Assembly: GCA_019454045.1 (NCBI GenBank)
Contig: SKCR01041567.1
Span: forward strand, 1-64,000
DNA length: 64,000 bases
Origin: Zanthoxylum bungeanum
Taxonomy: Eukaryota > Streptophyta > Magnoliopsida > Sapindales > Rutaceae
Direction of reading: 5' to 3'
Shown: piece by piece, positions 1-64,000 of the stretch
How positions within the stretch are numbered: the stretch's first letter is position 1
Layout: the number at the start of each line of letters is the position of its first letter
The notes under the pieces: model-generated
The model's input: only the letters and a program-made list of their open reading frames with translations
Database searches by the model: none
Told to the model about the DNA's origin: nothing
Position numbers and translations under genes: made by a program

Positions 1-1642
1 ATGGGTTTCTGATCTCACCTCATTTAGATATTAATCTTATTAAGGATAATGAGCCGGCTACGTATGAGGAAGCGATACAAGGTATCGACTCCGCTTTATG
101 GAAAGAAGCCGTGAAGTCCGAAATGGATTCCATGTATACCAACCAAGTTTGGACACTCGTTGATGCACCAGAATGTGTTAAGCCTATTTGTTGTAAATGA
201 GTCTTCAAGAGGAAGACGGACATGGATGGCAACATACAAACGTACAAAGCTAGGCTTATAGCGAAAGGGTATTGTCAACGATATGGTGTCGATTACGATG
301 AAACTTTGTCACTTGTTGCCATTATTAAATCCATTCGGATAATGCTTGCTATTGCTGCATATTTCGATTATGAAATATGGCAAATGGACGTCAAAACCGC
401 TTTTCTTAACGGAAACCTTTTGGAGGATGTTTATATGCAACAGCCTGACGGTTTTTTCGTGCCAAAACATGCAAACAAGGTTTGAAATTTAAATCGATCC
501 ATTTATTGATTGAAGCAAACATCGCGTTCTTGGAACCAACGTTTTGATGAGATCATATAAGAATATGGTTTCATTCAAAACAAAGATGATTCTTGTGTAT
601 ATAAGAAGGTTAGTGGGAGCGCACTGACATTCATTGTCCTATATGTTGATGATGTATTGCTTTTAGGCAATGACATTCCCATGCTACAATCGGTGAAAGC
701 TTGGCTTTCATTAAAATTCTCCAAGAAAGACCTGAGAGACACAGCCTTTATTCTGGGAATAAGGATCTACCGGGATAGATCTAGAAAGCTGCTCGCACTC
801 TCCCAGAGCTCGTACATTGACAAAGTGTTGAGGAGATTCAACATGGATCAGTCTAAGAGGGGGATGCTTCCGGTGTCACATAGAGTCTCTCTATCTAAGG
901 ACATGTGTCCTATAACTCAAGAAGAGAGAGATTCAATGAGTCAGATCCCGTATGCTTCCGCAGTCGGATCGATCATGTATGACATGATATGTACGTGACC
1001 TGATGTCTCGTATACTTTGAGCATGTGCAGTCTCTATCAGGCCAATCCAGGTGATGGTTACTGGATTACTGTTAAGAACATCCTTAAGTATCTTAGACGA
1101 ACTAAGGATGCTTTCTTAGTCTATGGAGATGGAGAACTTGAGGTGACTGGGTTCACCGATGCAAGTTTCCAAACCGATAAAGACGACTATAAGTCGCAAT
1201 CAGGGTACATGTTTTGTTTGAACAATGGAGCAGTGAGCTGGAAATCTTCCAAGCAAGATATTGTTGCCAATTAAACAACAGAAGCGAAATATATTGCTGC
1301 AGTTGAGGGAGCAAAAGAAGCAGTTTGGATCCGTAAATTCCTAATTGGATTAGGAGTACTTCCATTAGCAGCTGAGCCCGTAAGTTTGTATTGTGATAAT
1401 AACGGGGCTATAGTACAGGCTAAGGAAATGCGGTCTCATCAACGATCCAATCATATACTTCGAAAGTTTCGTCTGATTCGTGAGATCATACATCGTGGTG
1501 ATGTGAAGATCGAGAAGATCGCATCAGATGATAACATTGCAGATCCGCTGACGAAAGCTATATCTCAGCAAAATTTTGAGCGACATGTACATAGTTCAAG
1601 TGTTAGATACTTGAGTGTTTGGCTATGAGCCAAGTGGGAGAT
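1..1642 (+). pseudogene. Ty1/copia pol remnant (RT and RNase H)
   Basis: Reverse transcriptase to RNase H of a copia polyprotein, entering from the left window edge. RT motifs are visible: KARLIAKGY (about 247-275), WQMDVKTAFLNGN (about 379-417), LYVDDVLLLGND (about 640-675). Then comes the RNase H part with TDASFQ (about 1159) and the terminal DDNIADPLTKAI (about 1527-1562). The frame is broken by in-frame stops (about 198, 483, 509, 559, 997, 1272), so it cannot make an active protein. It ends at a stop at about 1626, followed by the polypurine tract CAAGTGGGAGAT and the LTR at 1643. Same lineage as the remnant at 3067-7223 and the element at 43292-52722. The gag, protease and integrase parts would lie left of the window. 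Confidence 0.9.
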
Positions 1643-3066
1643 TGTTGGACAATTATGACCCATAGCATCACTATTTGTAAAAGACATGGTGTTTTTGTAC
1701 AAATTAACTATGTGACAAAGGAAATTGCTATTTTATCATTTTGTGAATGGAATACTTGGATATATAAATGATAAAAGTCTATATGGTTAAACCGGATTAA
1801 TAAGATATGAGACTGTATTAATCCACGAACGATTTAATCATTAAATATCCCTAGTCGTAGTATTATCGAGACTGGACATCGATAATGCGGAATAGACTAG
1901 TATTACAGTTGTACGCGTTATGGAAGCTTAACGACATAGTTCTAATATATTTAAGTATTGGATACTTATGCAAGTGTGATAAGAGGTTCTGTTAGCCGTT
2001 GGACCGGGAACAGCTTCGCTCTAGATAGACCACTCAGAGTCCCATTGGTAGTATGACTATGTGTCTATGGGAATCCGAATCAGGGTAGGTGTATGTGATC
2101 TTTAACCTGAGACTTACATCGCTAATACTTGCGACAATCAGTATACTTTGGTTTTGGTCGTCCGGAGCTTTAACAGTTCTGTGTACGCCTCTGCTGGGTT
2201 TATTGAGAATCGTAGTGTATTGAGTGTGATGTCAAGATGGGAGTATCACTTCAGTCATATGGAGATGATGATCACGCAAGATACGGTACTGGTACTCTTA
2301 AATGCTGCAACTATCGGGATAATATGACTAGGTCATGATTATCCGATTAAAGAGACTAGTTACGTGGGATCCGATATATGCTTCGTACGGGGCAGACACA
2401 GAATTAAAATTGGATATATTAATTGAAATTGGATTTCAATGCGGAATTAAAATTGGATTTTAATTCGGGCGAACGAATTAATTTTGAATTAATTCGTAAG
2501 CGGCTTTCGTAATAATTTTGCTAGGCATTATTATTTAATTAAATTGGATTTAATTACTTCACGACGGAAAATTCGTTTAATCGGATTAAACAAACCCAGG
2601 CCCAAAGTGTGTTGTGTAAGACAACTTGAATTTTGAATTTAAAGTGGTGGGACCCACTTTACTTACATCACTTGTCACAAAGTTGATGGAAGTAGTTGGA
2701 TGCTTTTAATGCATTTTTCTTTCCAACACACTTAGTTTGGTTTTTGGAAAAAATAACACTAACTTGGTTTTGGAAACACAAAACAACACTTTATTCTCTC
2801 TTCCCTCTCTTGGTCGAACATCTCCTTCTTGTTCTTGAATTTTTGTTGCAAAAATTCATCAAGCTAGCACTTAAGGAGTTAAATCAGAGTGATAGGGAAA
2901 CTCACCCAAGAGTTTGGAACTCATTTCAAAGCTTGGAGCTTCTACATCCATTGGAGATTTTTGAAATTTCTCATCCGTTCATTGTATGTATTTCCGCAAC
3001 TTACCTTGTTTAATTCACACTTTAATCTTGTTTAGAGATCTTTGGCATGTGTAGGACACACTAACA
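1643..3066 (+). repeat. Copia 3' LTR, family 1 copy 1
   Basis: Begins TGTTGGACAATTATGACC directly after the polypurine tract and ends ACACACTAACA. Two more copies of the family lie at 18921-20596 and from 62410 to the window end. This copy (1424 bp) lacks a block of about 500 bp (between CAGACACAG and AATTAAAATT near 2395-2410) that both other copies carry, including a tandem AATTAATCTGGGATTAA array. The 3' end is placed by analogy with copy 2, which is followed by a primer binding site. No coding capacity. Confidence 0.82.
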
Positions 3067-6000
3067 AAGTATACACCTGGAATACATCTTAATCAATTAG
3101 CTTCATTATCATGAGGATAAGAAACGGTTTAGGACTAAACTAATGAGTCATATGGGTGTGATTGACCTTTGAGGTCTACCTAATGAGTTTATGAAAGACA
3201 AGACCATCATTATTGTGAGGTTTGAGTAAATGTCATGGCATCCACTACCCGCTATGAAATTTGATTATCAAATTTCTATTTTTTTGTTAAATGAGATTAC
3301 AGAATTTTATAAAGTAGTGGGAGGGAACTAATAGATTTAAAATCCATAATCGTATTAGAGTTTTTATATTGAAATGAAATTATTCTGCTAGTTTTTAATT
3401 ATTGTCATGTAGAAGGCTATCGCAAATCCATTAGCGCAACTTTTAAATTCCAATAAACTAAAAGGAGCCAATAACTACTTTGAGTGGGAAATGACCATCG
3501 CATTGTCTTGGAGTCAGAGAAGTTGAGCTATGTGACGCTCAATCCATTGTATGTCAAAATCAATCCTGATTTCACTCCCGAAGAGCGAATTTTTTTTGAA
3601 AATAGAAGGATGATAACCTAATGGTGATATCCAATTTTTAGGATCGATGGTTCCAGATTTGCTAAGACAATACATAGAGGTACCTGATGCTTAGAGTATT
3701 ATGAGAACACTCAAGAAGTTGTTCGAAGAAAATCAAGAGACTAAAATATATCAAAGTTCTAAGGAATTTTTCCATGCTACGCTTAAGGATGGAGGGGCAG
3801 TCAACATTCATATTTTGAACATGATCAACCAGATCCGATATTTGGAATGATAAGGCATTATGATCGATGAATGGCTAGGCCGAAATTTGATTCTATCCTC
3901 TTTGTTGGGTATTTACGCTAGTTTTTTGTTAAACTTTCATATGCATTAGATGCAAGCCAGTTACAAAGAACTTCATAACATGTTACGCATGGTGGAGCAT
4001 GATTTGAATAAAGGCAATCTCAATTTGTAACTTTATGGTGGAGCAAGCTCTTTAAAGACTTCTAGAAAGTCGAATAAAATCAAAATGAGAAATAAGAAGA
4101 TATCAAAGAGAGACTCCAACAAATATAAAACTGCAAGATTGCATATAGCTCATGATGCATGTCTACACAGCAAGAAGTTTCGACACTGGAAGAAATATTT
4201 TCCAGAGATGAAAGGAAAAGCAAGACCCTCATATACACTTTCTATTTTTCCTATTATTAATATCTTATTTGCCTTAGATGCAAATAGTGGATTAGTGTTA
4301 GACACCGACAGTTCAACTTATATTTGCAACTCCATGCAGGTCATGAGTGTTAAAAGAAGACTGAACAAAAGGGAGATCTAGCTTAGATTTGGGAATGGCA
4401 AGATATTGGATGTCAATGACATTGGAACAGTTGTTCTAAATCTCCATAATGGATGTAAATTAATTTTACATGACTGTTATTATGTACCCTCTTTTATTAG
4501 ACAGATAATATCATTACCAATATTGGATAAAGAGAGATAAAAAATAAAAATTAAAGATGATGATTTATCTTCATATGGTAAAGACAACTATTTCATGAGG
4601 GAATGTTTTTTATCTAACAGTCATTATGTTTTGGAAATGTATTGGGATATCCTTAATATAGAGAAAATACAAGTAAAAGATCTGAATTAAATAATACTGA
4701 ATTATGGGATTGGGCCACATAGATGTTAGACGTCTATCAAAATTGGTAAAGAATGGTTTGATTTAAGATCTTACCTTAGATCCTTATCCGATTTGTGAGC
4801 ATGTATCCAAGGGAAAATGAAAAAGGCCCCATTTCTTGGTGTTGGACATTGTGCTGAAGATTTATTGGAGCAAGTACACAGTGATGTGTGTGGTCTATTA
4901 AATAATGTTGCTCATAATAGTTCAACAAACTTTATGACTTTCACATATGATAAGTCAAGATGTCTATTTGATGAGATATAAATCGGAAACATTTGAAAAG
5001 TTCAAAATATTCTGAAATTAAGTACAAAAATAAACTAGGAAATTCATAAAAAGCCTTCGATCAGATCGATGTGGTGAACTCATGAGCGAAGAATTCAGAA
5101 TTTATTTAAAGGAGAATGGGATTCTCGCCAATTATATCCCACCAGGAACTCCTCAACACAATGATGTGTCTGAGCGAAGAAATCATACTTTATTGGATAT
5201 GATACGACCAATGATAAGTTATACAGATCTTCCATATTACCTTTGGGGTTATTCTTTACTGATTGTTGTTCACATACTTAACAGAGCTCTATCAAAATCT
5301 GTTTCTAAACCCTATATCAGATATGGTTTGGTAGAAATTCAAGTCTTAGGTATTTAAAGATTTAGGGTTGTCCTGCATACGTTATAGTTGCGCAGTGGGA
5401 TAAACTAACACCTAGGAGGAATATGTACAGGTTCATTGGATATCCTGAAAATTCTTTGGGATATCAATTCTACGATTCTGAGCAACTTGTTACTCATTTT
5501 TCCACTTTTCTTGAAATTAAATTTTTGAGAGAAAGTGGGAATTGTAGAAAGATTGAACTCGATGAGTTTGATCCCAACATTGAGGAAACTGAGATGGAAC
5601 CTGCGATCCAACTAGGTGAAAGATCTATAACACAGGTTCTACGTAGGTCGAATAGAATATCAAGACTTTTAGAGAGACTATTTTTAACGTCTGATACGAG
5701 CCTCAATGTTCTTCTCTTTGAGGAAATGTATCTGACTATGAATAAACAGGCGATAATGGATATCGATTTGACAAAATGGCAGGAAGCCATAAAGTTTGAG
5801 ATGGATTCTATGCATGACAATCAAGTCTGGGATTTGGTTGAAATTCCTGAAGAAGTTAAACGTATATGTTATAAATGGTTTTATAAAAGGAAGCGATAAT
5901 GCCCGACTGGTAGCGAAATGTTACATTTAGCGTCCTAGGATTGACTATGAGGAAACATTTTCACCAGTCGCCATGCTAAAATCCATTAGGATTCTTTTGA

Positions 6001-7223
6001 CCATTGTTGCTTATCACGATGATGAGATATGAGAGATGGATGTGAAAACTGCGTTCCTAAATTGATTCCTCGAGGAGGATATTTATATGGAACAACGAGA
6101 GGGTTTCATATCCAGTGAGACTTCAAACTTGGTTTGTAAGCTAAAAAAGTCTATTTATGGACTTAAACATGCATCTCGAAGCTAGATTATCATTATGATA
6201 AGATAATTAGATTCTCTAGATTCATCAAGAAAGAGGAAGAACCATGTATTTATCAGAAAGATAGTGGGAGCATGATAGTATTCCTTGGATTGATGCGAAG
6301 TGTGAAAGCCTACCTTTGTAAGAACGTCTCCATGAAAGACATGGGTGAAGCTTTCGATATACTAGGTATTACTCTACTGGGATAGAGTAAGGAAGCTTAT
6401 AGGATTTTTACAATCCATGTACATATATAAAATATTAGAAAAATACGGTTTTACAAACTGCAAGACAGTAAATGTTCCTTTTCGGTATGATATACATCCT
6501 TGGGAAAAAATGGCTCATCAGACTGAGGAAGAAAGAGTTAGAATGTCTAACTTGCTATATGATTCTTGTATTGGAAGCATTATGTATGTTATTCTATGTA
6601 AAATACCTGACATCAATTTTGGCGATAGTGTGACTAGCCGATATCAATCTGAACCAAGTAATGATCATTGGACAGCCGTGAAACATATCCCGAAATATCT
6701 TAAGTGTACTAAGGATAAGTTATTAATATATAGAGAAGATAAGCTACAACTAAAGGGTAATACAGATTTCCACTTCCAGAGAGATCCGAATGATAGAAAG
6801 AATACATCCAGATAAATATTTACCCTTAATGGCAGTGCAATTAGTTGGCGATGTTCAAAGCAAGGCTCTACAACTATTTCCACCACTGAGGCAGAATTTA
6901 TAGCGGCTTCAGAAGATGCTAAAGAAGCAGTTTAGATTAGAAATTTTATCACAGAACATGGAATTGTTCCTAGAATTGTGGATTTGATCCCACTGTACAG
7001 TGATGATAGTGGAGCCATTACGCAGGCTACAGAGCAGAGAGCGCATTCAAAGTCTAAACACATGAAAATGAAATATCGTGTGATTAGAGAAATTATTGAA
7101 CAAAAATATATAGTTTTCTGGAAGACCCGTTTACTAAGGCCTTACCTCTAAAGTTATTCGATAGACATGTGGAGGAGATGAGATTTCGGTACCATCCAGA
7201 TTAGCACTAAGCAAGTGGGATTT
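3067..7223 (+). mobile_element. Degraded copia element, internal region
   Basis: A decayed gag-pol. Gag-like sequence starts at about 3420 (LKGANNYFEWEMTIALS). Zinc-knuckle and protease remnants lie at 4085-4381 (LDTDSSTYICN resembles the copia protease active site). Integrase pieces lie at 4700-5357 (PQHNDVSERRNHTLLDM at about 5152-5202), RT pieces at 5760-6300, and RNase H at 6417-7190. Stops and frameshifts are frequent throughout and the YVDD region of RT is deleted near 6280. The polypurine tract GCAAGTGGGATTT (7211-7223) precedes its 3' LTR. No 5' LTR is seen; the family 1 LTR ends at 3066, directly at the left edge, so element 1 probably inserted into this element's leader. It is among the most decayed elements here and probably old. 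Confidence 0.8.
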
Positions 7224-10200
7224 TGTTGGAGTTGGTGTTTGCAGTGCCAATCTGAATAATGTATTGTACATTATAATTAATTATTTATTAATAAAATAAC
7301 TATATTTTCATTTCAACCCTGTTAATTGTAATTATTATGTCATAATGCATATTAGATTGATATATAAATATGCTGAGAATGACATCGACCTTAGAATAGT
7401 CATGTATTAATACTGGACATTGTGTGGTCCATCATTGGAAAATATTACTATTATAAACTATTCTTAAAGTAAATATTTTTAGTCATTAATATTGGAATAC
7501 GGTCGAATTCCTATAACCTAAAAGACTAGCACATATCTTATATTAGAATTGGAGTTCCAATGGTTTAACCCAATGTACCAAGAGCAAGAGAAGCTCATAT
7601 AGACATGTGGATATTCGTTGGAGCGAAAACTGAATAACTCACAGGTGATTCCTAATAGTTGGAAGTACATATTCCCGTCAATAGAAATCTCCTCGGGTCG
7701 AGTAGCATATGTGATCCTTTGATTATAGAATAGTATTGATTTTGTGTGTGATCCTTCACATTTCAATGCCATATACGTCAGAGACCTTTCATGATCTGAC
7801 CGCTAGATGTTCGTTGGGTGTGGACCGATGCATTTGTATCCAGATAGGATCTGTTGGTTCGTATGTGTACCATAAGGGGTTTAGGTATCCATGTGAGTAA
7901 GTCATGATTCTTAACACTTTGGACAAAGCTGATCATTTATGGTTGATCGCATATATCATAAACGATGTTCTGATTAGTTGTGAAGAATCGTGGACATGTC
8001 GACAATATGAGATGAGCACATTGGAAACTTCACGGTGTCTATGTTTCCTAAGCACAACTCGGATAGCCTATGACAGAGAGATTGTTAAAAAAATGTGATG
8101 ACCTTGAATCCTATAGTTCATAAAGGTTGTTCATGTTCTTCGCGAATCTGTGGCTATATTGCGTATATATAAGATAGGCTTATATAACGAACGTGTCTGA
8201 ACTTAGAGAGTCATATAATATGAAGTGTACTAGTTAAGCACTTGGGTAGCCCATGTTGTTTTATAATAAATAATATTGATATTATAATTATCAGTCAAAA
8301 TTATTAAATGTTATTGGATAATATTAATTATTTACTTGAACAAATGGATTAATTGGATTAATCCAAAATCACACATGGGCTTTATTTTAATTTCCTAAAT
8401 ATATCTACCATTGGAGGATATTTTGGTAATAATAAAATATGTAATAATATGTATATTTGGCTTGATTTAATTGGATTAAATCAAAGTGGTAAATAATGAA
8501 TTAATCTATTGGTTAAACTTTCTCTATATTTAATTGGATAAAATCAAATGTAACGACCGGTAACCTCTACTACTGTTACATTGTATTACCGTGGTATTAC
8601 GAAACGAAGGTAACATAATATAAGTTGTGATGGGACATAAAAGCACTCATGGAACGACTTTGGGGACAATCGGAAAATTCTTCGAAATTCCGATACGAAA
8701 TCCTCTGATGTTCCATTCCGAAAAGCCCGTGGTATTTGGTGCATAACTTTCTTATACGAGCTCTGATTTTTATGAATTATATATTGTCAAAAAACTAAGA
8801 TCGAGACCTACAACTTTCACATTGAATGTATTTCCAAATTCGAACCAGAAAAGGGCTAAAAATACAGATCTAAAATTTGGATGAATAGTACTCGAGGGCA
8901 TTCTAGTAAATTCTATAAGTTTCTCCAAAATTCTACATTTTTCTTATTTTAACTGGCGAAGTATAAAATGGAACATTATTCATGTATCCCTAAAAATTAA
9001 AAAGAAAGTAAAAAACGTAGAGGAGGAAAAGAAGAAGATGAAGAAGAAGAGGAAGAGAAGAAAGATGATAAAAGAGAAAGAAGAAGAAAGAGAGAGGAAG
9101 GGAAATGAAGCAAAGATGAACATGTCATCCATGAGAGATTTGAATGATGGTGGAATTCAACAAAGATAAGGTGAGAACATTTGACCTAAATTTTGAGTTA
9201 AGAAAGTTTTTTGATTTGATTATATAAGAGTGTTAGGAGTATATTAGACAATGTGTTTAATGACATATAAGTATGAAAAATAGATGGTTTGAGTAGAAAT
9301 CAAGAATTGTAATATTGAGTTAATTAGAGGTTATGATATTTAAGAAATTTAAGGATTGCTTTGATGATGTTATATGATGGGTGAATATGTAGTTGTTGTG
9401 TAAAAGTTGTGTATGGAAGTGTATTGAGTAATTAGATATGGAGAAGTTAAAATAAGCTCTGAATTTTGACCTCGCGTCGCGATGCGTACTGGGAAATATG
9501 TGCAGAATTTCTTTTGGATTGAACGCGTCGCGACACACACTGGAAATTTGCAGGAATATGTTTCTGAAATTTGGAGCGTCACGACGCGTGACCCAAATTA
9601 ATTTTATCTCATCCCAGTTTCACCCTAGCATGTTAGAGGCCACCCTAAGGGTCTCGTATCGACTTATTTATATACAATACATCATAATAGAAGTATGTTA
9701 AGCCTGAAAGCGGTAGCGAGTATTTAAATTGATAGATTTAGTTTAATTCTGTAATATACCCCATGATTTAATTTCTAATTAGAGTTACCAATTAGAGGTT
9801 ATCGCAGGAACCACAAACCTTTCGGCGAAATGACGTTATGTTAGCGGGACTCCAAATCAGTGAGTGGACATTTTTCTTTAAAGATGACTTTTATCATGTA
9901 ATTTTCCATATCAGACTTACTTTTACGCTTCTAGGGCGTTAGTTGATTTTATTTCAGTTATTTTCTGAAAGATCATGTTTAAGTTACATTTGAGACAAAA
10001 ATGTTTTCAAAGTCTGGTTTTATGATTTTTCGAGACATGGGGGAAAAACCCACCTCAGTATGTAACTCGATTCAGTTATGGAATTGATGGACAGCACATG
10101 TGCACGTGTAGAGGACTGGGGGGACAACTATACGTAACGCCCATAGATCCTAGTTCAAGACTAGGGATGACAGATGCCCCTAGATCCTAGTTTCAGAGCT

Positions 10201-11370
10201 TGAAGGGTAGCATAGATTCGCACCCCCAGTTCTAGTTTCAGGGACAAGAGTGGCATGGTTTGGGGGATGGCGATACGTAACGCCCCCATACGTCAGGTTT
10301 TCAGAGACGGATACAGTTTTCGGCAATAGTTTTCAGAGAATTTTTTTAGAAAAGAAAGTTTTCAGAAAACAGCGGTTTTATAAGAATCCTTTAGAAAGGA
10401 TTAGTTTTTACAGAAAAAGCTCAGAATAGATTTTCAGAAGCCCAGATTTTTTAGACAGAAAAAGAGTTTTTGTATAAGCCATTTCTTGGATTTAGAGCCA
10501 AATATTTTTATAACAGTATTTCAGTTTTCGTTCACTCACTTAGATCGTACAACAGTCTAACCCCCCTCCCAGTTTTCTTATTTTACAGGTATACCCGGAG
10601 GACGAGCTTGGGAGGACGGATACTGATGGCAGTCACTAGGGAGTTGGTCCACCAGGTCAAGTCAAGGATTAAGTCCAATCCAATCCAGTTCAGTCAGAGT
10701 CAGAGAGTGTATTGTAACATATTTTTTATACATTAATGGTCATATGTTCATCCCATTACATAAGTTATTACCATTGTTGAAATGTGTAATGAAATCGGAG
10801 TACTTAATAGTGAGAGTATTATGCATACATGGTCGATGATTTAGGCTATGGTCCCTTATATGAGTATATATATATATATATGTATGAGATAAGAATAGCA
10901 CTTATCAGAGTCCGAGGCTTATGGGGTTAGTACGGTCTATCCCTTGCTGGTAGAATCTCCCGAATCGGGGATGTTACATCAAAGTGGTAGATAAAGGTGA
11001 TTAGTCAATCCTAATTATACATATTTGGAAAAATTTGATTAAGCCCACATAAAAATTGATTAGAACTTTTATTAATGTAAAATTACATAAGGCAAACTTG
11101 AGTAATTTTTTAAGCAAGCTAAAACAAGCATTAAGCAAAAGAAAGAAATATTAGCCTAGGTAAAGTTTTTATGAGTGAAGCATTGGAAATTCTCTATTAC
11201 ATTTCAACAAGGAGGGCTTTGCAAGTTCTCTATAATATTTCAACAAGGAGAAGAAAATTGGATCTTGAAATCAAGAAGGTTGATCTTCTCTAAAGCTATA
11301 TTTCCATTAGTGAGTTGTTATCATTAGTGAAACATATAGTGATGTATTATGTATTTTATACATAATAACA
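7224..11370 (+). repeat. 3' LTR of the degraded copia, split by a solo LTR
   Basis: Starts TGTTGGAGTTGGTG after the polypurine tract. The likely end is ATACATAATAACA at 11370. The stretch 8549-10983 is a later insertion (solo LTR plus one target-site copy). Removing it leaves an LTR of about 1.7 kb. The phrase TCAGAGACCTTTCATGATC near 7772 recurs in reverse orientation in the LTRs at 43292 and 50150, so the elements are related. The right boundary is inferred only from a TAACA ending, because no 5' LTR is present for comparison. Confidence 0.6.
8549..10978 (+). mobile_element. Solo LTR of a gypsy-type element with TCAAA target duplication
   Basis: A 2430 bp segment opening TGTAACGACCGG and closing GGGGATGTTACA, so its ends form the short inverted repeat TGTAAC/GTTACA. 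It is flanked by TCAAA on both sides (8544-8548 and 10979-10983), the 5 bp duplication expected of LTR element integration. There is no internal coding region, so it is a solo LTR left by LTR-LTR recombination. It contains a purine-rich stretch (9000-9110), three TCGCGA-type GC palindromes (9474-9592) and a TA microsatellite (10865-10881). Assignment to Ty3/gypsy rests on the terminal sequence style and length. Orientation is not established. Confidence 0.8.
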
Positions 11371-12039
11371 AATTTTAAAGTTGAAATTAGGCTAATAAAT
11401 TATGTATGGATTCTTTGGAAGCATAAACACAATATGCTTGTGATTGGGTCAAATATGTTCATGTTGGACATGGAACATAAAATCAGAGTTTGGAACAATA
11501 GCTGAAAGCTTGGAGCTATGGCTGTCATTCTAGAATCACTTGACCATGTTTGAGTGACCAAGAATTATTCATGAGTCACTTCATTTTGGGATCCTAATTT
11601 GGCTTATGTTTTACTTAAACTAATGCATATATGTATTTAGAGTACATGTACGTTTGTTATAAAATATGTGGTTATTTTAGTTTTGATGTTAAAATTATTT
11701 TTGGATGTTATGGAAGTGTTTAAGGAGATTTGAAGCAGCACTGCATGGAGATCACTTGCAAGCGCGCGCTAGGCGCGCACCATGCTCGTAGAGTTTTATT
11801 TTTTCTCCCGTTGGGTTTTTTTGTACTCCGATTCGTCCCTGGTTTTTTCCTATGCACTACAGTATCCTATTAAATTATTTCAAAATACACCCATTCTTTA
11901 TATCTGCGGGTTAGACCCATTTTCGTTGCACAAGGTACCGATCTGACCCTAAGGTCCCACATTCGCCCCAACATCTAGAACAATATGATATTTTATATAA
12001 TACATATCATATTTTGAAGTTTCTCTTAGATACCTCAAA
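11371..12039. other. Non-coding stretch without recognisable content
   Basis: AT-rich sequence between the copia LTR and the reverse-strand RT fragment. A small GC-rich patch (GCGCGCGCTAGGCGCGCACC at about 11761) stands out. I see no reading frame, RNA gene or repeat boundary I can name. It may be further decayed retroelement sequence. Confidence 0.4.
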
Positions 12040-12883
12040 ACTCTTACTATGGCCTTCTAGTGGTTATGTCCTGGATTACTCGTATATCTACTAAGCCTGT
12101 TACGGCTTGAGCGATATATGATCTTGTGCAATTCGTGAGATACATCAAATTTTTTATGATTCTAGAATATTTTAATTGCGATAATCTCAAATGAGTATTC
12201 TTTAACAGATGAAAAGTTAAGTCCATAAAAGTTCTAGCCACGTTTAGTTCTCATTTTTTACATTTCTCAAGTATTTTTTCAACATAATGAGCTTGAGATA
12301 ATATGTATCCTTCTGAGGTTCTGGAAATTTTAATTCCTAAAATCACATCAGTCACTCCTAAATCTTTCATATCAAATTTGATGGTCAATATTTTCTTAGT
12401 AGACTGAATCATTTCACGATTACTACCAATTATAAGCATATCATCCCCATAATGACACACGATGACATATCATTTTTGAGTTAATTTAGTGTACACATAA
12501 TTATTTTGAATCCACTTGATAATATTTCTTTGTCAAATTTGTCATGCCATTATTTAGGTGCTTGTTTTAATCCGTATAAATATTTTACAAGTTTGCACCC
12601 TTGTGTTCTTATCCAGGAACATTGAAACCTTCTAATTATTCCATATAAATATTTTTATCCAATTCACCATTTAAGAAAATCGTCGTTACATCTATTGATC
12701 CATCCAGCTTCATTTTCCGTTTTAAAATCCATTTGTATCCCAACAGCTTACAACCTAGAGGAAGATTAACCAACTCATAAGTATGATTTTGAATGATTGA
12801 ATCAATCTCACTGTTTATATCCTCTTTCAATAAAAGAGAGTTTACACCCTCAAAAAGTGGTTCTTCAATCCCAAGTATAAGAG
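12040..12883 (-). pseudogene. Copia RT fragment, minus strand
   Basis: Read on the minus strand, 12830 to 12636 gives an RT start (HTYELVNLPLGCKLLGYKW) fused by a deletion to the TTIFLNGELDKNIYME motif. 12460 to 12251 gives GDDMLIIGSN (in place of YVDDMLI) and MKDLGVTDVILGIKISR. 12241 to 12047 gives an RNase H-side piece. Stops and deletions separate the pieces. It is a truncated relic with no LTRs attached. It is cut on the right by the Athila-like LTR at 12884, which may have inserted into it. Confidence 0.82.
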
Positions 12884-14208
12884 TGTCGAAGTAATAAAAT
12901 AACCCGGTAAGTCCGGGGTCAATTCACTGGGAATAGATTTAGTATGATAAAGTAATAATCAGAACGAAAAGAAAAAGATTTGATTCGTTTGAAGTTGTTT
13001 AGAGAATTTGAATTAGATGACAACAATAAAATAAAATAAAAATTGGATTATATGATCCACTTTTAATATTTTAAATTTAGAAATCTCACTTTTTATAATA
13101 TATAAATTGTCATTATTACCCAATTAATTTACTTCTCGAATTAACTATAGCAAAACATATAAAACTGGCCTTAAAGGCTGTAGTCATTTTTGTCGATAAC
13201 TAGTCCTGTCAAGGTACTAAATATGCCAAAAACATAAAACCAACCATAAAGGCGGTGATAACGTTTGTCTATAACAAGTCCAGTTGGGTACTCAATTATG
13301 CCAAAATCGTATAAAGCCAGCCATATAGGCGGTAGAAAATTTTTTCAATAATTAATTCAGATCTCAATTAATTATTAATCATTAGATTACAATTCATATA
13401 TTATAATATAAGTGAGATTAATCTAAACTTTAATAATAAAAGTTTCACCCATTCCCCCAGCAGGAAGTAATTAGCTACTCATACTGTAATTAAAAACACA
13501 CATAATTTTATTACTTAAATGAAAAGACATTACAAGAAATTAAAACAAACAAGATACTTTCTTCCAAACTCTTATTCAGAATTCAGAGGAAAAATATAAA
13601 GAAAATGAATAAAGAACTCTTCAATTTATGCAAAGAAAAGGCTTCCACCAATTTATCCACCAAACGCTCCACTAAACATACCACCAAACATGCTTCTACC
13701 AACCATGCAAGACAATTGTAAATTGTAAATTGTCATTTTCCATTTTTTTTTTTGATAATGACTTTAATAATTACACATAACACACTTTGGATTTTTCATC
13801 AATTTCGACCTTGAAAAGCTCAGGATTAGAAACTCTTATAAACTTCCAAGTTGTAGATCTTTGAGTCTTCTTTCATTTGGAACTTGAATCACCTTAATCC
13901 GATATTGGAGTAAAAGGTTATGGCCAAAATACAAAAATTGCGCAAAGTTGGAATTTCTGAAATTATACACCGTTAGAAAGCCCTTGCAAGTTTCCGACCT
14001 CCAAAACCCAAATGTCAAGTCCATTTTTCTAGTCAAGCATCAAAAATATTATTTCACCTACATAATAAATAAAAATCAAAATAAAAATATGTAAAACATA
14101 AATTTAATTATTATTTCACAAATGTGCTAAATTAATGGGATTAATGAAACTACAAGTGTAAAATGACTAATTTTTTTTTAATAAACGTGAAATTTTTAGT
14201 GTTCATCA
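12884..14208 (-). repeat. Athila-like 3' LTR
   Basis: On the minus strand it opens TGATGAACACTAAAAATTTC after the polypurine tract GGTTGAGGGGTG and closes with GGTTATTTTATTACTTCGACA. The closing block (12884-12935: TCGAAGTAATAAAATAACCC and GGTAAGTCCGGGGTC) is a hallmark found at the end of LTRs in this group of plant gypsy elements. About 1325 bp. The partner 5' LTR is not in the window, so no target duplication can be tested. Confidence 0.65.
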
Positions 14209-15392
14209 CACCCCTCAACCAGCTTATTATTAGTCCATAGTAATCTAAGCGAAAACTAAAGAGTGAAATTCTTATCCAAGTTAGTAGTTGTAAAAAGTGA
14301 AATTCTTATCCAAGTTAGTAGTTGCTTTATTTCTTTCTAAATTACCAAATAAGTAAATTCTCCAATAATTTTTACCATTCTCCATATATACAATTGACAA
14401 GGTATTTATCAATTCATTATGCCCACAATATTAATAAGAGTTGTTGAAAAGAGAGTAATATTTTTGTCCTAAAGTTATATCAGAATTCACACCTTTTTGG
14501 CAATAGAAATTTATTTATAAGTGCAATTTTTTTTACATATTCAATCCTTGTAACGAGCTTTGGGCCAGTGACTCCCAAACCAGTTGGCTTTAGGGCACTA
14601 GGTGTTAAGACACCCCTATGGACTTAATTTCTCGGATCTCAAATGTTAAAAGCTCTAACGTTTGATGCGAACAATCAATGCTTGTTGAGGCAAGATATCC
14701 GGTAACTAAGTAAAAACATGATTAATTTCATTTTTTTTAATATAAATACAAATTCCACTACTTTTAGGTGATGCTTCCAATAAACTAGAGAACTGAATAT
14801 TAAAAAACTTTCACTTATAATCCATGTTCATATGTTACCGTGTATGTTGATAATACATGTCTAATGAGCATATAAAGATCAAATTTAATCAATATTATGG
14901 AGAATTCATAAATTTAAATTTTTCAAAAAGGAAATAAACAAAAATAACTTGTTACAAATTAGACTGAGATACGTCTCAGGAGAGAAAACTCTTTACACAG
15001 CTATCTCTGAACAAAAAATACACTTGATTAGTCAAAAATTTATTGTTAGTTTGCGTGTAGTTAAAAACATGAAATAAAATCAAAACAAAATATTTTTATT
15101 TATTATTTTTTTTACACACAAAATAACAACAAAGCAAAAACAACAATAAAGTAAAAACAACATAATAAAAACTTAACACAACAAAAAAAAACATAAAATA
15201 AAAACAAACTAGTCAATTATCCCCTTCCTCAAACCAAATGGAGACATTGTCCCCAATGCCTGAAAAGAAGAAGTAGAGTTTAGAAGACATCACCTGGTTA
15301 GTGTGGAATTGACAATTACATCTACGACTAAAAAAATATTACAGATTAAGATCGAGGTTTACTCTACGCTTCTTGCCACGATCGTTATCAGA
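14209..15392 (-). other. Athila-like 3' untranslated region
   Basis: Non-coding sequence between the LOG stop and the LTR. It holds the polypurine tract (14209-14222), a conserved Athila-type block at 14561-14710 (minus-strand sequence with GTCTTAACACCTAGTGCC), several A/T runs, and at about 15225-15265 the motif that normally follows pol in these elements (GGGGACAATGTCTCCATTTG on the minus strand). These markers place the LOG sequence inside the element. Confidence 0.55.
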
Positions 15393-16004
15393 CTAGTTCA
15401 ACTTGGAAAGAATATGGTCAATTTTTGGTTCATAAGCTAAGAGTTGGTCAATTAAATTATCAGCTTTTCTTGTAGTTAGGAAGATATCTTTTACCGATTT
15501 TGAAATAAACCCATTTCTTCTGGCATCTTGAAGAAATACAAAAAGAAAATCGAAAAATCCATCAACATTAAACATTCCAATAGGTTTTTGGTGAATGTTC
15601 AAGTTCGCCCATAATGTCACTGTGAATATTTCTTCCAGTGTGCCCAGCCCACCTGGTAAAGCAATAAAAGCATCAACATGATTAATCATTTCAATAAGTC
15701 TTTCAGACATACCTGAGATAATGCATTCTTCTCCATTTGATTTTCCGCTTAGGTTTACGTCTGCCAAAGGTTTTGGAATGATCTCCAAAACTTGACTGCC
15801 ACCATCTTGTACGGCCTTTGAAATGCATCCCATCAATCCAAGATTCCCACCTCCATATACTAAGTGCATGTTTCTTTACGCCATGACTCTGCCCAATTCT
15901 TTTGCAGCCTTAAAAAATTCTGGTTTAGTTCCAGAGCTAGTTGTATAAAACACACAGATATTAGTGACTCGTCTTCTTGAAGTTGTATCCTTTTTTGTTC
16001 TCTC
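15393..16004 (-). pseudogene. LOG-family phosphoribohydrolase, intronless and broken
   Basis: Lonely-guy proteins release active cytokinin bases from their riboside 5'-monophosphates in the cytosol. The intact frame 15869-15393 (158 codons) carries YGGGNLGLMG, DAFIALPGGLGTLEE (the PGGxGTxxE nucleotide-binding motif) and KPIGMFNVDGFF. Upstream the frame continues with NICVFYTTSSGTKPEFF and AAKELGRVMA, which matches the family N-terminus. An in-frame TAA at 15876-15878 separates the halves, and no ATG precedes NICVF. The usual Arg-Lys of the active-site helix (family pattern RKAEM) reads RLIEM here. Plant LOG genes are normally multi-exon; here the whole coding region is continuous, so it looks cDNA-derived. 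A TATA-like site lies upstream. A truncated product from the internal Met would lack the first strand and helix of the fold, so enzyme activity is unlikely. Confidence 0.85.
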
Positions 16005-16042
16005 TTATCCTTTTGTGTATTGAAGAGAAGAATGAAGAGCTG

Positions 16043-16052
16043 GATTTATAGA
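16043..16052 (-). promoter_or_regulatory. TATA-like site upstream of LOG
   Basis: Minus strand TCTATAAATC, about 40 bases upstream of the first codons that match LOG. Its position suggests that some 5' flanking sequence came with the LOG segment, or that a TATA-like string is here by chance. No other promoter element is evident. Confidence 0.35.
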
Positions 16053-16239
16053 TCTAGAAAATAGTGAGTAATAAATGCACTAGTACCTCCAAAATGATAA
16101 TTGTCAGATGAACAATAAAATAGATCGTGAAAGTCAAAAAGTTTAGTTACTGTCGGTGAAAATTAAAGTAAAGAAAATCAAAACAGTAAATTAAAGTAAA
16201 TCAAATCAATAATTGAAACAATATGTACACATAGTTGTG

Positions 16240-16790
16240 ATTATGACTCACATATTCCTCTCGTTTTACGTCCAGTAACGGCTTGAACGCCCTCTATGGG
16301 TCAGGGATATGCTCCCATCTAATTTTCTTATAAATTGGAAAACATGGTATTTTAAAGTCATATTCCCGAGACTGTATTGTTGTCTTTATTTTTGAAATTG
16401 TGTATACAAATTATGAATTACTCGATGAACATGTCCACTAGGATGTGTCTCAAGAGTCAATGATATATCATCTAAAGACTCCTTACTCAAGCCATCTCTA
16501 ATGAATTGAATTTTATCTTTGCGATTGTCAGATATCAATCCTAAAGAACGACAACGAGTGTTGCATGACCAGTATGCACATTTATAACAAACACCTAATT
16601 GTTTAACTCTTCATTTTTTAGCATATGTGTTTTTCCCTAAACCAGGCAAGTGAGAAATGAAAGAGTCAGATGACTCACCTGCCAAGCGAACCCTTGCTTC
16701 AATTACCCAACGAATATCACTAGGAATACCATGGTTCATAAGAAGCCTCATTCTTTCAGTGCGTGTTTTGTAAATTTTCATCAGAGTATT
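16240..16790 (-). pseudogene. Unassigned coding-like segment between protease linker and LOG
   Basis: The minus strand gives an almost open frame with protein-like composition: MRLLMNHGIPSDIRWVIEAR, DSFISHLPGLGKN, one stop, then VKQLGVCYKCAYWSCNTRC, RKDKIQFIRDGLSKESLDD and THPSGHVHRVIHNLYTQFQ. A Cys cluster (CYKC...SCNTRC) could bind zinc. I do not recognise the family. It lies where RT should begin and joins directly onto the LOG region, so it may be a second captured sequence or a lineage-specific Athila module. It resembles neither retroviral RT nor LOG. Confidence 0.5.
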
Positions 16791-17640
16791 TCAGGGAAGA
16801 GATGGAAAATGATTGTTGAGTTTTGCAAGAGTTTCTTCCATGCCTTGATTATTCAAGTCTGAAGGTATTTGTCTTTCTTGATCCCTTTTAGAAGAGGAAG
16901 AACTTTCCACATGATAAGTTTGTTCATCTCCAAGAAATACATTCTTCAATTCTCCTGGAAAATATTTCAATTCCAAATTAGGTGCTTCCTCGTGTTTTCC
17001 TTCTTCCATTATTTTCAGTTCCTCAAAATTTTGGTTATCTCCATCTTCATCCAGTATCTGTGTAGAATCAAGTAAAAAATCATTAGGAATATCTGAATCT
17101 AATTGCATGCTTGATTCAAGAAAATTAGTTGTACAAATTTCTGTAGGGTCAGATAAATTCCCCTTAATATATTCTTGCATAATTGTTTCAATTAGATCAA
17201 TGCTCTCGTCTTCACTGTTCTCATCGTATGGTTGTTTTCACATGTCAAAAATATTAAGCTTCAACGTCATATTGCCAAGGGACAAATTGATGATTCCATT
17301 CCTGTAATTTATTAAAGCATTAGCTGTTGCTAAAAATAGACGACCAAATATTACAGGAACTAGCTTATAATTGTTTGTTTCAGGTTGTGTTTCTAAAATA
17401 ATAAAACCCACAAGATATATGAATTTATCGACTTGTAATAACACATCTTCTATGATTCTTTTCGGTGCCTTGACTGATCAATCGGCAAGTAAAATAGTAG
17501 TTGAAGTTAAATTTAACTCACCAATATTAAGTTTTTGGTAATCCGGAAATGGAAGCAAATTTACACTGGCTCCAAGGTCAAACAAAGCATGTTCAAGATT
17601 TTTTTTTTCAATAATACATGAAATAGTCGGACAATCAGGG
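16791..17640 (-). pseudogene. Athila-like protease and linker
   Basis: The minus-strand frame 17444-17238 reads LLQVDKFIYLVGFIILETQP and then VPVIFGRLFLATANALINYR. This corresponds to the C-terminal half of the Athila aspartic protease (family form ILGRPFLATA), with substitutions IF for IL and L for P. 17180-16791 is the acidic linker that normally bridges protease and RT, with LELKYFPGELKNVFLGDEQT recognisable. Upstream at 17640-17450 the active-site half is present but frame-broken (about 17600-17560 reads CLFDLGASVNLLPF, where the usual catalytic triad follows LxDLGA). A stop at 17235-17233 separates protease and linker. Not functional. Confidence 0.75.
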
Positions 17641-18299
17641 GTCTTTATATTTTAAAGTATTATTGGTGGAGAGAATAGAGCTTACCTGTTAAGCTAGAAA
17701 GCTTTCTTTCTTACCTGATGTCTTCGTTTAACGGTGCACAAGTCTTTCACAAATTTGGCATAAGATGGTATCTGTTTGATGGCATCTAACAAAGGAATAT
17801 TGACATTTACCTGATCTCTCGAGAATAGTTCAATTTATTTATTTTTAATGCTTGAGGAAATGGAGGTGCATGTGACAAATTGTTATCATCAACGATAGGT
17901 ACTGGTTCATTAACCTCTTCCTTACCCTCTGAACCTGATTTATTTTCAATTTCATGAGGTTCAAAATTAGGTTTATGGATAACGTAACCATTATGAAGAG
18001 TACTAATAGATTTGACTTGGTCAATGTGTTGACTACCAGAACTACTCTCGTGAGGGTTTTGATGACTCTTGGGGTTTGGCTATGGTTGTGCAGGAAACTT
18101 ACATTTCTCATGAATGGTCAATGCATATGTGATTTTGGAAAAACATCTTTCGGATCAATCAATGTTTGCAAATGTTGGTTATTGATGGCTTCTTTTTTCT
18201 CAATGAATGCATGCAAGGTATCCTCAAGGGTTTTCCTAGGTGGTGGGACATATGGTGCATAATTCTTAGAGTTTTGAAAATTCTGGTGTACCTAGGGAG

Positions 18300-18910
18300 A
18301 TTTTTGTGATGGTGGTCATTCCTCCAACTGAATTTTGGATGCTTTATTCAACCATAATTGTATATTTGGTCTATTGAAAGTGTTTATGGAACTGACTTGG
18401 TCATGGAGACATTCTTGTAGGGCTGGCAAGGTTGGATAAACTTGTGTGACATGTTCATTTGAATTACAGATTTGACATGTGACTTCTTGTACTGACTTGA
18501 CATGATCATTCTTCCTTATTTCTGATGCCTCAACTTTTTTAGCTAGAGATGCATACTTTGCAGAAAGGTCATGGTCTTCCCTAAGATTAAACATACATAT
18601 ACTAAATGGTTGTGGTTTTACAGACGACTAATAAATGCCAACTGTGTAACAGTGTTGTGCATTCTCTGCTATGTGTTCTAAGTAATCTAGTGCATCTTCG
18701 AGATTTTTATCCCTAAACTAACCATTCCACATCATTTCCACTACTTGTCTACCTTAGGGTGTTAACCTCTCGTAGAAATAGGCAACCAGCCTCCATGTTT
18801 CAAACCCGTGATGTGGACAAACATTCAATATCTCTTTAAATCTCTCCCAATATTGGTAAAGTGTTCCCCCGACTCTTGTGTGAAAGTTGTGATTTTTCTC
18901 TTAAAGGAGT
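18300..18910 (-). pseudogene. Athila-like gag
   Basis: The minus-strand translation from 18905 gives LYQYWERFKEILNVCPHHGF, then ETWRLVAYFYERL and QVVEMMWNG (stops interspersed), the conserved capsid core of Athila gag. 18594-18316 continues with a degenerate zinc knuckle (CQICNSNEHVTQVYP, last Cys replaced by Tyr) and the following QECLHDQVSSINTFNRPN. The N-terminal part of gag is missing because the copia LTR begins at 18921, ten bases upstream. The remaining sequence 18300-17640 is decayed gag-protease spacer. Confidence 0.8.
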
Positions 18911-18920
18911 TTGTCCTGTG

Positions 18921-20596
18921 TGTTGTACATATATGACCTATAGCATCACTATTTGTACAGAATATGGTGTGGTTGTACAAATTAACTATGTGACAAAGGA
19001 AATTGCTCTTTTATCATTTGTAATTGGATTACCTGAATATATAAATGATAAAAGACCATATGATTAGTACCGAATTAATAAGATTTGAGACAGTATTAAT
19101 CCACAAAGTTTTAATCATTAAATATCCCTAGTCGTAGTATTATCGAGACCGGACATCGATAATGCGGAATAGGCTAGTATTACACTTGTGCGTGTTATGG
19201 AAGCGTAACGACGTAGTTATCATATATTTGGGTATTGGATACTCATGCAAGTGTAATAGGAGGTTCTGTTTACCGATGGTATGGAAACAGCTTCGCTCTG
19301 GATAGACCCCTCAGAATCCCATTCGTAATATGACTATGTGTCTATGGGAATCTGAATCAGGGTAAGTGTATTTGGTCTTAGCCTGAGACTTGCATCGCTA
19401 ATACTTGCGACAATTAGTATACTTTGGTTTTGGTCGTCCAAGGCTTTAACAGGTTCTCTGTACGCCTTTTCTGGGTATACTGAGAATCATAGTGTATTGG
19501 ATGTGATATCAAGATGAAAGTATCACTTCAGTCATATGGAGATGATGATCACGCAGGGAAACAAAACTGGTACTATAAGTGCTATAGCTATCGGGGAAGT
19601 ATGACTAGGTCATGACTTTTCGATCATAAAGAGACTAGTTGCTAGTGATTCGATATATGCTTCGTACGGGGCAGACACAACTCCAGCCTCAGGCCTAACA
19701 TGTGACATCCGATACTAGATCGTAATGCGCAATACTACGTATACTACACCTGACAAAGATCTCGTATTCCTTAAAATAATTTTTCTGGAGAATTGGGTAG
19801 ACACGGTGCTTTGCTAGAAGCCAACCATGTCTTGTAAATCGGTAAGAACGTGGTACCGGGTACGCACATGTTCAGATTTTCCGATAACCGTATTTACTGC
19901 CAACATATCCAGGGATCTCTTGGGTCGCATCCCAAAGATTCACCGATGATATTTGACTCGAACAATATTAATCTGGGATTAATTAAGAGAGAGAAAATTA
20001 ATCTTGGATTACTTACGGCAAGAATTAATCTGGGATTTATTATTAGAGAAAGAATTAATCTGGGATTAATTTACGTCGAGAATTTATCTGGGATTAAATT
20101 CGTGAAGAGGAGAGAACGCGATTAATTTGGAATTAATCGATAAAATAAATTTAATAGTTATATTAGATTTTACTATTTAATTTATTTAATTGGGCTAAAA
20201 TAATATATTAGATATATTAAATGAAATCGGATTTCAATGCGGAATTAAATTGGATTTTAATTCTAGCGAACGAATTAATTTGGAATTAATTCGTAAGCGA
20301 CTTTAATAATAATTTTACGAGGCATAATTATTTTATTAAATTAGATTTAATTACCTCTCTGTTAGCCGAATTGTTGCTTCTCTTGGAGGGCAATTTTTTG
20401 TTGATTTTGTTCTTGCTAACACATAAATGAGTCAAGTGAATGTGATATGGATACTCACCAATGAGCTTGGAAGCTTCAACATTCATGAAAAGTTTTGAAC
20501 TCAACCGATCAATGTAAGTCCTCCACAACTTATTCTTGATTTTATTCACACACGAATCACACTTAGAGATCCTGTGGCATGTCTAGGACACTAACA
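18921..20596 (+). repeat. Copia 5' LTR, family 1 copy 2
   Basis: Starts TGTTGTACATATATGACC and ends CTAGGACACTAACA; 1676 bp. A tRNA-Met-type primer binding site follows, so this copy was a 5' LTR. It inserted into the gag region of the Athila-like element. It shares most of its sequence with 1643-3066 and with the copy starting at 62410, including the blocks around CTTCGTACGGGGCAGACACA and the tandem AATTAATCTGGGATTAA array. Confidence 0.85.
19964..20100 (+). repeat. Minisatellite in LTR (AATTAATCTGGGATTAA array)
   Basis: About five imperfect units of roughly 25-35 bp, each containing TTAATCTGGGATT or a one-base variant. The LTR at 62410 has three such units (about 63437-63515), and the LTR at 1643 has lost the block. 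It is a length-variable feature of the family. Confidence 0.75.
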
Positions 20597-20598
20597 AT

Positions 20599-20610
20599 TG
20601 GTATCAGAGC
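20599..20610 (+). promoter_or_regulatory. Copia primer binding site
   Basis: TGGTATCAGAGC three bases after the LTR end, complementary to the 3' end of initiator tRNA-Met. This is the standard primer site of plant copia elements and confirms the LTR boundary at 20596. Confidence 0.88.
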
Positions 20611-22620
20611 GAGATCTAAGCATGATTTGGATTCTAGGGTTCATGACTTTAATTTGGGGATTTTGTGCTTGGAGTTTGATTTTTCCTAAATTGATTATTT
20701 GGTTGAGTTTATATTATGTTGAATTGGATTTGTGCATCATTGATTTTGTGAAAATTTGATTAGATTAATTTTCCCTAAAATCTCCACCTTGGCCGAATGT
20801 TACCCTAGGAAGCTCATGGTTAATTTTGAAATTTAACAATTGGATGTGTTGTTGGCATGATATATGTTGATTTAATTGGATTGAAATCAAATTGCATGAC
20901 AAATTCCTTACCAATGTCGTGAGCCTAACATTTTGGAATGAATTGATTGTGCTTTAATTTTTGTTGGACATGAATTTGGGAATTATGCATGATTAATTAG
21001 ATTAAATTGATGTTTTGGAAATATTAGGTTAATTAATTATTTATGGTGATTGCACTTTAATTGAATTAATATGTAATTTGGAATGATGTATTAATTTAAT
21101 TTATTGTATTTGGGCTTAATGGGCTTGGTTGGGCCAAGTTTGGTTTTGGACAATTGGGTTGGATCCAATTGGGCCTAAAACCATTTCCATAAAGTCCAAA
21201 GTATGACATTGGGCCTTTAAAAATTTAATTGGGCCTAAATTGATTTTATGGCATAGGGTGATTCCTAACTTGGGCCTTGGCATCTTGGATTTGATTCATA
21301 ATGGCCAAAGTCCATGCCTAAAGAATTAATTAAAAGCTCATTGGACTTTAATTAAATAATATTGGATACTAATTGAGCCTTTGAGACCCATAAATATTGG
21401 ATTTGGAATCCAAGTCTAAAAGGCACTTTTAAAAGTGTAATTATTTAATTTGGAATTAAAATATGAATTAGTATTGAATATAATTTAAATTGGATTTAAA
21501 ATTGTAGTTCGATATAATTCAAGAATACTTACTTTGAGTATTTATTCTTAAACGAGTTTGACTCGCGCAAATCAAATCGTTGTTTGAACATTGGATGGTC
21601 ATTAATTAAAGATTAATTAATTGGATTAGATTGATTGACAACATGCTTTGTGTGAATACTTGGATGTATGAATGAATAATGTATATCGGATGGATATTAG
21701 AAGGGTGAGGGCAATTTTGGAAATTGTTGTAAGTATGGTACTTATTTATTAAATTGGACATGTGTGTCCAGCCTATTATCTCTACTCTCTTTGTATTTCT
21801 CTTCTCACTAATGTCCCTCAATGTAAATGAGGTTTCTTATTAGTGTTATGTAATTGGGTAGAAGTAAGAATAGTGATAGCGGGAGAGAGGAAATAGAGAG
21901 AAATGTTTTAAGAACAATTTGTTGTATATCCATCCGCATATCATTATTAATTTTATTCACGCCTTATTATGCTTTTAGAATGCATGCTTAAAGGTGTATG
22001 ATGAGACCTAATTAAAGAAAATAAATTGGTTGCCAAATCGCGACAAAAATCCTCATTTTATATTAAGTGTTTTTCCTTCCATTGAGTGGTTCTCTCTCAA
22101 GATCCAAGATTGGCATTGGTTTGTTTGCCAAAGTCAAGACCTTTGTCCATCGCGGATGTGTTTGAATCACGAAAGATTTGTTCCATATCGTACGTCTTGG
22201 GCAAGTTGTGATTTGTTGGTCAAGTCAATGTCACTTCTTGTTCCTCGACCTCGATTACGGAGCTTTCCCACTGTCAATGGGTCACGCTTAACTGGTTTCA
22301 TTAAGCTTGTTGAGCTAAAGCCAATGCTTAGTTGATTCAGAGGAAAAATGTTAGGAAATATATTGGATATATTGGCATATATTGGATATATGTTTCGGAC
22401 TTGGAGGTCCACCTACTGGATCTAGGAATTGGATGGGATCCAATTGATCTTAGAGATCCACCTAGTTAAGTTTCATACAACTTGTTGGCCAAAGTCAAAG
22501 TTGTGTGTTATTTAACGGGATCCTAGCCCACTAGGAAGCTAGGTTTCCCGAGTACTCCACAGAGGGTTAGAGGCTAGTCAAAAAATAGTGGGAGACAAGT
22601 ATTAAATTTGCAATTTCGTT
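20611..22620. other. Non-coding interior of a copia or LARD-like element
   Basis: About 2 kb of T-rich, TTGG-rich sequence (TTAATTGGATT, TTGGGCCTAA repeats) after the primer site. I find no gag or pol motif in any frame. The short frames at 22030-22335 and 22412-22167 resemble nothing I know. It could be a long leader, a large-derivative (LARD) interior, or unrelated decayed DNA. Confidence 0.45.
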
Positions 22621-22949
22621 TAAATACTTGCCAATACGCGCTCATTTAAATACTTGGTGCATATGATATGTATGCTCCAGTTTGAGGGAATGTTAGAATT
22701 CCTAAGATATTGTTAGAATCCCTAAGATATTGTTAGAATCATAATTATAATCATCCAAAGATATGATTATGATTCTACATATCTGTAAGATATTGTTACA
22801 TAATAATTGAGATATGATTATGTAATCATAATGATTATTTGTATATTTAGTTTCTATATTTAACTCGATATAATGTCTATATAAATGCATATCTCTTGTA
22901 ATTCTAAGTATTTAGAAATATAAAATAGTCTTATTTCTTTACAGAAACA
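22621..22949 (+). mobile_element. 3' end and LTR of another copia element
   Basis: 22640-22690 looks like the decayed C-terminal tail of a copia RNase H region, with the polypurine tract GTTTGAGGGAA at 22680-22690. An LTR follows, opening TGTTAGAATTCCTAAGATAT and probably closing TTACAGAAACA at 22949 (259 bp). The first 20 bases are partly repeated in tandem (CCTAAGATATTGTTAGAAT, twice). The rest of the element is missing. It ends 155 bp from the last recognised DnaJ exon. Confidence 0.65.
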
Positions 22950-23104
22950 ATGATCAAATTCAAACAAAATAGGTCACTTTACTCTATAAGATAACATACA
23001 GGTAGCTTCCTTCAGTAAAAATTGAGATGTAACATTATGTTTTAACTATATAAGAAATAATACAATGATAATAATAAAGACAGAAATATTACTTTTACTT
23101 GCAC

Positions 23105-23855
23105 CTTCCCTGACAAAGTTGGAACATCAACCTTTCCACCAAGAATGCCCTGTGAGAAAATTCAAACTTTAGTTTATAGTAAGAGCTTACAATATATGAG
23201 CCTGTGAATGGATCAAGAAGTTAAAGGTAAATGAACACAATTAAGCTAAAATTTGATCTTTTAAAATGCCTAAAGACAGTGATGCATTTGCATGCCGAGT
23301 GGAGAAATTGACAGTGGCCTATATAGATCAGACCATAAGGAAAAACAGATAAATGCAATAAATATTTTACAATTCAGTTCTCACTTGTGTAAAGCTGATT
23401 TTAGAGTCCACGTATACATCTGCACCATCTCTAGAAAATATAGGATCATCAGCTACCTACATTAACAAAAGAAATGATTCTTTAGAAAGTAAAGGGAATA
23501 ATCATCTTAATTGGAGATTTTCCCTTCAGTGAAGAGAAATTAAAGAAAATTTCTCTTTATTGAAGAGAATATTCAATTTCATTTCAGTGAAGAGAAGATA
23601 AGTTAATCTTCATTCCAAAAACGAACATTGGCTTCTTTAATGACTAGCCTTTGAATGCACAAACCTACTTTGACTCACGTTGCTAATTTTCATGCATAGG
23701 TTAGTGAAACATCTACAGATAAATAATATAATCTAGCTAAGGAATAAATAGTGTAAACCATGCCTTTAATTTAATAAATAAATTCCCATGTTGACTTCCT
23801 CGCCTCCCAGCATTGCCAACCTCTGGTACACGTATTGTATCTCCAAAATCCACAC
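23105..23855 (-). pseudogene. ATJ1: ATJ1-like exons 12-14: substrate-binding domain
   Basis: 23855-23764 reads VDFGDTIRVPEVGNAGRRGS and ends NLFIKLK. 23456-23385 reads VADDPIFSRDGADVYVDSKI plus SFTQ. 23149-23105 reads GILGGKVDVPTLSGK. These are the C-terminal beta-sandwich segments of DnaJ, in order and in frame. The donor after exon 12 is GC rather than GT (23763-23762). The following coding part of the family (about 100 residues, beginning PKGTQP) is not recognisable between 22949 and 23104 or further left. It has been lost, displaced by insertions, or lies outside the window. Confidence 0.85.
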
Positions 23856-24464
23856 CTAATCAATTTATTGAAAAGGGGATAAAAAAACAAAAAGGTGAAT
23901 AATGATGAAGCATAAGTAATATAACTTTATCATTAAATATAGATCAATGAAATGATTATGTTCACAGATTCAACTATCGGAGTCTCACCAAAAGATCATT
24001 CACTATGCCAAATACGACAATATTCAGTTTTTTTCCCAGTAGGCTCATAAGCCTATTCATTTACAGGCTTAAGTCATACTTCATACTACTTCCTAGGAAG
24101 CAATATATAGATTCATCGGTTTGTTAGGCCTAAAGGCTAAAACTACTTTATACCACATTTTTGCTATCCCACAAGATCAGAGGCAATCTTAAGCTCCCAG
24201 CCCACCTGGAAAGATGCTAGTATGACCCATGTAAATACCACTGCAAAGTTGACAGCCAAAGTTCAATAGTTTTAGTTGAGTTAAAAAGGAAATAGCAATT
24301 ACTATACAAAAAATCCTAATGAGATTTGAGGGTCCAGCCTAAGTTGACAGTTAATTAGGTGAATGTCATGCAAACTTGTTAACTGCTATTGAGCTCTTCT
24401 TATTACACATTTAACCAAGCTCAAATGAAAGTGGAGGAAGCATGTACCTCTGGCTATAAGATTC

Positions 24465-25099
24465 TGTTAGGGATTGTTATTTGGAGGGAATACAGAATGT
24501 TGACAAAAGCATACAAAGTACTGATAAGGGGGAGCAAAAGTTGATGAGCCACAAGTCCAAGGCCCACATAGACGGAAGGCCTCCAATCCAACATGTTTAT
24601 GAAAGAAAAGGGTAAAGGGGATGATGCGTGGAGAAATAATCAGCATGGCAACAGCTGGCAAGGGCAGGGAATTATGTTGCTGACGTGTGGGAAAAATTAG
24701 TTAAGGGTAATGATGAGGGCATGTGTTTGTGTTTGTATATATTGGTTAGTTACAGATAGTAGGGATATCTTTTTGGGAAATTATCTTTGGGTGTTTGTAG
24801 AGAAAAACTCTTCCTGGCAGTGGCCATGGGTACTTGGGTTTTTCTTGTTTTGTAATTAGAACTCCCAGCAGTGGCTGGTTAGAGCAAAACTACTATTTCT
24901 CCATCTTGTTTCTTTTTATTCTTCATTTAGAACTCTGTAATCTCTTTTAAATGAAAAGTGGAAAGAATATCAATTTCCTTAACTTGTCTGATTTCATGTG
25001 CTCTACTATTTGTCTTAGATTGTGTTCATTTTGCGTATCATCTCATTCAACAAGAACAATAGATCATCAAGTCATTTCACACGCTTCAGGGGCTTAACA
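24465..25099 (+). repeat. 5' LTR of the gene-capturing element
   Basis: TGTTAGGGATTGTTATTTGG to CAGGGGCTTAACA, followed by ATTGGTCCGACCAG, a primer-site-like stretch, at 25100. It matches 40584-41216 over its whole length with scattered substitutions and small indels. It contains a plausible TATA (GTATATATTGG, about 24736). Confidence 0.9.
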
Positions 25100-25133
25100 A
25101 TTGGTCCGACCAGCTGGATCTGTATAGAGGGAG

Positions 25134-25242
25134 ATGGCCACAACGAGATTGGAAACAAGGGTGAAGAATCTGGAAAAGAGGGCCACAAGGGTAGAAGGTG
25201 AGGTACAAAGCTTAAGGTGGGATGTAGAGTTGTTGACCACTC
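25134..25242 (+). pseudogene. Gag N-terminus of the gene-capturing element
   Basis: An ATG at 25134 opens a coiled-coil-like frame, with MATTRLETRVKNLEKRATRV at the start and DVELLTT before the break. It is interrupted at 25243 by the small copia and resumes at 28386 with LQSIGGDIDSIKNQIKTV in the same frame, to a TGA at 28499. The heptad-like Leu/Val spacing resembles the gag N-terminus of the chromovirus at 53700. The capsid domain and zinc knuckle are absent. Confidence 0.75.
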
Positions 25243-25658
25243 TGATAGGAACACCAATTATTCAACTCTTGAGACAAATATGGCAGTTGGCACTAATCTT
25301 GGAATAACATTCTCAGCCACAGATTTCTCTCAATCACATATCCAAGATCTACAAGAATCCTGTCAACAGCTCATTAACGGCTAGCATTGTCTAAGGATCT
25401 TGACTTGTGTTTTCCTTTTATGCTGCAAATCATCATATATAAATATGTCATGTATAGTTTGTAAGAAAACAAGAAAACGAACTACAAATTTTCACTCACA
25501 CAGCTTTAGTTTTTTTCATGGTATCAGTGACACAAATGGCTTCCAGCTCTAAATCTGAACCAACTTTGTCTCTCCAAACCTTCCATCAATGTGCAAGCTT
25601 TATTTCTATAAAACTCACCACTCAAAATTAGCTCATTTGGAGTTCTCAGATTCTGCCT

Positions 25659-26546
25659 TTGATCTACAGTCTTGGACTGGAACATCATATAATAGATGCT
25701 GAGATGCCATCACAATTCTTAAAAGGTGATGAAAAAGAAATACAAAATCCTGAGTTCCTTGCTTGGAAAATCAACGATGGACTTCTCATGTCATGGCTGA
25801 GAGGGATGATGACTGAAGATGTGTTAAGCATGATCATAGAAGTACAAAATGCTCAAGAGATCTGGCTTACCATTGAAGAGATCATGTTACCAGCAACCAA
25901 AGAACAAGAAACATGGCTAAAGGATAGCCTGTATTCCTTGAAGAAAGGAACATCAAGCTTGGAAGAATTCCTAAAAAGGTTTAAGGGGATCTGTGACAAC
26001 TTAGCTGCCATAGGGAAGCCAATAAGCGATGAAGACAAAGTGTTTCAAATTGCTCGTGCCTTAGGATCAAGATATGCTGACTTTAAGACTGCAATGCTCA
26101 CAAAACCACCTTATCCCAGCCTCAAACAGTTTCTTCATGCTCTTCAAAATCATGAACAAACTGTTATACCACAAAAAGATGAAAATGAGCATTTGAATTT
26201 GAATCATAATCAAGCATATTTTGGTCAAAGGGGCAGAGGACGAAATCAAAGAGGTGGAAGGTATGGCTCTCGTGGTATGGGTCCTCATCACAATAATGGT
26301 AGAAGACACAACTATTTCAATTCAAAATCCCACAGCTACAACTCCGACTCACAGCACTTCAACAAAAATAAAAGCCAGCCACATAAACCAAATACCGTGG
26401 ACCAGCAGAATAAAACTGACCCTGTTTTTTGTCAGATTTGTGGAAAAAAAATCATAGTGCACCTAATTGTTGGGATAGATATGAATATGATTATCATGAC
26501 GACGAGGCCCCTCAAGCTCATGTCTCAACAAATGCACAACCTTTGA
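25659..26546 (+). pseudogene. Copia gag (small element)
   Basis: A retrotransposon gag of the UBN2 type: WLKDSLYSLKKGTSSLEEFL and ALGSRYADFKTAML are typical capsid motifs, followed by an RG/RGG-rich nucleic-acid-binding stretch (RGRGRNQRGGRYGSRG) and the start of a CCHC knuckle (FCQICGK). A one-base change after CQICGK shifts the frame, so the rest of the knuckle and the protease (AHMTNDPGN, about 26574-26600) lie in other frames. The natural start is probably upstream near 25535, where MASSSKSEPTLSLQ-like sequence is visible before a stop. Confidence 0.8.
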
Positions 26547-26588
26547 ATGATCAACAATTTTACGCTGACTCTGGGCCACTGCTCATAT

Positions 26589-27470
26589 GACGAATGATCC
26601 AGGTAACTTAAATAATATTATGCCCTATAGAGGATTTGACAAAATCTATGTTGGTAATGACAAGGATTACAAATCTCTCATATAGGACATACAAGTTTAA
26701 GTACAAAACATGGACAATTAAAACTCAACAATGTTTTAGTTGTACCAAAAATACAAAAGAGCCTTCTTTCTGTTAGTCAATTTATTGATGATAATAATTG
26801 TATTTTTGAATTTAACACCGATGGCTTTGTTGTTAAGACCAAAAACAATCAGGTACTAGCCAAGGGACGTAGACAGGGGAGGCTGTTCGTGTTAGAAGAC
26901 AGATCCAATTTGGCTTTAACTACAACAAAAGGAAATCTTAAAGACTACATCTTATGGCACAAAAGGCTAGGGCATGCCAACTCCAAGATTTTACATGTTT
27001 TAAAAAATCATGGACTTATTAGTTTTTCTAGTTGGATAAAAAAACCTACTATTTGTGTTTCATGCCAATTAGGCAAAAGCTGTAGACAATCTTTCTCTTT
27101 ATCTAATAATAAATCAGATTTTCCTCTTCAAAAAATTCATTGTGATTTATGGGGACCTTCCCCTATTAAATCAAATCAAAATTTTAAATATTACGTACTA
27201 TTTATAGATGATTTCTCACGATTTTCTTGGTTGTTCCCTCTTAAAAATAAATCTGACTTTTTTGATTGCTTCTTAAATTTTCAGAAACAGGTGGAGAATC
27301 AATTAGACAAAAAAAATTAAAATCTTTCAATGTGATGGAGGAGGGGAGTTCCATTCCACGGCCTTCATTAAACATCTTGAACAATGTGGAATCCAAAGAC
27401 AAATCTCATGTCCTTACACCCATGAACAAAACGGTGTAGCAGAAAGAAAGCATAGGCACATTCACTCGGC
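26589..27470 (+). pseudogene. Copia protease-integrase fragment (small element)
   Basis: GAG-pre-integrase zinc segment HKRLGHANSKILHVLKNHGL and CVSCQLGK (HHCC type), then the integrase start KIHCDLWGPSP (first catalytic Asp) and FIDDFSRFSWLFPL (second Asp region). After a frameshift near 27318, QISCPYTHEQNGVAERKHRH carries the catalytic Glu. Sequence then jumps by deletion into RT/RNase H. Not functional. Confidence 0.82.
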
Positions 27471-28090
27471 CAGACATCACACATGCTGTAAATCAAGTTT
27501 GCCAGCACTTTCAAGCTCCCACAAAATCTGACCTTCAGGCAGTTAAACGTATTCTTCGATATTTGAAAGGAACTATTGATTTCGGCATCAAATTTCTGTT
27601 TCAAAGCTCCATCCATTTGTACGGCTTCTCGGATTCAGATTGGGCTGGTTGCCTTCTCACTCGTAGGAGCACCTCTGGTCATTGCTTCTACCTTGGTGCC
27701 AATCTCATCTCATGGAGTTCAAAAAAGCAAAACACAGTTTCTCGATCAAGTGCTGAAGCAGAGTATAGATCAATGGCATCCGCTGCAGCTGAACTTACAT
27801 GGATCATGTATCTGCTTCAAGACATTGGTCTTCAACCAACCAAAATACCCACATTCCTTTGTCACAACTTAAGTGCTTTACACCTGACCAGAAACCCGGT
27901 ATTTCATGCAAGAACGAAACATATAGAACTTGATGCCCATTTTGTTCGTGAAAAGGTAGCCTAAGGAACCATTCTCACAAAATATATTCCATCTCCTCTC
28001 CAAATTTCCGATGTGTTCACCAAGCCTCTCACCAAAAACATCTTCGCTGGTTTTCGACACAAACTTGGAGTGCATTGTATATCACTTCCG
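27470..28090 (+). pseudogene. Copia RT tail and RNase H (small element)
   Basis: Starts within the RT tail (RPDITHAVNQVCQHFQAP) and continues into RNase H: GFSDSDWAGCLLTRRSTSG, SRSSAEAEYRSMA and ARTKHIELDAHFVREKV. A TAA at about 27962 breaks the frame before ISDVFTKPLTKN. The palm domain with YVDD is deleted. The segment runs to the polypurine tract at about 28091. Confidence 0.85.
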
Positions 28091-28501
28091 AGTTTGAGGG
28101 GGGATGATAGGAACACCAATTACTCAACTCTTGAGACAAATATGGCTGTTGGCACTAATCTTGGAATAACATTCTCAGCCACAGATTTCTCTCAATCACA
28201 TATCCAATATCTACAAGAATCATGTCAATAGCTCATTAACGGCTAGCATTATCTAAGGATCTTGACTTGTGTTTTCCTTTTATGCTGCAAATCATCATAT
28301 ATAAATATGTCATGTATAGTTTGTAAGAAAACAAGAAAACGAAATACAAATTTTCACTCACACAGCTTTAGTTTTCTTCACACTCAACTACAGTCCATTG
28401 GTGGAGATATTGACAGTATCAAAAACCAGATCAAGACAGTGGATGATTTGAACCTGAAGTTAGATGCTATGAAAGAATTCCACAGTTTTATGATGAAGTG
28501 A

Positions 28502-29194
28502 ATGAAGGGAAAGAACTACACCCATGAAACGGAGCCCACATACACCCATGAAACGGAAACCACTCTAACACGGAATCAAAACCAAAACGTGAGTCCTACC
28601 TTGAATGGAGGCATGGTGAGTGAGATGGAAAGGAGAATGATCGAGGAAGAAATAACAGGAGGAGTCGGAGCAACCAAGGCTGGGGTGGCTACTGGATGGT
28701 CAAAAGAGACGAATACATATTGGTACAATAGCAGGGGACTTGCAGCAAATCAACGTATTGGGGTTTCAGTAAAATCCAATGGGCCTGAGTATGGGACAAG
28801 GTTTGGAGGTTTCAATGGAGGGCCTGGAATAAGTAGCCCACTTCAAAGTCAACAGACAATGACACAAACCCTAGGAGGGAGCCATGACCAAGGCACAACA
28901 ACTGAGAAATCACCAGCTTTGAATCATGAGATAAGCTCTACTTCTCAAGACAAGTTGTTTTCGGATTTTGAGCTGGATGAGACTGTGGGAACTCCGGTGA
29001 AGGATGAGACGCCATCGGAAGCCGCCGCAGTGGCTAAGCCGATTTTGGTGAGTATGCCAATTCCAGAGAAACAATACCAACAAAATTTCAGCTCATCAAG
29101 AAATACATGGGGGCGTTCATCAGTCGGTGCCCCAAGTTCAACGAACGAAAGGAAAACACCAGGGGAATTTAGAACTCGCCACTCTCTCTCATAG
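28502..29194 (+). CDS. Unassigned Ser/Gly/Thr-rich frame of the gene-capturing element
   Basis: 230 codons opening with a short repeat (THETEPTYTHETETT). Later stretches include GGFNGGPGISSPLQSQQT, LFSDFELDETVGTPV and NFSSSRNTWGRSSVGAP. Low-complexity and probably disordered. It follows the gag coiled coil in the same frame after one stop, and after a TAG at about 29192 the frame continues across the nested pair at 29223-38758 into the CIA1-PDK-VPS18 chimera. It may be degenerate gag or a further captured sequence; I do not recognise it. Confidence 0.45.
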   Translation: MKGKNYTHETEPTYTHETETTLTRNQNQNVSPTLNGGMVSEMERRMIEEEITGGVGATKAGVATGWSKETNTYWYNSRGLAANQRIGVSVKSNGPEYGTRFGGFNGGPGISSPLQSQQTMTQTLGGSHDQGTTTEKSPALNHEISSTSQDKLFSDFELDETVGTPVKDETPSEAAAVAKPILVSMPIPEKQYQQNFSSSRNTWGRSSVGAPSSTNERKTPGEFRTRHSLS

Positions 29195-29222
29195 ATTTCT
29201 GTTGCAAACAGATACAACTCTG

Positions 29223-29559
29223 TGTTGTGATTCACCGATCACTCTTGGAGTGTTTGAGGAAAAACCGAATTGTATTTATTACTACAAGAATAAATACTAC
29301 AAGTTTACAACAAGAAACTCAAAGAAAAAACCTCACACTCTCTCTATACAATTTACACTCACTTTGGGATAATGATAACTGAGCTCTAAGGCTCCTTTTA
29401 TAATGTCCAAACCGCGTGCTACAGTAACACGCGGTTTGACAGCTTCTGCCAGCTTCTCATTTGGCAAGTTGAAGGTGTCTTCATCATGCTTTCGGTGGAA
29501 AGCATGCCAGCTGCATTTGGTGCAGCTCTATGCATGTTCTGCATGCATGTGAACCAACA
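29223..29559 (-). repeat. B1 3' LTR
   Basis: Minus-strand sense TGTTGGTTCACATGCATG to GGTGAATCACAACA, 337 bp. Contains the palindrome AAACCGCGTG/CACGCGGTTT (29409-29438) just upstream of a TATA-like ATTATAAAAGG. Near identical to 33592-33918. Confidence 0.88.
29409..29438. promoter_or_regulatory. Palindrome upstream of the LTR TATA (B1 3' LTR)
   Basis: AAACCGCGTG, a 10 base spacer or loop, CACGCGGTTT. Equivalent palindromes occur at 33768-33797, 34031-34062 and 38536-38567 in the other three LTRs, always a few bases before the TATA-like site. The arms are conserved while the spacers differ between B1 and B2. A transcription factor site or an RNA/DNA hairpin are both possible. Confidence 0.6.
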
Positions 29560-29741
29560 AATCTCCCACTCGGTGAAGATTTTTCCAAATCTGAGCCGAC
29601 CATCAATCATCCAAACTGGATCCTCAAAGGATCCTCCCCTGGCTACATCTGTATGACTGCCTACGTACCCTGAGTTGGGATAAAGCCAATCGTAGTTCTC
29701 TGTATCTGAAAACAATCATCATCTGACAGCTATCCCGGTTA

Positions 29742-29935
29742 TGTCTCTGCACAACTCTAGCTTGTCCCAATCATCGTTCCTTTGTTGACATGTCGGCTGT
29801 GTCTCTGCACAGCACACTTCACTGCATCTCTGTACAGTATTCTCCTGCTATGTTTCTGCATAGTACAATCCACTGTGTCTCTGCACAGTTTTCTTCTGTT
29901 GTGTCTCTGCACAGTTTTGACGCCATGTTTCTTCA
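29742..29935 (-). repeat. Tandem array derived from the RNase H C-terminus
   Basis: Five to six units of about 24-27 bp, each containing CTGTGCAGAGACAC or a variant on the minus strand. They correspond to the LCRDTT codons at the end of the B2 polyprotein (38225-38263). The array replaces the deleted RT/RNase H of B1. Confidence 0.72.
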
Positions 29936-29947
29936 CCCATTTGTTCC

Positions 29948-31582
29948 TCAGTGCCTTCTTGCCTTTGGGAAACTCTCTGGCTCCCCCACATCAGTAAGCA
30001 GAATATATTCGGATCCCGGATATCTGGTTGATGGAATCCTGCCTCGCTCAGATCTTCTTGTCTGAGGTCCACTGGTTTCAGGAGGTCTATCATCATCCAT
30101 CTCTGTGAATGATCTTGTAGCTTCTAGTTGAGTGGGTTGCGGCTCCCCCTGCTCAACACTTTCTTCTGTAATCTCCGATGGAACAGGCTGTGTCTCCCCC
30201 TGCTCAACATCTTCATTTGCCTCCTCTGGTTCTGCTTCTGGAATTTCCTCGTGCACCCTGTCTGTGGCCAATTGTGCTGGTGCTGGGTCTGGATTTCTGT
30301 TGGCACTAGTATTGGAAGACATTCTGGGCATTTCAATGTCTTCAATTGTTCGGTCTTCAAGAATCTCTACTTCTTGGCTTCTGATGACCATCTTCACCTT
30401 CGGATCCCATAGTCTGTATCCAAATTCTTCATCTCCATGGCCTAGAAATATACATGGAGTTATCCTTGCATCGAGCTTCTCCCTGAGCTCATTGGATACA
30501 TATACAACGGCTAAACAACCGAATACTCTAGGGTGAGTGTATGCGGGATTCTTACCAGACCACAATTTCTCCGGAATCTCCAAGTTCAACGGTTCACATG
30601 GTGATCTGTTTATCAGGTAACAGGCAGCACGAACAGCTTCTCCCCAGAATGGCTTTGGCAGCTTAGCCATACTGATCATTCCTCTGACTTTCTCCATAAT
30701 GGTGCGGTTCATACTTGCAGCGACACCATTATGTTGTGGAGTGTGTGGAACAGTTCTCTCATGTCGAATGCTATGTCTCATGCAGTAGGCTTCGAATTCC
30801 CTGGAACTGTACTTGCCTCCATCGTCTGTGCGAAGGCACTTCAGCTTCTTCCCTGTTTCATGCTCTACCATGGCGTGGAACAGCTTGAATTGATCTAAGA
30901 CCTGATCCTTCGTCTTGAGGAAATACACCCAGATTTTCCGTGAAGCATCATCGATGAAAGTCAGAAAATATTTGTTACCGCCCAATGAATCAACCTCCAA
31001 GGGACCACAAACATCAGAGTGCACCAGACTTAGCAACTCTGATCTTCTCTCTAAAGAGAAATCAAATGAGACTCTGCGTTGCGTACCAATTGAGTAGTGG
31101 TTGCAAGGACCTCGTGCAACATCCTTGGTAAGCTCATTCTTGTTCAGGGTAGACAACCCTCTCCCACTCATGTGTCCGAGTCTCTGGTTCCACAGATTTT
31201 GAGAAGCTTCTTTTTCAGCTACATTAAGGCTGTCTGCACAAATCTTCACATTAGTCTTGTATAGTGCACCGCAAGCATGTCCTCGGGCGACAACCATGAC
31301 ACTGGTTGTGATTCTCCATGTGCCATTTCTGAAGTGATTTTCATAGCCCTGTTTGTCAAGAGCTATCCCCGAGAGTACATTCAGCCGAAGTTCAGGAACA
31401 TGCAGGACATCCTTCAAGGTCAATGTACACCCGACATTTGTCCGCAACTTAATATCACCCATTCCTACTATCCCAGAGGAACTGATATTTCTCATCTTCA
31501 CTGCTCCAAAGTCTCCCGCTTTGTAGGTTGTGAAGTAATCCCTGTGAGGAGTGATGTGGTAGGATGCTGCAGTATCTACCAC
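29948..31582 (-). pseudogene. B1 protease-integrase polyprotein fragment
   Basis: 544-codon frame. It opens at the protease active site VDTAASYHITPHRDYF. GAG-pre-integrase is next (NLWNQRLGHMSGRGL; CNHYSIGTQ replaces the CNHCLFGK form, so a zinc Cys is lost). The integrase core has HSDVCGPLE, FIDDASRKIWVYF and PQHNGVAASMNRTIMEKV, where the catalytic Glu position (normally VxERMNRT) reads ASMNRT, so activity is unlikely. The C-terminal part FGCLAVVYVSNELREKLDAR and a TRRSERGRIPSTRY linker follow. It stops at the deletion point where RT should begin. Confidence 0.87.
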
Positions 31583-32411
31583 CCACTCAACATCTTGGGT
31601 TGCGTTGTGAAGGCATGTCTCTTCCTGTATGGAGCATATTGCTACATCTGCTTAACGACCAGTGTCTCTCCTTCGTCATTCTTCGGCTGGTGATTGCCTT
31701 CTCTCTGCTCTCGTTGCAGTTTCCGGCAATTCTTCTTTAGGTGGCCTACAATGCTACAATGGTAGCACTTATAGGTAGGCTTCCTTCCATCTGAGGATCT
31801 ACCCCTGGTTGTGCTTCTGCCTCTCTCTCCGTCTCTTCCTTGATGTCTTCCTCGAGTCTCTGTGACGAAGGCTTCTATCTGTTCTGAGCCAACATCTGTC
31901 AGTTGCGGACAAATGTACACCCGATATTTGTCCGCAACTTAATATCACCCATTCCTACTATCCCAGAGGAACTGATATTTCTCATCTTCATTGCTCCAAA
32001 GTCTCCCGCTTTGTAGGTTGTGAAGTAATCCATGTGAGGAGTGACGTGGTAGGATGCTGCAGTATCTACCACCCACTCAACATCTTGGGTTGCGTTGTGA
32101 AGGCATGTCTATTCCTGTATGGAGCATATTGCTACATCTGCTTGGACAACGACCAGTGTCTCTCCTTCGTCATTCTTTGGCTGGTGATTGCCTTATCTCT
32201 GCTCTCGTTGCAGTTTCCGGCAATTCTTCTTTAGGTGGCCTACAATGCTACAATGGTAGCACTTATAGGTAGGCTTCCTTCCATCTGAGGATCTACCCCT
32301 GGTTGTGCTTCTGCCTCTCTCTCCGTCTCTTCCTTGATGTCTTCCTCGAGTCTCTGTGACGAAGGCTTCTGTCTGTTCTGAGCCAACATCTTTTCTCCGG
32401 GACTCCTCATT
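31430..32411 (-). repeat. 490 bp tandem duplication in B1 gag-protease
   Basis: The block starting ATTTGTCCGCAACTTAATAT at 31436 recurs at 31926, and the block ending GTTCTGAGCCAACATCT at 31897 recurs at about 32391. The offset is about 490 bp. Both copies contain the zinc knuckle (CYHCSIVGHLKKNC) and the first protease codons. The duplication breaks the polyprotein. Confidence 0.85.
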
Positions 32412-32963
32412 CGACAGGGCATCTTTTACCATAGGCATGGTAACTTTACCTCCTGGAGCGGAATTGCTGAGAGTAACCACCAATGTCTCCCAGCTATCAG
32501 GAAGGGAACTGAGTAGTAAGAGGACTTGTACTTCATCTCCCAGCTGCATGTCTACTGCAGACAACTGGTTCACCAGGCTTTGAAACTTGTTGGTGTGTTC
32601 TGCAACGAAAGTTCCACTCCGTAGCTTTAGGTTCACCGAACGCCTCATGATTAAGGCCTTATTCTGAGCTGTTTTGGCCTAGAACATGTCTTCCAATTTC
32701 CTCCACATTTTATAAGCATTTGTGTCATGTGCTACGTGGTGGAAGACACTGTGACCGATCCACTGCCTAATCTGACCCAAAGTTCTGTTGTTGAGTTTAT
32801 TCCAGTCATACTCCTTAACAGACTCTGGTTTCACTCCCTTCATCTCGATGACATCAAACAGATCTTTACAATGTAAAAAATCTATCATCCTAGGTCTCCA
32901 GAGGGAGTAATTAGTGGCAGCCAATTTAATCATTGTACCAGAATGGGTATCTTCCATTTCCAT
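32193..32963 (-). pseudogene. B1 gag
   Basis: Starts MEMEDTHSGTMIKLAATNYS (32963). The copia capsid motif LWRPRMIDFLHCKDLFDV follows and, after a stop near 32676, LKLRSGTFVAEHTNKFQSLV and LLLSSLPDSWETLVVTLS. The zinc knuckle is CYHCSIVGHLKKNC. Matches B2 gag almost residue for residue. A stop and the downstream duplication make it non-functional. Confidence 0.88.
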
Positions 32964-33164
32964 TTTAAATTTTAAAGTTTAAAATGAAAATATACTAAAA
33001 TTGGGGCTAAATTTCACAAATCTGAGGTCACTGTTGCGTCCGGAACGGTCGAAAATGGTGGAATAGACATTTCGTTGGTCTAAATCCACACAGGGACTGA
33101 TTTGTAAATTCCTAAAGATTTTGGGGGCAAAATTGTAAATTTCAAAACTTCAGGGGGCTAAATG

Positions 33165-33345
33165 AAATTCACCAGGCTGCTGATGTGGCGCTGACGTGGC
33201 AGATGACTGGGCGCTGATGTGGCGGATGACGTGGCACTGACTGGGCGCTGACGTGGCGCTGACTGTGCGCTGACGCGGCGCTGACTGTGCGCTGACGTGG
33301 CGCTGATGTGGCGGCTGACTGGACTCGTCTTCAACCTTCAGTGCT
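33165..33345 (-). repeat. TGACG-rich minisatellite in B1 leader
   Basis: An array of short GC-rich units (GCTGACGTGGC, GCTGACTGGGC, about 11 bp period on the plus strand) between primer site and gag. The B2 leader (34490-34625) carries the same array in its own sense. Units contain ACGTCA/TGACGT cores, the kind bound by plant bZIP/TGA factors. Confidence 0.65.
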
Positions 33346-33591
33346 CGTGTGGCGCATGGCAGCAAGTGGCGGTGCGTGGGAGTTCTCTGCCAGGCGCGTG
33401 CGGACTCCCTGGACCTCCGTTTGATCACCGGAAAATACCACCGTGCTCGTCTTGACGTGAACTAGCTGATGGTATGCTCAAAGTTGATTTTTGACAACTT
33501 TTCCGGAACTCGAATTTTCCGAACCGAGCTCCGTTCTTCAATTTTTCGACCCCAAAGAAGAACCAAAGCTCTGATACCACTTGTTGTGATT

Positions 33592-33918
33592 CACCGGTCA
33601 CTCTTGGAGTGTTTGAGGAAAAACCGAATTGTATTTATTACTACAAGAATAAATACTACAAGTTTACAACAAGAAACTCAAAGAAAAAACCCCACACTCT
33701 CTCTATACAATTTACACTCACTTTGGGATAATGATAACTGAGCTCTAAGGCTCCTTTTATAATGTCCAAACCGCGTGCTACAGTAACACGCGGTTTGACA
33801 GCTTCTGCCAACTTCTCATTTGGCAAGCTGAAGGTGTCTTCATCATGCTTTCGGTGGAAAGCATGCCAGCTGCATTTGGTGTAGCTCTATGCATGTTCTG
33901 CATGCATGTGAACCAATA
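33592..33918 (-). repeat. B1 5' LTR
   Basis: Near identical to 29223-29559. Its outer terminus reads CCAATA on the plus strand instead of CCAACA, one base away from a canonical end. Only AATATT (33919-33924) separates it from the B2 LTR. Palindrome at 33768-33797. Confidence 0.85.
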
Positions 33919-33924
33919 AATATT

Positions 33925-34245
33925 TGTTGAATCATTCACAGCTTGCATGCATCATGCATGCAAGCTGTACTCAAAACCAGTGTGACAGCCTTCACACAGC
34001 AAGGAAGACGTGTGAAGCTATCAGCAAATGCCAAACCGCGTGGCACTGTTCACGCGGTTTGGGCACTATAAATTGGAGCCCCATTGCTTTGTAAAATCAT
34101 CCCAAAGTGAGTGTAAATTGTATAGAGAGAGTGAGGTTTTTTTCTTTGAGTTTCTTGTTGTAAACTTGTAGTATTTATTCTTGTAGTAATAAATACAATT
34201 CGGTTTTTCCTCAAACACTCCAAGAGTGATCGATGAATCACAACA
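33925..34245 (+). repeat. B2 5' LTR
   Basis: TGTTGAATCATTCACAGC to GATGAATCACAACA. Palindrome CCAAACCGCGTG, 8 base spacer, CACGCGGTTTGG (34031-34062), then TATAAAT at 34067. The R-U5 part matches B1 closely while U3 diverges. Confidence 0.9.
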
Positions 34246-34489
34246 AGTGGTATCAGAGCTTTGGTTCTTCTTTGGGGTCGAAAAATCGAAGAACGGAGCT
34301 CGGTTCGGAAAATTCGAGTTCCGGTAAAGTTGTCAAAAATCAACTTTGAGCATACCATCAGCTAGTTCACGTCGAGACGAGCACGGTGGTATTTTCTGGC
34401 GATCAAACGGAGGTCATGGGAGTCCGCACGCGCCAGGCAGAGAACTCCCACGCGCCGCCACGCGCGCTGAAGGTTGAAGGCGAGTCCAG

Positions 34490-34625
34490 TCAGCCGCCAC
34501 GTCAGCACACAGTCAGCGCACAGTCAGCGCCGCATCAGCGCCCAATCAGCGCCATGTCAGCGCCCAGTCAGCGCCACGTCAGCGCCCAGTCAGCAGACAC
34601 GTCATCCGCCACGTCAGCAGCCTGG
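34490..34625 (+). repeat. TGACG-rich minisatellite in B2 leader
   Basis: About a dozen units such as CACGTCAGCGC and CAGTCAGCGC with a period near 10-12 bp, between primer site and gag. It is the plus-strand counterpart of 33165-33345, and unit number and order differ between the two. Confidence 0.65.
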
Positions 34626-34833
34626 TAAATTTCATTTAGCCCCATGAGGTTTTGAAATTTACAGTTTGCCCCCAGAATCTTTAGGAATTTACAAATCAGT
34701 CCTTGTGTCGGATTTAGACCAACGAAGTGTCTATTCCACCATTTTCGACCGTTTCGGACGCAACAGTGACCTCGGATTTGTGAAATTCAGCCCCGATTTT
34801 AGTATATTTTCATTTTAAACTTTAAAATTTAAA

Positions 34834-35839
34834 ATGGAAATGGAAGATACCCATTCCGGTGCAATGATTAAATTGGCTGCCACTAATTACTCCCTCTGGA
34901 GACCTAGGATGATAGATTTTTTACATTGTAAAGATCTGTTTGATGTCATCGAGATGAAGGGAGTGAAACCAGAGTCTGTTAAGGAGTATGACTGGAATAA
35001 ACTCAACAACAGAACTTTGGGTCAGATTAGGCAGTGGATCGGTCACAGTGTCTTCCACCACGTAGCACAGGACACAGATGCTTATGAAATGTGGAGGAAA
35101 TTGGAAGACATGTTCCAGGCCAAAACAGCTCGGAATAAGGCCTTAATCATGAGGCGTTTGGTGAACCTGAAGCTACGGAGTGGAACTTCCGTTGCAGAAC
35201 ACACCAACGAGTTTCAAAGCCTGGTGAACCAGTTGTCTGCAGTAGACATGCAACTGGCAGATGAAGTTCAAGCCCTCCTGCTACTCAGTTCTCTTCCTGA
35301 TAGTTGGGAGACTCTGGTGGTTACTCTCAGCAACTCAGCTCCAGGAGGCAAACTTTCCATGCCTATGGTAAATGATGCCTTGTCAAATGAAGAAGCCAGA
35401 AGAAAAGACGTGGGCTCAGATCAAACAGAAGCCCTTGTCTCGGAGCAGCGAGGAAGACAACAGGAGAAACATCAAGGTGGAAGGAGAGGCAGAAGCAAAA
35501 GCAGGGGCAGATCCAAAGAACAAGTGCTTCCACTGTGGCATTGAAGGCCACTTGAAGAAGAATTGCCGAAAACTGCAACGAGAGCAGAGAGAAGGCAATA
35601 ACCAGCCGAAGAAGAATGATGCGGAGACACTAGTAGTTACCACAGTAGATGTAGCTATATGCTCCGGCCAGAAAGAAACATGCCTTCACACCGCAACTCA
35701 GGATGTCGAGTGGGTGGTAGATACTGCAGCATCCTACCACGTCACTCCTCACAGAGATTTCTTCACAACATACAAAGCAGGAGACTTTGGAGCAGTGAAG
35801 ATGGGATACCAGTTCTTCTCAGATAGTAGGAATTGGTGA
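34834..35839 (+). pseudogene. B2 gag and protease
   Basis: Gag starts MEMEDTHSGAMIKLAATNYS (34834) with LKLRSGTSVAEHTNEFQSLV and LLLSSLPDSWETLVVTL. A frameshift near 35480-35530 moves the zinc knuckle CFHCGIEGHLKKNC into the frame that continues to the protease motif EWVVDTAASYHVTPHRDFF. The frame then ends at 35839 after a second shift. Capsid, knuckle and protease active site are all recognisable. Confidence 0.88.
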
Positions 35840-35846
35840 AATATAG

Positions 35847-36728
35847 TTGAGGACAAATGCAGGGTATACCATAACCCTGAAGAAGGTCAGACATGTTCCA
35901 GAACTTCGGCTCAACTTACTCTCGGGGGTAGCCCTTGACAAACAGGGCTATGCTAGCCACTTCAGCAACGGCACCTGGAGAATGATCAAAGGTGCTATGG
36001 TCATCGCCCGAGGACACATCTGTGGAACCTTGTACAAGACTCATGTGAAGATATGTGCAGAAAGCCTTAATGTAGCTGAACGGGAGGCTTCTCAGAATCT
36101 GTGGCACCAGAGACTCGTTCACATGAGTGAAAGAGGGTTGTCTACCTTGACGAAGAAGGATCTAATCACCGTCTCCAAAAATGCTACTCTGGATCCTTGC
36201 AACCACTGTCTATTCGGTAAGCAACACAGAGTCTCTTTCAATTTCTCTTCTACAAAGAAATCAGAGTTACTCAGTCTGGTGTACTCTGATGTATGTGGTC
36301 CATTGGAGGTAAACTCACTAGGCGGTAATAAATATTTTCTGACTTTTATTGACGATGCTTCTCGGAAAGTATGGGTGTATTTTATGAAATCAAAGAATCA
36401 GGTCCTGGACTATTTCAAACTGTTCCATGCCATGGTCGAGCGTGAAACAGGGAAGAAACTGAAGTGCCTTCGTACAGACAATGGAGGTGAATACACTTCC
36501 AGAGAGTTCGATGCCTACTGCGGAAGTCACGGCATTCGACACGAGAGGACTGTTCCACGCACCCCACAACACAATGGTGTCACTGAAAGGATGAACCGCA
36601 CCATTATGGAGAAAGTCAGAAGCATGATCAGCATGGCCAAGCTGCCAAAGCCATTCTGGGGAGAAGCTGTTCGTGCCGCCTGCTACCTGATCAACAGATC
36701 ACCATCTGTACCGTTGAACTTTCAATGA
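35847..36728 (+). pseudogene. B2 integrase fragment
   Basis: 293 codons: GAG-pre-integrase (NLWHQRLVHMSERGLSTL; DPCNHCLFGK with the CxxC intact), then the core with YSDVCGPLE, FIDDASRKVWVYFM, TDNGGEY and PQHNGVTERMNRTIMEKV, which retains the Glu. The first His motif reads HQRLVHM where HxRLGHM is usual. The frame ends at a stop created by the deletion joining it to RT. Confidence 0.87.
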
Positions 36729-38264
36729 AGCAGTATCTCATAAAGACAAAGACAAATGGCTGCACGCAATGCAGGATGAGATGGAATCTTGCAGAAGAAT
36801 AACACTTATAAGATAGTCAAACTCCCACATGGAATGAAGGCACTGAAGAACAAATGGGTATTCAAGCTCAAGAAAGATGGCAGCGGAAAAGTGGTGAAAC
36901 ACAAAGCTCGGCTAGTGGTCAAAGGATTCCTACAGAAAAAAGGAATTGACTTTGATGATATTTTTCACCGGTGGTAAAAATGGCTTCAATCCGAGTTATC
37001 CTAGGATTAGTAGCCAGATTGAACTTGGAGCTTGAACAGATGGATGTCAAAACAACATTTCTTCATGGTGATCTGAATGAAGAAATCTACATGGAGCAGC
37101 CAGAAGGATTCAAGGTTTCAGGAAAAGAAAACCTTGTCTGCAAGCTGAAAAAGAGCTTGTACGGGCTCAAGCAAGCACCGAGGCAATGGTACAAGAAGTT
37201 CAACTCATTCATGGTGGGTCAAGGCTACAAAAGAACTGCAGCAGATCAGTGTGTATACATTCAGAGGTTTCCAGATGGAAATTTTGTTGCTCTTCTACTG
37301 TATGTAGATGACATGTTGATTGTTGGACAAGAAGCAGCGAAGATCAGCCAGCTGAAGAAGGAACTCTCCAAGGCTTTTGACATGAAAGACTTGGGACCAT
37401 CTCAACAGATTTTGGGAATGGAGATTGTTCGTGACAGAGAACAAGAAGTTATGGCTTTCACAGGAGAGATATATTGAACGGGTAATCAGAAGGTTCGATA
37501 TACAGAAAGCCAAACCAGTCAGCGTTCCGCTAGCGCACCATTTCAAACTGAGCAAGAGTTTGTGCCCCTCATCCAAGAAAGAGATAGAGGAAATGTCAGC
37601 AATACCATATTCTTCAGCTGTTGGAAGTCTAATGTATGCAATGGTATGTACCATGCCAGATATTGCACACGCAGTGGGTGTAGTGAGCCGTTTTCTCTCT
37701 AACCCTGGAAAGCAACATTGGGAGGCAGTCAAATGGATTCTCAGGTACCTCAAGGGTATAACGAAGTTTCGTCTGTGTTACGGGGGAGCTGATCCGATCT
37801 TGGAAGGCTATATAGATTCAGATATGGTGGGAGATCTTAATGGTAGGAAATCTACATCAGGATTCATTTACACTTTTGCAGGGGGAGATGTGTCATGGCA
37901 GTCAAGATTGCAGAGGTGTATTGCATTATCCACAACAGAGGCTGAGTACATTGCCATAGCTGAGGCAGGAAAAGAAATGTTGTGGCTAAAGCGTTTTCTC
38001 CAAGAGTTAGGGATCAAACAGACAGAATTCAAGATACATTGCGACAGTCAAAGTGCTCTGGACTTGAGCAAGAACTCAATGTATCATTCCCGGACGAAAC
38101 ACATTGATATTCGCTATCACTGGATACGCGAGGTGATGGATCAACAGCTGATGAGACTAGTGAAGATCCATACAGATGAGAATCCAGCCGACATGTTAAC
38201 GAAAGTGGTTACCCGAGACAAGCTAGAGTTGTGCAGAGACACAACCGGGATAGCTTTCAGATGA
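36729..38264 (+). pseudogene. B2 reverse transcriptase and RNase H
   Basis: RT across three frames: MKALKNKWVFKLKKDGSG, KARLVVKGFLQKKGIDFDDI, QMDVKTTFLHGDLNEEIYME, LLLYVDDMLIVGQE. After a frameshift at about 37450, RNase H is complete (YIDSDMVGDLNGRKSTSGF, STTEAEYIAIAEAGKEM, HSRTKHIDIRYHWIREVMD, NPADMLTKVVTRDKLELCRD). It stops at 38264 before the 3' untranslated region. RNase H looks intact; RT is interrupted by two small shifts. Confidence 0.88.
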
Positions 38265-38429
38265 CGATTTTTTTTTTCGGATACATAGAACTACGATTGG
38301 CTTGATCCCAACTCAGGGTACGTAGGCAGTCATACAGATCCAGTCAGGGGAGGATCCTTTTGAGGATCCGATTTGGATGATTGATGGTCGGCTCAGATTT
38401 TAGGGCAAATCTTCACCGAGGGGGAGATT

Positions 38430-38752
38430 TGTTGAATCATTCACAGCTTGCATGCATCATGCATGCAAGCTGTACTCAAAACCAGTGTGACAGCCTTCAC
38501 ACAGCAAGGAAGACGTGTGAAGCTGTCAGCAAATGCCAAACCGCGTGGCATTGTTCACGCGGTTTGGGCACTATCAATTGGAGCCCCATTGCTTTGTAAA
38601 ATCATCCCAAAGTGAGTGTAAATTGTATAGAGAGAGTGTGAGGTTTTTTTCTTTGAGTTTCTTGTTGTAAACTTGTAGTATTTATTTTTGTAGTAATAGA
38701 TACAATTCGGTTTTTCCTCAAACACTCCAAGAGTGATCAGTGAATCACAACA
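38430..38752 (+). repeat. B2 3' LTR
   Basis: TGTTGAATCATTCACAGC to AGTGAATCACAACA. Palindrome 38536-38567; the TATA-like site reads TATCAAT where the 5' LTR has TATAAAT. Followed by ACTCTG (38753-38758). Confidence 0.9.
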
Positions 38753-40743
38753 ACTCTGTCCTTAACAGAAGCTCGATGGTTGATTTGTTGCCTATACTGA
38801 TTCTGTACTGTGATAATGGAATTGAGCCAAAATTTAATGGTCCCGGTTTGGCTTCTGGAAATACTAGATTGGGACAAGCCCAGAGCAAAAGAAACAAGCT
38901 GAGAGAGATTCCAAGGCTCGAAGGCCACACCGATAGAGTTTGGAGCCTAGGTTGGAAATCGCTCACTTTCATCGGTGCTCTGTCGGTCTTGGCATCGTGT
39001 AGCGGCGAAAGAAACACACGAATTGGGGAGCAGAACACCCCCTTCATTCTGCGAGCAAAAAAACAAGAATGGTTCCATATGGGTTTCTTGATTTGGAAAC
39101 CACCTTTCACCAACTCCCTAATGTTCTACCTGGAGCTGGCCATGAAGAATTCGTTGACGAGCCAAAACTTGCCGCATCCACATTTCAGCATACTAGCGGC
39201 AAGCCGTTTTTGGAACTGCAAGGCAGTTTTGGAGGAAAGTTATGATAACACTATCAAGGCTGTAGAAGTAAAGGTTGTTAAGGGATTGTGGGAAACGTTG
39301 TCGAAGAGCTTGATAGAAGAGGTTCAGCGGTGGGAATGCATGAAACAAACAAGTGTCCAGCGATGGAGATGCATGCAACAAGAAGGTGTCAACTTGAAGT
39401 ACGTGATGGAGTTTGGTTCAAAACCTACAGAAAAACAATTGTTAATTTCTACTATGTTTCTTCACAAATGGCTTCCAATTAGAATCGCTAGGCGAGCATG
39501 TGGGCTCGAGACCCTCCCTTACGGCTTGTCTGAGAAGCCTGCCATTTTGAGAGTTAGAGACTGGTATTGGGACTCAGTTCTTCATTTGAGGTTGTTTCCT
39601 GACATTAAAAGTACGTGCGAAGAAAGAGATTTAGCACAAATGATTAATGCAATTAAGGTGAGGCATAATTTTGTGATTCCCATGATGGCCTTGGGGGTTC
39701 AACAGTGGAGGAAATGGATGGATCCCAAGATTTTTTATGAGGATCTGGACGAGCTTCATCAGTTTCTGAATCTGTTTTTTATGGCTAGGGTTGGAATTTG
39801 TATGCTTATAGCAAGGTTGTGTATAGTGATTGATTTCTGCTACTGGATTTGGTTTAACTCAGCTTCTATGAAGGAAATCCTTTTCGGTACAGATCACAGC
39901 CAACTTCACGAGAGGGATGTGGAAGAGAAGGACAAGAGGGAGACATACGTAAAACCTTTATTTGAATTGAATGAACTTCCGGAAGCTTTTATGGATTTGC
40001 AAATGGAAATTGCTAGCTTAAGCAATGGTACAACATATTTAGATAGTGTTGTGCATTTCATGGAACTTCTTGGTGAAATTCCAAACGGTGAATTGCATTT
40101 CTTTATCAAGCAAAAAAGAGCGATGCATTTTGCGTGGCTTTCTGGAGCAGGTATATATCATGGTGGCCTGAAATTTGGAGCAAAATTTATTTCTCCAATT
40201 GGTGATGAAGATTTTGTGGAAAACAAGGCTCTGTTGAGCTATTCAAAATTTTCTGAAAGTGCTGAAGCAGTTAAACCCAGTTCCATGATAGAGTCTGAAT
40301 TTCATTTCCTGCTATTTATGGGGAATAAGGTTAAGGTTGTGAATAGAATCAGCGAGCAAATCATAGAAGAATTTCAATTTGATCAAACATCAGACTCCAT
40401 TTCAAGGGGTATCATTGGAGTGTGCAGTGAGGCATCTGTTGGGGTGTTCTATGCATATGTCCCGAATTTTATTTTTCAGGTATCTATCAATGATGAAGGC
40501 CGAGATATGTGGAAGGTAAACCTGGCGCAACAAATTCCAAGAGATGGACTTGGGGACAAGTCCAAGGTTACGACGGGAGGAATTGTTAGGGATTATTATT
40601 TGGAGGGAATGCAGAATGTTGACAAAAGCATACAAAGTACTGATAAGGGGGAGCAAAAGTTGATGAGCCACAAGTCCAAGGCCCAAATAGAGGGAAGGCC
40701 TCCAATCCAACAGGTTTATGAAAGAAAAGGGAAAAGGGGATGA
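38740..40743 (+). CDS. Chimeric captured-gene ORF (CIA1-PDK-VPS18)
   Basis: A 667-codon open frame inside the gene-capturing element, running from the B2 LTR edge into the 3' LTR at 40584. Before the nested insertion the frame continued upstream through 29219 to 28502 with one stop. The order is an unassigned lead (38753-38898), CIA1 WD40 pieces (38899-39036, about 39205-39260), PDK (39289-39822), VPS18 (39871-40518). All three host pieces read in the sense direction and in one frame, without introns, but each is internally deleted or rearranged, so none keeps a full catalytic or binding domain. The openness over 2 kb is notable for a transposon passenger. It may reflect recency or selection for a reading frame. 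I infer no function. Confidence 0.85.
   Translation: MNHNNSVLNRSSMVDLLPILILYCDNGIEPKFNGPGLASGNTRLGQAQSKRNKLREIPRLEGHTDRVWSLGWKSLTFIGALSVLASCSGERNTRIGEQNTPFILRAKKQEWFHMGFLIWKPPFTNSLMFYLELAMKNSLTSQNLPHPHFSILAASRFWNCKAVLEESYDNTIKAVEVKVVKGLWETLSKSLIEEVQRWECMKQTSVQRWRCMQQEGVNLKYVMEFGSKPTEKQLLISTMFLHKWLPIRIARRACGLETLPYGLSEKPAILRVRDWYWDSVLHLRLFPDIKSTCEERDLAQMINAIKVRHNFVIPMMALGVQQWRKWMDPKIFYEDLDELHQFLNLFFMARVGICMLIARLCIVIDFCYWIWFNSASMKEILFGTDHSQLHERDVEEKDKRETYVKPLFELNELPEAFMDLQMEIASLSNGTTYLDSVVHFMELLGEIPNGELHFFIKQKRAMHFAWLSGAGIYHGGLKFGAKFISPIGDEDFVENKALLSYSKFSESAEAVKPSSMIESEFHFLLFMGNKVKVVNRISEQIIEEFQFDQTSDSISRGIIGVCSEASVGVFYAYVPNFIFQVSINDEGRDMWKVNLAQQIPRDGLGDKSKVTTGGIVRDYYLEGMQNVDKSIQSTDKGEQKLMSHKSKAQIEGRPPIQQVYERKGKRG
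38899..39260 (+). pseudogene. Captured CIA1/CIAO1 (WD40) fragments
   Basis: LREIPRLEGHTDRVWSLGW followed by SVLASCSGERNTRIGEQN matches the first WD40 blade of the cytosolic iron-sulfur assembly protein CIA1/CIAO1, which passes Fe-S clusters to target proteins. The usual RIWEQ reads RIGEQ, losing the WD Trp. At about 39205-39260, FWNCKAVLEES and YDNTIKA resemble later CIA1 stretches, so at least one internal deletion joined them. 39040-39205 between them is unassigned. Most of the seven-blade propeller is missing. Confidence 0.78.
39289..39822 (+). pseudogene. Captured pyruvate dehydrogenase kinase fragment
   Basis: Matches the N-terminal four-helix domain of mitochondrial PDK, which phosphorylates the PDH E1-alpha subunit: SKSLIEEVQRW, YVMEFGSKPTEKQLLISTMF, LPIRIARRACGLETLPYGLS, KPAILRVRDWYWDS, AIKVRHNFVIPMMALGV, LDELHQFLNLFFMARVGI. 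The catalytic GHKL ATPase half (N-, G-boxes) is absent, so no kinase activity. A 33-nt tandem duplication (39325-39357 and 39358-39390) doubles QRWxCMxQxxV. No introns, whereas plant PDK genes are multi-exon. Confidence 0.92.
39871..40518 (+). pseudogene. Captured VPS18 fragment
   Basis: Matches the N-terminal (Pep3/Vps18) region of VPS18, a core subunit of the HOPS/CORVET tethering complexes at the vacuole and endosomes: KEILFGTDHSQLHE, EKDKRETYVKPLFELNELPE, ELHFFIKQKRAMHFAWLSGA, YSKFSESAEAVKPSSM, GNKVKVVNRISEQIIEEFQF, SRGIIGVCSEASVGVFYAY, NDEGRDMWKV. A segment of roughly 30 residues is missing after SNGTTYLDS. The alpha-solenoid and RING parts are absent. Intronless. Confidence 0.93.
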
Positions 40744-41216
40744 TGTGTGGAGATATAATCAGCATGGCAATAGCTGGCAAGGGCATGGAATTATGTTGCT
40801 GTCGTGTGGGAAAAATTAGTTAAGGATAATGATGAGGGCATGTGTTTGTGTTTGTATATATTGATTAGTTACAGATAGTAGGGATATCTTTTTGGGAAAT
40901 TATCTTTGGGTGTTTGTAGAGAAAAGCTCTGCCTCGCAGTGGCCATGGGTGCTTGGGTTTTTCTTGTTTTGTAATTAGAACTACCAGCAGTAGCTGGTTA
41001 GAGGAAAACTACTATTTCTCCATCTTGTTTCTTTTTATTCTTCATTTAGAGCTATGTAATCTCTTTTAAATGAAAAGTGGGAAGAATATCAATTTCCTTA
41101 ACTTGTCTGATTTCATTCGCTCTATTATTTGACTTAGATTGTGTTCATTTTGCGTATCATCTCATTCAACTCAAACAATATCATCAAGTCATTTCACACG
41201 CTTCAGGGGCTTAACA
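40584..41216 (+). repeat. 3' LTR of the gene-capturing element
   Basis: TGTTAGGGATTATTATTTGG to CAGGGGCTTAACA, followed by the GATTC target duplication (41217-41221). Aligns to 24465-25099 over its length. Confidence 0.92.
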
Positions 41217-41353
41217 GATTCCTATCACCCAGGCATGAACATGTATATAATCGGCTCAGCTCAATTCATTTGCATCCAATTAAGAGGAATTTTTCAATAC
41301 AGCAACTCAGAATTATGTATTTCTCAACAACCCATCAAAATAACTTCCCAAGT

Positions 41354-41953
41354 TGTTGGAAATTAATTGTTGTTAATTATTTGGTGTTGTTAAATAACAA
41401 CAATTAGTAATAATTTCATGTTGGAAATTATTAAGTTAATTATTTGGTGTTGTTAAATAACAACAAATAGTAATAATTTCATGTTGGAAATTATTAAATT
41501 AATTTTTTGGTGTTGTTAAATAACAACAATTAGTAATGATATCATTATTAAGTAAACACAAGAGTTGTTAATCAAATAATTAAGTAACAACAAGAGTTGT
41601 TAAGTAACAACAATTAGTGAAATGTTAAATGGGGAACATATGGTACACCCATGATGTTAACATTTTTGTAAGGGTTAGAAAAGGTCATTATGCATCCTAA
41701 TAATGTGATTAATAGTAATCAATGATAGTGACTTGTTTTCCCTCCTATAAATAAGATCATTTGTTTATTGAGTTAAGCAATCAATTAAGTTTGATTAAGA
41801 GGTCTCTTTAAGTTTAAAGGTATGCAATTGTGTTGTGATTAACTTAGATTTATTTCAATTAGTTTGTAAATAAATTTAGGACTAGTAATACATGTATGGT
41901 TAGATCCTAAGAGGACAAACATGTAAATATATTAGAGATTTTGTTTCCTAACA
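41354..41953 (+). mobile_element. Probable solo LTR with 63 bp internal repeats
   Basis: Opens TGTTGGAAATTAATTG and closes TTTGTTTCCTAACA; 600 bp. Flanks CAAGT (41349-41353) and TAAGT (41954-41958) agree in four of five bases. The first 180 bp are three tandem units of about 63 bp, each with TTGTTAAATAACAACAA, an inverted repeat. TATA-like CCTATAAATAAG at 41743. Lies in the large DnaJ intron. Confidence 0.6.
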
Positions 41954-42245
41954 TAAGTCATATAACCTTTTAAGATGATACTGGCCAATTATGAAGCAAG
42001 CATTAATTATGCTTGGACATGGCCCATTTGAGGCATTATATAGCTCCAATAGCTAAGCCAGCCCCAAATACAGAATATGACTTAATACCATGAACCAAGA
42101 TACATGACAAAATCAAATCAATCCATCTGCACTATCGTCTTTCTCTTTTAAAAATAAAAATTAATTTTCTTTTAGATGCAAATCCTAACTCACAACACAT
42201 AAGAAAAAGCTCAAGTGGTGTCACCAAAAAGTATCAACATCAAAC

Positions 42246-43080
42246 CTGCTGGAATTGTAACTTTAACTTCCTTAATGCCATCAACCACCCCTGATCCTTT
42301 ACAAGACATACAGTATTCCTGGAATAGATGGGGGAAAAAGAAAAAGAAAATGACTAACATCAGTTACCACAATATATAAAATTTCATGCAAATTTTTACT
42401 TGAATTTGCTCTGCACCTTTACGATCCTTCCCGACCCTTTACAGCTGTTGCATGTTGATGTAAATGGAGGAATAGAGATCTGGTTTAAAGTAAAAAAGAA
42501 ATATATATTAATGACCAATACTAAAATAACCAGCAAAAGCTACTATCCTCACAAAGTGAACCCTTTCAGAAGGATTTATCCACTACTCATTATCAGAGTA
42601 TAGATCTTCAAAATACTTACTCTCCCTGTGCCTTGGCATGCTGGACAGATATTTGTTTTGGCATCAGATGGATAGCCACGCCCGTCTGCGTCAATAGCCA
42701 GGGAACAAGAAAACTCAAGCATTTATGACAGTTAAATAAACACAACAGAAGGAAGAGAATGAAAAGACACATATAAGCAACCAAGGAGTAAGGCATTTGT
42801 TCTTGATTTCCTAAATATGCATGATTCCAAGAAATATTAGTTATACTCACGGCAAGAATCACATGACACAAATGCATAAAAAGACACTTGTTTTGTACAT
42901 CCCTTGGCAGCTTCAGGGAAAGAGAGTATGAGCTCCACCTATGGAATTTGAAATATAACATGGTACTATTATTTAGCTTGGAAGTATAGAGAATTGGTAT
43001 TATATAGATACTGGTGACCAGAAACAAACAAGTTTAACCTGAATGTCAGGTGCAAAATGATTCGCCTCATCTTCAAAAAT
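42246..43080 (-). pseudogene. ATJ1: ATJ1-like exons 7-11: zinc-finger region
   Basis: Five exons with canonical splice sites. 43080-43039 is IFEDEANHFAPDIQ. 42938-42851 begins VELILSFPEAAKGCTKQVSF and ends CDSC. 42685-42621 contains GRGYPSDAKTNICPACQGTG. 42479-42417 is ISIPPFTSTCNSCKGSGRIV plus K. 42318-42246 begins EYCMSCKGSGVVDGIKEVKV. Together they provide all four CxxCxGxG zinc-binding motifs of a type I DnaJ, in order and in frame. This part of the gene looks undamaged, which suggests the gene was lost recently or that part of it is still expressed. The next exon is 18.4 kb away. Confidence 0.88.
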
Positions 43081-43172
43081 CTAGAAGCCATCAATGACTT
43101 TTAAATTCAATATTAAAAGATCACAATAACACACTGCTTTAAGGTGAAACATAAAAGGGGACAGCAAGATAC

Positions 43173-43291
43173 CTCGGATAATATTTTATGGAAAGAATCA
43201 GAGAAGTGAGTTCGATAAGCGTATCGGACCCCTCTGCATTACCAGCATAACCGAACCCCTCTGCATCACCAGCATAACCGAATCCCTCTGC
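43173..43291 (-). pseudogene. ATJ1: ATJ1-like exon 6, 3' part (split by copia element)
   Basis: The rest of the exon is 52772-52728. Joined without the retroelement and one TSD copy it is 164 nt, one short of a multiple of three, although both splice boundaries are phase 0. It encodes KGAENVKYGTGDAEGF, then a nine-residue repeat (DAEGFGYAG, twice, from a 27 bp tandem repeat at about 43231-43291), then YAYRTHFSDSFHKILSE in a shifted frame. The missing base lies near 43228, where TTC of the repeat reads TC. The FSDSFHKI segment is the conserved linker after the J domain. The repeat expansion is not expected from the Arabidopsis protein. Confidence 0.82.
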
Positions 43292-45875
43292 TGTTGAGTG
43301 AGGAACGGAAATACCGAACGCAGCGGAAACCCGCCCGAGATCAAATCACGAGCGAATACAAATTTTTTTTTTTTTTTATCCGGCAGTCCTTAACAGTGGG
43401 TTTAACAATTTTTCCATCAACTTAAAATTTTCCTAATGCACCAAAAATATTTTTCATGCATTAAAATAATTACCATAAGCCAAATAAAATTTTTCAACAC
43501 ACTTTAATATATTTATCAACTCTTGACAAATTAATCTAAGCATCAAAATTATTTCCAACACTTGAAAATAATCCAAACATACTAAAATTAATTTTCCAAC
43601 ATTTGAAAAATTAATTCTAGCATACAAAATAATTTTCCAACTCTTGCAAAATTATTCCAAGCATACAAAAATTAACATATCAACTATATATCGATTTTCC
43701 AACACTCAATGCTTCTAATCCTCACTTACATACTTCCAATTAATCCAACAAATTCACAATAATTTTTCTCAACAATAATCATCAACAAATTGAACAAATA
43801 AATTGACAAATTAAATGTACCAACAAGCTTTGTCAATTGATCATTCCTTCAAGCTTTTCCAAATCATCCAAGCTTTAAGCTTTCTCCAAATTCACCAAAT
43901 TAAGCTTCTCCAATGAACAAATCTTGGTGATCAAAAGGTGGTTTGATCACTCAAGAATGACAACCAAATGTTTCCCCAAAATTCAACTCTTGAACCCTAG
44001 GAAAAAATAAATTTCAAGAGCATAGATTAACCCTTAACACTTAAGGATTAATTCTATGAATTTGATTATTTATTGGGTAATTTTTTGGTGAGTGAGATTT
44101 TGGTTTGATTTTGGAAAGGCAAAATCAAAAACTTCAATTTTTCATCTTCTCTTGCTCGGCAGACAGTGAGCAAATGGAGGTGGTTGTTTTTCTTTTTTTC
44201 GGCAGAATGCAGCAAAGAAGTGAGAGGGACAACAACCAAAACAATTTTTGTTTTATACTTGTTCTTTTCAATTCGGAGTGTGTGTTTTTTTAAAAGTCAA
44301 AACCCTTTTTTTTATTTTATTAAAATTTAATTAAAGAAAACAAACTCAAGCCAAATAATTTAACCATGGTTTAAGGGAATTTTCCCTACACCACATATTA
44401 AAAAAATTAACTTAACCAAAGTTAAAATAAATATCTCACCAACTTTAATAACTTGGTTACAATTGAATGAATTAGTTACTCAAACCAAAAATGTTCAATT
44501 GCTTTAACTTAGTTACTTTAATTAATTAAAACATTTATTTGTATAAACTAAGTAATTAATTTTGTATATTAATTTAACTATTAAATTAATCACAATTAAT
44601 TACTAATTTAATGTAAATCAAATTTACATTTATTATACAATAAACTTATATCAACTCTTGATATAAAATTAATTAATTCAATTCATCTCATGAATTATCG
44701 GATTAAACAATTTAATCCTAAATACCCAAATAATATTTTGTCAACATTTGACGAGAGGTCGCCCTAGTGCTCAACGAGTAAACTCAATATAATGGAACTC
44801 TCTAGGCTCACGTTTGGTTGTTATTTATATATATATACATATATATCTCATATACATGTATACATATTTCATGAAGGCCTGTCCACCTACAAATCATGAC
44901 TAAACAACACGACACGTCGAACCATACAAGTCGAGGTTAAAACGCTAATGTATAATCCCTTCGTCATTTTTGTTTCCAATTGAGTAAGGTTATAGTTATA
45001 CTGTCAAAACCTTATCTACTCAATATATGAAATTTTTCATCCTATATTCCATTAATAAATAATATATGGCGAAACTCTTTTTGAATATTATTTATAATGT
45101 CAAAGAAACAATTTCTTCAACGAACTTTCGGCCAAAAGATTTCCGGAATATATTCTAAAAATTTCTGGAAACAAAATCCAACCATATAGACTGACGAATC
45201 CTCATATTAACACACACCGATCTTCGTGAGCATCGGTCTATACCTAACAGTCATCCAGAGGCCAGACCATGAAAGGTCTCTGACATGCATGGTATCAGGC
45301 ACAGAGGATCACTCACAAGACCACCGTGGTATCTCAAGTCAAAGGACCACAATAACTACTCAACTCGAAAAGATAACTATTGACAGTTTTATGGAATATA
45401 TATTAGTCATCTTTTATGAGTTAATTCAACATTCATTCAACTAATGAATATCTGCATTTCTATACGAACTTCCGCTAAGCTCACAGTCTGTTGAGACAAA
45501 CCATATATCCATTACATATATAGACAATGCACTAGTCTTACCAATATAATGACCGACCCATGTCAATATATCTAGACTATGAATAATTTATATTCGAGAG
45601 AATGCGTGATATTTCTCAACACCATTTGCAACTCTTGCAACTATATCACCATATGTTGTAACTCTTGGGTCTTTACTAAATTCATATAAGGTTCCGAGTG
45701 TAACTCGAAATTTCTAACTCTTAGAGTAATCTAATAATTAGATTTACGTTATATAAATAAAGTAAGAGTTTTACCATATTAATAAATAAATAACCATGAT
45801 AAAATAAATATTATATTGCATAAATATCAAATATTCATACAAAAAGTGAATGGTGTTTGATCACCATTTCCAACA
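43292..45875 (-). repeat. 3' LTR of the exon-6 copia
   Basis: Plus-strand TGTTGAGTGAGGAACGG to ATCACCATTTCCAACA. The polypurine tract lies directly beyond 45875 (plus-strand CTCCCACTTG). Long AT-rich U3/U5; no coding region. Confidence 0.93.
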
Positions 45876-45953
45876 CTCCCACTTGATCTAGTGCCATTCA
45901 CGATTGTATCTAATACCCATGGACTCCACATGTTTCTCAAACACCTTGGGAGT

Positions 45954-47186
45954 TTAGGCTTTAGTCAGTGGATCCACTATATTTTGTTCAGTTCGTACTT
46001 TACAAACTATAAAGGCACCGCTGTTGAGAGAAAACACAAACCCAAATGTAGACTTTCTATCATCTGGATCAGATTGAAAATCTGAATCCGTGTAACCTCT
46101 CAACTGTAAGTCATTTTCTCCATAAATGAGAAATTTATCCTTTGTACCCTTAAGGTATTTCAGGATATGTTTCTCAGCCATCCAATGGTCCTGACCTGGA
46201 TCAGACTGATAACGGCTTGTAACACTTATAGCCATGCTGATATCAGGTCTAGTACATAACATGACATACATTATGCTACCAACAGCGGAAGCATAAGGCT
46301 GGCTAAGCATTTTAGCCCTTTCATCATCTGTCTTAGGACACATTTTCTTAGACAAATGAATACCATGTTTGAAAGGCACATTAACTGTCTTACAGTCAAC
46401 AAATTTGTACATTTCTAAGATCAAATCAATGTACTTGGACTGAGAGAGTCCTATCAATCTCCTTGCTTTATCTCTATAAAGCTTTATACCTAGTATATAA
46501 GAGGCCTCTCCCAAATCCTTCATGGAGAAATTCTTACTGAGATAGGCTTTGACAGATTGTAACATACCTATATCGTTTCTGATAATAAGTATATCATCAA
46601 CATAAAGCACTAAGAAGACTACCATGCTCCCACTAACCCTTTTTATAGACACATAAATCCTTTTTTTTTTTTTTTTTTTTTTTTTAATGAAACCAGACGA
46701 TCTGATCACATTGTCAAAACGAAGATTCCAACTACGGGAAGCTTGTTTAAGTCCATAAATAGACCTTTTAAGCTTACATACCAGATTAGGATCTTTGGCG
46801 AATGCGAATCCCTCGGGTTGTTCCATATGGATATCTTCCTCAAGATTTCCATTCGGAAAAGCCGTTTTCACATCCATCTGCCAAATTTCATAATCATAGT
46901 GTGCGGTAATAGCTAATAAAATCCTAATTGACTTAAGCATGGCTACAGGAGAAAAGGTTTCCTTATAATCAATACCTGATTTCTGAGTATATCCTTTTGC
47001 TACTAGTCGGGCCTTAAAGGTTTCAACCTTTCCATCGGGCCCCCGCTTCCTCTTGTAAACCCATTTACAACCGATATGAACAATTCCGTCGGGAAGCGGA
47101 ACCAAGTCCCAAACTTGATTATCATGCATTGAGGCAATCTCGGATTTCATAGCTTCCAGCCATTTCTCTGCATCGATGTCTAACAT
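45954..47186 (-). pseudogene. RT and truncated RNase H of the exon-6 copia
   Basis: 410 codons. RT has WLEAMKSEIASMHDNQVWDL, KARLVAKGYTQKSGIDYKET, QMDVKTAFPNGNLEEDIHME and LVLYVDDILIIRND. A 25-base A/T run (plus strand 46661-46685) encodes a run of lysines where the DEPCVY-type segment should be. RNase H starts YTDSDFQSDPDDRKSTFGF but jumps by deletion after LNSGAF to RTEQNIVDPLTKA, losing most of the domain. The upstream linker joins through one stop (TAA, about 47306) to the integrase frame. Confidence 0.9.
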
Positions 47187-47303
47187 CGCCTCTCTGTAAG
47201 TTAAAGGATCTTTTTCTTCAATTAAGAAAACATCGAGCGTATCATCAGATGACGTCCTGTACCTGACAGGGGGTCTCGATATCCTTTGTGACCTACGAGG
47301 TGG

Positions 47304-48674
47304 TTATGTCAAAGGTATCTCATCTTCTTGAACTTCTGGTTCTATCGTTGATTCAATGTTACTTTGATTGACTTCATCTAAATCAATCATTATATGATCT
47401 GCACTTTCTAACACAATTTGTATTTCTAAGAAAGTTGCATTCCGAGCAACGAACACATTTCGATTCTCGGGATCATATAACTGATATCCCATGGAATTTT
47501 TAGGATATCCAATGAATCGATACTTGTACCCTCTAGGTGCAAGTTTATCCCGCTGTGCAACTCTTACATAGGCAGGACAACCCCAAATCTTAACATACTT
47601 AATACTCGGTTTCTTTCCAGTCCATAACTCATACGGAATAGTCGGAACAGCTTTCGATGGAACTTTGTTCAAAAGATGAGCGACAGTGTCTAGAGCATGG
47701 CCCCACAAGTATATTGGTAGATCAGTAAAACTCATCATTGATCGAACCATATCTAATAAAGTTCGATTCCTCCTTTCCGAAACACCATTGTGTTGAGGAG
47801 TGTCTGGAGGAGCATACTGAGCGAGAATCCCATTCTCTTTTAAATAACTCACGAACTCACTGCTCATGTACTCACCGCCCCGATCTGATCGAAGGCATTT
47901 CAAGAGTTTTCTGGTTTGTTTCTCTACTTCAAATCGATATTCTTTGAACTTTTCAAAAGTTTCCGATTTGTGTTTCATAAGAAACACATAACCATATCGT
48001 GACAAATCATCGATAAAAGTTACAAAGTATTGAAACCCACCCATGGCAGCATGATTTAAAGGACCACATACATCAAAATGTACAAGTTCCAATAAATCAT
48101 TAGCACGGTGTCCAACACCACTAAATGAGGATTTGGTCATTTTACCTTGAATACAATATTCGTAAACCGGTAAAGGTTCTATGGTTAGATCAGCTATCAC
48201 ACCATCCTTAACTAGTTTGGTTAGGCATTTTATGCCTATATGACCTAATCTCATATGCCAAAGTTCTGTGGTATTTATTTCACTCGATCTTTTCCTTTTA
48301 GATTTCTCTATATTAAAGACATCACGACTTTTTGAAAGAATGTAATGTCCATCAACCATGGGACATGAAACAAGTAAAACATTCATATTATCATATAAAT
48401 TCAAAAGACCATCTTTAATATTTACATGAAATCCTTCACTGTCAAGTACAGGAAGTGAGATGATTTGTCGTATCATATTCGGCACAAAATAACAGTTATT
48501 AAGTCGAATATTACATTCATCCGAGAGTGTCAAACACAAAAGTCCTACTGCTTCAACTTGTAGAGAATCTTCATTCCCTACTCGCAGTTGGATCTCTCCC
48601 GGCTTTAGTCTTCTAGTTTCTCTCAGATCCTGTAACGTATTGCAGATATTAGAAGGACAAGCGGTGTCTAACAC
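47304..48674 (-). pseudogene. Protease-integrase of the exon-6 copia
   Basis: 456 codons, preceded by a stop (TAG, about 48679) and then WVLDTACPSNIC, the protease active site. GAG-pre-integrase: LWHMRLGHIGIKCLTKL with YEYCIQGKM, where the first Cys of CxxC is Tyr. Integrase: VHFDVCGPLN, FIDDLSRYGYVFLM, RSDRGGEYMSSEF, PQHNGVSERRNRTLLDMVR; DDE residues are all present. The C-terminal portion contains PSIKYVKIWGCPAYVR and GYKYRFIGYPKNSMGY. Apart from the stop and the Cys loss it is intact. Confidence 0.92.
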
Positions 48675-48680
48675 CCAAGT

Positions 48681-49388
48681 CTAACTAGAATCAAAAGCAA
48701 GTGTAATGTCAATAATAGGAAAACAAATAGTTGAGGGCTCTATCTTCAAAGAAGCTAAATATTTTGGACAGTTGCGTTTCCAGTGTCCAAGCATGTCGCA
48801 GTAGAAACATTTTCCTTTTGCAACATCTGTCTTCACCTTTGGTTTAGAAACCCCTGTGGAAGCAACCTTTGGACCTTTATCTTTAACTTTCATTTTCTTT
48901 TTCAGTTTCTCCCCAACCGGCTTTTGAGAAGCCTGAGAAGGTCCAGAAGAAGAAGCACCAGTGATCATGAATGCAGAACTATTCTTATTCATGTCTTCTT
49001 GAGCTGTCAGCAACATATTGTGCAACTCAAAATAGGTGGGAAGCATCTTATGCATGTTAAAGTTAACGATAAAGTCCTACTACTTCAAATGCAACAAGAT
49101 GGATCCGGAATCAAGCATCGGCATGTACTTCATCTATAGTTCTGGTACCATTGATCCCAAGATGTATGACCGGACTTTCCGATCATCATTCTTCCATCTC
49201 TCGAACGTCTCACGTTCTTCATCTAAAGCATCATCCGAAAACCTTGCGAGCATTGGATGATCTAGAACATATTCAAGTTGCTCCGCTTGGCAAAGAATTC
49301 GGAGATTCATGAGCCAAACATTATAGTTAACATCACCCTGGAGCCTATGCGTATCAAGTATACGCGAAAGCGGGTTCGACACAGACAT
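48681..49388 (-). pseudogene. Gag of the exon-6 copia (internally deleted)
   Basis: The N-terminus 49388-49134 reads MSVSNPLSRILDTHRLQGDV, then YNVWLMNLRILCQAEQLEYV and RSYILGSMVPEL. The capsid middle is deleted. The frame from 49055 reads MHKMLPTYFELHNMLLTAQE, then a Lys-rich stretch and the zinc knuckle CFYCDMLGHWKRNCPKY. Without the capsid core it cannot assemble. Confidence 0.88.
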
Positions 49389-50149
49389 TCTATCTACACA
49401 ATGATAAAATAAAGCAGAAATTAATATTTAAATATCATGATAAAAACACTAAATAGAATATGGATTTACTTTTTCTATAAAGTGCCCTCGCATTGTTTTA
49501 CATATTCTTTATAATCTCTACAAACAAGAATACGAAAATTTAACTCTTAAATCTCACAAAGCAAAGTAGATCTTTCTTGACATTTACGCAAATCTCACGC
49601 TTTAGCAATATTGACCTTTGTAAATTCGAGAGAAGGTAGACAACTATTGTCAATTGCATCTCATGCAACTCTTATATTCGGTCATAAATCGAATCTTATC
49701 CTCACGCTTTAGCAATATTGGATAGTTCAATTTTTAAATCAACTTGTCTATTGCCGAAAGTAAGATACTAATATTAACCTCACGCTTTAGCAATATTGGA
49801 TAATACTTTCTCTTAAATTCGACTCATCTCATGCTTAACCGGAATAGTACAAAACATTATAATCAAACCCTCACGCTTTAGCAATATTGGGAATAATCAC
49901 AATGGTTTTACTAACACCATATAGACAAGCCGGACCATGTCATATTTTCAACTAAAATAATGACACTTAATGATCTAGCGTAGAGATTTTTCAAAAGTCA
50001 AATGCATACAAATATATAAAATGTATGCATGTCCAAAAATGCCTAAAACATGTAATTCATAATTAAATGTATGCATGAGCATTTTATAACATTGAGAAAA
50101 ATTGTAAGGAACATGAACAATTAGAAGCACGTATTGCTCTGATACCACT
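49389..50149 (-). other. Leader of the exon-6 copia with tandem repeat and primer site
   Basis: Contains five spaced copies of a CTCACGCTTTAGCAATATTG motif (about 49597, 49700, 49780, 49868 and variants), with intervening sequence of 70-100 bp, and the tRNA-Met primer site next to the LTR. No coding frame. Confidence 0.7.
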
Positions 50150-52722
50150 TGTTGAGTGAGGAACGGAAATACCGAACGCAGCGGAAACCCGCCCGAGATC
50201 AAATCACGAGCGAATACAAATTTTTTTTTTTTATTCGGCAGTCCTTAACAGTGGGTTTAACAATTTTTCCATCAACTTAAAATTTTCCTAATGCACCAAA
50301 AATATTTTTCATGCATTAAAATAATTACCATAAGCAAAAAAAATTTTTCAACACACTTAATATATTTATCAACTCTTGACAAATTAATCTAAGCATCAAA
50401 ATTATTTCCAACACTTGAAAATAATCCAAACATACTAAAATTAATTTTCCAACATTTGAAAAATTAATTCTAGCATACAAAATAATTTTCCAACTCTTGC
50501 AAAATTATTCCAAGCATACAAAAATTAACATATCAACTATATATCGATTTTCCAACACTTCAATGCTTCTAATCCTCACTTACATACTTCCAATTAATCC
50601 AACAATTTTTCTCAACAATAATCATCAACAAATTGAACAAATAAATTGACAAATTAAATGTACCAACAAGCTTTGTCAATTGATCCTTCCTTCAAGCTTT
50701 TCCAAATCTTCCAAACTTTAAGCTTTCTCCAAATTCCACCAAATTAAGCTTCTCCAATGAACAAATCTTGGTGATCAAAAGGTGGTTTGATCACTCAAGA
50801 ATGACAACCAAATGTTTCCCCAAAATTCAACTCTTGAACCCTAGGAAAAAATAAATTTCAAGAGCATAGATTAACCCTTAACACTTAAGGATTAATTCTA
50901 TGAATTTGATTATTTATTGGGTAATTTTTTGGTGAGAGATTTTGGTTTGATTTTGGAAAGGCAAAATCAAAAACTTCAATTTTTCATCTTCTCTTGCTCG
51001 GCAGACAGTGAGCAAATGGAGGTGGTTGTTTTTCTTTTATTTTCGGCAGAATGCAGCAAAGAAGTGAGAGGGACAACAACCAAAACAATTTTTGTTTTAT
51101 ACTTGTTCTTTTCAATTCGGAGTGTGTGTTTTTAAAAGTCAAAACCCTTTTTTTTATTTTATTAAAATTTAATTAAAGAAAAACAAACTCAAGCCATATA
51201 ATTTAACCATGGTTTAAGGGAATCTTTTCCCTACACCACATATTTAAAAAAATTAACTTAACCAAAGTTAAAATAAATATCTCACCAACTTTAATAACTT
51301 GGTTACAATTGAATGAATTAGTTACTCAAACCAAAAATGTTCAATTGCTTTAACTTAGTTACTTTAATTAATTAAAACATTTATTTGTATAAACTAAGTA
51401 ATTAATTTTGTATATTAATTTAACTATTAAATTAATTCACAAATTAATTACTAATTTAATGTAAATCAAATTTACATTATTATACAATAAACTTATATCA
51501 ACTCTTGATATAAAATTAATTAATTCAATTCATCTCATGAATTATCGGATTAAACAATTTAATCCTAAATACCAAATAATACTTTGTCAACATTTGACGA
51601 GAGGTCGCCCTAGTGCTCAACGAGTAAACTCAATATAATGGAACTCTCTAGGCTCACGTTTGGTTGTTATTTATATATATATATACATATATATCTCATA
51701 TACATGTATACATATTTCATGAAGGCCTGTCCACCTACAAATCATGACTAAACAACACGACACGTCGAACCATACAAGTCGAGGTTAAAACGCTAATGTA
51801 TAATCCCTTCGTCATTTCTGTTTCCAATTGAGTAAGGTTATAATTATACTGTCAAAACCTTATCTACTCAATATATGAAATTTTCATCCTTATATTCCAT
51901 TAATAAATAATATGGCAAAACTCTTTTTGAATATTATTTATAATGTCAAAGAAAAAAATTTCTTCAACGAACTTTCGGCCAAAAGATTTCCGGAATATAT
52001 TCTAAAAATTTCTGGAAACAAAATCCAACCATATAGACTGACGAATCCTCATATTAACACCACACCGATCTTCGTGAGCATCGGTCTATACCTAACAGTC
52101 ATCTAGAGGCCAGACCATGAAAGGTCTCTGACATGCATGGTATCAGGCACAGAGGATCACTCACAAGACCACCGTGGTGTCTCAAGTCAAAGGACCACAA
52201 TAACTACTCAACTCGAAAAGATAACTATTGACAGTTTTATGAAATATATATTAGTCATCTCTTATGAGTTAATTCAACATTCATTCAACTAATGAATATC
52301 TGCATTTCTATACGAACTTCCGCTAAGCTCACAATCTGTTGAGACAAACCATATGTCCATTACATATATGGACAATGCACTAGTCTTACCAATATAATGA
52401 CCGACCCATGTCAATATATCTAGACTATGAATAATTTATATTCGAGAGAATGCGTGATATTTCTCAACACCATTTGCAACTCTTGCAACTATATCACCAT
52501 ATGTTGTAACTCTCGGGTCTTTACTAAATTCATATAAGGTTCCGAGTGTAACTCGAAATTCTAACTCTTAGAGTAATCTAATAATTAGATTTACATTATA
52601 TAAATAAAGTAAGAGTTTTACCATATTAATAAATAAATAACCATGATAAAATAAATATTATATTGCATAAATATCAAATATTCATACAAAAAGTGAATGG
52701 TGCTCGATCACCGTTTCTAACA
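50150..52722 (-). repeat. 5' LTR of the exon-6 copia
   Basis: Plus-strand TGTTGAGTGAGGAACGG to CACCGTTTCTAACA; collinear with 43292-45875. The sequence 49389-50149 between it and gag is leader with several CTCACGCTTTAGCAATATTG repeats (49595-49890). Confidence 0.93.
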
Positions 52723-53013
52723 TCTGCATCACCAGTACCATATTTTACATTTTCTGCACCTTTAGTTCGCCTCTTCAATTAACATAAGAAAAACGAAAAT
52801 GGAAAAATTAGCTTAAAACCCTTCCACGGGGGCCACAGAAAATCAAATGAACACATTTTAGAATATTTTATTTTCTAAAAGTTAGAACTCTGTGCTGGAA
52901 AGAACCTAACAACAGTATATACAGACCAAAGATACCTATTGGCTGCAAAATCACAAATTAGAAGTGGCTAAATAACTAATTAAAAAGAAAAAGAGAAGAA
53001 AATAGTTGTTACC

Positions 53014-53667
53014 TGTTGTGACTCAGGGGCTGAAGACATACCAGAGAAGGAGGGAGAGAGGCCCAGCTAAAACAGCCCAACAAGCTACTGCCATAGCCCA
53101 ACAAGCTGAGAAGGTGACACCTGTACCAATAGGCATAGGAAGAGGTGGGGACCAGGGGGAAGAAGAGGCAGCAGTAACAAATAGAGAGTTGGTTGGAGAG
53201 CATGGGGGATCTTGATCATTTTGGGAAAGGAAGGCAGGAAGGAGGCTGGTGGAATATGGGGAAGTTTGGCAAAGGATATTCTCTCATAACTTCTTAAATT
53301 AGTCTTATTAATGCTTGGCAGCTGCGTCTGCTTTTTACTATATGTTTCATAGAATCAAGTTGTTTCCATTATTAGTGGTATTGTAAGACAAATTTATGAT
53401 AGAGACGATGGACCTTCTGAGTCCATTTTTTATTAATACAAGGTAGAAGAATATTCAGTACAATCTAGAATATATTCAATTGTTTCATTGTTACATCATT
53501 GAATCTTTGATCTACTGTTACATTGCTGAGAGAGTCACTCAATTTGCCACTGCTGTTTTATCACTGTTGTGGGTTATCAGAGGTTGGGCTACGTCTTGGA
53601 TTCTGGCTGGAATTTCTTATGTGGCAAACAAGGACCAGAGCGGAGGTTAGTTGAGTGGGTTACAACA
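53014..53667 (+). repeat. Chromovirus 5' LTR
   Basis: TGTTGTGACTCAGGGGC to GAGTGGGTTACAACA; partner is 58547-59199. Confidence 0.94.
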
Positions 53668-54739
53668 AATTTGGTATCAAAGTGTTATCCGTTCCTCGGA
53701 CTGTGAACAGATGGGGTATGGTCACGACCCGTGAAGGATTAAGAATGGAGACGAGATTAGAAAAGGTTGAAGGAGCGATGAAGGAGGTGTATACAAGATT
53801 GGACACACTGCTGGAGATGCTAACTGAAATGCAGAGTAACCAAAAGAAAGAGGAGAAAGGAAAGGGAACAGAGGTCGGTGAAGGCTCGGGAAAAAGAGAT
53901 GGGGAAACACACCCACGGTGAAGATGGACCTAGGAGATGACGAGGATGGGGAACCTCCAATGCCGGGGGAACGTACCAAACCTCGACGATTGGAGCTACC
54001 GCTGTTCGAGGGATTCGATCCACAGGGGTGGATTTTTAGAGTCGAACAATTATTCATGGTGCATGAAGTAAGAGAGGGGGATAAGGTGCAATTGGCCGCA
54101 ACTTGCTTCGAGACAGCTGCTCTCAATTGGTACCAATATTCCACTATAAGGTGGCCGATTCGATCCTGGAAAACGCTCAAAAAAGAACTGCTCGTACGAT
54201 TCCGGAATACCTCTGGACCCACTGGCTACCCTGCTTTGATAGCCCTGAAACAAGAGGGAACGATTTCAGAGTATGTGGAAGCCTTTGAGCTCACAGCCGG
54301 GTCGACGCCCGAGGCAAAAGAAGAACTTCTGGTACATTTTTTCACGTGTGGGTTGCGCAGAGAATTACAGGTAGAGATGAGGCCTTGGAAAGTTTTTGGC
54401 CTAAAAGCTGTGATGAGTTTAGCTCTTGACTTGGAGGAGAAACTGAATTTATACACGAGCGATACACTGAGGAAGAAGGAAACCACTCAATTTGAGGTGG
54501 GAAGAAATGGGCCGGGGGGGAGTGGAGGCGGGTCGAGCTTGGGCCTCGGATCGAAGTCAGTAGCTGGGTCAACGGTCGTGGGTCCTCGTGCCACAAATTA
54601 TTTCCAGTTCAACCCTAGTAAGGGTAATTTTCGCAACAATTCATCAACGGCCATCAACCCGGCAAACAACCCACCCACGACAACGACGACGGGGATGAAC
54701 CGACCGACCTCTCAACCTAATCTCCACCCGACGACTTGA
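53655..54739 (+). pseudogene. Chromovirus gag
   Basis: Coiled-coil start (METRLEKVEGAMKEVYTRLD, about 53748), frame break near 53920, then the Ty3 capsid core: FEGFDPQGWIFRVEQLF, VQLAATCFETAALNWYQY, WKTLKKELLVRFRN, LLVHFFTCGLRRELQVEMRP. The frame ends at 54739. The zinc knuckle follows in frame after that stop (CFLCNDRYIPGHVC, about 54861-54902), with a degenerate spacing. Confidence 0.88.
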
Positions 54740-54994
54740 GTTTTTCCATCGAACCAAACCGGACGTGCCTCCAGCTACGGATCACACGATCCTAGACCGC
54801 TAACTTTCAGACGATTGAGCGAAGGAGAAGAGCAGTACCAGAGGCAAAATAAATTGTGTTTTCTTTGCAATGACAGATATATTCCGGGGCATGTGTGCAG
54901 ACACCCATCCCTGCGAGTTTGTGTGGTGGATGAAGGATTCAGTGAAGGGGAACCGCCTAATCAAGAATAGGGATTACCCTGGGAAGAGTTTGAG

Positions 54995-55345
54995 TTGGGT
55001 CAGTTCTGCGAGATGGGAGTGTCGCAGGAGGAACCGCCGGTTGGAGAATCGAAAAGTGAGGAGGCCCAAGGTCTAGTCGAAGGGCAGGAAGTAGTTCAGA
55101 AAGGAGAAGGGCTGGGGTCAGGCCAATTGGCTGGGGAGCGAACTCTGACCGTGTCGATGAAATCCTTGCTGGGGTTTGCACCAGCTGGGAGGACCCTATG
55201 GATAAGGGGTACGGTTTTGGGAAGATCCATGGTAGTTTTAATTAACGAAGGGGCGTCCAACTCATTTTTATCCCCCGTCATAGCCACGGAATTACAGCTT
55301 CAAGTAGACAGAACCCGAAAGTTTAGAGTGGAGCTTGGAGATTGA
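54995..55345 (+). pseudogene. Chromovirus protease
   Basis: Aspartic protease region with VVLINEGASNSFLSPVIATE. The catalytic triad, normally D-[ST]-G in IDSGASHNFL, reads N-E-G, so the catalytic Asp is lost. Stops at 55345 and about 55472 separate it from RT. Confidence 0.85.
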
Positions 55346-55739
55346 GGTCGTGTAGCAGGGGAAGGAATTTGCAGGGCAGTACCAGTGGAATTAACCGGGC
55401 TGACCTTCAAGGAAGACTTTCTTCTATTTGAAACTGGATGTGTTGATTTGGTGTTGGGGGGTGACTTGGCTTGAGACTCTGGGGGAATTTTCTTCAAATT
55501 ACAGAGAACTCACAATGACTATAAAGAGGGGAAATGAGAAGATTACGTTAAAGGGAGACCTGACACTGAGACGAGGAATGGTCACATACAAGAGTTTGGT
55601 GAAAGCCTTGCAAGAATATGATGAGGGGTTCATGGTGGGGTGTAGAGAAAGCGGCAAAGGGTTTGATAGTGAAGGGGAGAAGATCGGGCCAGTGCCTCTG
55701 ACTGTGCAAGAGTTGCTTCAGGAATTTCAAGGGATATTT

Positions 55740-57067
55740 GATCAACCCATTTTGCTCCCTACGGAAAGAACTCATGACCATGCGATCAGATTGTGTCCAG
55801 GAGCCGCACCACCACAAGTCCGGCTCTACCGCTACCCATATTACCAAAAGAATGAAATCGAGAGAATTGTCCAAGAAATGTTGGCAGCGGGCATAGTCAG
55901 GCCCAGCAGCAGCCCCTTTTCCAGTCTGGTGTTGTTGGTCCGAAAGAAGGATGGTAGTTGGAGATTCTGTGTGGATTATCGTGCTTTGAATAAAATAACC
56001 ATTCCAGATAAATTTCCCATTCCGATCATCGACGAGCTGCTAGATGAGTTGGGGGGAGCGACAATATTTTCAAAACTGTATTTAAAGACAGGCTATCATT
56101 ATATCCGAGTCCGAAAAGAGGATGTGGAGAAAACGGCATTTCGAACCCACGAAGGGCATTATGAGTTCTTGGTCATGCCCTTCGGGTTGACGAATGCCCT
56201 GGCCACTTTTCAAGCTTTGATGAATGAAGTATTTCGCCCTTATCTTTGCAGATTCGTGTTGGTCTTTTTTGACGATATCTTGGTTTATAGCTCTGGTCTG
56301 GGGGAGCATTCAGAGCACTTAAGGAAAATGATGGAGGTTTTACGGGATAACCTACTGGTAGTAAATAAAAAGAAGTGCTACTTTGGGCAAGGAAGCATAG
56401 AATATTTAGGCCATATCATTTCAGGAGACGGGGTAGTCGCAGTAGTTCCAAGGTCGCATGTATGGTGGAATGGCCGGTACCTATTAATTTGAAAGGCCTA
56501 AGGGGGTTCTTGGGTCTCACCGGGTATTACAGAAAATTTGTCCGCAATTATGGCAAGATCGCTAAGCCACTTATAGATCTCCTCGAGAAAGATTGCTTCC
56601 AGTGGAATGTAATTGCTCAACACGCCTTTGAAAATCTGAAAACCGCTATGACCACAGTGTCTATGTTAGCACTCCCAGATTTCGACAAACAGTTCACCAT
56701 GGAGGCGGATGCCTCAGGTAAGGGGGTGGGTGCCGTATTAATGCAAGAGGGAAAACCTGTGGCCTTTTTCAGTCGGGCTTTGTCTGCACAATCACAGGCC
56801 AAATCGGTTTATGAACAGGAGCTTATGGCGATAGTCCTAGCGGTTCAGAGATGAAGACATTACCTCATGGGCCGTCCTTTTGTGATTCAATCCGACCAGG
56901 TCAGTTTGAGGTACTTGATGGATCAACAGTGCTTGGCTGAGGGGCAAATGAAATGGATCGCCAAACTCGCGGGATATCAATTTACCATCCAATATAAACC
57001 CGGGAAAGAAAATCGAGTGGCTGATGCATTGTCTAGAAGGGTACAGGAAGAATTTTCGAAAGGATGA
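55740..57067 (+). pseudogene. Chromovirus RT and RNase H
   Basis: RT: SSPFSSLVLLVRKKDGSWRF, CVDYRALNKITIPDKFPIP, FLVMPFGLTNALATFQALMN and FVLVFFDDILVYSS. The first palm Asp, normally in FSKLDLKSGYH, is Tyr (FSKLYLKTGYH), which should abolish activity. A frameshift lies near 56440. RNase [35 protein letters not shown], one stop, then IQYKPGKENRVADALSRR. Confidence 0.9.
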
Positions 57068-57073
57068 TATGGG

Positions 57074-58634
57074 TTGGCCGTGATGTCGGTTGGTCAGTGT
57101 CACGTACTGGAGGGAGTTGAGTTAGAAATTCAGAAGGATCCAATTCTGCGGCCGATTATGCAGGACTTAATTTTGGGGAATAACAACCACACGGGCTATA
57201 CAGTTCGAGTGGGACACTTATTTTTTCGGGGTAGAGTGGTCCTTCCGTCCGGGTCACCTCGCATTCACCCTCTTCTTCTTGAGTTCCACGCCACACCGGG
57301 AGGAGGGAATTCTGGTTACATGCGCACTTATAGGCGCATGGTAGGGTTAGTATATTGGAGGGGCATGAAACGGGATATTCAGAAATTCGTGGCAGTCTGT
57401 GATACTTGTCAACGCAACAAATATTTTTCTCTTACACCCGGTGGTCTATTACAGCCGCTACCGATTCCACTAAAAACATAGGATGACATATCCATGGATT
57501 TCGTGGAAGGATTACCACGCGCACTACATGTAGACATAGTGATGGTGGTTATGGACCGCTTGTCTAAGTATGCGCACTTCATCATTCTGAGCCATCCTTT
57601 CACAGCTAAGTCAGTGGCTTCCTTGTTTATCAAGGAAATTGTGAGGCTCCACGAGTTTCCCTCAATCCATTTTGTCAGATAGAGATCGGGTATTTACGAG
57701 TCTATTTTGGACCGAACTATTCCGTTTAGCCGGTATCATGCTAAGGCGCAGTTCCGCGTATCACCCTCAAACGAATGGGCAGACCGAGGTGGTCAATCGT
57801 GGCCTAGAGACCTACTTGCGGTGTTTTGCCGGTGACAAACCTCGAACGTGGCCTCGTTGGATCCCATGGGCGGAGTATTAGTACAACACCTCTTTTCATG
57901 GCTCCGCGGGCATGACACCCTTCAAGGCCCTCTATGGCCGAGACCCTCACCCCATGATCCGCTTCCCAGATGGTGGTTCCACAGTACACGAGTTGAATGA
58001 GCAATTGAGGGAGCGTGATTCTATTTTACAGGAACTCCGAGATAACTTGTTGGTTGCCCAGGATAAAATGAAAGCCCAAGCGGATAAAGGTCGACGAGAG
58101 CTACAGTTTCAGGTTGGGGACAAAGTTTACTTGAAGATACAACCATACCGTTTGAAGTCCTTGGCGAGACGCCCAAACGAGAAGCTTAGCCCGCGATATT
58201 ACGGGCTGTTTGAGGTCATCCAACAAGTTGGGCCAGTGGCTTATAAACTTCTGCTGCCGGCAGATGCAAAGATACACCCGGTTTTTCACGTTTCGCAACT
58301 CAAGCAATCCATTTCCCCGACCATTACCAGTCAACCGCTCCCACCTTGTTTGTCAGAGGAGTATGAACTTCAAGTACGACCAGAGAAGTTCCTTCGCTGC
58401 AGGCGATTGTTGAATTGCAATTTGGAAGTCTTGGTGAAGTGGGCTGGCCTACCCGAATTCAAGAATACATGGGAACATCTTGACAGTCTGCTCCATCACT
58501 TCCCAGACCTTCACCTTGCGGACAAGGTGATTCTTGATGGGGGAGATGTTGTGACTCAGGGGCTGAAGACATACCAGAGAATGAGGGAGAGAGGCCCAGC
58601 TAAAACAGCCCAACAAGCTACTGTCATAGCCTAA
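57074..58634 (+). pseudogene. Chromovirus integrase and chromodomain
   Basis: HHCC zinc part: LEFHATPGGGNSGYMRTYRR and CDTCQRNK. Core: SMDFVEGLP (first Asp), [20 protein letters not shown] (second Asp), [20 protein letters not shown] (Glu). Stops at about 57479, 57680 and 57880. The C-terminal frame 57912-58634 includes KVYLKIQPYRLKSLARRPNE, HPVFHVSQLK (the conserved motif before a chromodomain) and the chromodomain, which could direct insertion to modified histones. Confidence 0.9.
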
Positions 58635-59199
58635 CAAGATGAGAAGGTGACACATGTTCCAATAGGCATAGGAAGAGGTGGGGACCAGGGGGAAGAAGAG
58701 GCAGCAGTAACAAATAGAGAGTTGGTTGGAGAGCATGGGGGATCTTGATCATTTTGGGAAAGGAAGGCAGGAAGGAGGCTGGTGGAATATGGGGAAGTTT
58801 GGCAAAGGATATTCTCTCATAACTTCTTAAATTAGTCTTATTAATGCTTGGCAGCTGCGTCTGCTTTTTATATATGTTTCATAGAATCAAGTTGTTTCCA
58901 TTATTAGTGGTATTGTAAGACAAATTTATGATAGAGACGATGGACCTTCTGAGTCCCTTTTTTATTAATACAAGGTAGAAGAATATTCAGTACAATCTAG
59001 AATATATTCAATTGTTTCATTGTTACATCATTGAATCTTTGATCTACTGTTACATTGCTGAGAGTGTCACTCAATTTGCCACTGCTGTTTTATCACTGTT
59101 GTGGGTTATCAGAGGTTGGGCTACGTCTTGGATTCTGGCTGGAATTTCTTCTGTGGCAAACAAGGACCGGAGCAGAGGTTAGTTGAGTGGGTTACAACA
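58547..59199 (+). repeat. Chromovirus 3' LTR
   Basis: TGTTGTGACTCAGGGGC to GAGTGGGTTACAACA, followed by the TTACC target duplication. The integrase-chromodomain frame runs about 90 bases into it. Confidence 0.94.
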
Positions 59200-59203
59200 T
59201 TAC

Positions 59204-60350
59204 CCTGTCATAATGTGCCCTCTTCTCTGAATCTCGCAAAGTCTGCAATATACCAAGACGAATAAAATTATGATACATAAAGAAAATTGGGGCAAATTGA
59301 AAACCAACATGATAATTTTGCTTTTCATTTTATTCACTTTTATTAATTAGGAAGAATAAGATTGTTATGGAAAAAGAAAACACTTGAGATATAACAAAAG
59401 AAACAAAAAATAATGCATACTCCATGAGCCAACCAGAACTACAAACCTCATAGGCATCTCTTATCTCTTGAAATTTCCTCTTTGCAGAAGGATTATTCTT
59501 ATTTGCATCTGGATGGTACTTCTTTGCGAGCTGCACCAATTCACAGAACAATAACATTTCTGTTTTAAGTGATATACATGAAACAAACTAACCCAATGAA
59601 GAAAAGCTTATAATGAATACAAGATGGTAGAAAAAGAAAGAACAATAACATCACCAGATGCTCTACATTCTAATCTGCTGTTTTCTACGGGACTGATTCA
59701 CTTAAAATTCTCTCATTTATCTCCTAATGCATGTGCATGTCAAAAATATACTCACTGTATGAAATGCCTTTTTTATCTCATCCTGGCTGGCATTCGCTGA
59801 CTGGAGTAGCAAGAGCCTGAACAAATATACCTAGATATAATAACAAAAACTAAACAACTATAGCATGCTCAACCAAGAGTAAGAAGTTTGTGAAGGATCA
59901 AATCAAGACCTGTAGCATGAATACACCTCCTAGTCAGTAACATTGCAGTGATAGCAAAATCAGCAGGTTTCCCAGTAACTGAACTACAACTATGCAAAGC
60001 TTATCCACCAAAGAAGAAGTAAACATATAAATGAACTGATACGATTACTTAGCATCTATAAACAAACTCTATGGAATTATATACACTTTATAAGCAAACA
60101 AAGAAAAAAAAAAGAGCTTAAACAGAGGAAAAAAGAGCTTACCTTGTTCATGAAGTAGTGATTGATGCAATGTATAAGCTTTTCCAAGACAATGAGCACT
60201 ATTAATGGACGATTCTACAGCCGTAGATGAAAGAAATTGCCGTCGATACTGCATAGCATAAATAACTAATTAAAAATAACATTAAAAAAATAATTGTCAA
60301 CAATTAGTGGTTCATAAACTGACCAGCCCTAGCCAGCTAAATCTTCCCAT
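59204..60350 (-). pseudogene. ATJ1: ATJ1-like exons: presequence and J domain
   Basis: Exon 1 (60350-60324) starts MGRFSWLGL with donor GTCAGT. Exon 2 (60248-60143) begins YRRQFLSSTAVESS; a basic, Ser/Ala-rich start that suits a mitochondrial presequence. Exon 3 (59978-59910) ends LLTRRCIHAT, the conserved stretch before the J domain. Exon 4 (59800-59756) gives SANASQDEIKKAFHT. Exon 5 (59530-59447) gives [20 protein letters not shown], containing the catalytic HPD. Exon 5b (59242-59204) gives TLRDSEKRAHYDR. Phases agree from exon 1 to 3 and from 4 to 6. Between exons 3 and 4 the segment with the YYDVLGV-type start of the J domain is absent, and no available acceptor restores the frame; the 109 bases between them are too few for another exon plus two normal introns. 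Confidence 0.85.
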
Positions 60351-62409
60351 TTTGATGAGTAGGTAAAAAGAGCTCGAAATTCTACTCTTTTTATTATGCG
60401 TCAAAATTGCATGAAATTGACATTTTAGAGGTTGTTGACGGGTGATTTTCGTTCCAAGGGCAGGTTCGGAATTCCACTCCTAGAACAATCCTCCTCCAAC
60501 CGTGAATTTGTTTGATTATGGGGGATAAAAGCAAACTTAGCAGGAGATAAAAATGAACACAAAGTCGACAAATGATTTACGTGGTTCGGCGGAATAGATC
60601 CAACCTACGTCCACGGGTACAAAGTAGAGTGCTGGTTTTATAACTGAACCGGGCTCGGCCGACCTCTATTCGAGTGTGGTCACGCTATACCGAGCCGTTT
60701 GCTTAGTGTTTTCTTACAAGTAGTGCTTGAGTGAAATTTTGCTAACCCTTACAAATGAGATTACCCTCCCTTTATATACTAAGGAAAAAATAACACTATT
60801 CTCATATCTTTATGACGTCAGCCACGTGGATTTTCTGCCGATTGATGGGATCTCTGACCCAACTGCCTCGCCGAAAGCAAGCCTATCATCTGACTCTTCA
60901 TTAAATCATTCTGTTTTGGGCACTGCCACACTCAACAATCGTGAAGACAGCCTGTAAAGATCTTTCATGCGGTGGTACATGTTAGGGGGAAATGTCCAAA
61001 CGGTCCCGGTCACACGTCGGGCGTCATGAGGATGGCCAAATATTGTGCCGAACTAATCCAACTGCTTCCGACCCAACCCACAATACCTGAGCTCATTTTT
61101 CGATCCAGGAGGAAGGATAAGACTGAACCGAGCTACCGGACTATAGTGGTCGGGGTCGGCTCTGCTGTTGTCGGTCTCTGATATCAGCACCACGCTATGT
61201 CCTCAAGTCGGTCAAAATTTGGAGACCAGGTCTGAATACCATGCCTGGTTGAAGAATGGTCAATACCCTCAGAATTTTCGTCTTCCCAAAATAAGAAATT
61301 CCCCTTCTACCATTGTCGTGCTGTTCAAACCATTTGCCGCAAAATCCATCATCAACATTTGTCCCATAGTTCTCGGTTTCAATGAGTGTACGAGTTGGTA
61401 CCGGGAACTATGAATTCAGGGGAAAAATGATCAAAATGGTGGTGTTCGCCTCTAATAGCCACAAAACTGCCTCAGCTATTAATCGGGTCGTCCCTGTCAT
61501 CTTTATGTGCTCGGTCACTGAGAGTTCTGATACCTGTCCAAATTGTCTCGTGGCTTGAAGCAAATACCTCATTTACCCTTCTTGTAGTCGTCCCTTGGAA
61601 ATCGTAAACCATCATTACCTTATAAATGTCCATCAAATCATTTTTTAGGGTTTAATCCGGCTGTGACACTTGTCAAACATCCACGACCCTCCCGCCAAAA
61701 CCAAAACAATCAACCGTTCAGGGGCAGCTGAAAGGTTTTTAATCTCGGCCGTACATTAAAATTTGACTAGATGGAATTTGAAAGTGACACGCGGAGCGCA
61801 TCCGAGCCCTTTTCTTCTGATCTAACGGCCAGGAGTGCCCCGTGCTGCCTACAAAAACGGGAAGCATCACACATTTCCCTCTTTTATGAAAATCAGTTGT
61901 TCAGAAGCGCAAGAGGTTTCTTCCCTTCTTTATTAGATCAACAAACTTCAAGACCGACCAGACCATCTCTCCATTCAACCTCTCGAATCAAGTAAGTCTT
62001 CTACTCCACCTCTTTCTACCCAATCTCTGAGACTTTTCGTGTCCATTTGTAGCCTGCGAAAGTTTGATGTATTTGTTCTTGCTTGTTCTTCATGTTTTCT
62101 ATCATGTTTATGCCTTTGCTCTGTGTTGCGAATGTGCTGTTGAAATGTATATTATGGTTTGCGTGTTCGTTGGGTGGTGTAAGATGCATGTGTTTTTAGG
62201 TCGAATGATGGGTTATGGGTTAGGATGTTTGATTTTTGGGTTTCCCCGGTTTGCTGTTTAGCGTGCATTTGGTTTGATGTTTTAGGAAGAGACTTATTGT
62301 TTTTGTCCATTGCTACGACGCTTAGCGACTTTAGGCCTAGGTCCCTGGTCGCTAGAATAGCCTTTGAGTATATAATGCCCCCAAATTGACTACTAACTGC
62401 CATCCTCGG
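60351..62409. other. Upstream region of the DnaJ gene with unassigned repeat sequence
   Basis: No convincing gene. The minus strand has TATATAAAGG at about 60768-60777 and, 170 bp further in the same sense, GTGGACGTAGG and GCCGAACCACGTAAATC (60577-60620), motifs that recur in transcribed parts of plant retroelement LTRs. The segment 60433-61911 begins TG, ends CA, and is flanked by AGAGGT on both sides (60427-60432 and 61912-61917), which would fit a solo LTR. A plus-strand CAAG/GTAAGT donor-like site lies at about 61988. The short hydrophobic frame 62064-62261 has no supporting context. Confidence 0.4.
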
Positions 62410-64000
62410 TGTTGGATAATTATGACCCATAACATCACTATTTGTAAAGAACATTGTGTTTTTGTACAAATTATTTATGTGATAAAAGGAAATTGATATT
62501 TTATCATTATTGTAATTAGATTACTTGGATATATATTAATGATAAAAGTCCATATCGTTAAATCAGATTAATAAGATACGAGACAATATTAATCCACGAA
62601 CGGTTTAATCATTAAATATCCCTAGTCGAAGTATTATTGAGACTGGACATTAATAATGCGGAATAGACTAGTATTACACTTGTAAGAGGTTCTCATATAT
62701 TTAGGTATTGGAAACTTATGCAAGTGTAATAAGAGGTTCTGTTAGCCATTGGACCGGGAATAGTTCGCTCTGGATAGACCCACTCCGAATCCCATTGGTA
62801 GTATGACTATGTGTCTATGGAATCTGAATCAGGGTAGGTGTATGTGATATTTAACCTGAGACGTACGTCGCTATTACTTGCGACAATCAGTTTACTTTAG
62901 TATTGGTCGTCTGGAGCTTTAACAGGTTCCGTGTACGTCTGTATTGGGTTTACTGAGAATCGTAGTATATTGGATATGATGTCAAGATAAGAGTATCACT
63001 TCAAACATATGGAGATGATGGTTACACAGGATATGGAACTAATACTCTTAAAAGTTGCAGCTATCGGGATAGTATGACTAGGTCATGACTTCCCGATTAC
63101 AGAGATTAGTTACTCAGGATCCGATATATGTTTCGTACGGGGCAGACACAGAGCCAGCCCTAGGCCTAACATGTGACATCCGATACTGGATCATATTACA
63201 TATTACATAATATTAGTATTACTACGCCTGATACATATGATATTCCTCTGCGAATATTTCTGAAGAATTGGGTAGGCACAATGCTTTGCTAGAAGCCAAT
63301 CATGTCTTGTAAATCGGTGAGAACATGGTACGGGGTACGCATGTGTTCGGATAGTCCGATAACCATATTTACTGTCAACATATCCATGAATCTCTTGGGT
63401 CGCTTCCCAAAGATTCACCAATGACATTTGACTTAAATAGAATTAATCTGGGATTAATTATGTGAGAGAAAATTAATCTGGGATTAATCGCGGCAAGAAT
63501 TAATCTGGGATTAACTTCGTATAGAAGAGAGAACGCGATTAATTTAGAATTAATCGATAAAATAAATTTAATAGTTAAATTGGATTTTTCTATTTAATTT
63601 ATTTATTTGTGGCTAAAATAATATATCAGATATATTAATTGAAATCGAATTTCAATACGAAATTAAAATTAGATTTTAATTCAGGCGAACAAATTAATTT
63701 AGAATTAATTCGAAAGCGACTATCGTAATAATTTTGCGAGGCATAATTATTTAATTAAATTGGATTTAATTATGGCGCGACGATAAATTCAATTAATTGG
63801 AATTAAACGAACCCGATAATATTGCCCGAGACTTTACGTGTGTCTTTTTGTGTTTTGGGAATACAAAATATCTTTGACTTTGGTGGGCCCAAGTCAAGTT
63901 GTGTGTTGAGGAAGCGAACTCAAATTTTGAATTTAAAATGTGGTGGGACCACATGACTTACATCAAAGATCATTAGTTGATGGAAGTAGTTGGCTTAATT
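62410..64000 (+). repeat. Copia LTR, family 1 copy 3 (cut by window end)
   Basis: Opens TGTTGGATAATTATGACCC and is collinear with 18921-20596 and 1643-3066. The window ends inside it: 64000 corresponds to about 2700 in copy 1, so roughly 370 bp remain outside. It carries the three-unit AATTAATCTGGGATTAA array (63437-63515). Solo or part of an element cannot be told. Confidence 0.85.

Follow-up and report, generated by a model that had tools for sequence, protein, structure and literature searches.

A putatively chromovirus-derived LTR element of Zanthoxylum bungeanum with pieces of at least four host genes, probably captured from spliced RNA

The window analysed here is the whole stretch of 64,000 nucleotides at the start of contig SKCR01041567.1 of Zanthoxylum bungeanum. 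It contains an LTR element whose interior is occupied by pieces of host genes, which raises the question of how these pieces came to lie between two LTRs, and whether the long open frame that they form is a gene. The reading favoured here, with a probability of roughly 0.85, is that the element belongs to a non-autonomous lineage derived from chromodomain Ty3/gypsy elements, which acquired host pieces by template switching onto spliced mRNAs and shuffled them by recombination.

The outer element (+) is bounded by LTRs of 635 bp at 24465-25099 and 40584-41216, which are 95% identical and have the termini TGTTAG...TAACA. GATTC stands directly before the 5' LTR and again after the 3' LTR. Both TG..CA ends and a short target-site duplication are found; the matching LTRs and the GATTC duplications had been noted in the first-pass annotation of this DNA. 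That annotation also placed the element antisense in an intron of a chaperone gene, which was borne out: the host is a DnaJ gene. An exon at 59447-59539 encodes its J domain (Pfam 3.3e-10), and the region between 42244 and 42692 contains zinc-finger exons, with two Pfam matches (0.007 and 0.01) that fall below the cut-off. Three further exons, at 23764-23853, 23385-23456 and 23093-23158, show weak matches (0.007 to 0.06) to successive stretches of DnaJ_C.

A candidate primer-binding site, ATTGGTCCGACC (25100-25111, +), follows the 5' LTR, and also stands after the presumed LTR of L041, a chromodomain Ty3/gypsy relative. The gag start (MATTRLETRV..., 25134-25242, +) is broken by a nested copia-type element, and the remainder of the gag N-terminal region is found at 28381-28564 (+); both have 98% identity to an element on contig C44830, and similar gag starts occur in the related elements L019, L023 and L041. 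Positions 40527-40583 (+) hold the end of the pol frame and a purine-rich region with a GGACTTG/CAAGTCC hairpin, common to many relatives. The purine-rich GGGAGGAA upstream of the 3' LTR, like ATTGGTCCGACC downstream of the 5' LTR, resembles its counterpart in relatives, and the two are candidate PPT and PBS. In RNA folding of the terminal 64 nt the hairpin was recovered with a z of -2.2 (6 of 200 shuffles folded equally well); the primer-site region (66 nt) folded no better than shuffles (z 0.7).

Full membership of the Ty3/gypsy chromoviruses was rejected, as an own pol (reverse transcriptase, integrase, chromodomain) was not found in the frames tested. The primer site, gag start and pol end, which are all that the chromodomain relative in the same genome has in common with the outer element, resemble that relative's, suggesting from the sequence a derivation from chromoviruses rather than membership. 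Unlike chromoviruses, the frames tested with Pfam (the chimeric frame described below and the frame at 28502-29194, both lying outside the nested elements) gave no match to protease, reverse transcriptase, RNase H, integrase or chromodomain, in agreement with the earlier claim that host pieces stand where pol should be.

The first-pass account of the span as a host-gene chimera was correct but incomplete, since three copia-type elements are also nested inside the outer element, none of them part of the chimera. Element Z (25243-28380, +) has LTRs at 25243-25518 and 28105-28380 with a K2P divergence of 0.030, and contains gag and integrase remnants. Elements X (about 29222-33921, -) and Y (33922-38753, +), of one family, occupy 29222-38753 in opposite orientation.

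The chimeric open frame lies at 38737-40743 (+) and comprises 668 codons from stop to stop, with the first ATG at 38776; its first 17 bases are within the LTR of a nested element and its end is within the 3' LTR. It reads CIA1, then PDK, then VPS18, all in sense, as had been proposed. Pfam matched BCDHK_Adom3, the PDK N-terminal domain (E=1.8e-33, aa 218-359), and Pep3_Vps18 (E=6e-30, aa 434-584), neither match spanning the whole profile; the CIA1 part gave no Pfam match and was identified by its match to the host gene. Near the start of the frame lies a module, M1 (38795-38889, +), which is also present in a sibling element on C22455 (78%). The CIA1 piece (38894-39259, +) consists of exon 1, an exact exon 1/2 joint and a skip to the terminal part of an exon further on. 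Foreign sequence of about 165 nt (about 39044-39210) splits the piece, and its match to one host-gene exon is 76%. The product of the host CIA1 gene matches solved Ciao1/CIAO1 chains, as well as many other WD-repeat chains. The PDK piece (39264-39809, +) starts just ahead of the presumed start codon, by a few bases, continues through exons 1 and 2, and contains a partial duplication of about 33 nt. In the VPS18 piece (39808-40525, +) five introns are gone at exon ends, about 25 codons are jumped at a TATT repeat, and the 5' edge retains 55 nt of intron. A protein search with the chimeric frame gave 591 matches; all of the 120 listed carry the Vps18 domain PF05131, with 33-36% query coverage, and the whole chimera was absent among them. 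Neither the 28502-29194 frame nor the frame of the related element L049 had a match at E <= 0.001 in protein searches.

The three-gene count of the first-pass annotation held for CIA1, PDK and VPS18 but fell short, as at least four host genes are present: a piece of an unnamed gene, here gene D, had been overlooked at 28864-29085 (+). It is a circular permutation of spliced exons, in the order exon 2 3' part, exon 3 start, exon 1 end and exon 2 5' part. Exons 1/2 and 2/3 are joined exactly. The two halves of exon 2 (42 nt) meet within a few bases (nt 14-19), which together with the exon order would be expected of one turn round a circle. Gene D may have been copied from a circular RNA, with a single point of exon 2 serving the reverse transcriptase as both entry and exit. 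This is a tentative supplement to the favoured reading, not a replacement for it, and we consider it somewhat less than an even chance, since three jumps on a linear mRNA would yield the same order and a single permuted block was seen. Furthermore, the exon 3/exon 1 joint lies at an AAGA repeat inside exons, whereas an ordinary back-splice would join splice sites.

The parental genes, with their introns, are present in the same genome, and the element lacks those introns exactly at the exon ends (PDK exons 1/2, five VPS18 introns, CIA1 exons 1/2, gene D exons 1/2 and 2/3), indicating capture from spliced RNA rather than separate insertions of genomic DNA. Several intronless host fragments thus lie between the LTRs, as in a Bs1-like element. 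The earlier description of the segments as intronless applies to the introns removed from CIA1, PDK and VPS18, but not to the remnant at the VPS18 edge, which indicates that not all of the template was fully spliced. Of the sequential RNA-level capture that had been proposed, the RNA level was supported by the exact intron loss; sequential acquisition, in whatever order, is plausible. Two joints that are not splice joints sit inside exons at 4-nt repeats (AAGA, TATT), but not every joint shows microhomology: the sequences meeting at the PDK|VPS18 joint share no more than about 2 nt.

Two sister copies, on C23250 and C25799, have the PDK|VPS18 and VPS18|3'-end joints in common with the window element, bringing the copies of this chimera to three. 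Capture survived the refuting condition set in the first-pass annotation, as both sister copies carry the joints and the segments lack the parental introns. The C23250 copy holds parts of gene D, CIA1, PDK and VPS18, indicating that the ancestor already had all four. The recurrence of identical joints also bears on whether the pieces were separate processed-pseudogene insertions into a pre-existing LTR element. Such insertions would be intronless too, but the fragments begin and end inside exons, are all in sense and closely abut, and visual inspection of the joints showed neither a poly(A) tract nor a target duplication, which makes this origin very improbable.

Six related elements that were examined hold different host pieces (receptor kinase, PDK, armadillo-like; eL27, NAP1, PPR; pyruvate kinase, SnRK2); they were chosen from match lists and not at random, and give no estimate of the share of the family with host genes. 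In L019, L048 and L049, which the intron-gap evidence covers (L023 and L051 lie outside it), blocks that directly adjoin one another in the element are separated by 84-599 nt at the matching host loci. At this block-level resolution the gaps look as removed introns would. Modules are also combined differently: L023 and L048 have their last 821 internal bp in common at 93% while the genes upstream differ, and L051 has 589 bp in common with L023 at 93% but carries SnRK2 where L023 has PPR. Matching 5-bp duplications were found in five of the six elements whose flanks were compared (window, L023, L048, L049 and L050), and not in L019. LTR divergence within the lineage goes down to 0.5%.

Pack-MULEs and Helitrons often carry several gene pieces, and a DNA transposon of either type could have built the chimera before LTRs enclosed it. 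However, they copy genomic DNA, introns included, and here the introns were cut exactly save at the VPS18 edge; in addition, relatives that have 5-bp duplications of LTR type carry their pieces between a gag start and a pol end. DNA-transposon ends were not noticed inside the block. This origin is extremely improbable.

It could also be asked whether the chimeric frame is a functional gene that selection has preserved from stops, an idea put forward for maize Bs1. The captured CIA1, PDK and VPS18 pieces keep the parental frame, and all 668 codons are open, where neutral change since insertion would be expected to bring about 2.3 stops and 1.1 frame-breaking indels (P about 0.04; about 0.001 if counted from the split from the sister copies), although these P values are biased because the frame was noticed for being open. 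Against a function, the three codon positions have similar numbers of window-lineage substitutions (17/23/23), the changes (25 synonymous, 70 nonsynonymous, 1 stop-class) match the neutral proportions of 23%, 73% and 4%, the Pfam matches are partial, and both sister copies have decayed through stops and frameshifts, with 3 stop-class changes each. The nonsynonymous/synonymous check suggested in the first-pass annotation thus agreed with neutrality, and neither the codon-position test nor the synonymous-share test gave a signal of purifying selection. A functional gene is accordingly unlikely, and the frame was treated as what it most likely is, a passenger in which captured exons read through into the retained end of pol.

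The favoured mechanism, capture from spliced mRNAs by a non-autonomous element, can be outlined as follows. The outer element would have retained what is needed for mobilisation by others, namely LTRs, primer site, gag start, pol end and purine-rich tract, and an autonomous relative would have supplied the enzymes in trans. Spliced mRNAs of gene D, CIA1, PDK and VPS18 may have been packaged alongside the element RNA, template switching by the reverse transcriptase onto them would have filled the middle of the element, and modules were probably swapped by recombination between packaged element RNAs. The direct observations behind this outline are the exact intron loss, the three chimera copies, the relatives with other host pieces and the modules in different combinations. 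Copies and relatives without recognisable pol exist, and the analysis turned up no intact autonomous element that has this LTR. In the part read, which lies outside 373901-390999 of its contig, the C44830 element (LTRs 97% and 95%) looks unlikely as the autonomous partner: its gag start is followed by foreign sequence, and its other end carries the last 137 nt of the chimera.

The closest precedent is maize Bs1, described as an LTR element in which fragments captured from three host genes make up one chimeric frame, and reported to be transcribed and translated (PMC13317346). The window element is alike in joining host-gene pieces into one frame, but contains pieces of at least four genes and has relatives with different host pieces and common modules. 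Host gene fragments are also reported inside LTR elements of maize, rice and sorghum (PMC2774510, PMC3726574), as here; the maize survey describes 425 LTR elements with gene fragments, none of which, under its conditions, held more than one standard nuclear gene (PMC2774510), whereas several elements examined here hold pieces of more than one. Abnormal template switching, the kind of switch between unrelated packaged RNAs proposed here, is described for Veju and BARE-2, the donors being an unknown sequence and another element, respectively (PMC13317346), and not spliced host mRNAs as in the present case. Mammalian circRNA-derived pseudogenes resemble gene D in the permuted exon order of a retro-copied sequence, but are described with the circularisation joint between exons (e.g. 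exon 6-exon 2; PMC5345220), whereas the gene D joint is inside exons at a 4-nt repeat, within a plant LTR element. Among open-licence papers, judged by title, nothing was found on multi-host-gene capture by chromoviruses. As far as searched in that literature, a diversified multi-gene-capturing family and a circularly permuted capture are new, with maize Bs1 as precedent.

It is possible, though we hold this only tentatively, that the lineage is a standing RNA-level exon-shuffling system, which keeps only the ends for packaging and priming, habitually takes up spliced mRNAs (perhaps once a circular RNA), recombines modules and delivers multi-gene chimeras into introns; host RNA may be co-packaged more readily because of a conserved end, for which the terminal hairpin is a candidate. 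In the literature found, as far as those sources describe it, multi-gene capture by a single plant LTR element rests on maize Bs1. The related elements hold different chimeras within a common framework of LTR, gag start and pol end. They form a series in which joints, donors, ages and swaps can be compared, and which lets one ask which host RNAs get packaged, how template switching by the reverse transcriptase proceeds, and whether exon shuffling is continually fed by retroelements.

The outer LTR element of the window (24465..41216, plus strand) contains pieces of host genes joined in frame. Repeat comparison placed its 5' LTR at 24465-25099 and its 3' LTR at 40584-41216, with 95% identity (30 substitutions and one gap run over 633 sites; K2P 0.049), and GATTC was found immediately outside either LTR, as the first-pass annotation had described. 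Three elements are nested within it. Element Z has LTRs of 276 bp each (25243-25518 and 28105-28380; K2P 0.030) and a copia-type gag match, while X (about 29222-33921) and Y (33922-38753), with integrase and pre-integrase matches, belong to one family in opposite orientation (LTR K2P 0.018 and 0.022), which we take to be copia-type. Judged by LTR divergence, Z, X and Y inserted later than the outer element, whose own sequence is limited to 25100-25242, 28381 to about 29221, and 38754-40583. X and Y adjoin in opposite orientation about 5 bases apart (29210-38775), and ACTCTG flanks the pair without a copy at each element, so that they look as if they had entered as one composite. Within X, a stretch of about 480 bp is tandemly duplicated (97.5%, 31422-32391).

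The outer element is antisense to a DnaJ-type chaperone gene (minus strand, 23093-59539), in agreement with the earlier claim, and insertions of several nested LTR elements have extended this gene to 36 kb or more. Direct repeats of 2.6 kb, 97.5% identical (43292-45875 and 50150-52722), flank minus-strand retroelement frames and probably represent the LTRs of one more large element inserted in the gene. A further element within the gene (53014-59199) has 654-bp direct repeats (98%) and broken gypsy-type gag-pol frames; its repeats gave no match to the outer LTR in the window repeat comparison. A minus-strand frame at 15393-15875 matches the lysine-decarboxylase/LOG family (Pfam 2.6e-31) and is likely a host exon.

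The chimeric frame (38737-40743) has 668 codons between stops, the first ATG being at 38776, and contains a PDK N-terminal domain (Pfam 1.8e-33) and a Vps18 propeller (6e-30). Searching the whole genome (3.96 Gb, 51,709 contigs) with 38753-40583 gave at least 56 matches, copy counts being lower bounds; many of those that are neither chimeras nor parental genes correspond to the final 57 nt ahead of the 3' LTR. Besides the window, two chimera copies were found, on C25799 (85%) and C23250 (84%). Parental genes were matched exon by exon for PDK (C32426, C14139, C44457, C509, C21702, C33880 and C32110) and VPS18 (C18176 and C16356), and for CIA1 one exon was matched on C35506. The first exon of the CIA1 parent aligns with solved Ciao1/CIAO1 chains, along with many other WD-repeat proteins. 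Among the 120 proteins listed from a protein search with the chimeric frame, those of Citrus and Melia were the best matches for the host VPS18 exons.

Spliced RNA as the template was assessed by aligning the segments to their parental genes, which revealed exact exon joints in all three. In the PDK piece, exons 1 and 2 are joined without the intervening 184-nt intron, and the VPS18 piece lacks five introns (136-588 nt) at their exon ends, one of them with a GC donor. A sixth VPS18 interval runs from an exon interior to the interior of a later exon over a common TATT, skipping about 25 codons. In CIA1 the exon 1/exon 2 joint is exact, after which the piece skips to the end of a later exon; exon 1 is interrupted by about 165 nt of other sequence, some of it similar to a repeat that occurs on C47135, C31603, C16352 and C4730. 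The description of the segments as all intronless therefore holds for PDK 1/2, CIA1 1/2 and five VPS18 introns, but not for the VPS18 5' edge, where the piece begins in an intron, 55 nt upstream of its exon. This edge counts against a fully processed template, although use of an alternative splice site is possible, since an upstream AG directly precedes the retained sequence.

Both sister copies (C23250 and C25799) have the PDK/VPS18 and VPS18/3'-end joints of the window element; they also have in common a 33-34-nt duplication, and both carry stops and frameshifts. Changes in the window copy, polarised by the sisters and the parental genes, were distributed 17/23/23 over codon positions 1/2/3, in an alignment whose C23250 row is out of register at its start, which affects that copy's own counts. 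In the well-aligned stretch 39553-40526, changes in the window copy numbered 25 (synonymous), 70 (nonsynonymous) and 1 (stop-class), where neutrality predicts 23%, 73% and 4%; counts in the sisters were 11/21/3 and 8/13/3. The even codon positions and near-neutral class counts therefore reveal no visible protein-level constraint on the chimeric frame. A functional gene would be favored by the low probability of the frame staying open by chance (about 0.036 since insertion; about 0.001 when counted from divergence of the sister copies), but the codon result was given more weight, because the frame was picked out for its openness.

The earlier count of three host genes stands for CIA1, PDK and VPS18 but not as a total, since a fourth, unnamed gene is represented at 28864-29085. 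This piece matches a host gene on C18648, C15494 and C28969 with exons in genomic order 1, 2, 3, and in the element the order is exon 2 3' part, exon 3 start, exon 1 end, exon 2 5' part. Exons 1/2 and 2/3 are spliced together exactly, whereas exons 3 and 1 are joined at an AAGA repeat in the interior of both; exon 2 (42 nt) is divided at nt 14-19. Its matches are short (25 nt, E 0.005; 30 nt, E 1e-4) and depend in part on letters read by eye. The arrangement is a circular permutation of the spliced sequence, for which two switches would suffice on a circular template and three would be needed on linear mRNA.

Two chromodomain Ty3/gypsy relatives, L041 (C37007) and L042 (C43055), have a gag start resembling that of the window element and, ahead of the presumed LTR, a pol end. 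A chromodomain was matched in both, and L042 additionally matched SH3-like and integrase C-terminal domains. The L041 pol terminates ...QFPKFGLGDKSFLKEGG directly ahead of TGTTG, taken as the LTR start, and the window frame reads ...QQIPRDGLGDKSKVTTGG directly before the 3' LTR (blastp, three-sequence set: E 1e-6 to L041, 7e-4 to L042). Ahead of its gag start L041 has ATTGGTCCGACC, and the same letters follow the window 5' LTR. The host pieces thus occupy the place expected of gag and pol. BLAST matches between the window LTR and L041 were limited to the last LTR bases and the primer site, so L041 is kin of the window element and not its partner. Near the 3' end (40546-40563) lies a hairpin, GGACTTGGGGACAAGTCC, which the sister copies and L041 have as well.

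Six more elements were read as a non-random sample: L019 and L023, picked from matches to 38753-40583; L048, L049 and L050, three short LTR pairs (a further pair, on C36666, was left out); and L051, picked for a module common with L023. L019 (C22455) is inserted in sense orientation in an intron of a Rab-type GTPase gene, with an exon on either side (993-1409 and 7216-7656 in L019 coordinates). It contains a receptor-kinase piece (E 5e-35 to 4l68), PDK exon 2 (86% to the parent), and weak RRM (9e-5) and armadillo-like matches (engineered protein, 2.6e-7; named armadillo chain, 0.008). Each presumed parent matches as a pair of blocks, separated by about 95 nt for the kinase and about 370 nt for the armadillo gene, and the blocks abut in L019. 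L023 (C25056) has receptor kinase (2e-9) and PPR (1.5e-6) pieces, and L048 (C28510) has gag (3e-5), eL27 (1.6e-7), NAP (1e-21) and PPR (1.4e-7), with two blocks 91 nt apart in its presumed NAP1 parent. L049 (C31545) and L050 (C19760), 97% alike, contain fragments from a GH35 gene (Pfam 2e-4, below cut-off) and from loci C24086 and C34015; each source matches as a pair of blocks separated by 84-599 nt, and the paired blocks are contiguous in the elements. L051 (C42492) has pyruvate kinase (1.4e-9), SnRK2 (7e-16) and a weak cold-shock match (0.016).

Modules seem to have been exchanged: several are common to elements with otherwise different contents. The final 821 internal bases of L023 and L048 (PPR and end) are 93% identical, whereas the upstream genes differ, and L051 and L023 have 589 bp in common at 93%, then SnRK2 versus PPR, then a common end (81%). 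Elements on C49427, C32970 and C25730 have nearly the whole L019 chimera (query 66-2351 of 2351, 86-87%) with a gag part 92-93% like that of L048; the first two have similar scores and could represent two haplotypes of a single locus. Module M1 (38795..38889) and PDK occur in the same order in the window and L019. PDK may have been captured twice, or the lines may have split soon after a single capture, because the L019 piece is closer to the parent (86%) than to the window piece (75%). Matching 5-bp duplications were found for the window element, L023, L048, L049 and L050, and not at the compared flanks of L019, L051 being outside this comparison. LTR K2P values were 0.104 (L019), 0.073 (L023), 0.049 (window), 0.033 (L048), 0.012 (L050) and 0.005 (L049); activity of the family spans a long period and includes recent insertions.

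Maize Bs1 is the precedent for multiple host genes within one LTR element (PMC13317346). A maize survey reported 425 elements with gene fragments, none of which, under the conditions it describes, combined two or more standard nuclear genes (PMC2774510), and captured genes number 672 in rice and 1,343 in sorghum (PMC3726574). What seems to be new here is that a group of related elements contains differing multi-gene chimeras and has modules in common.
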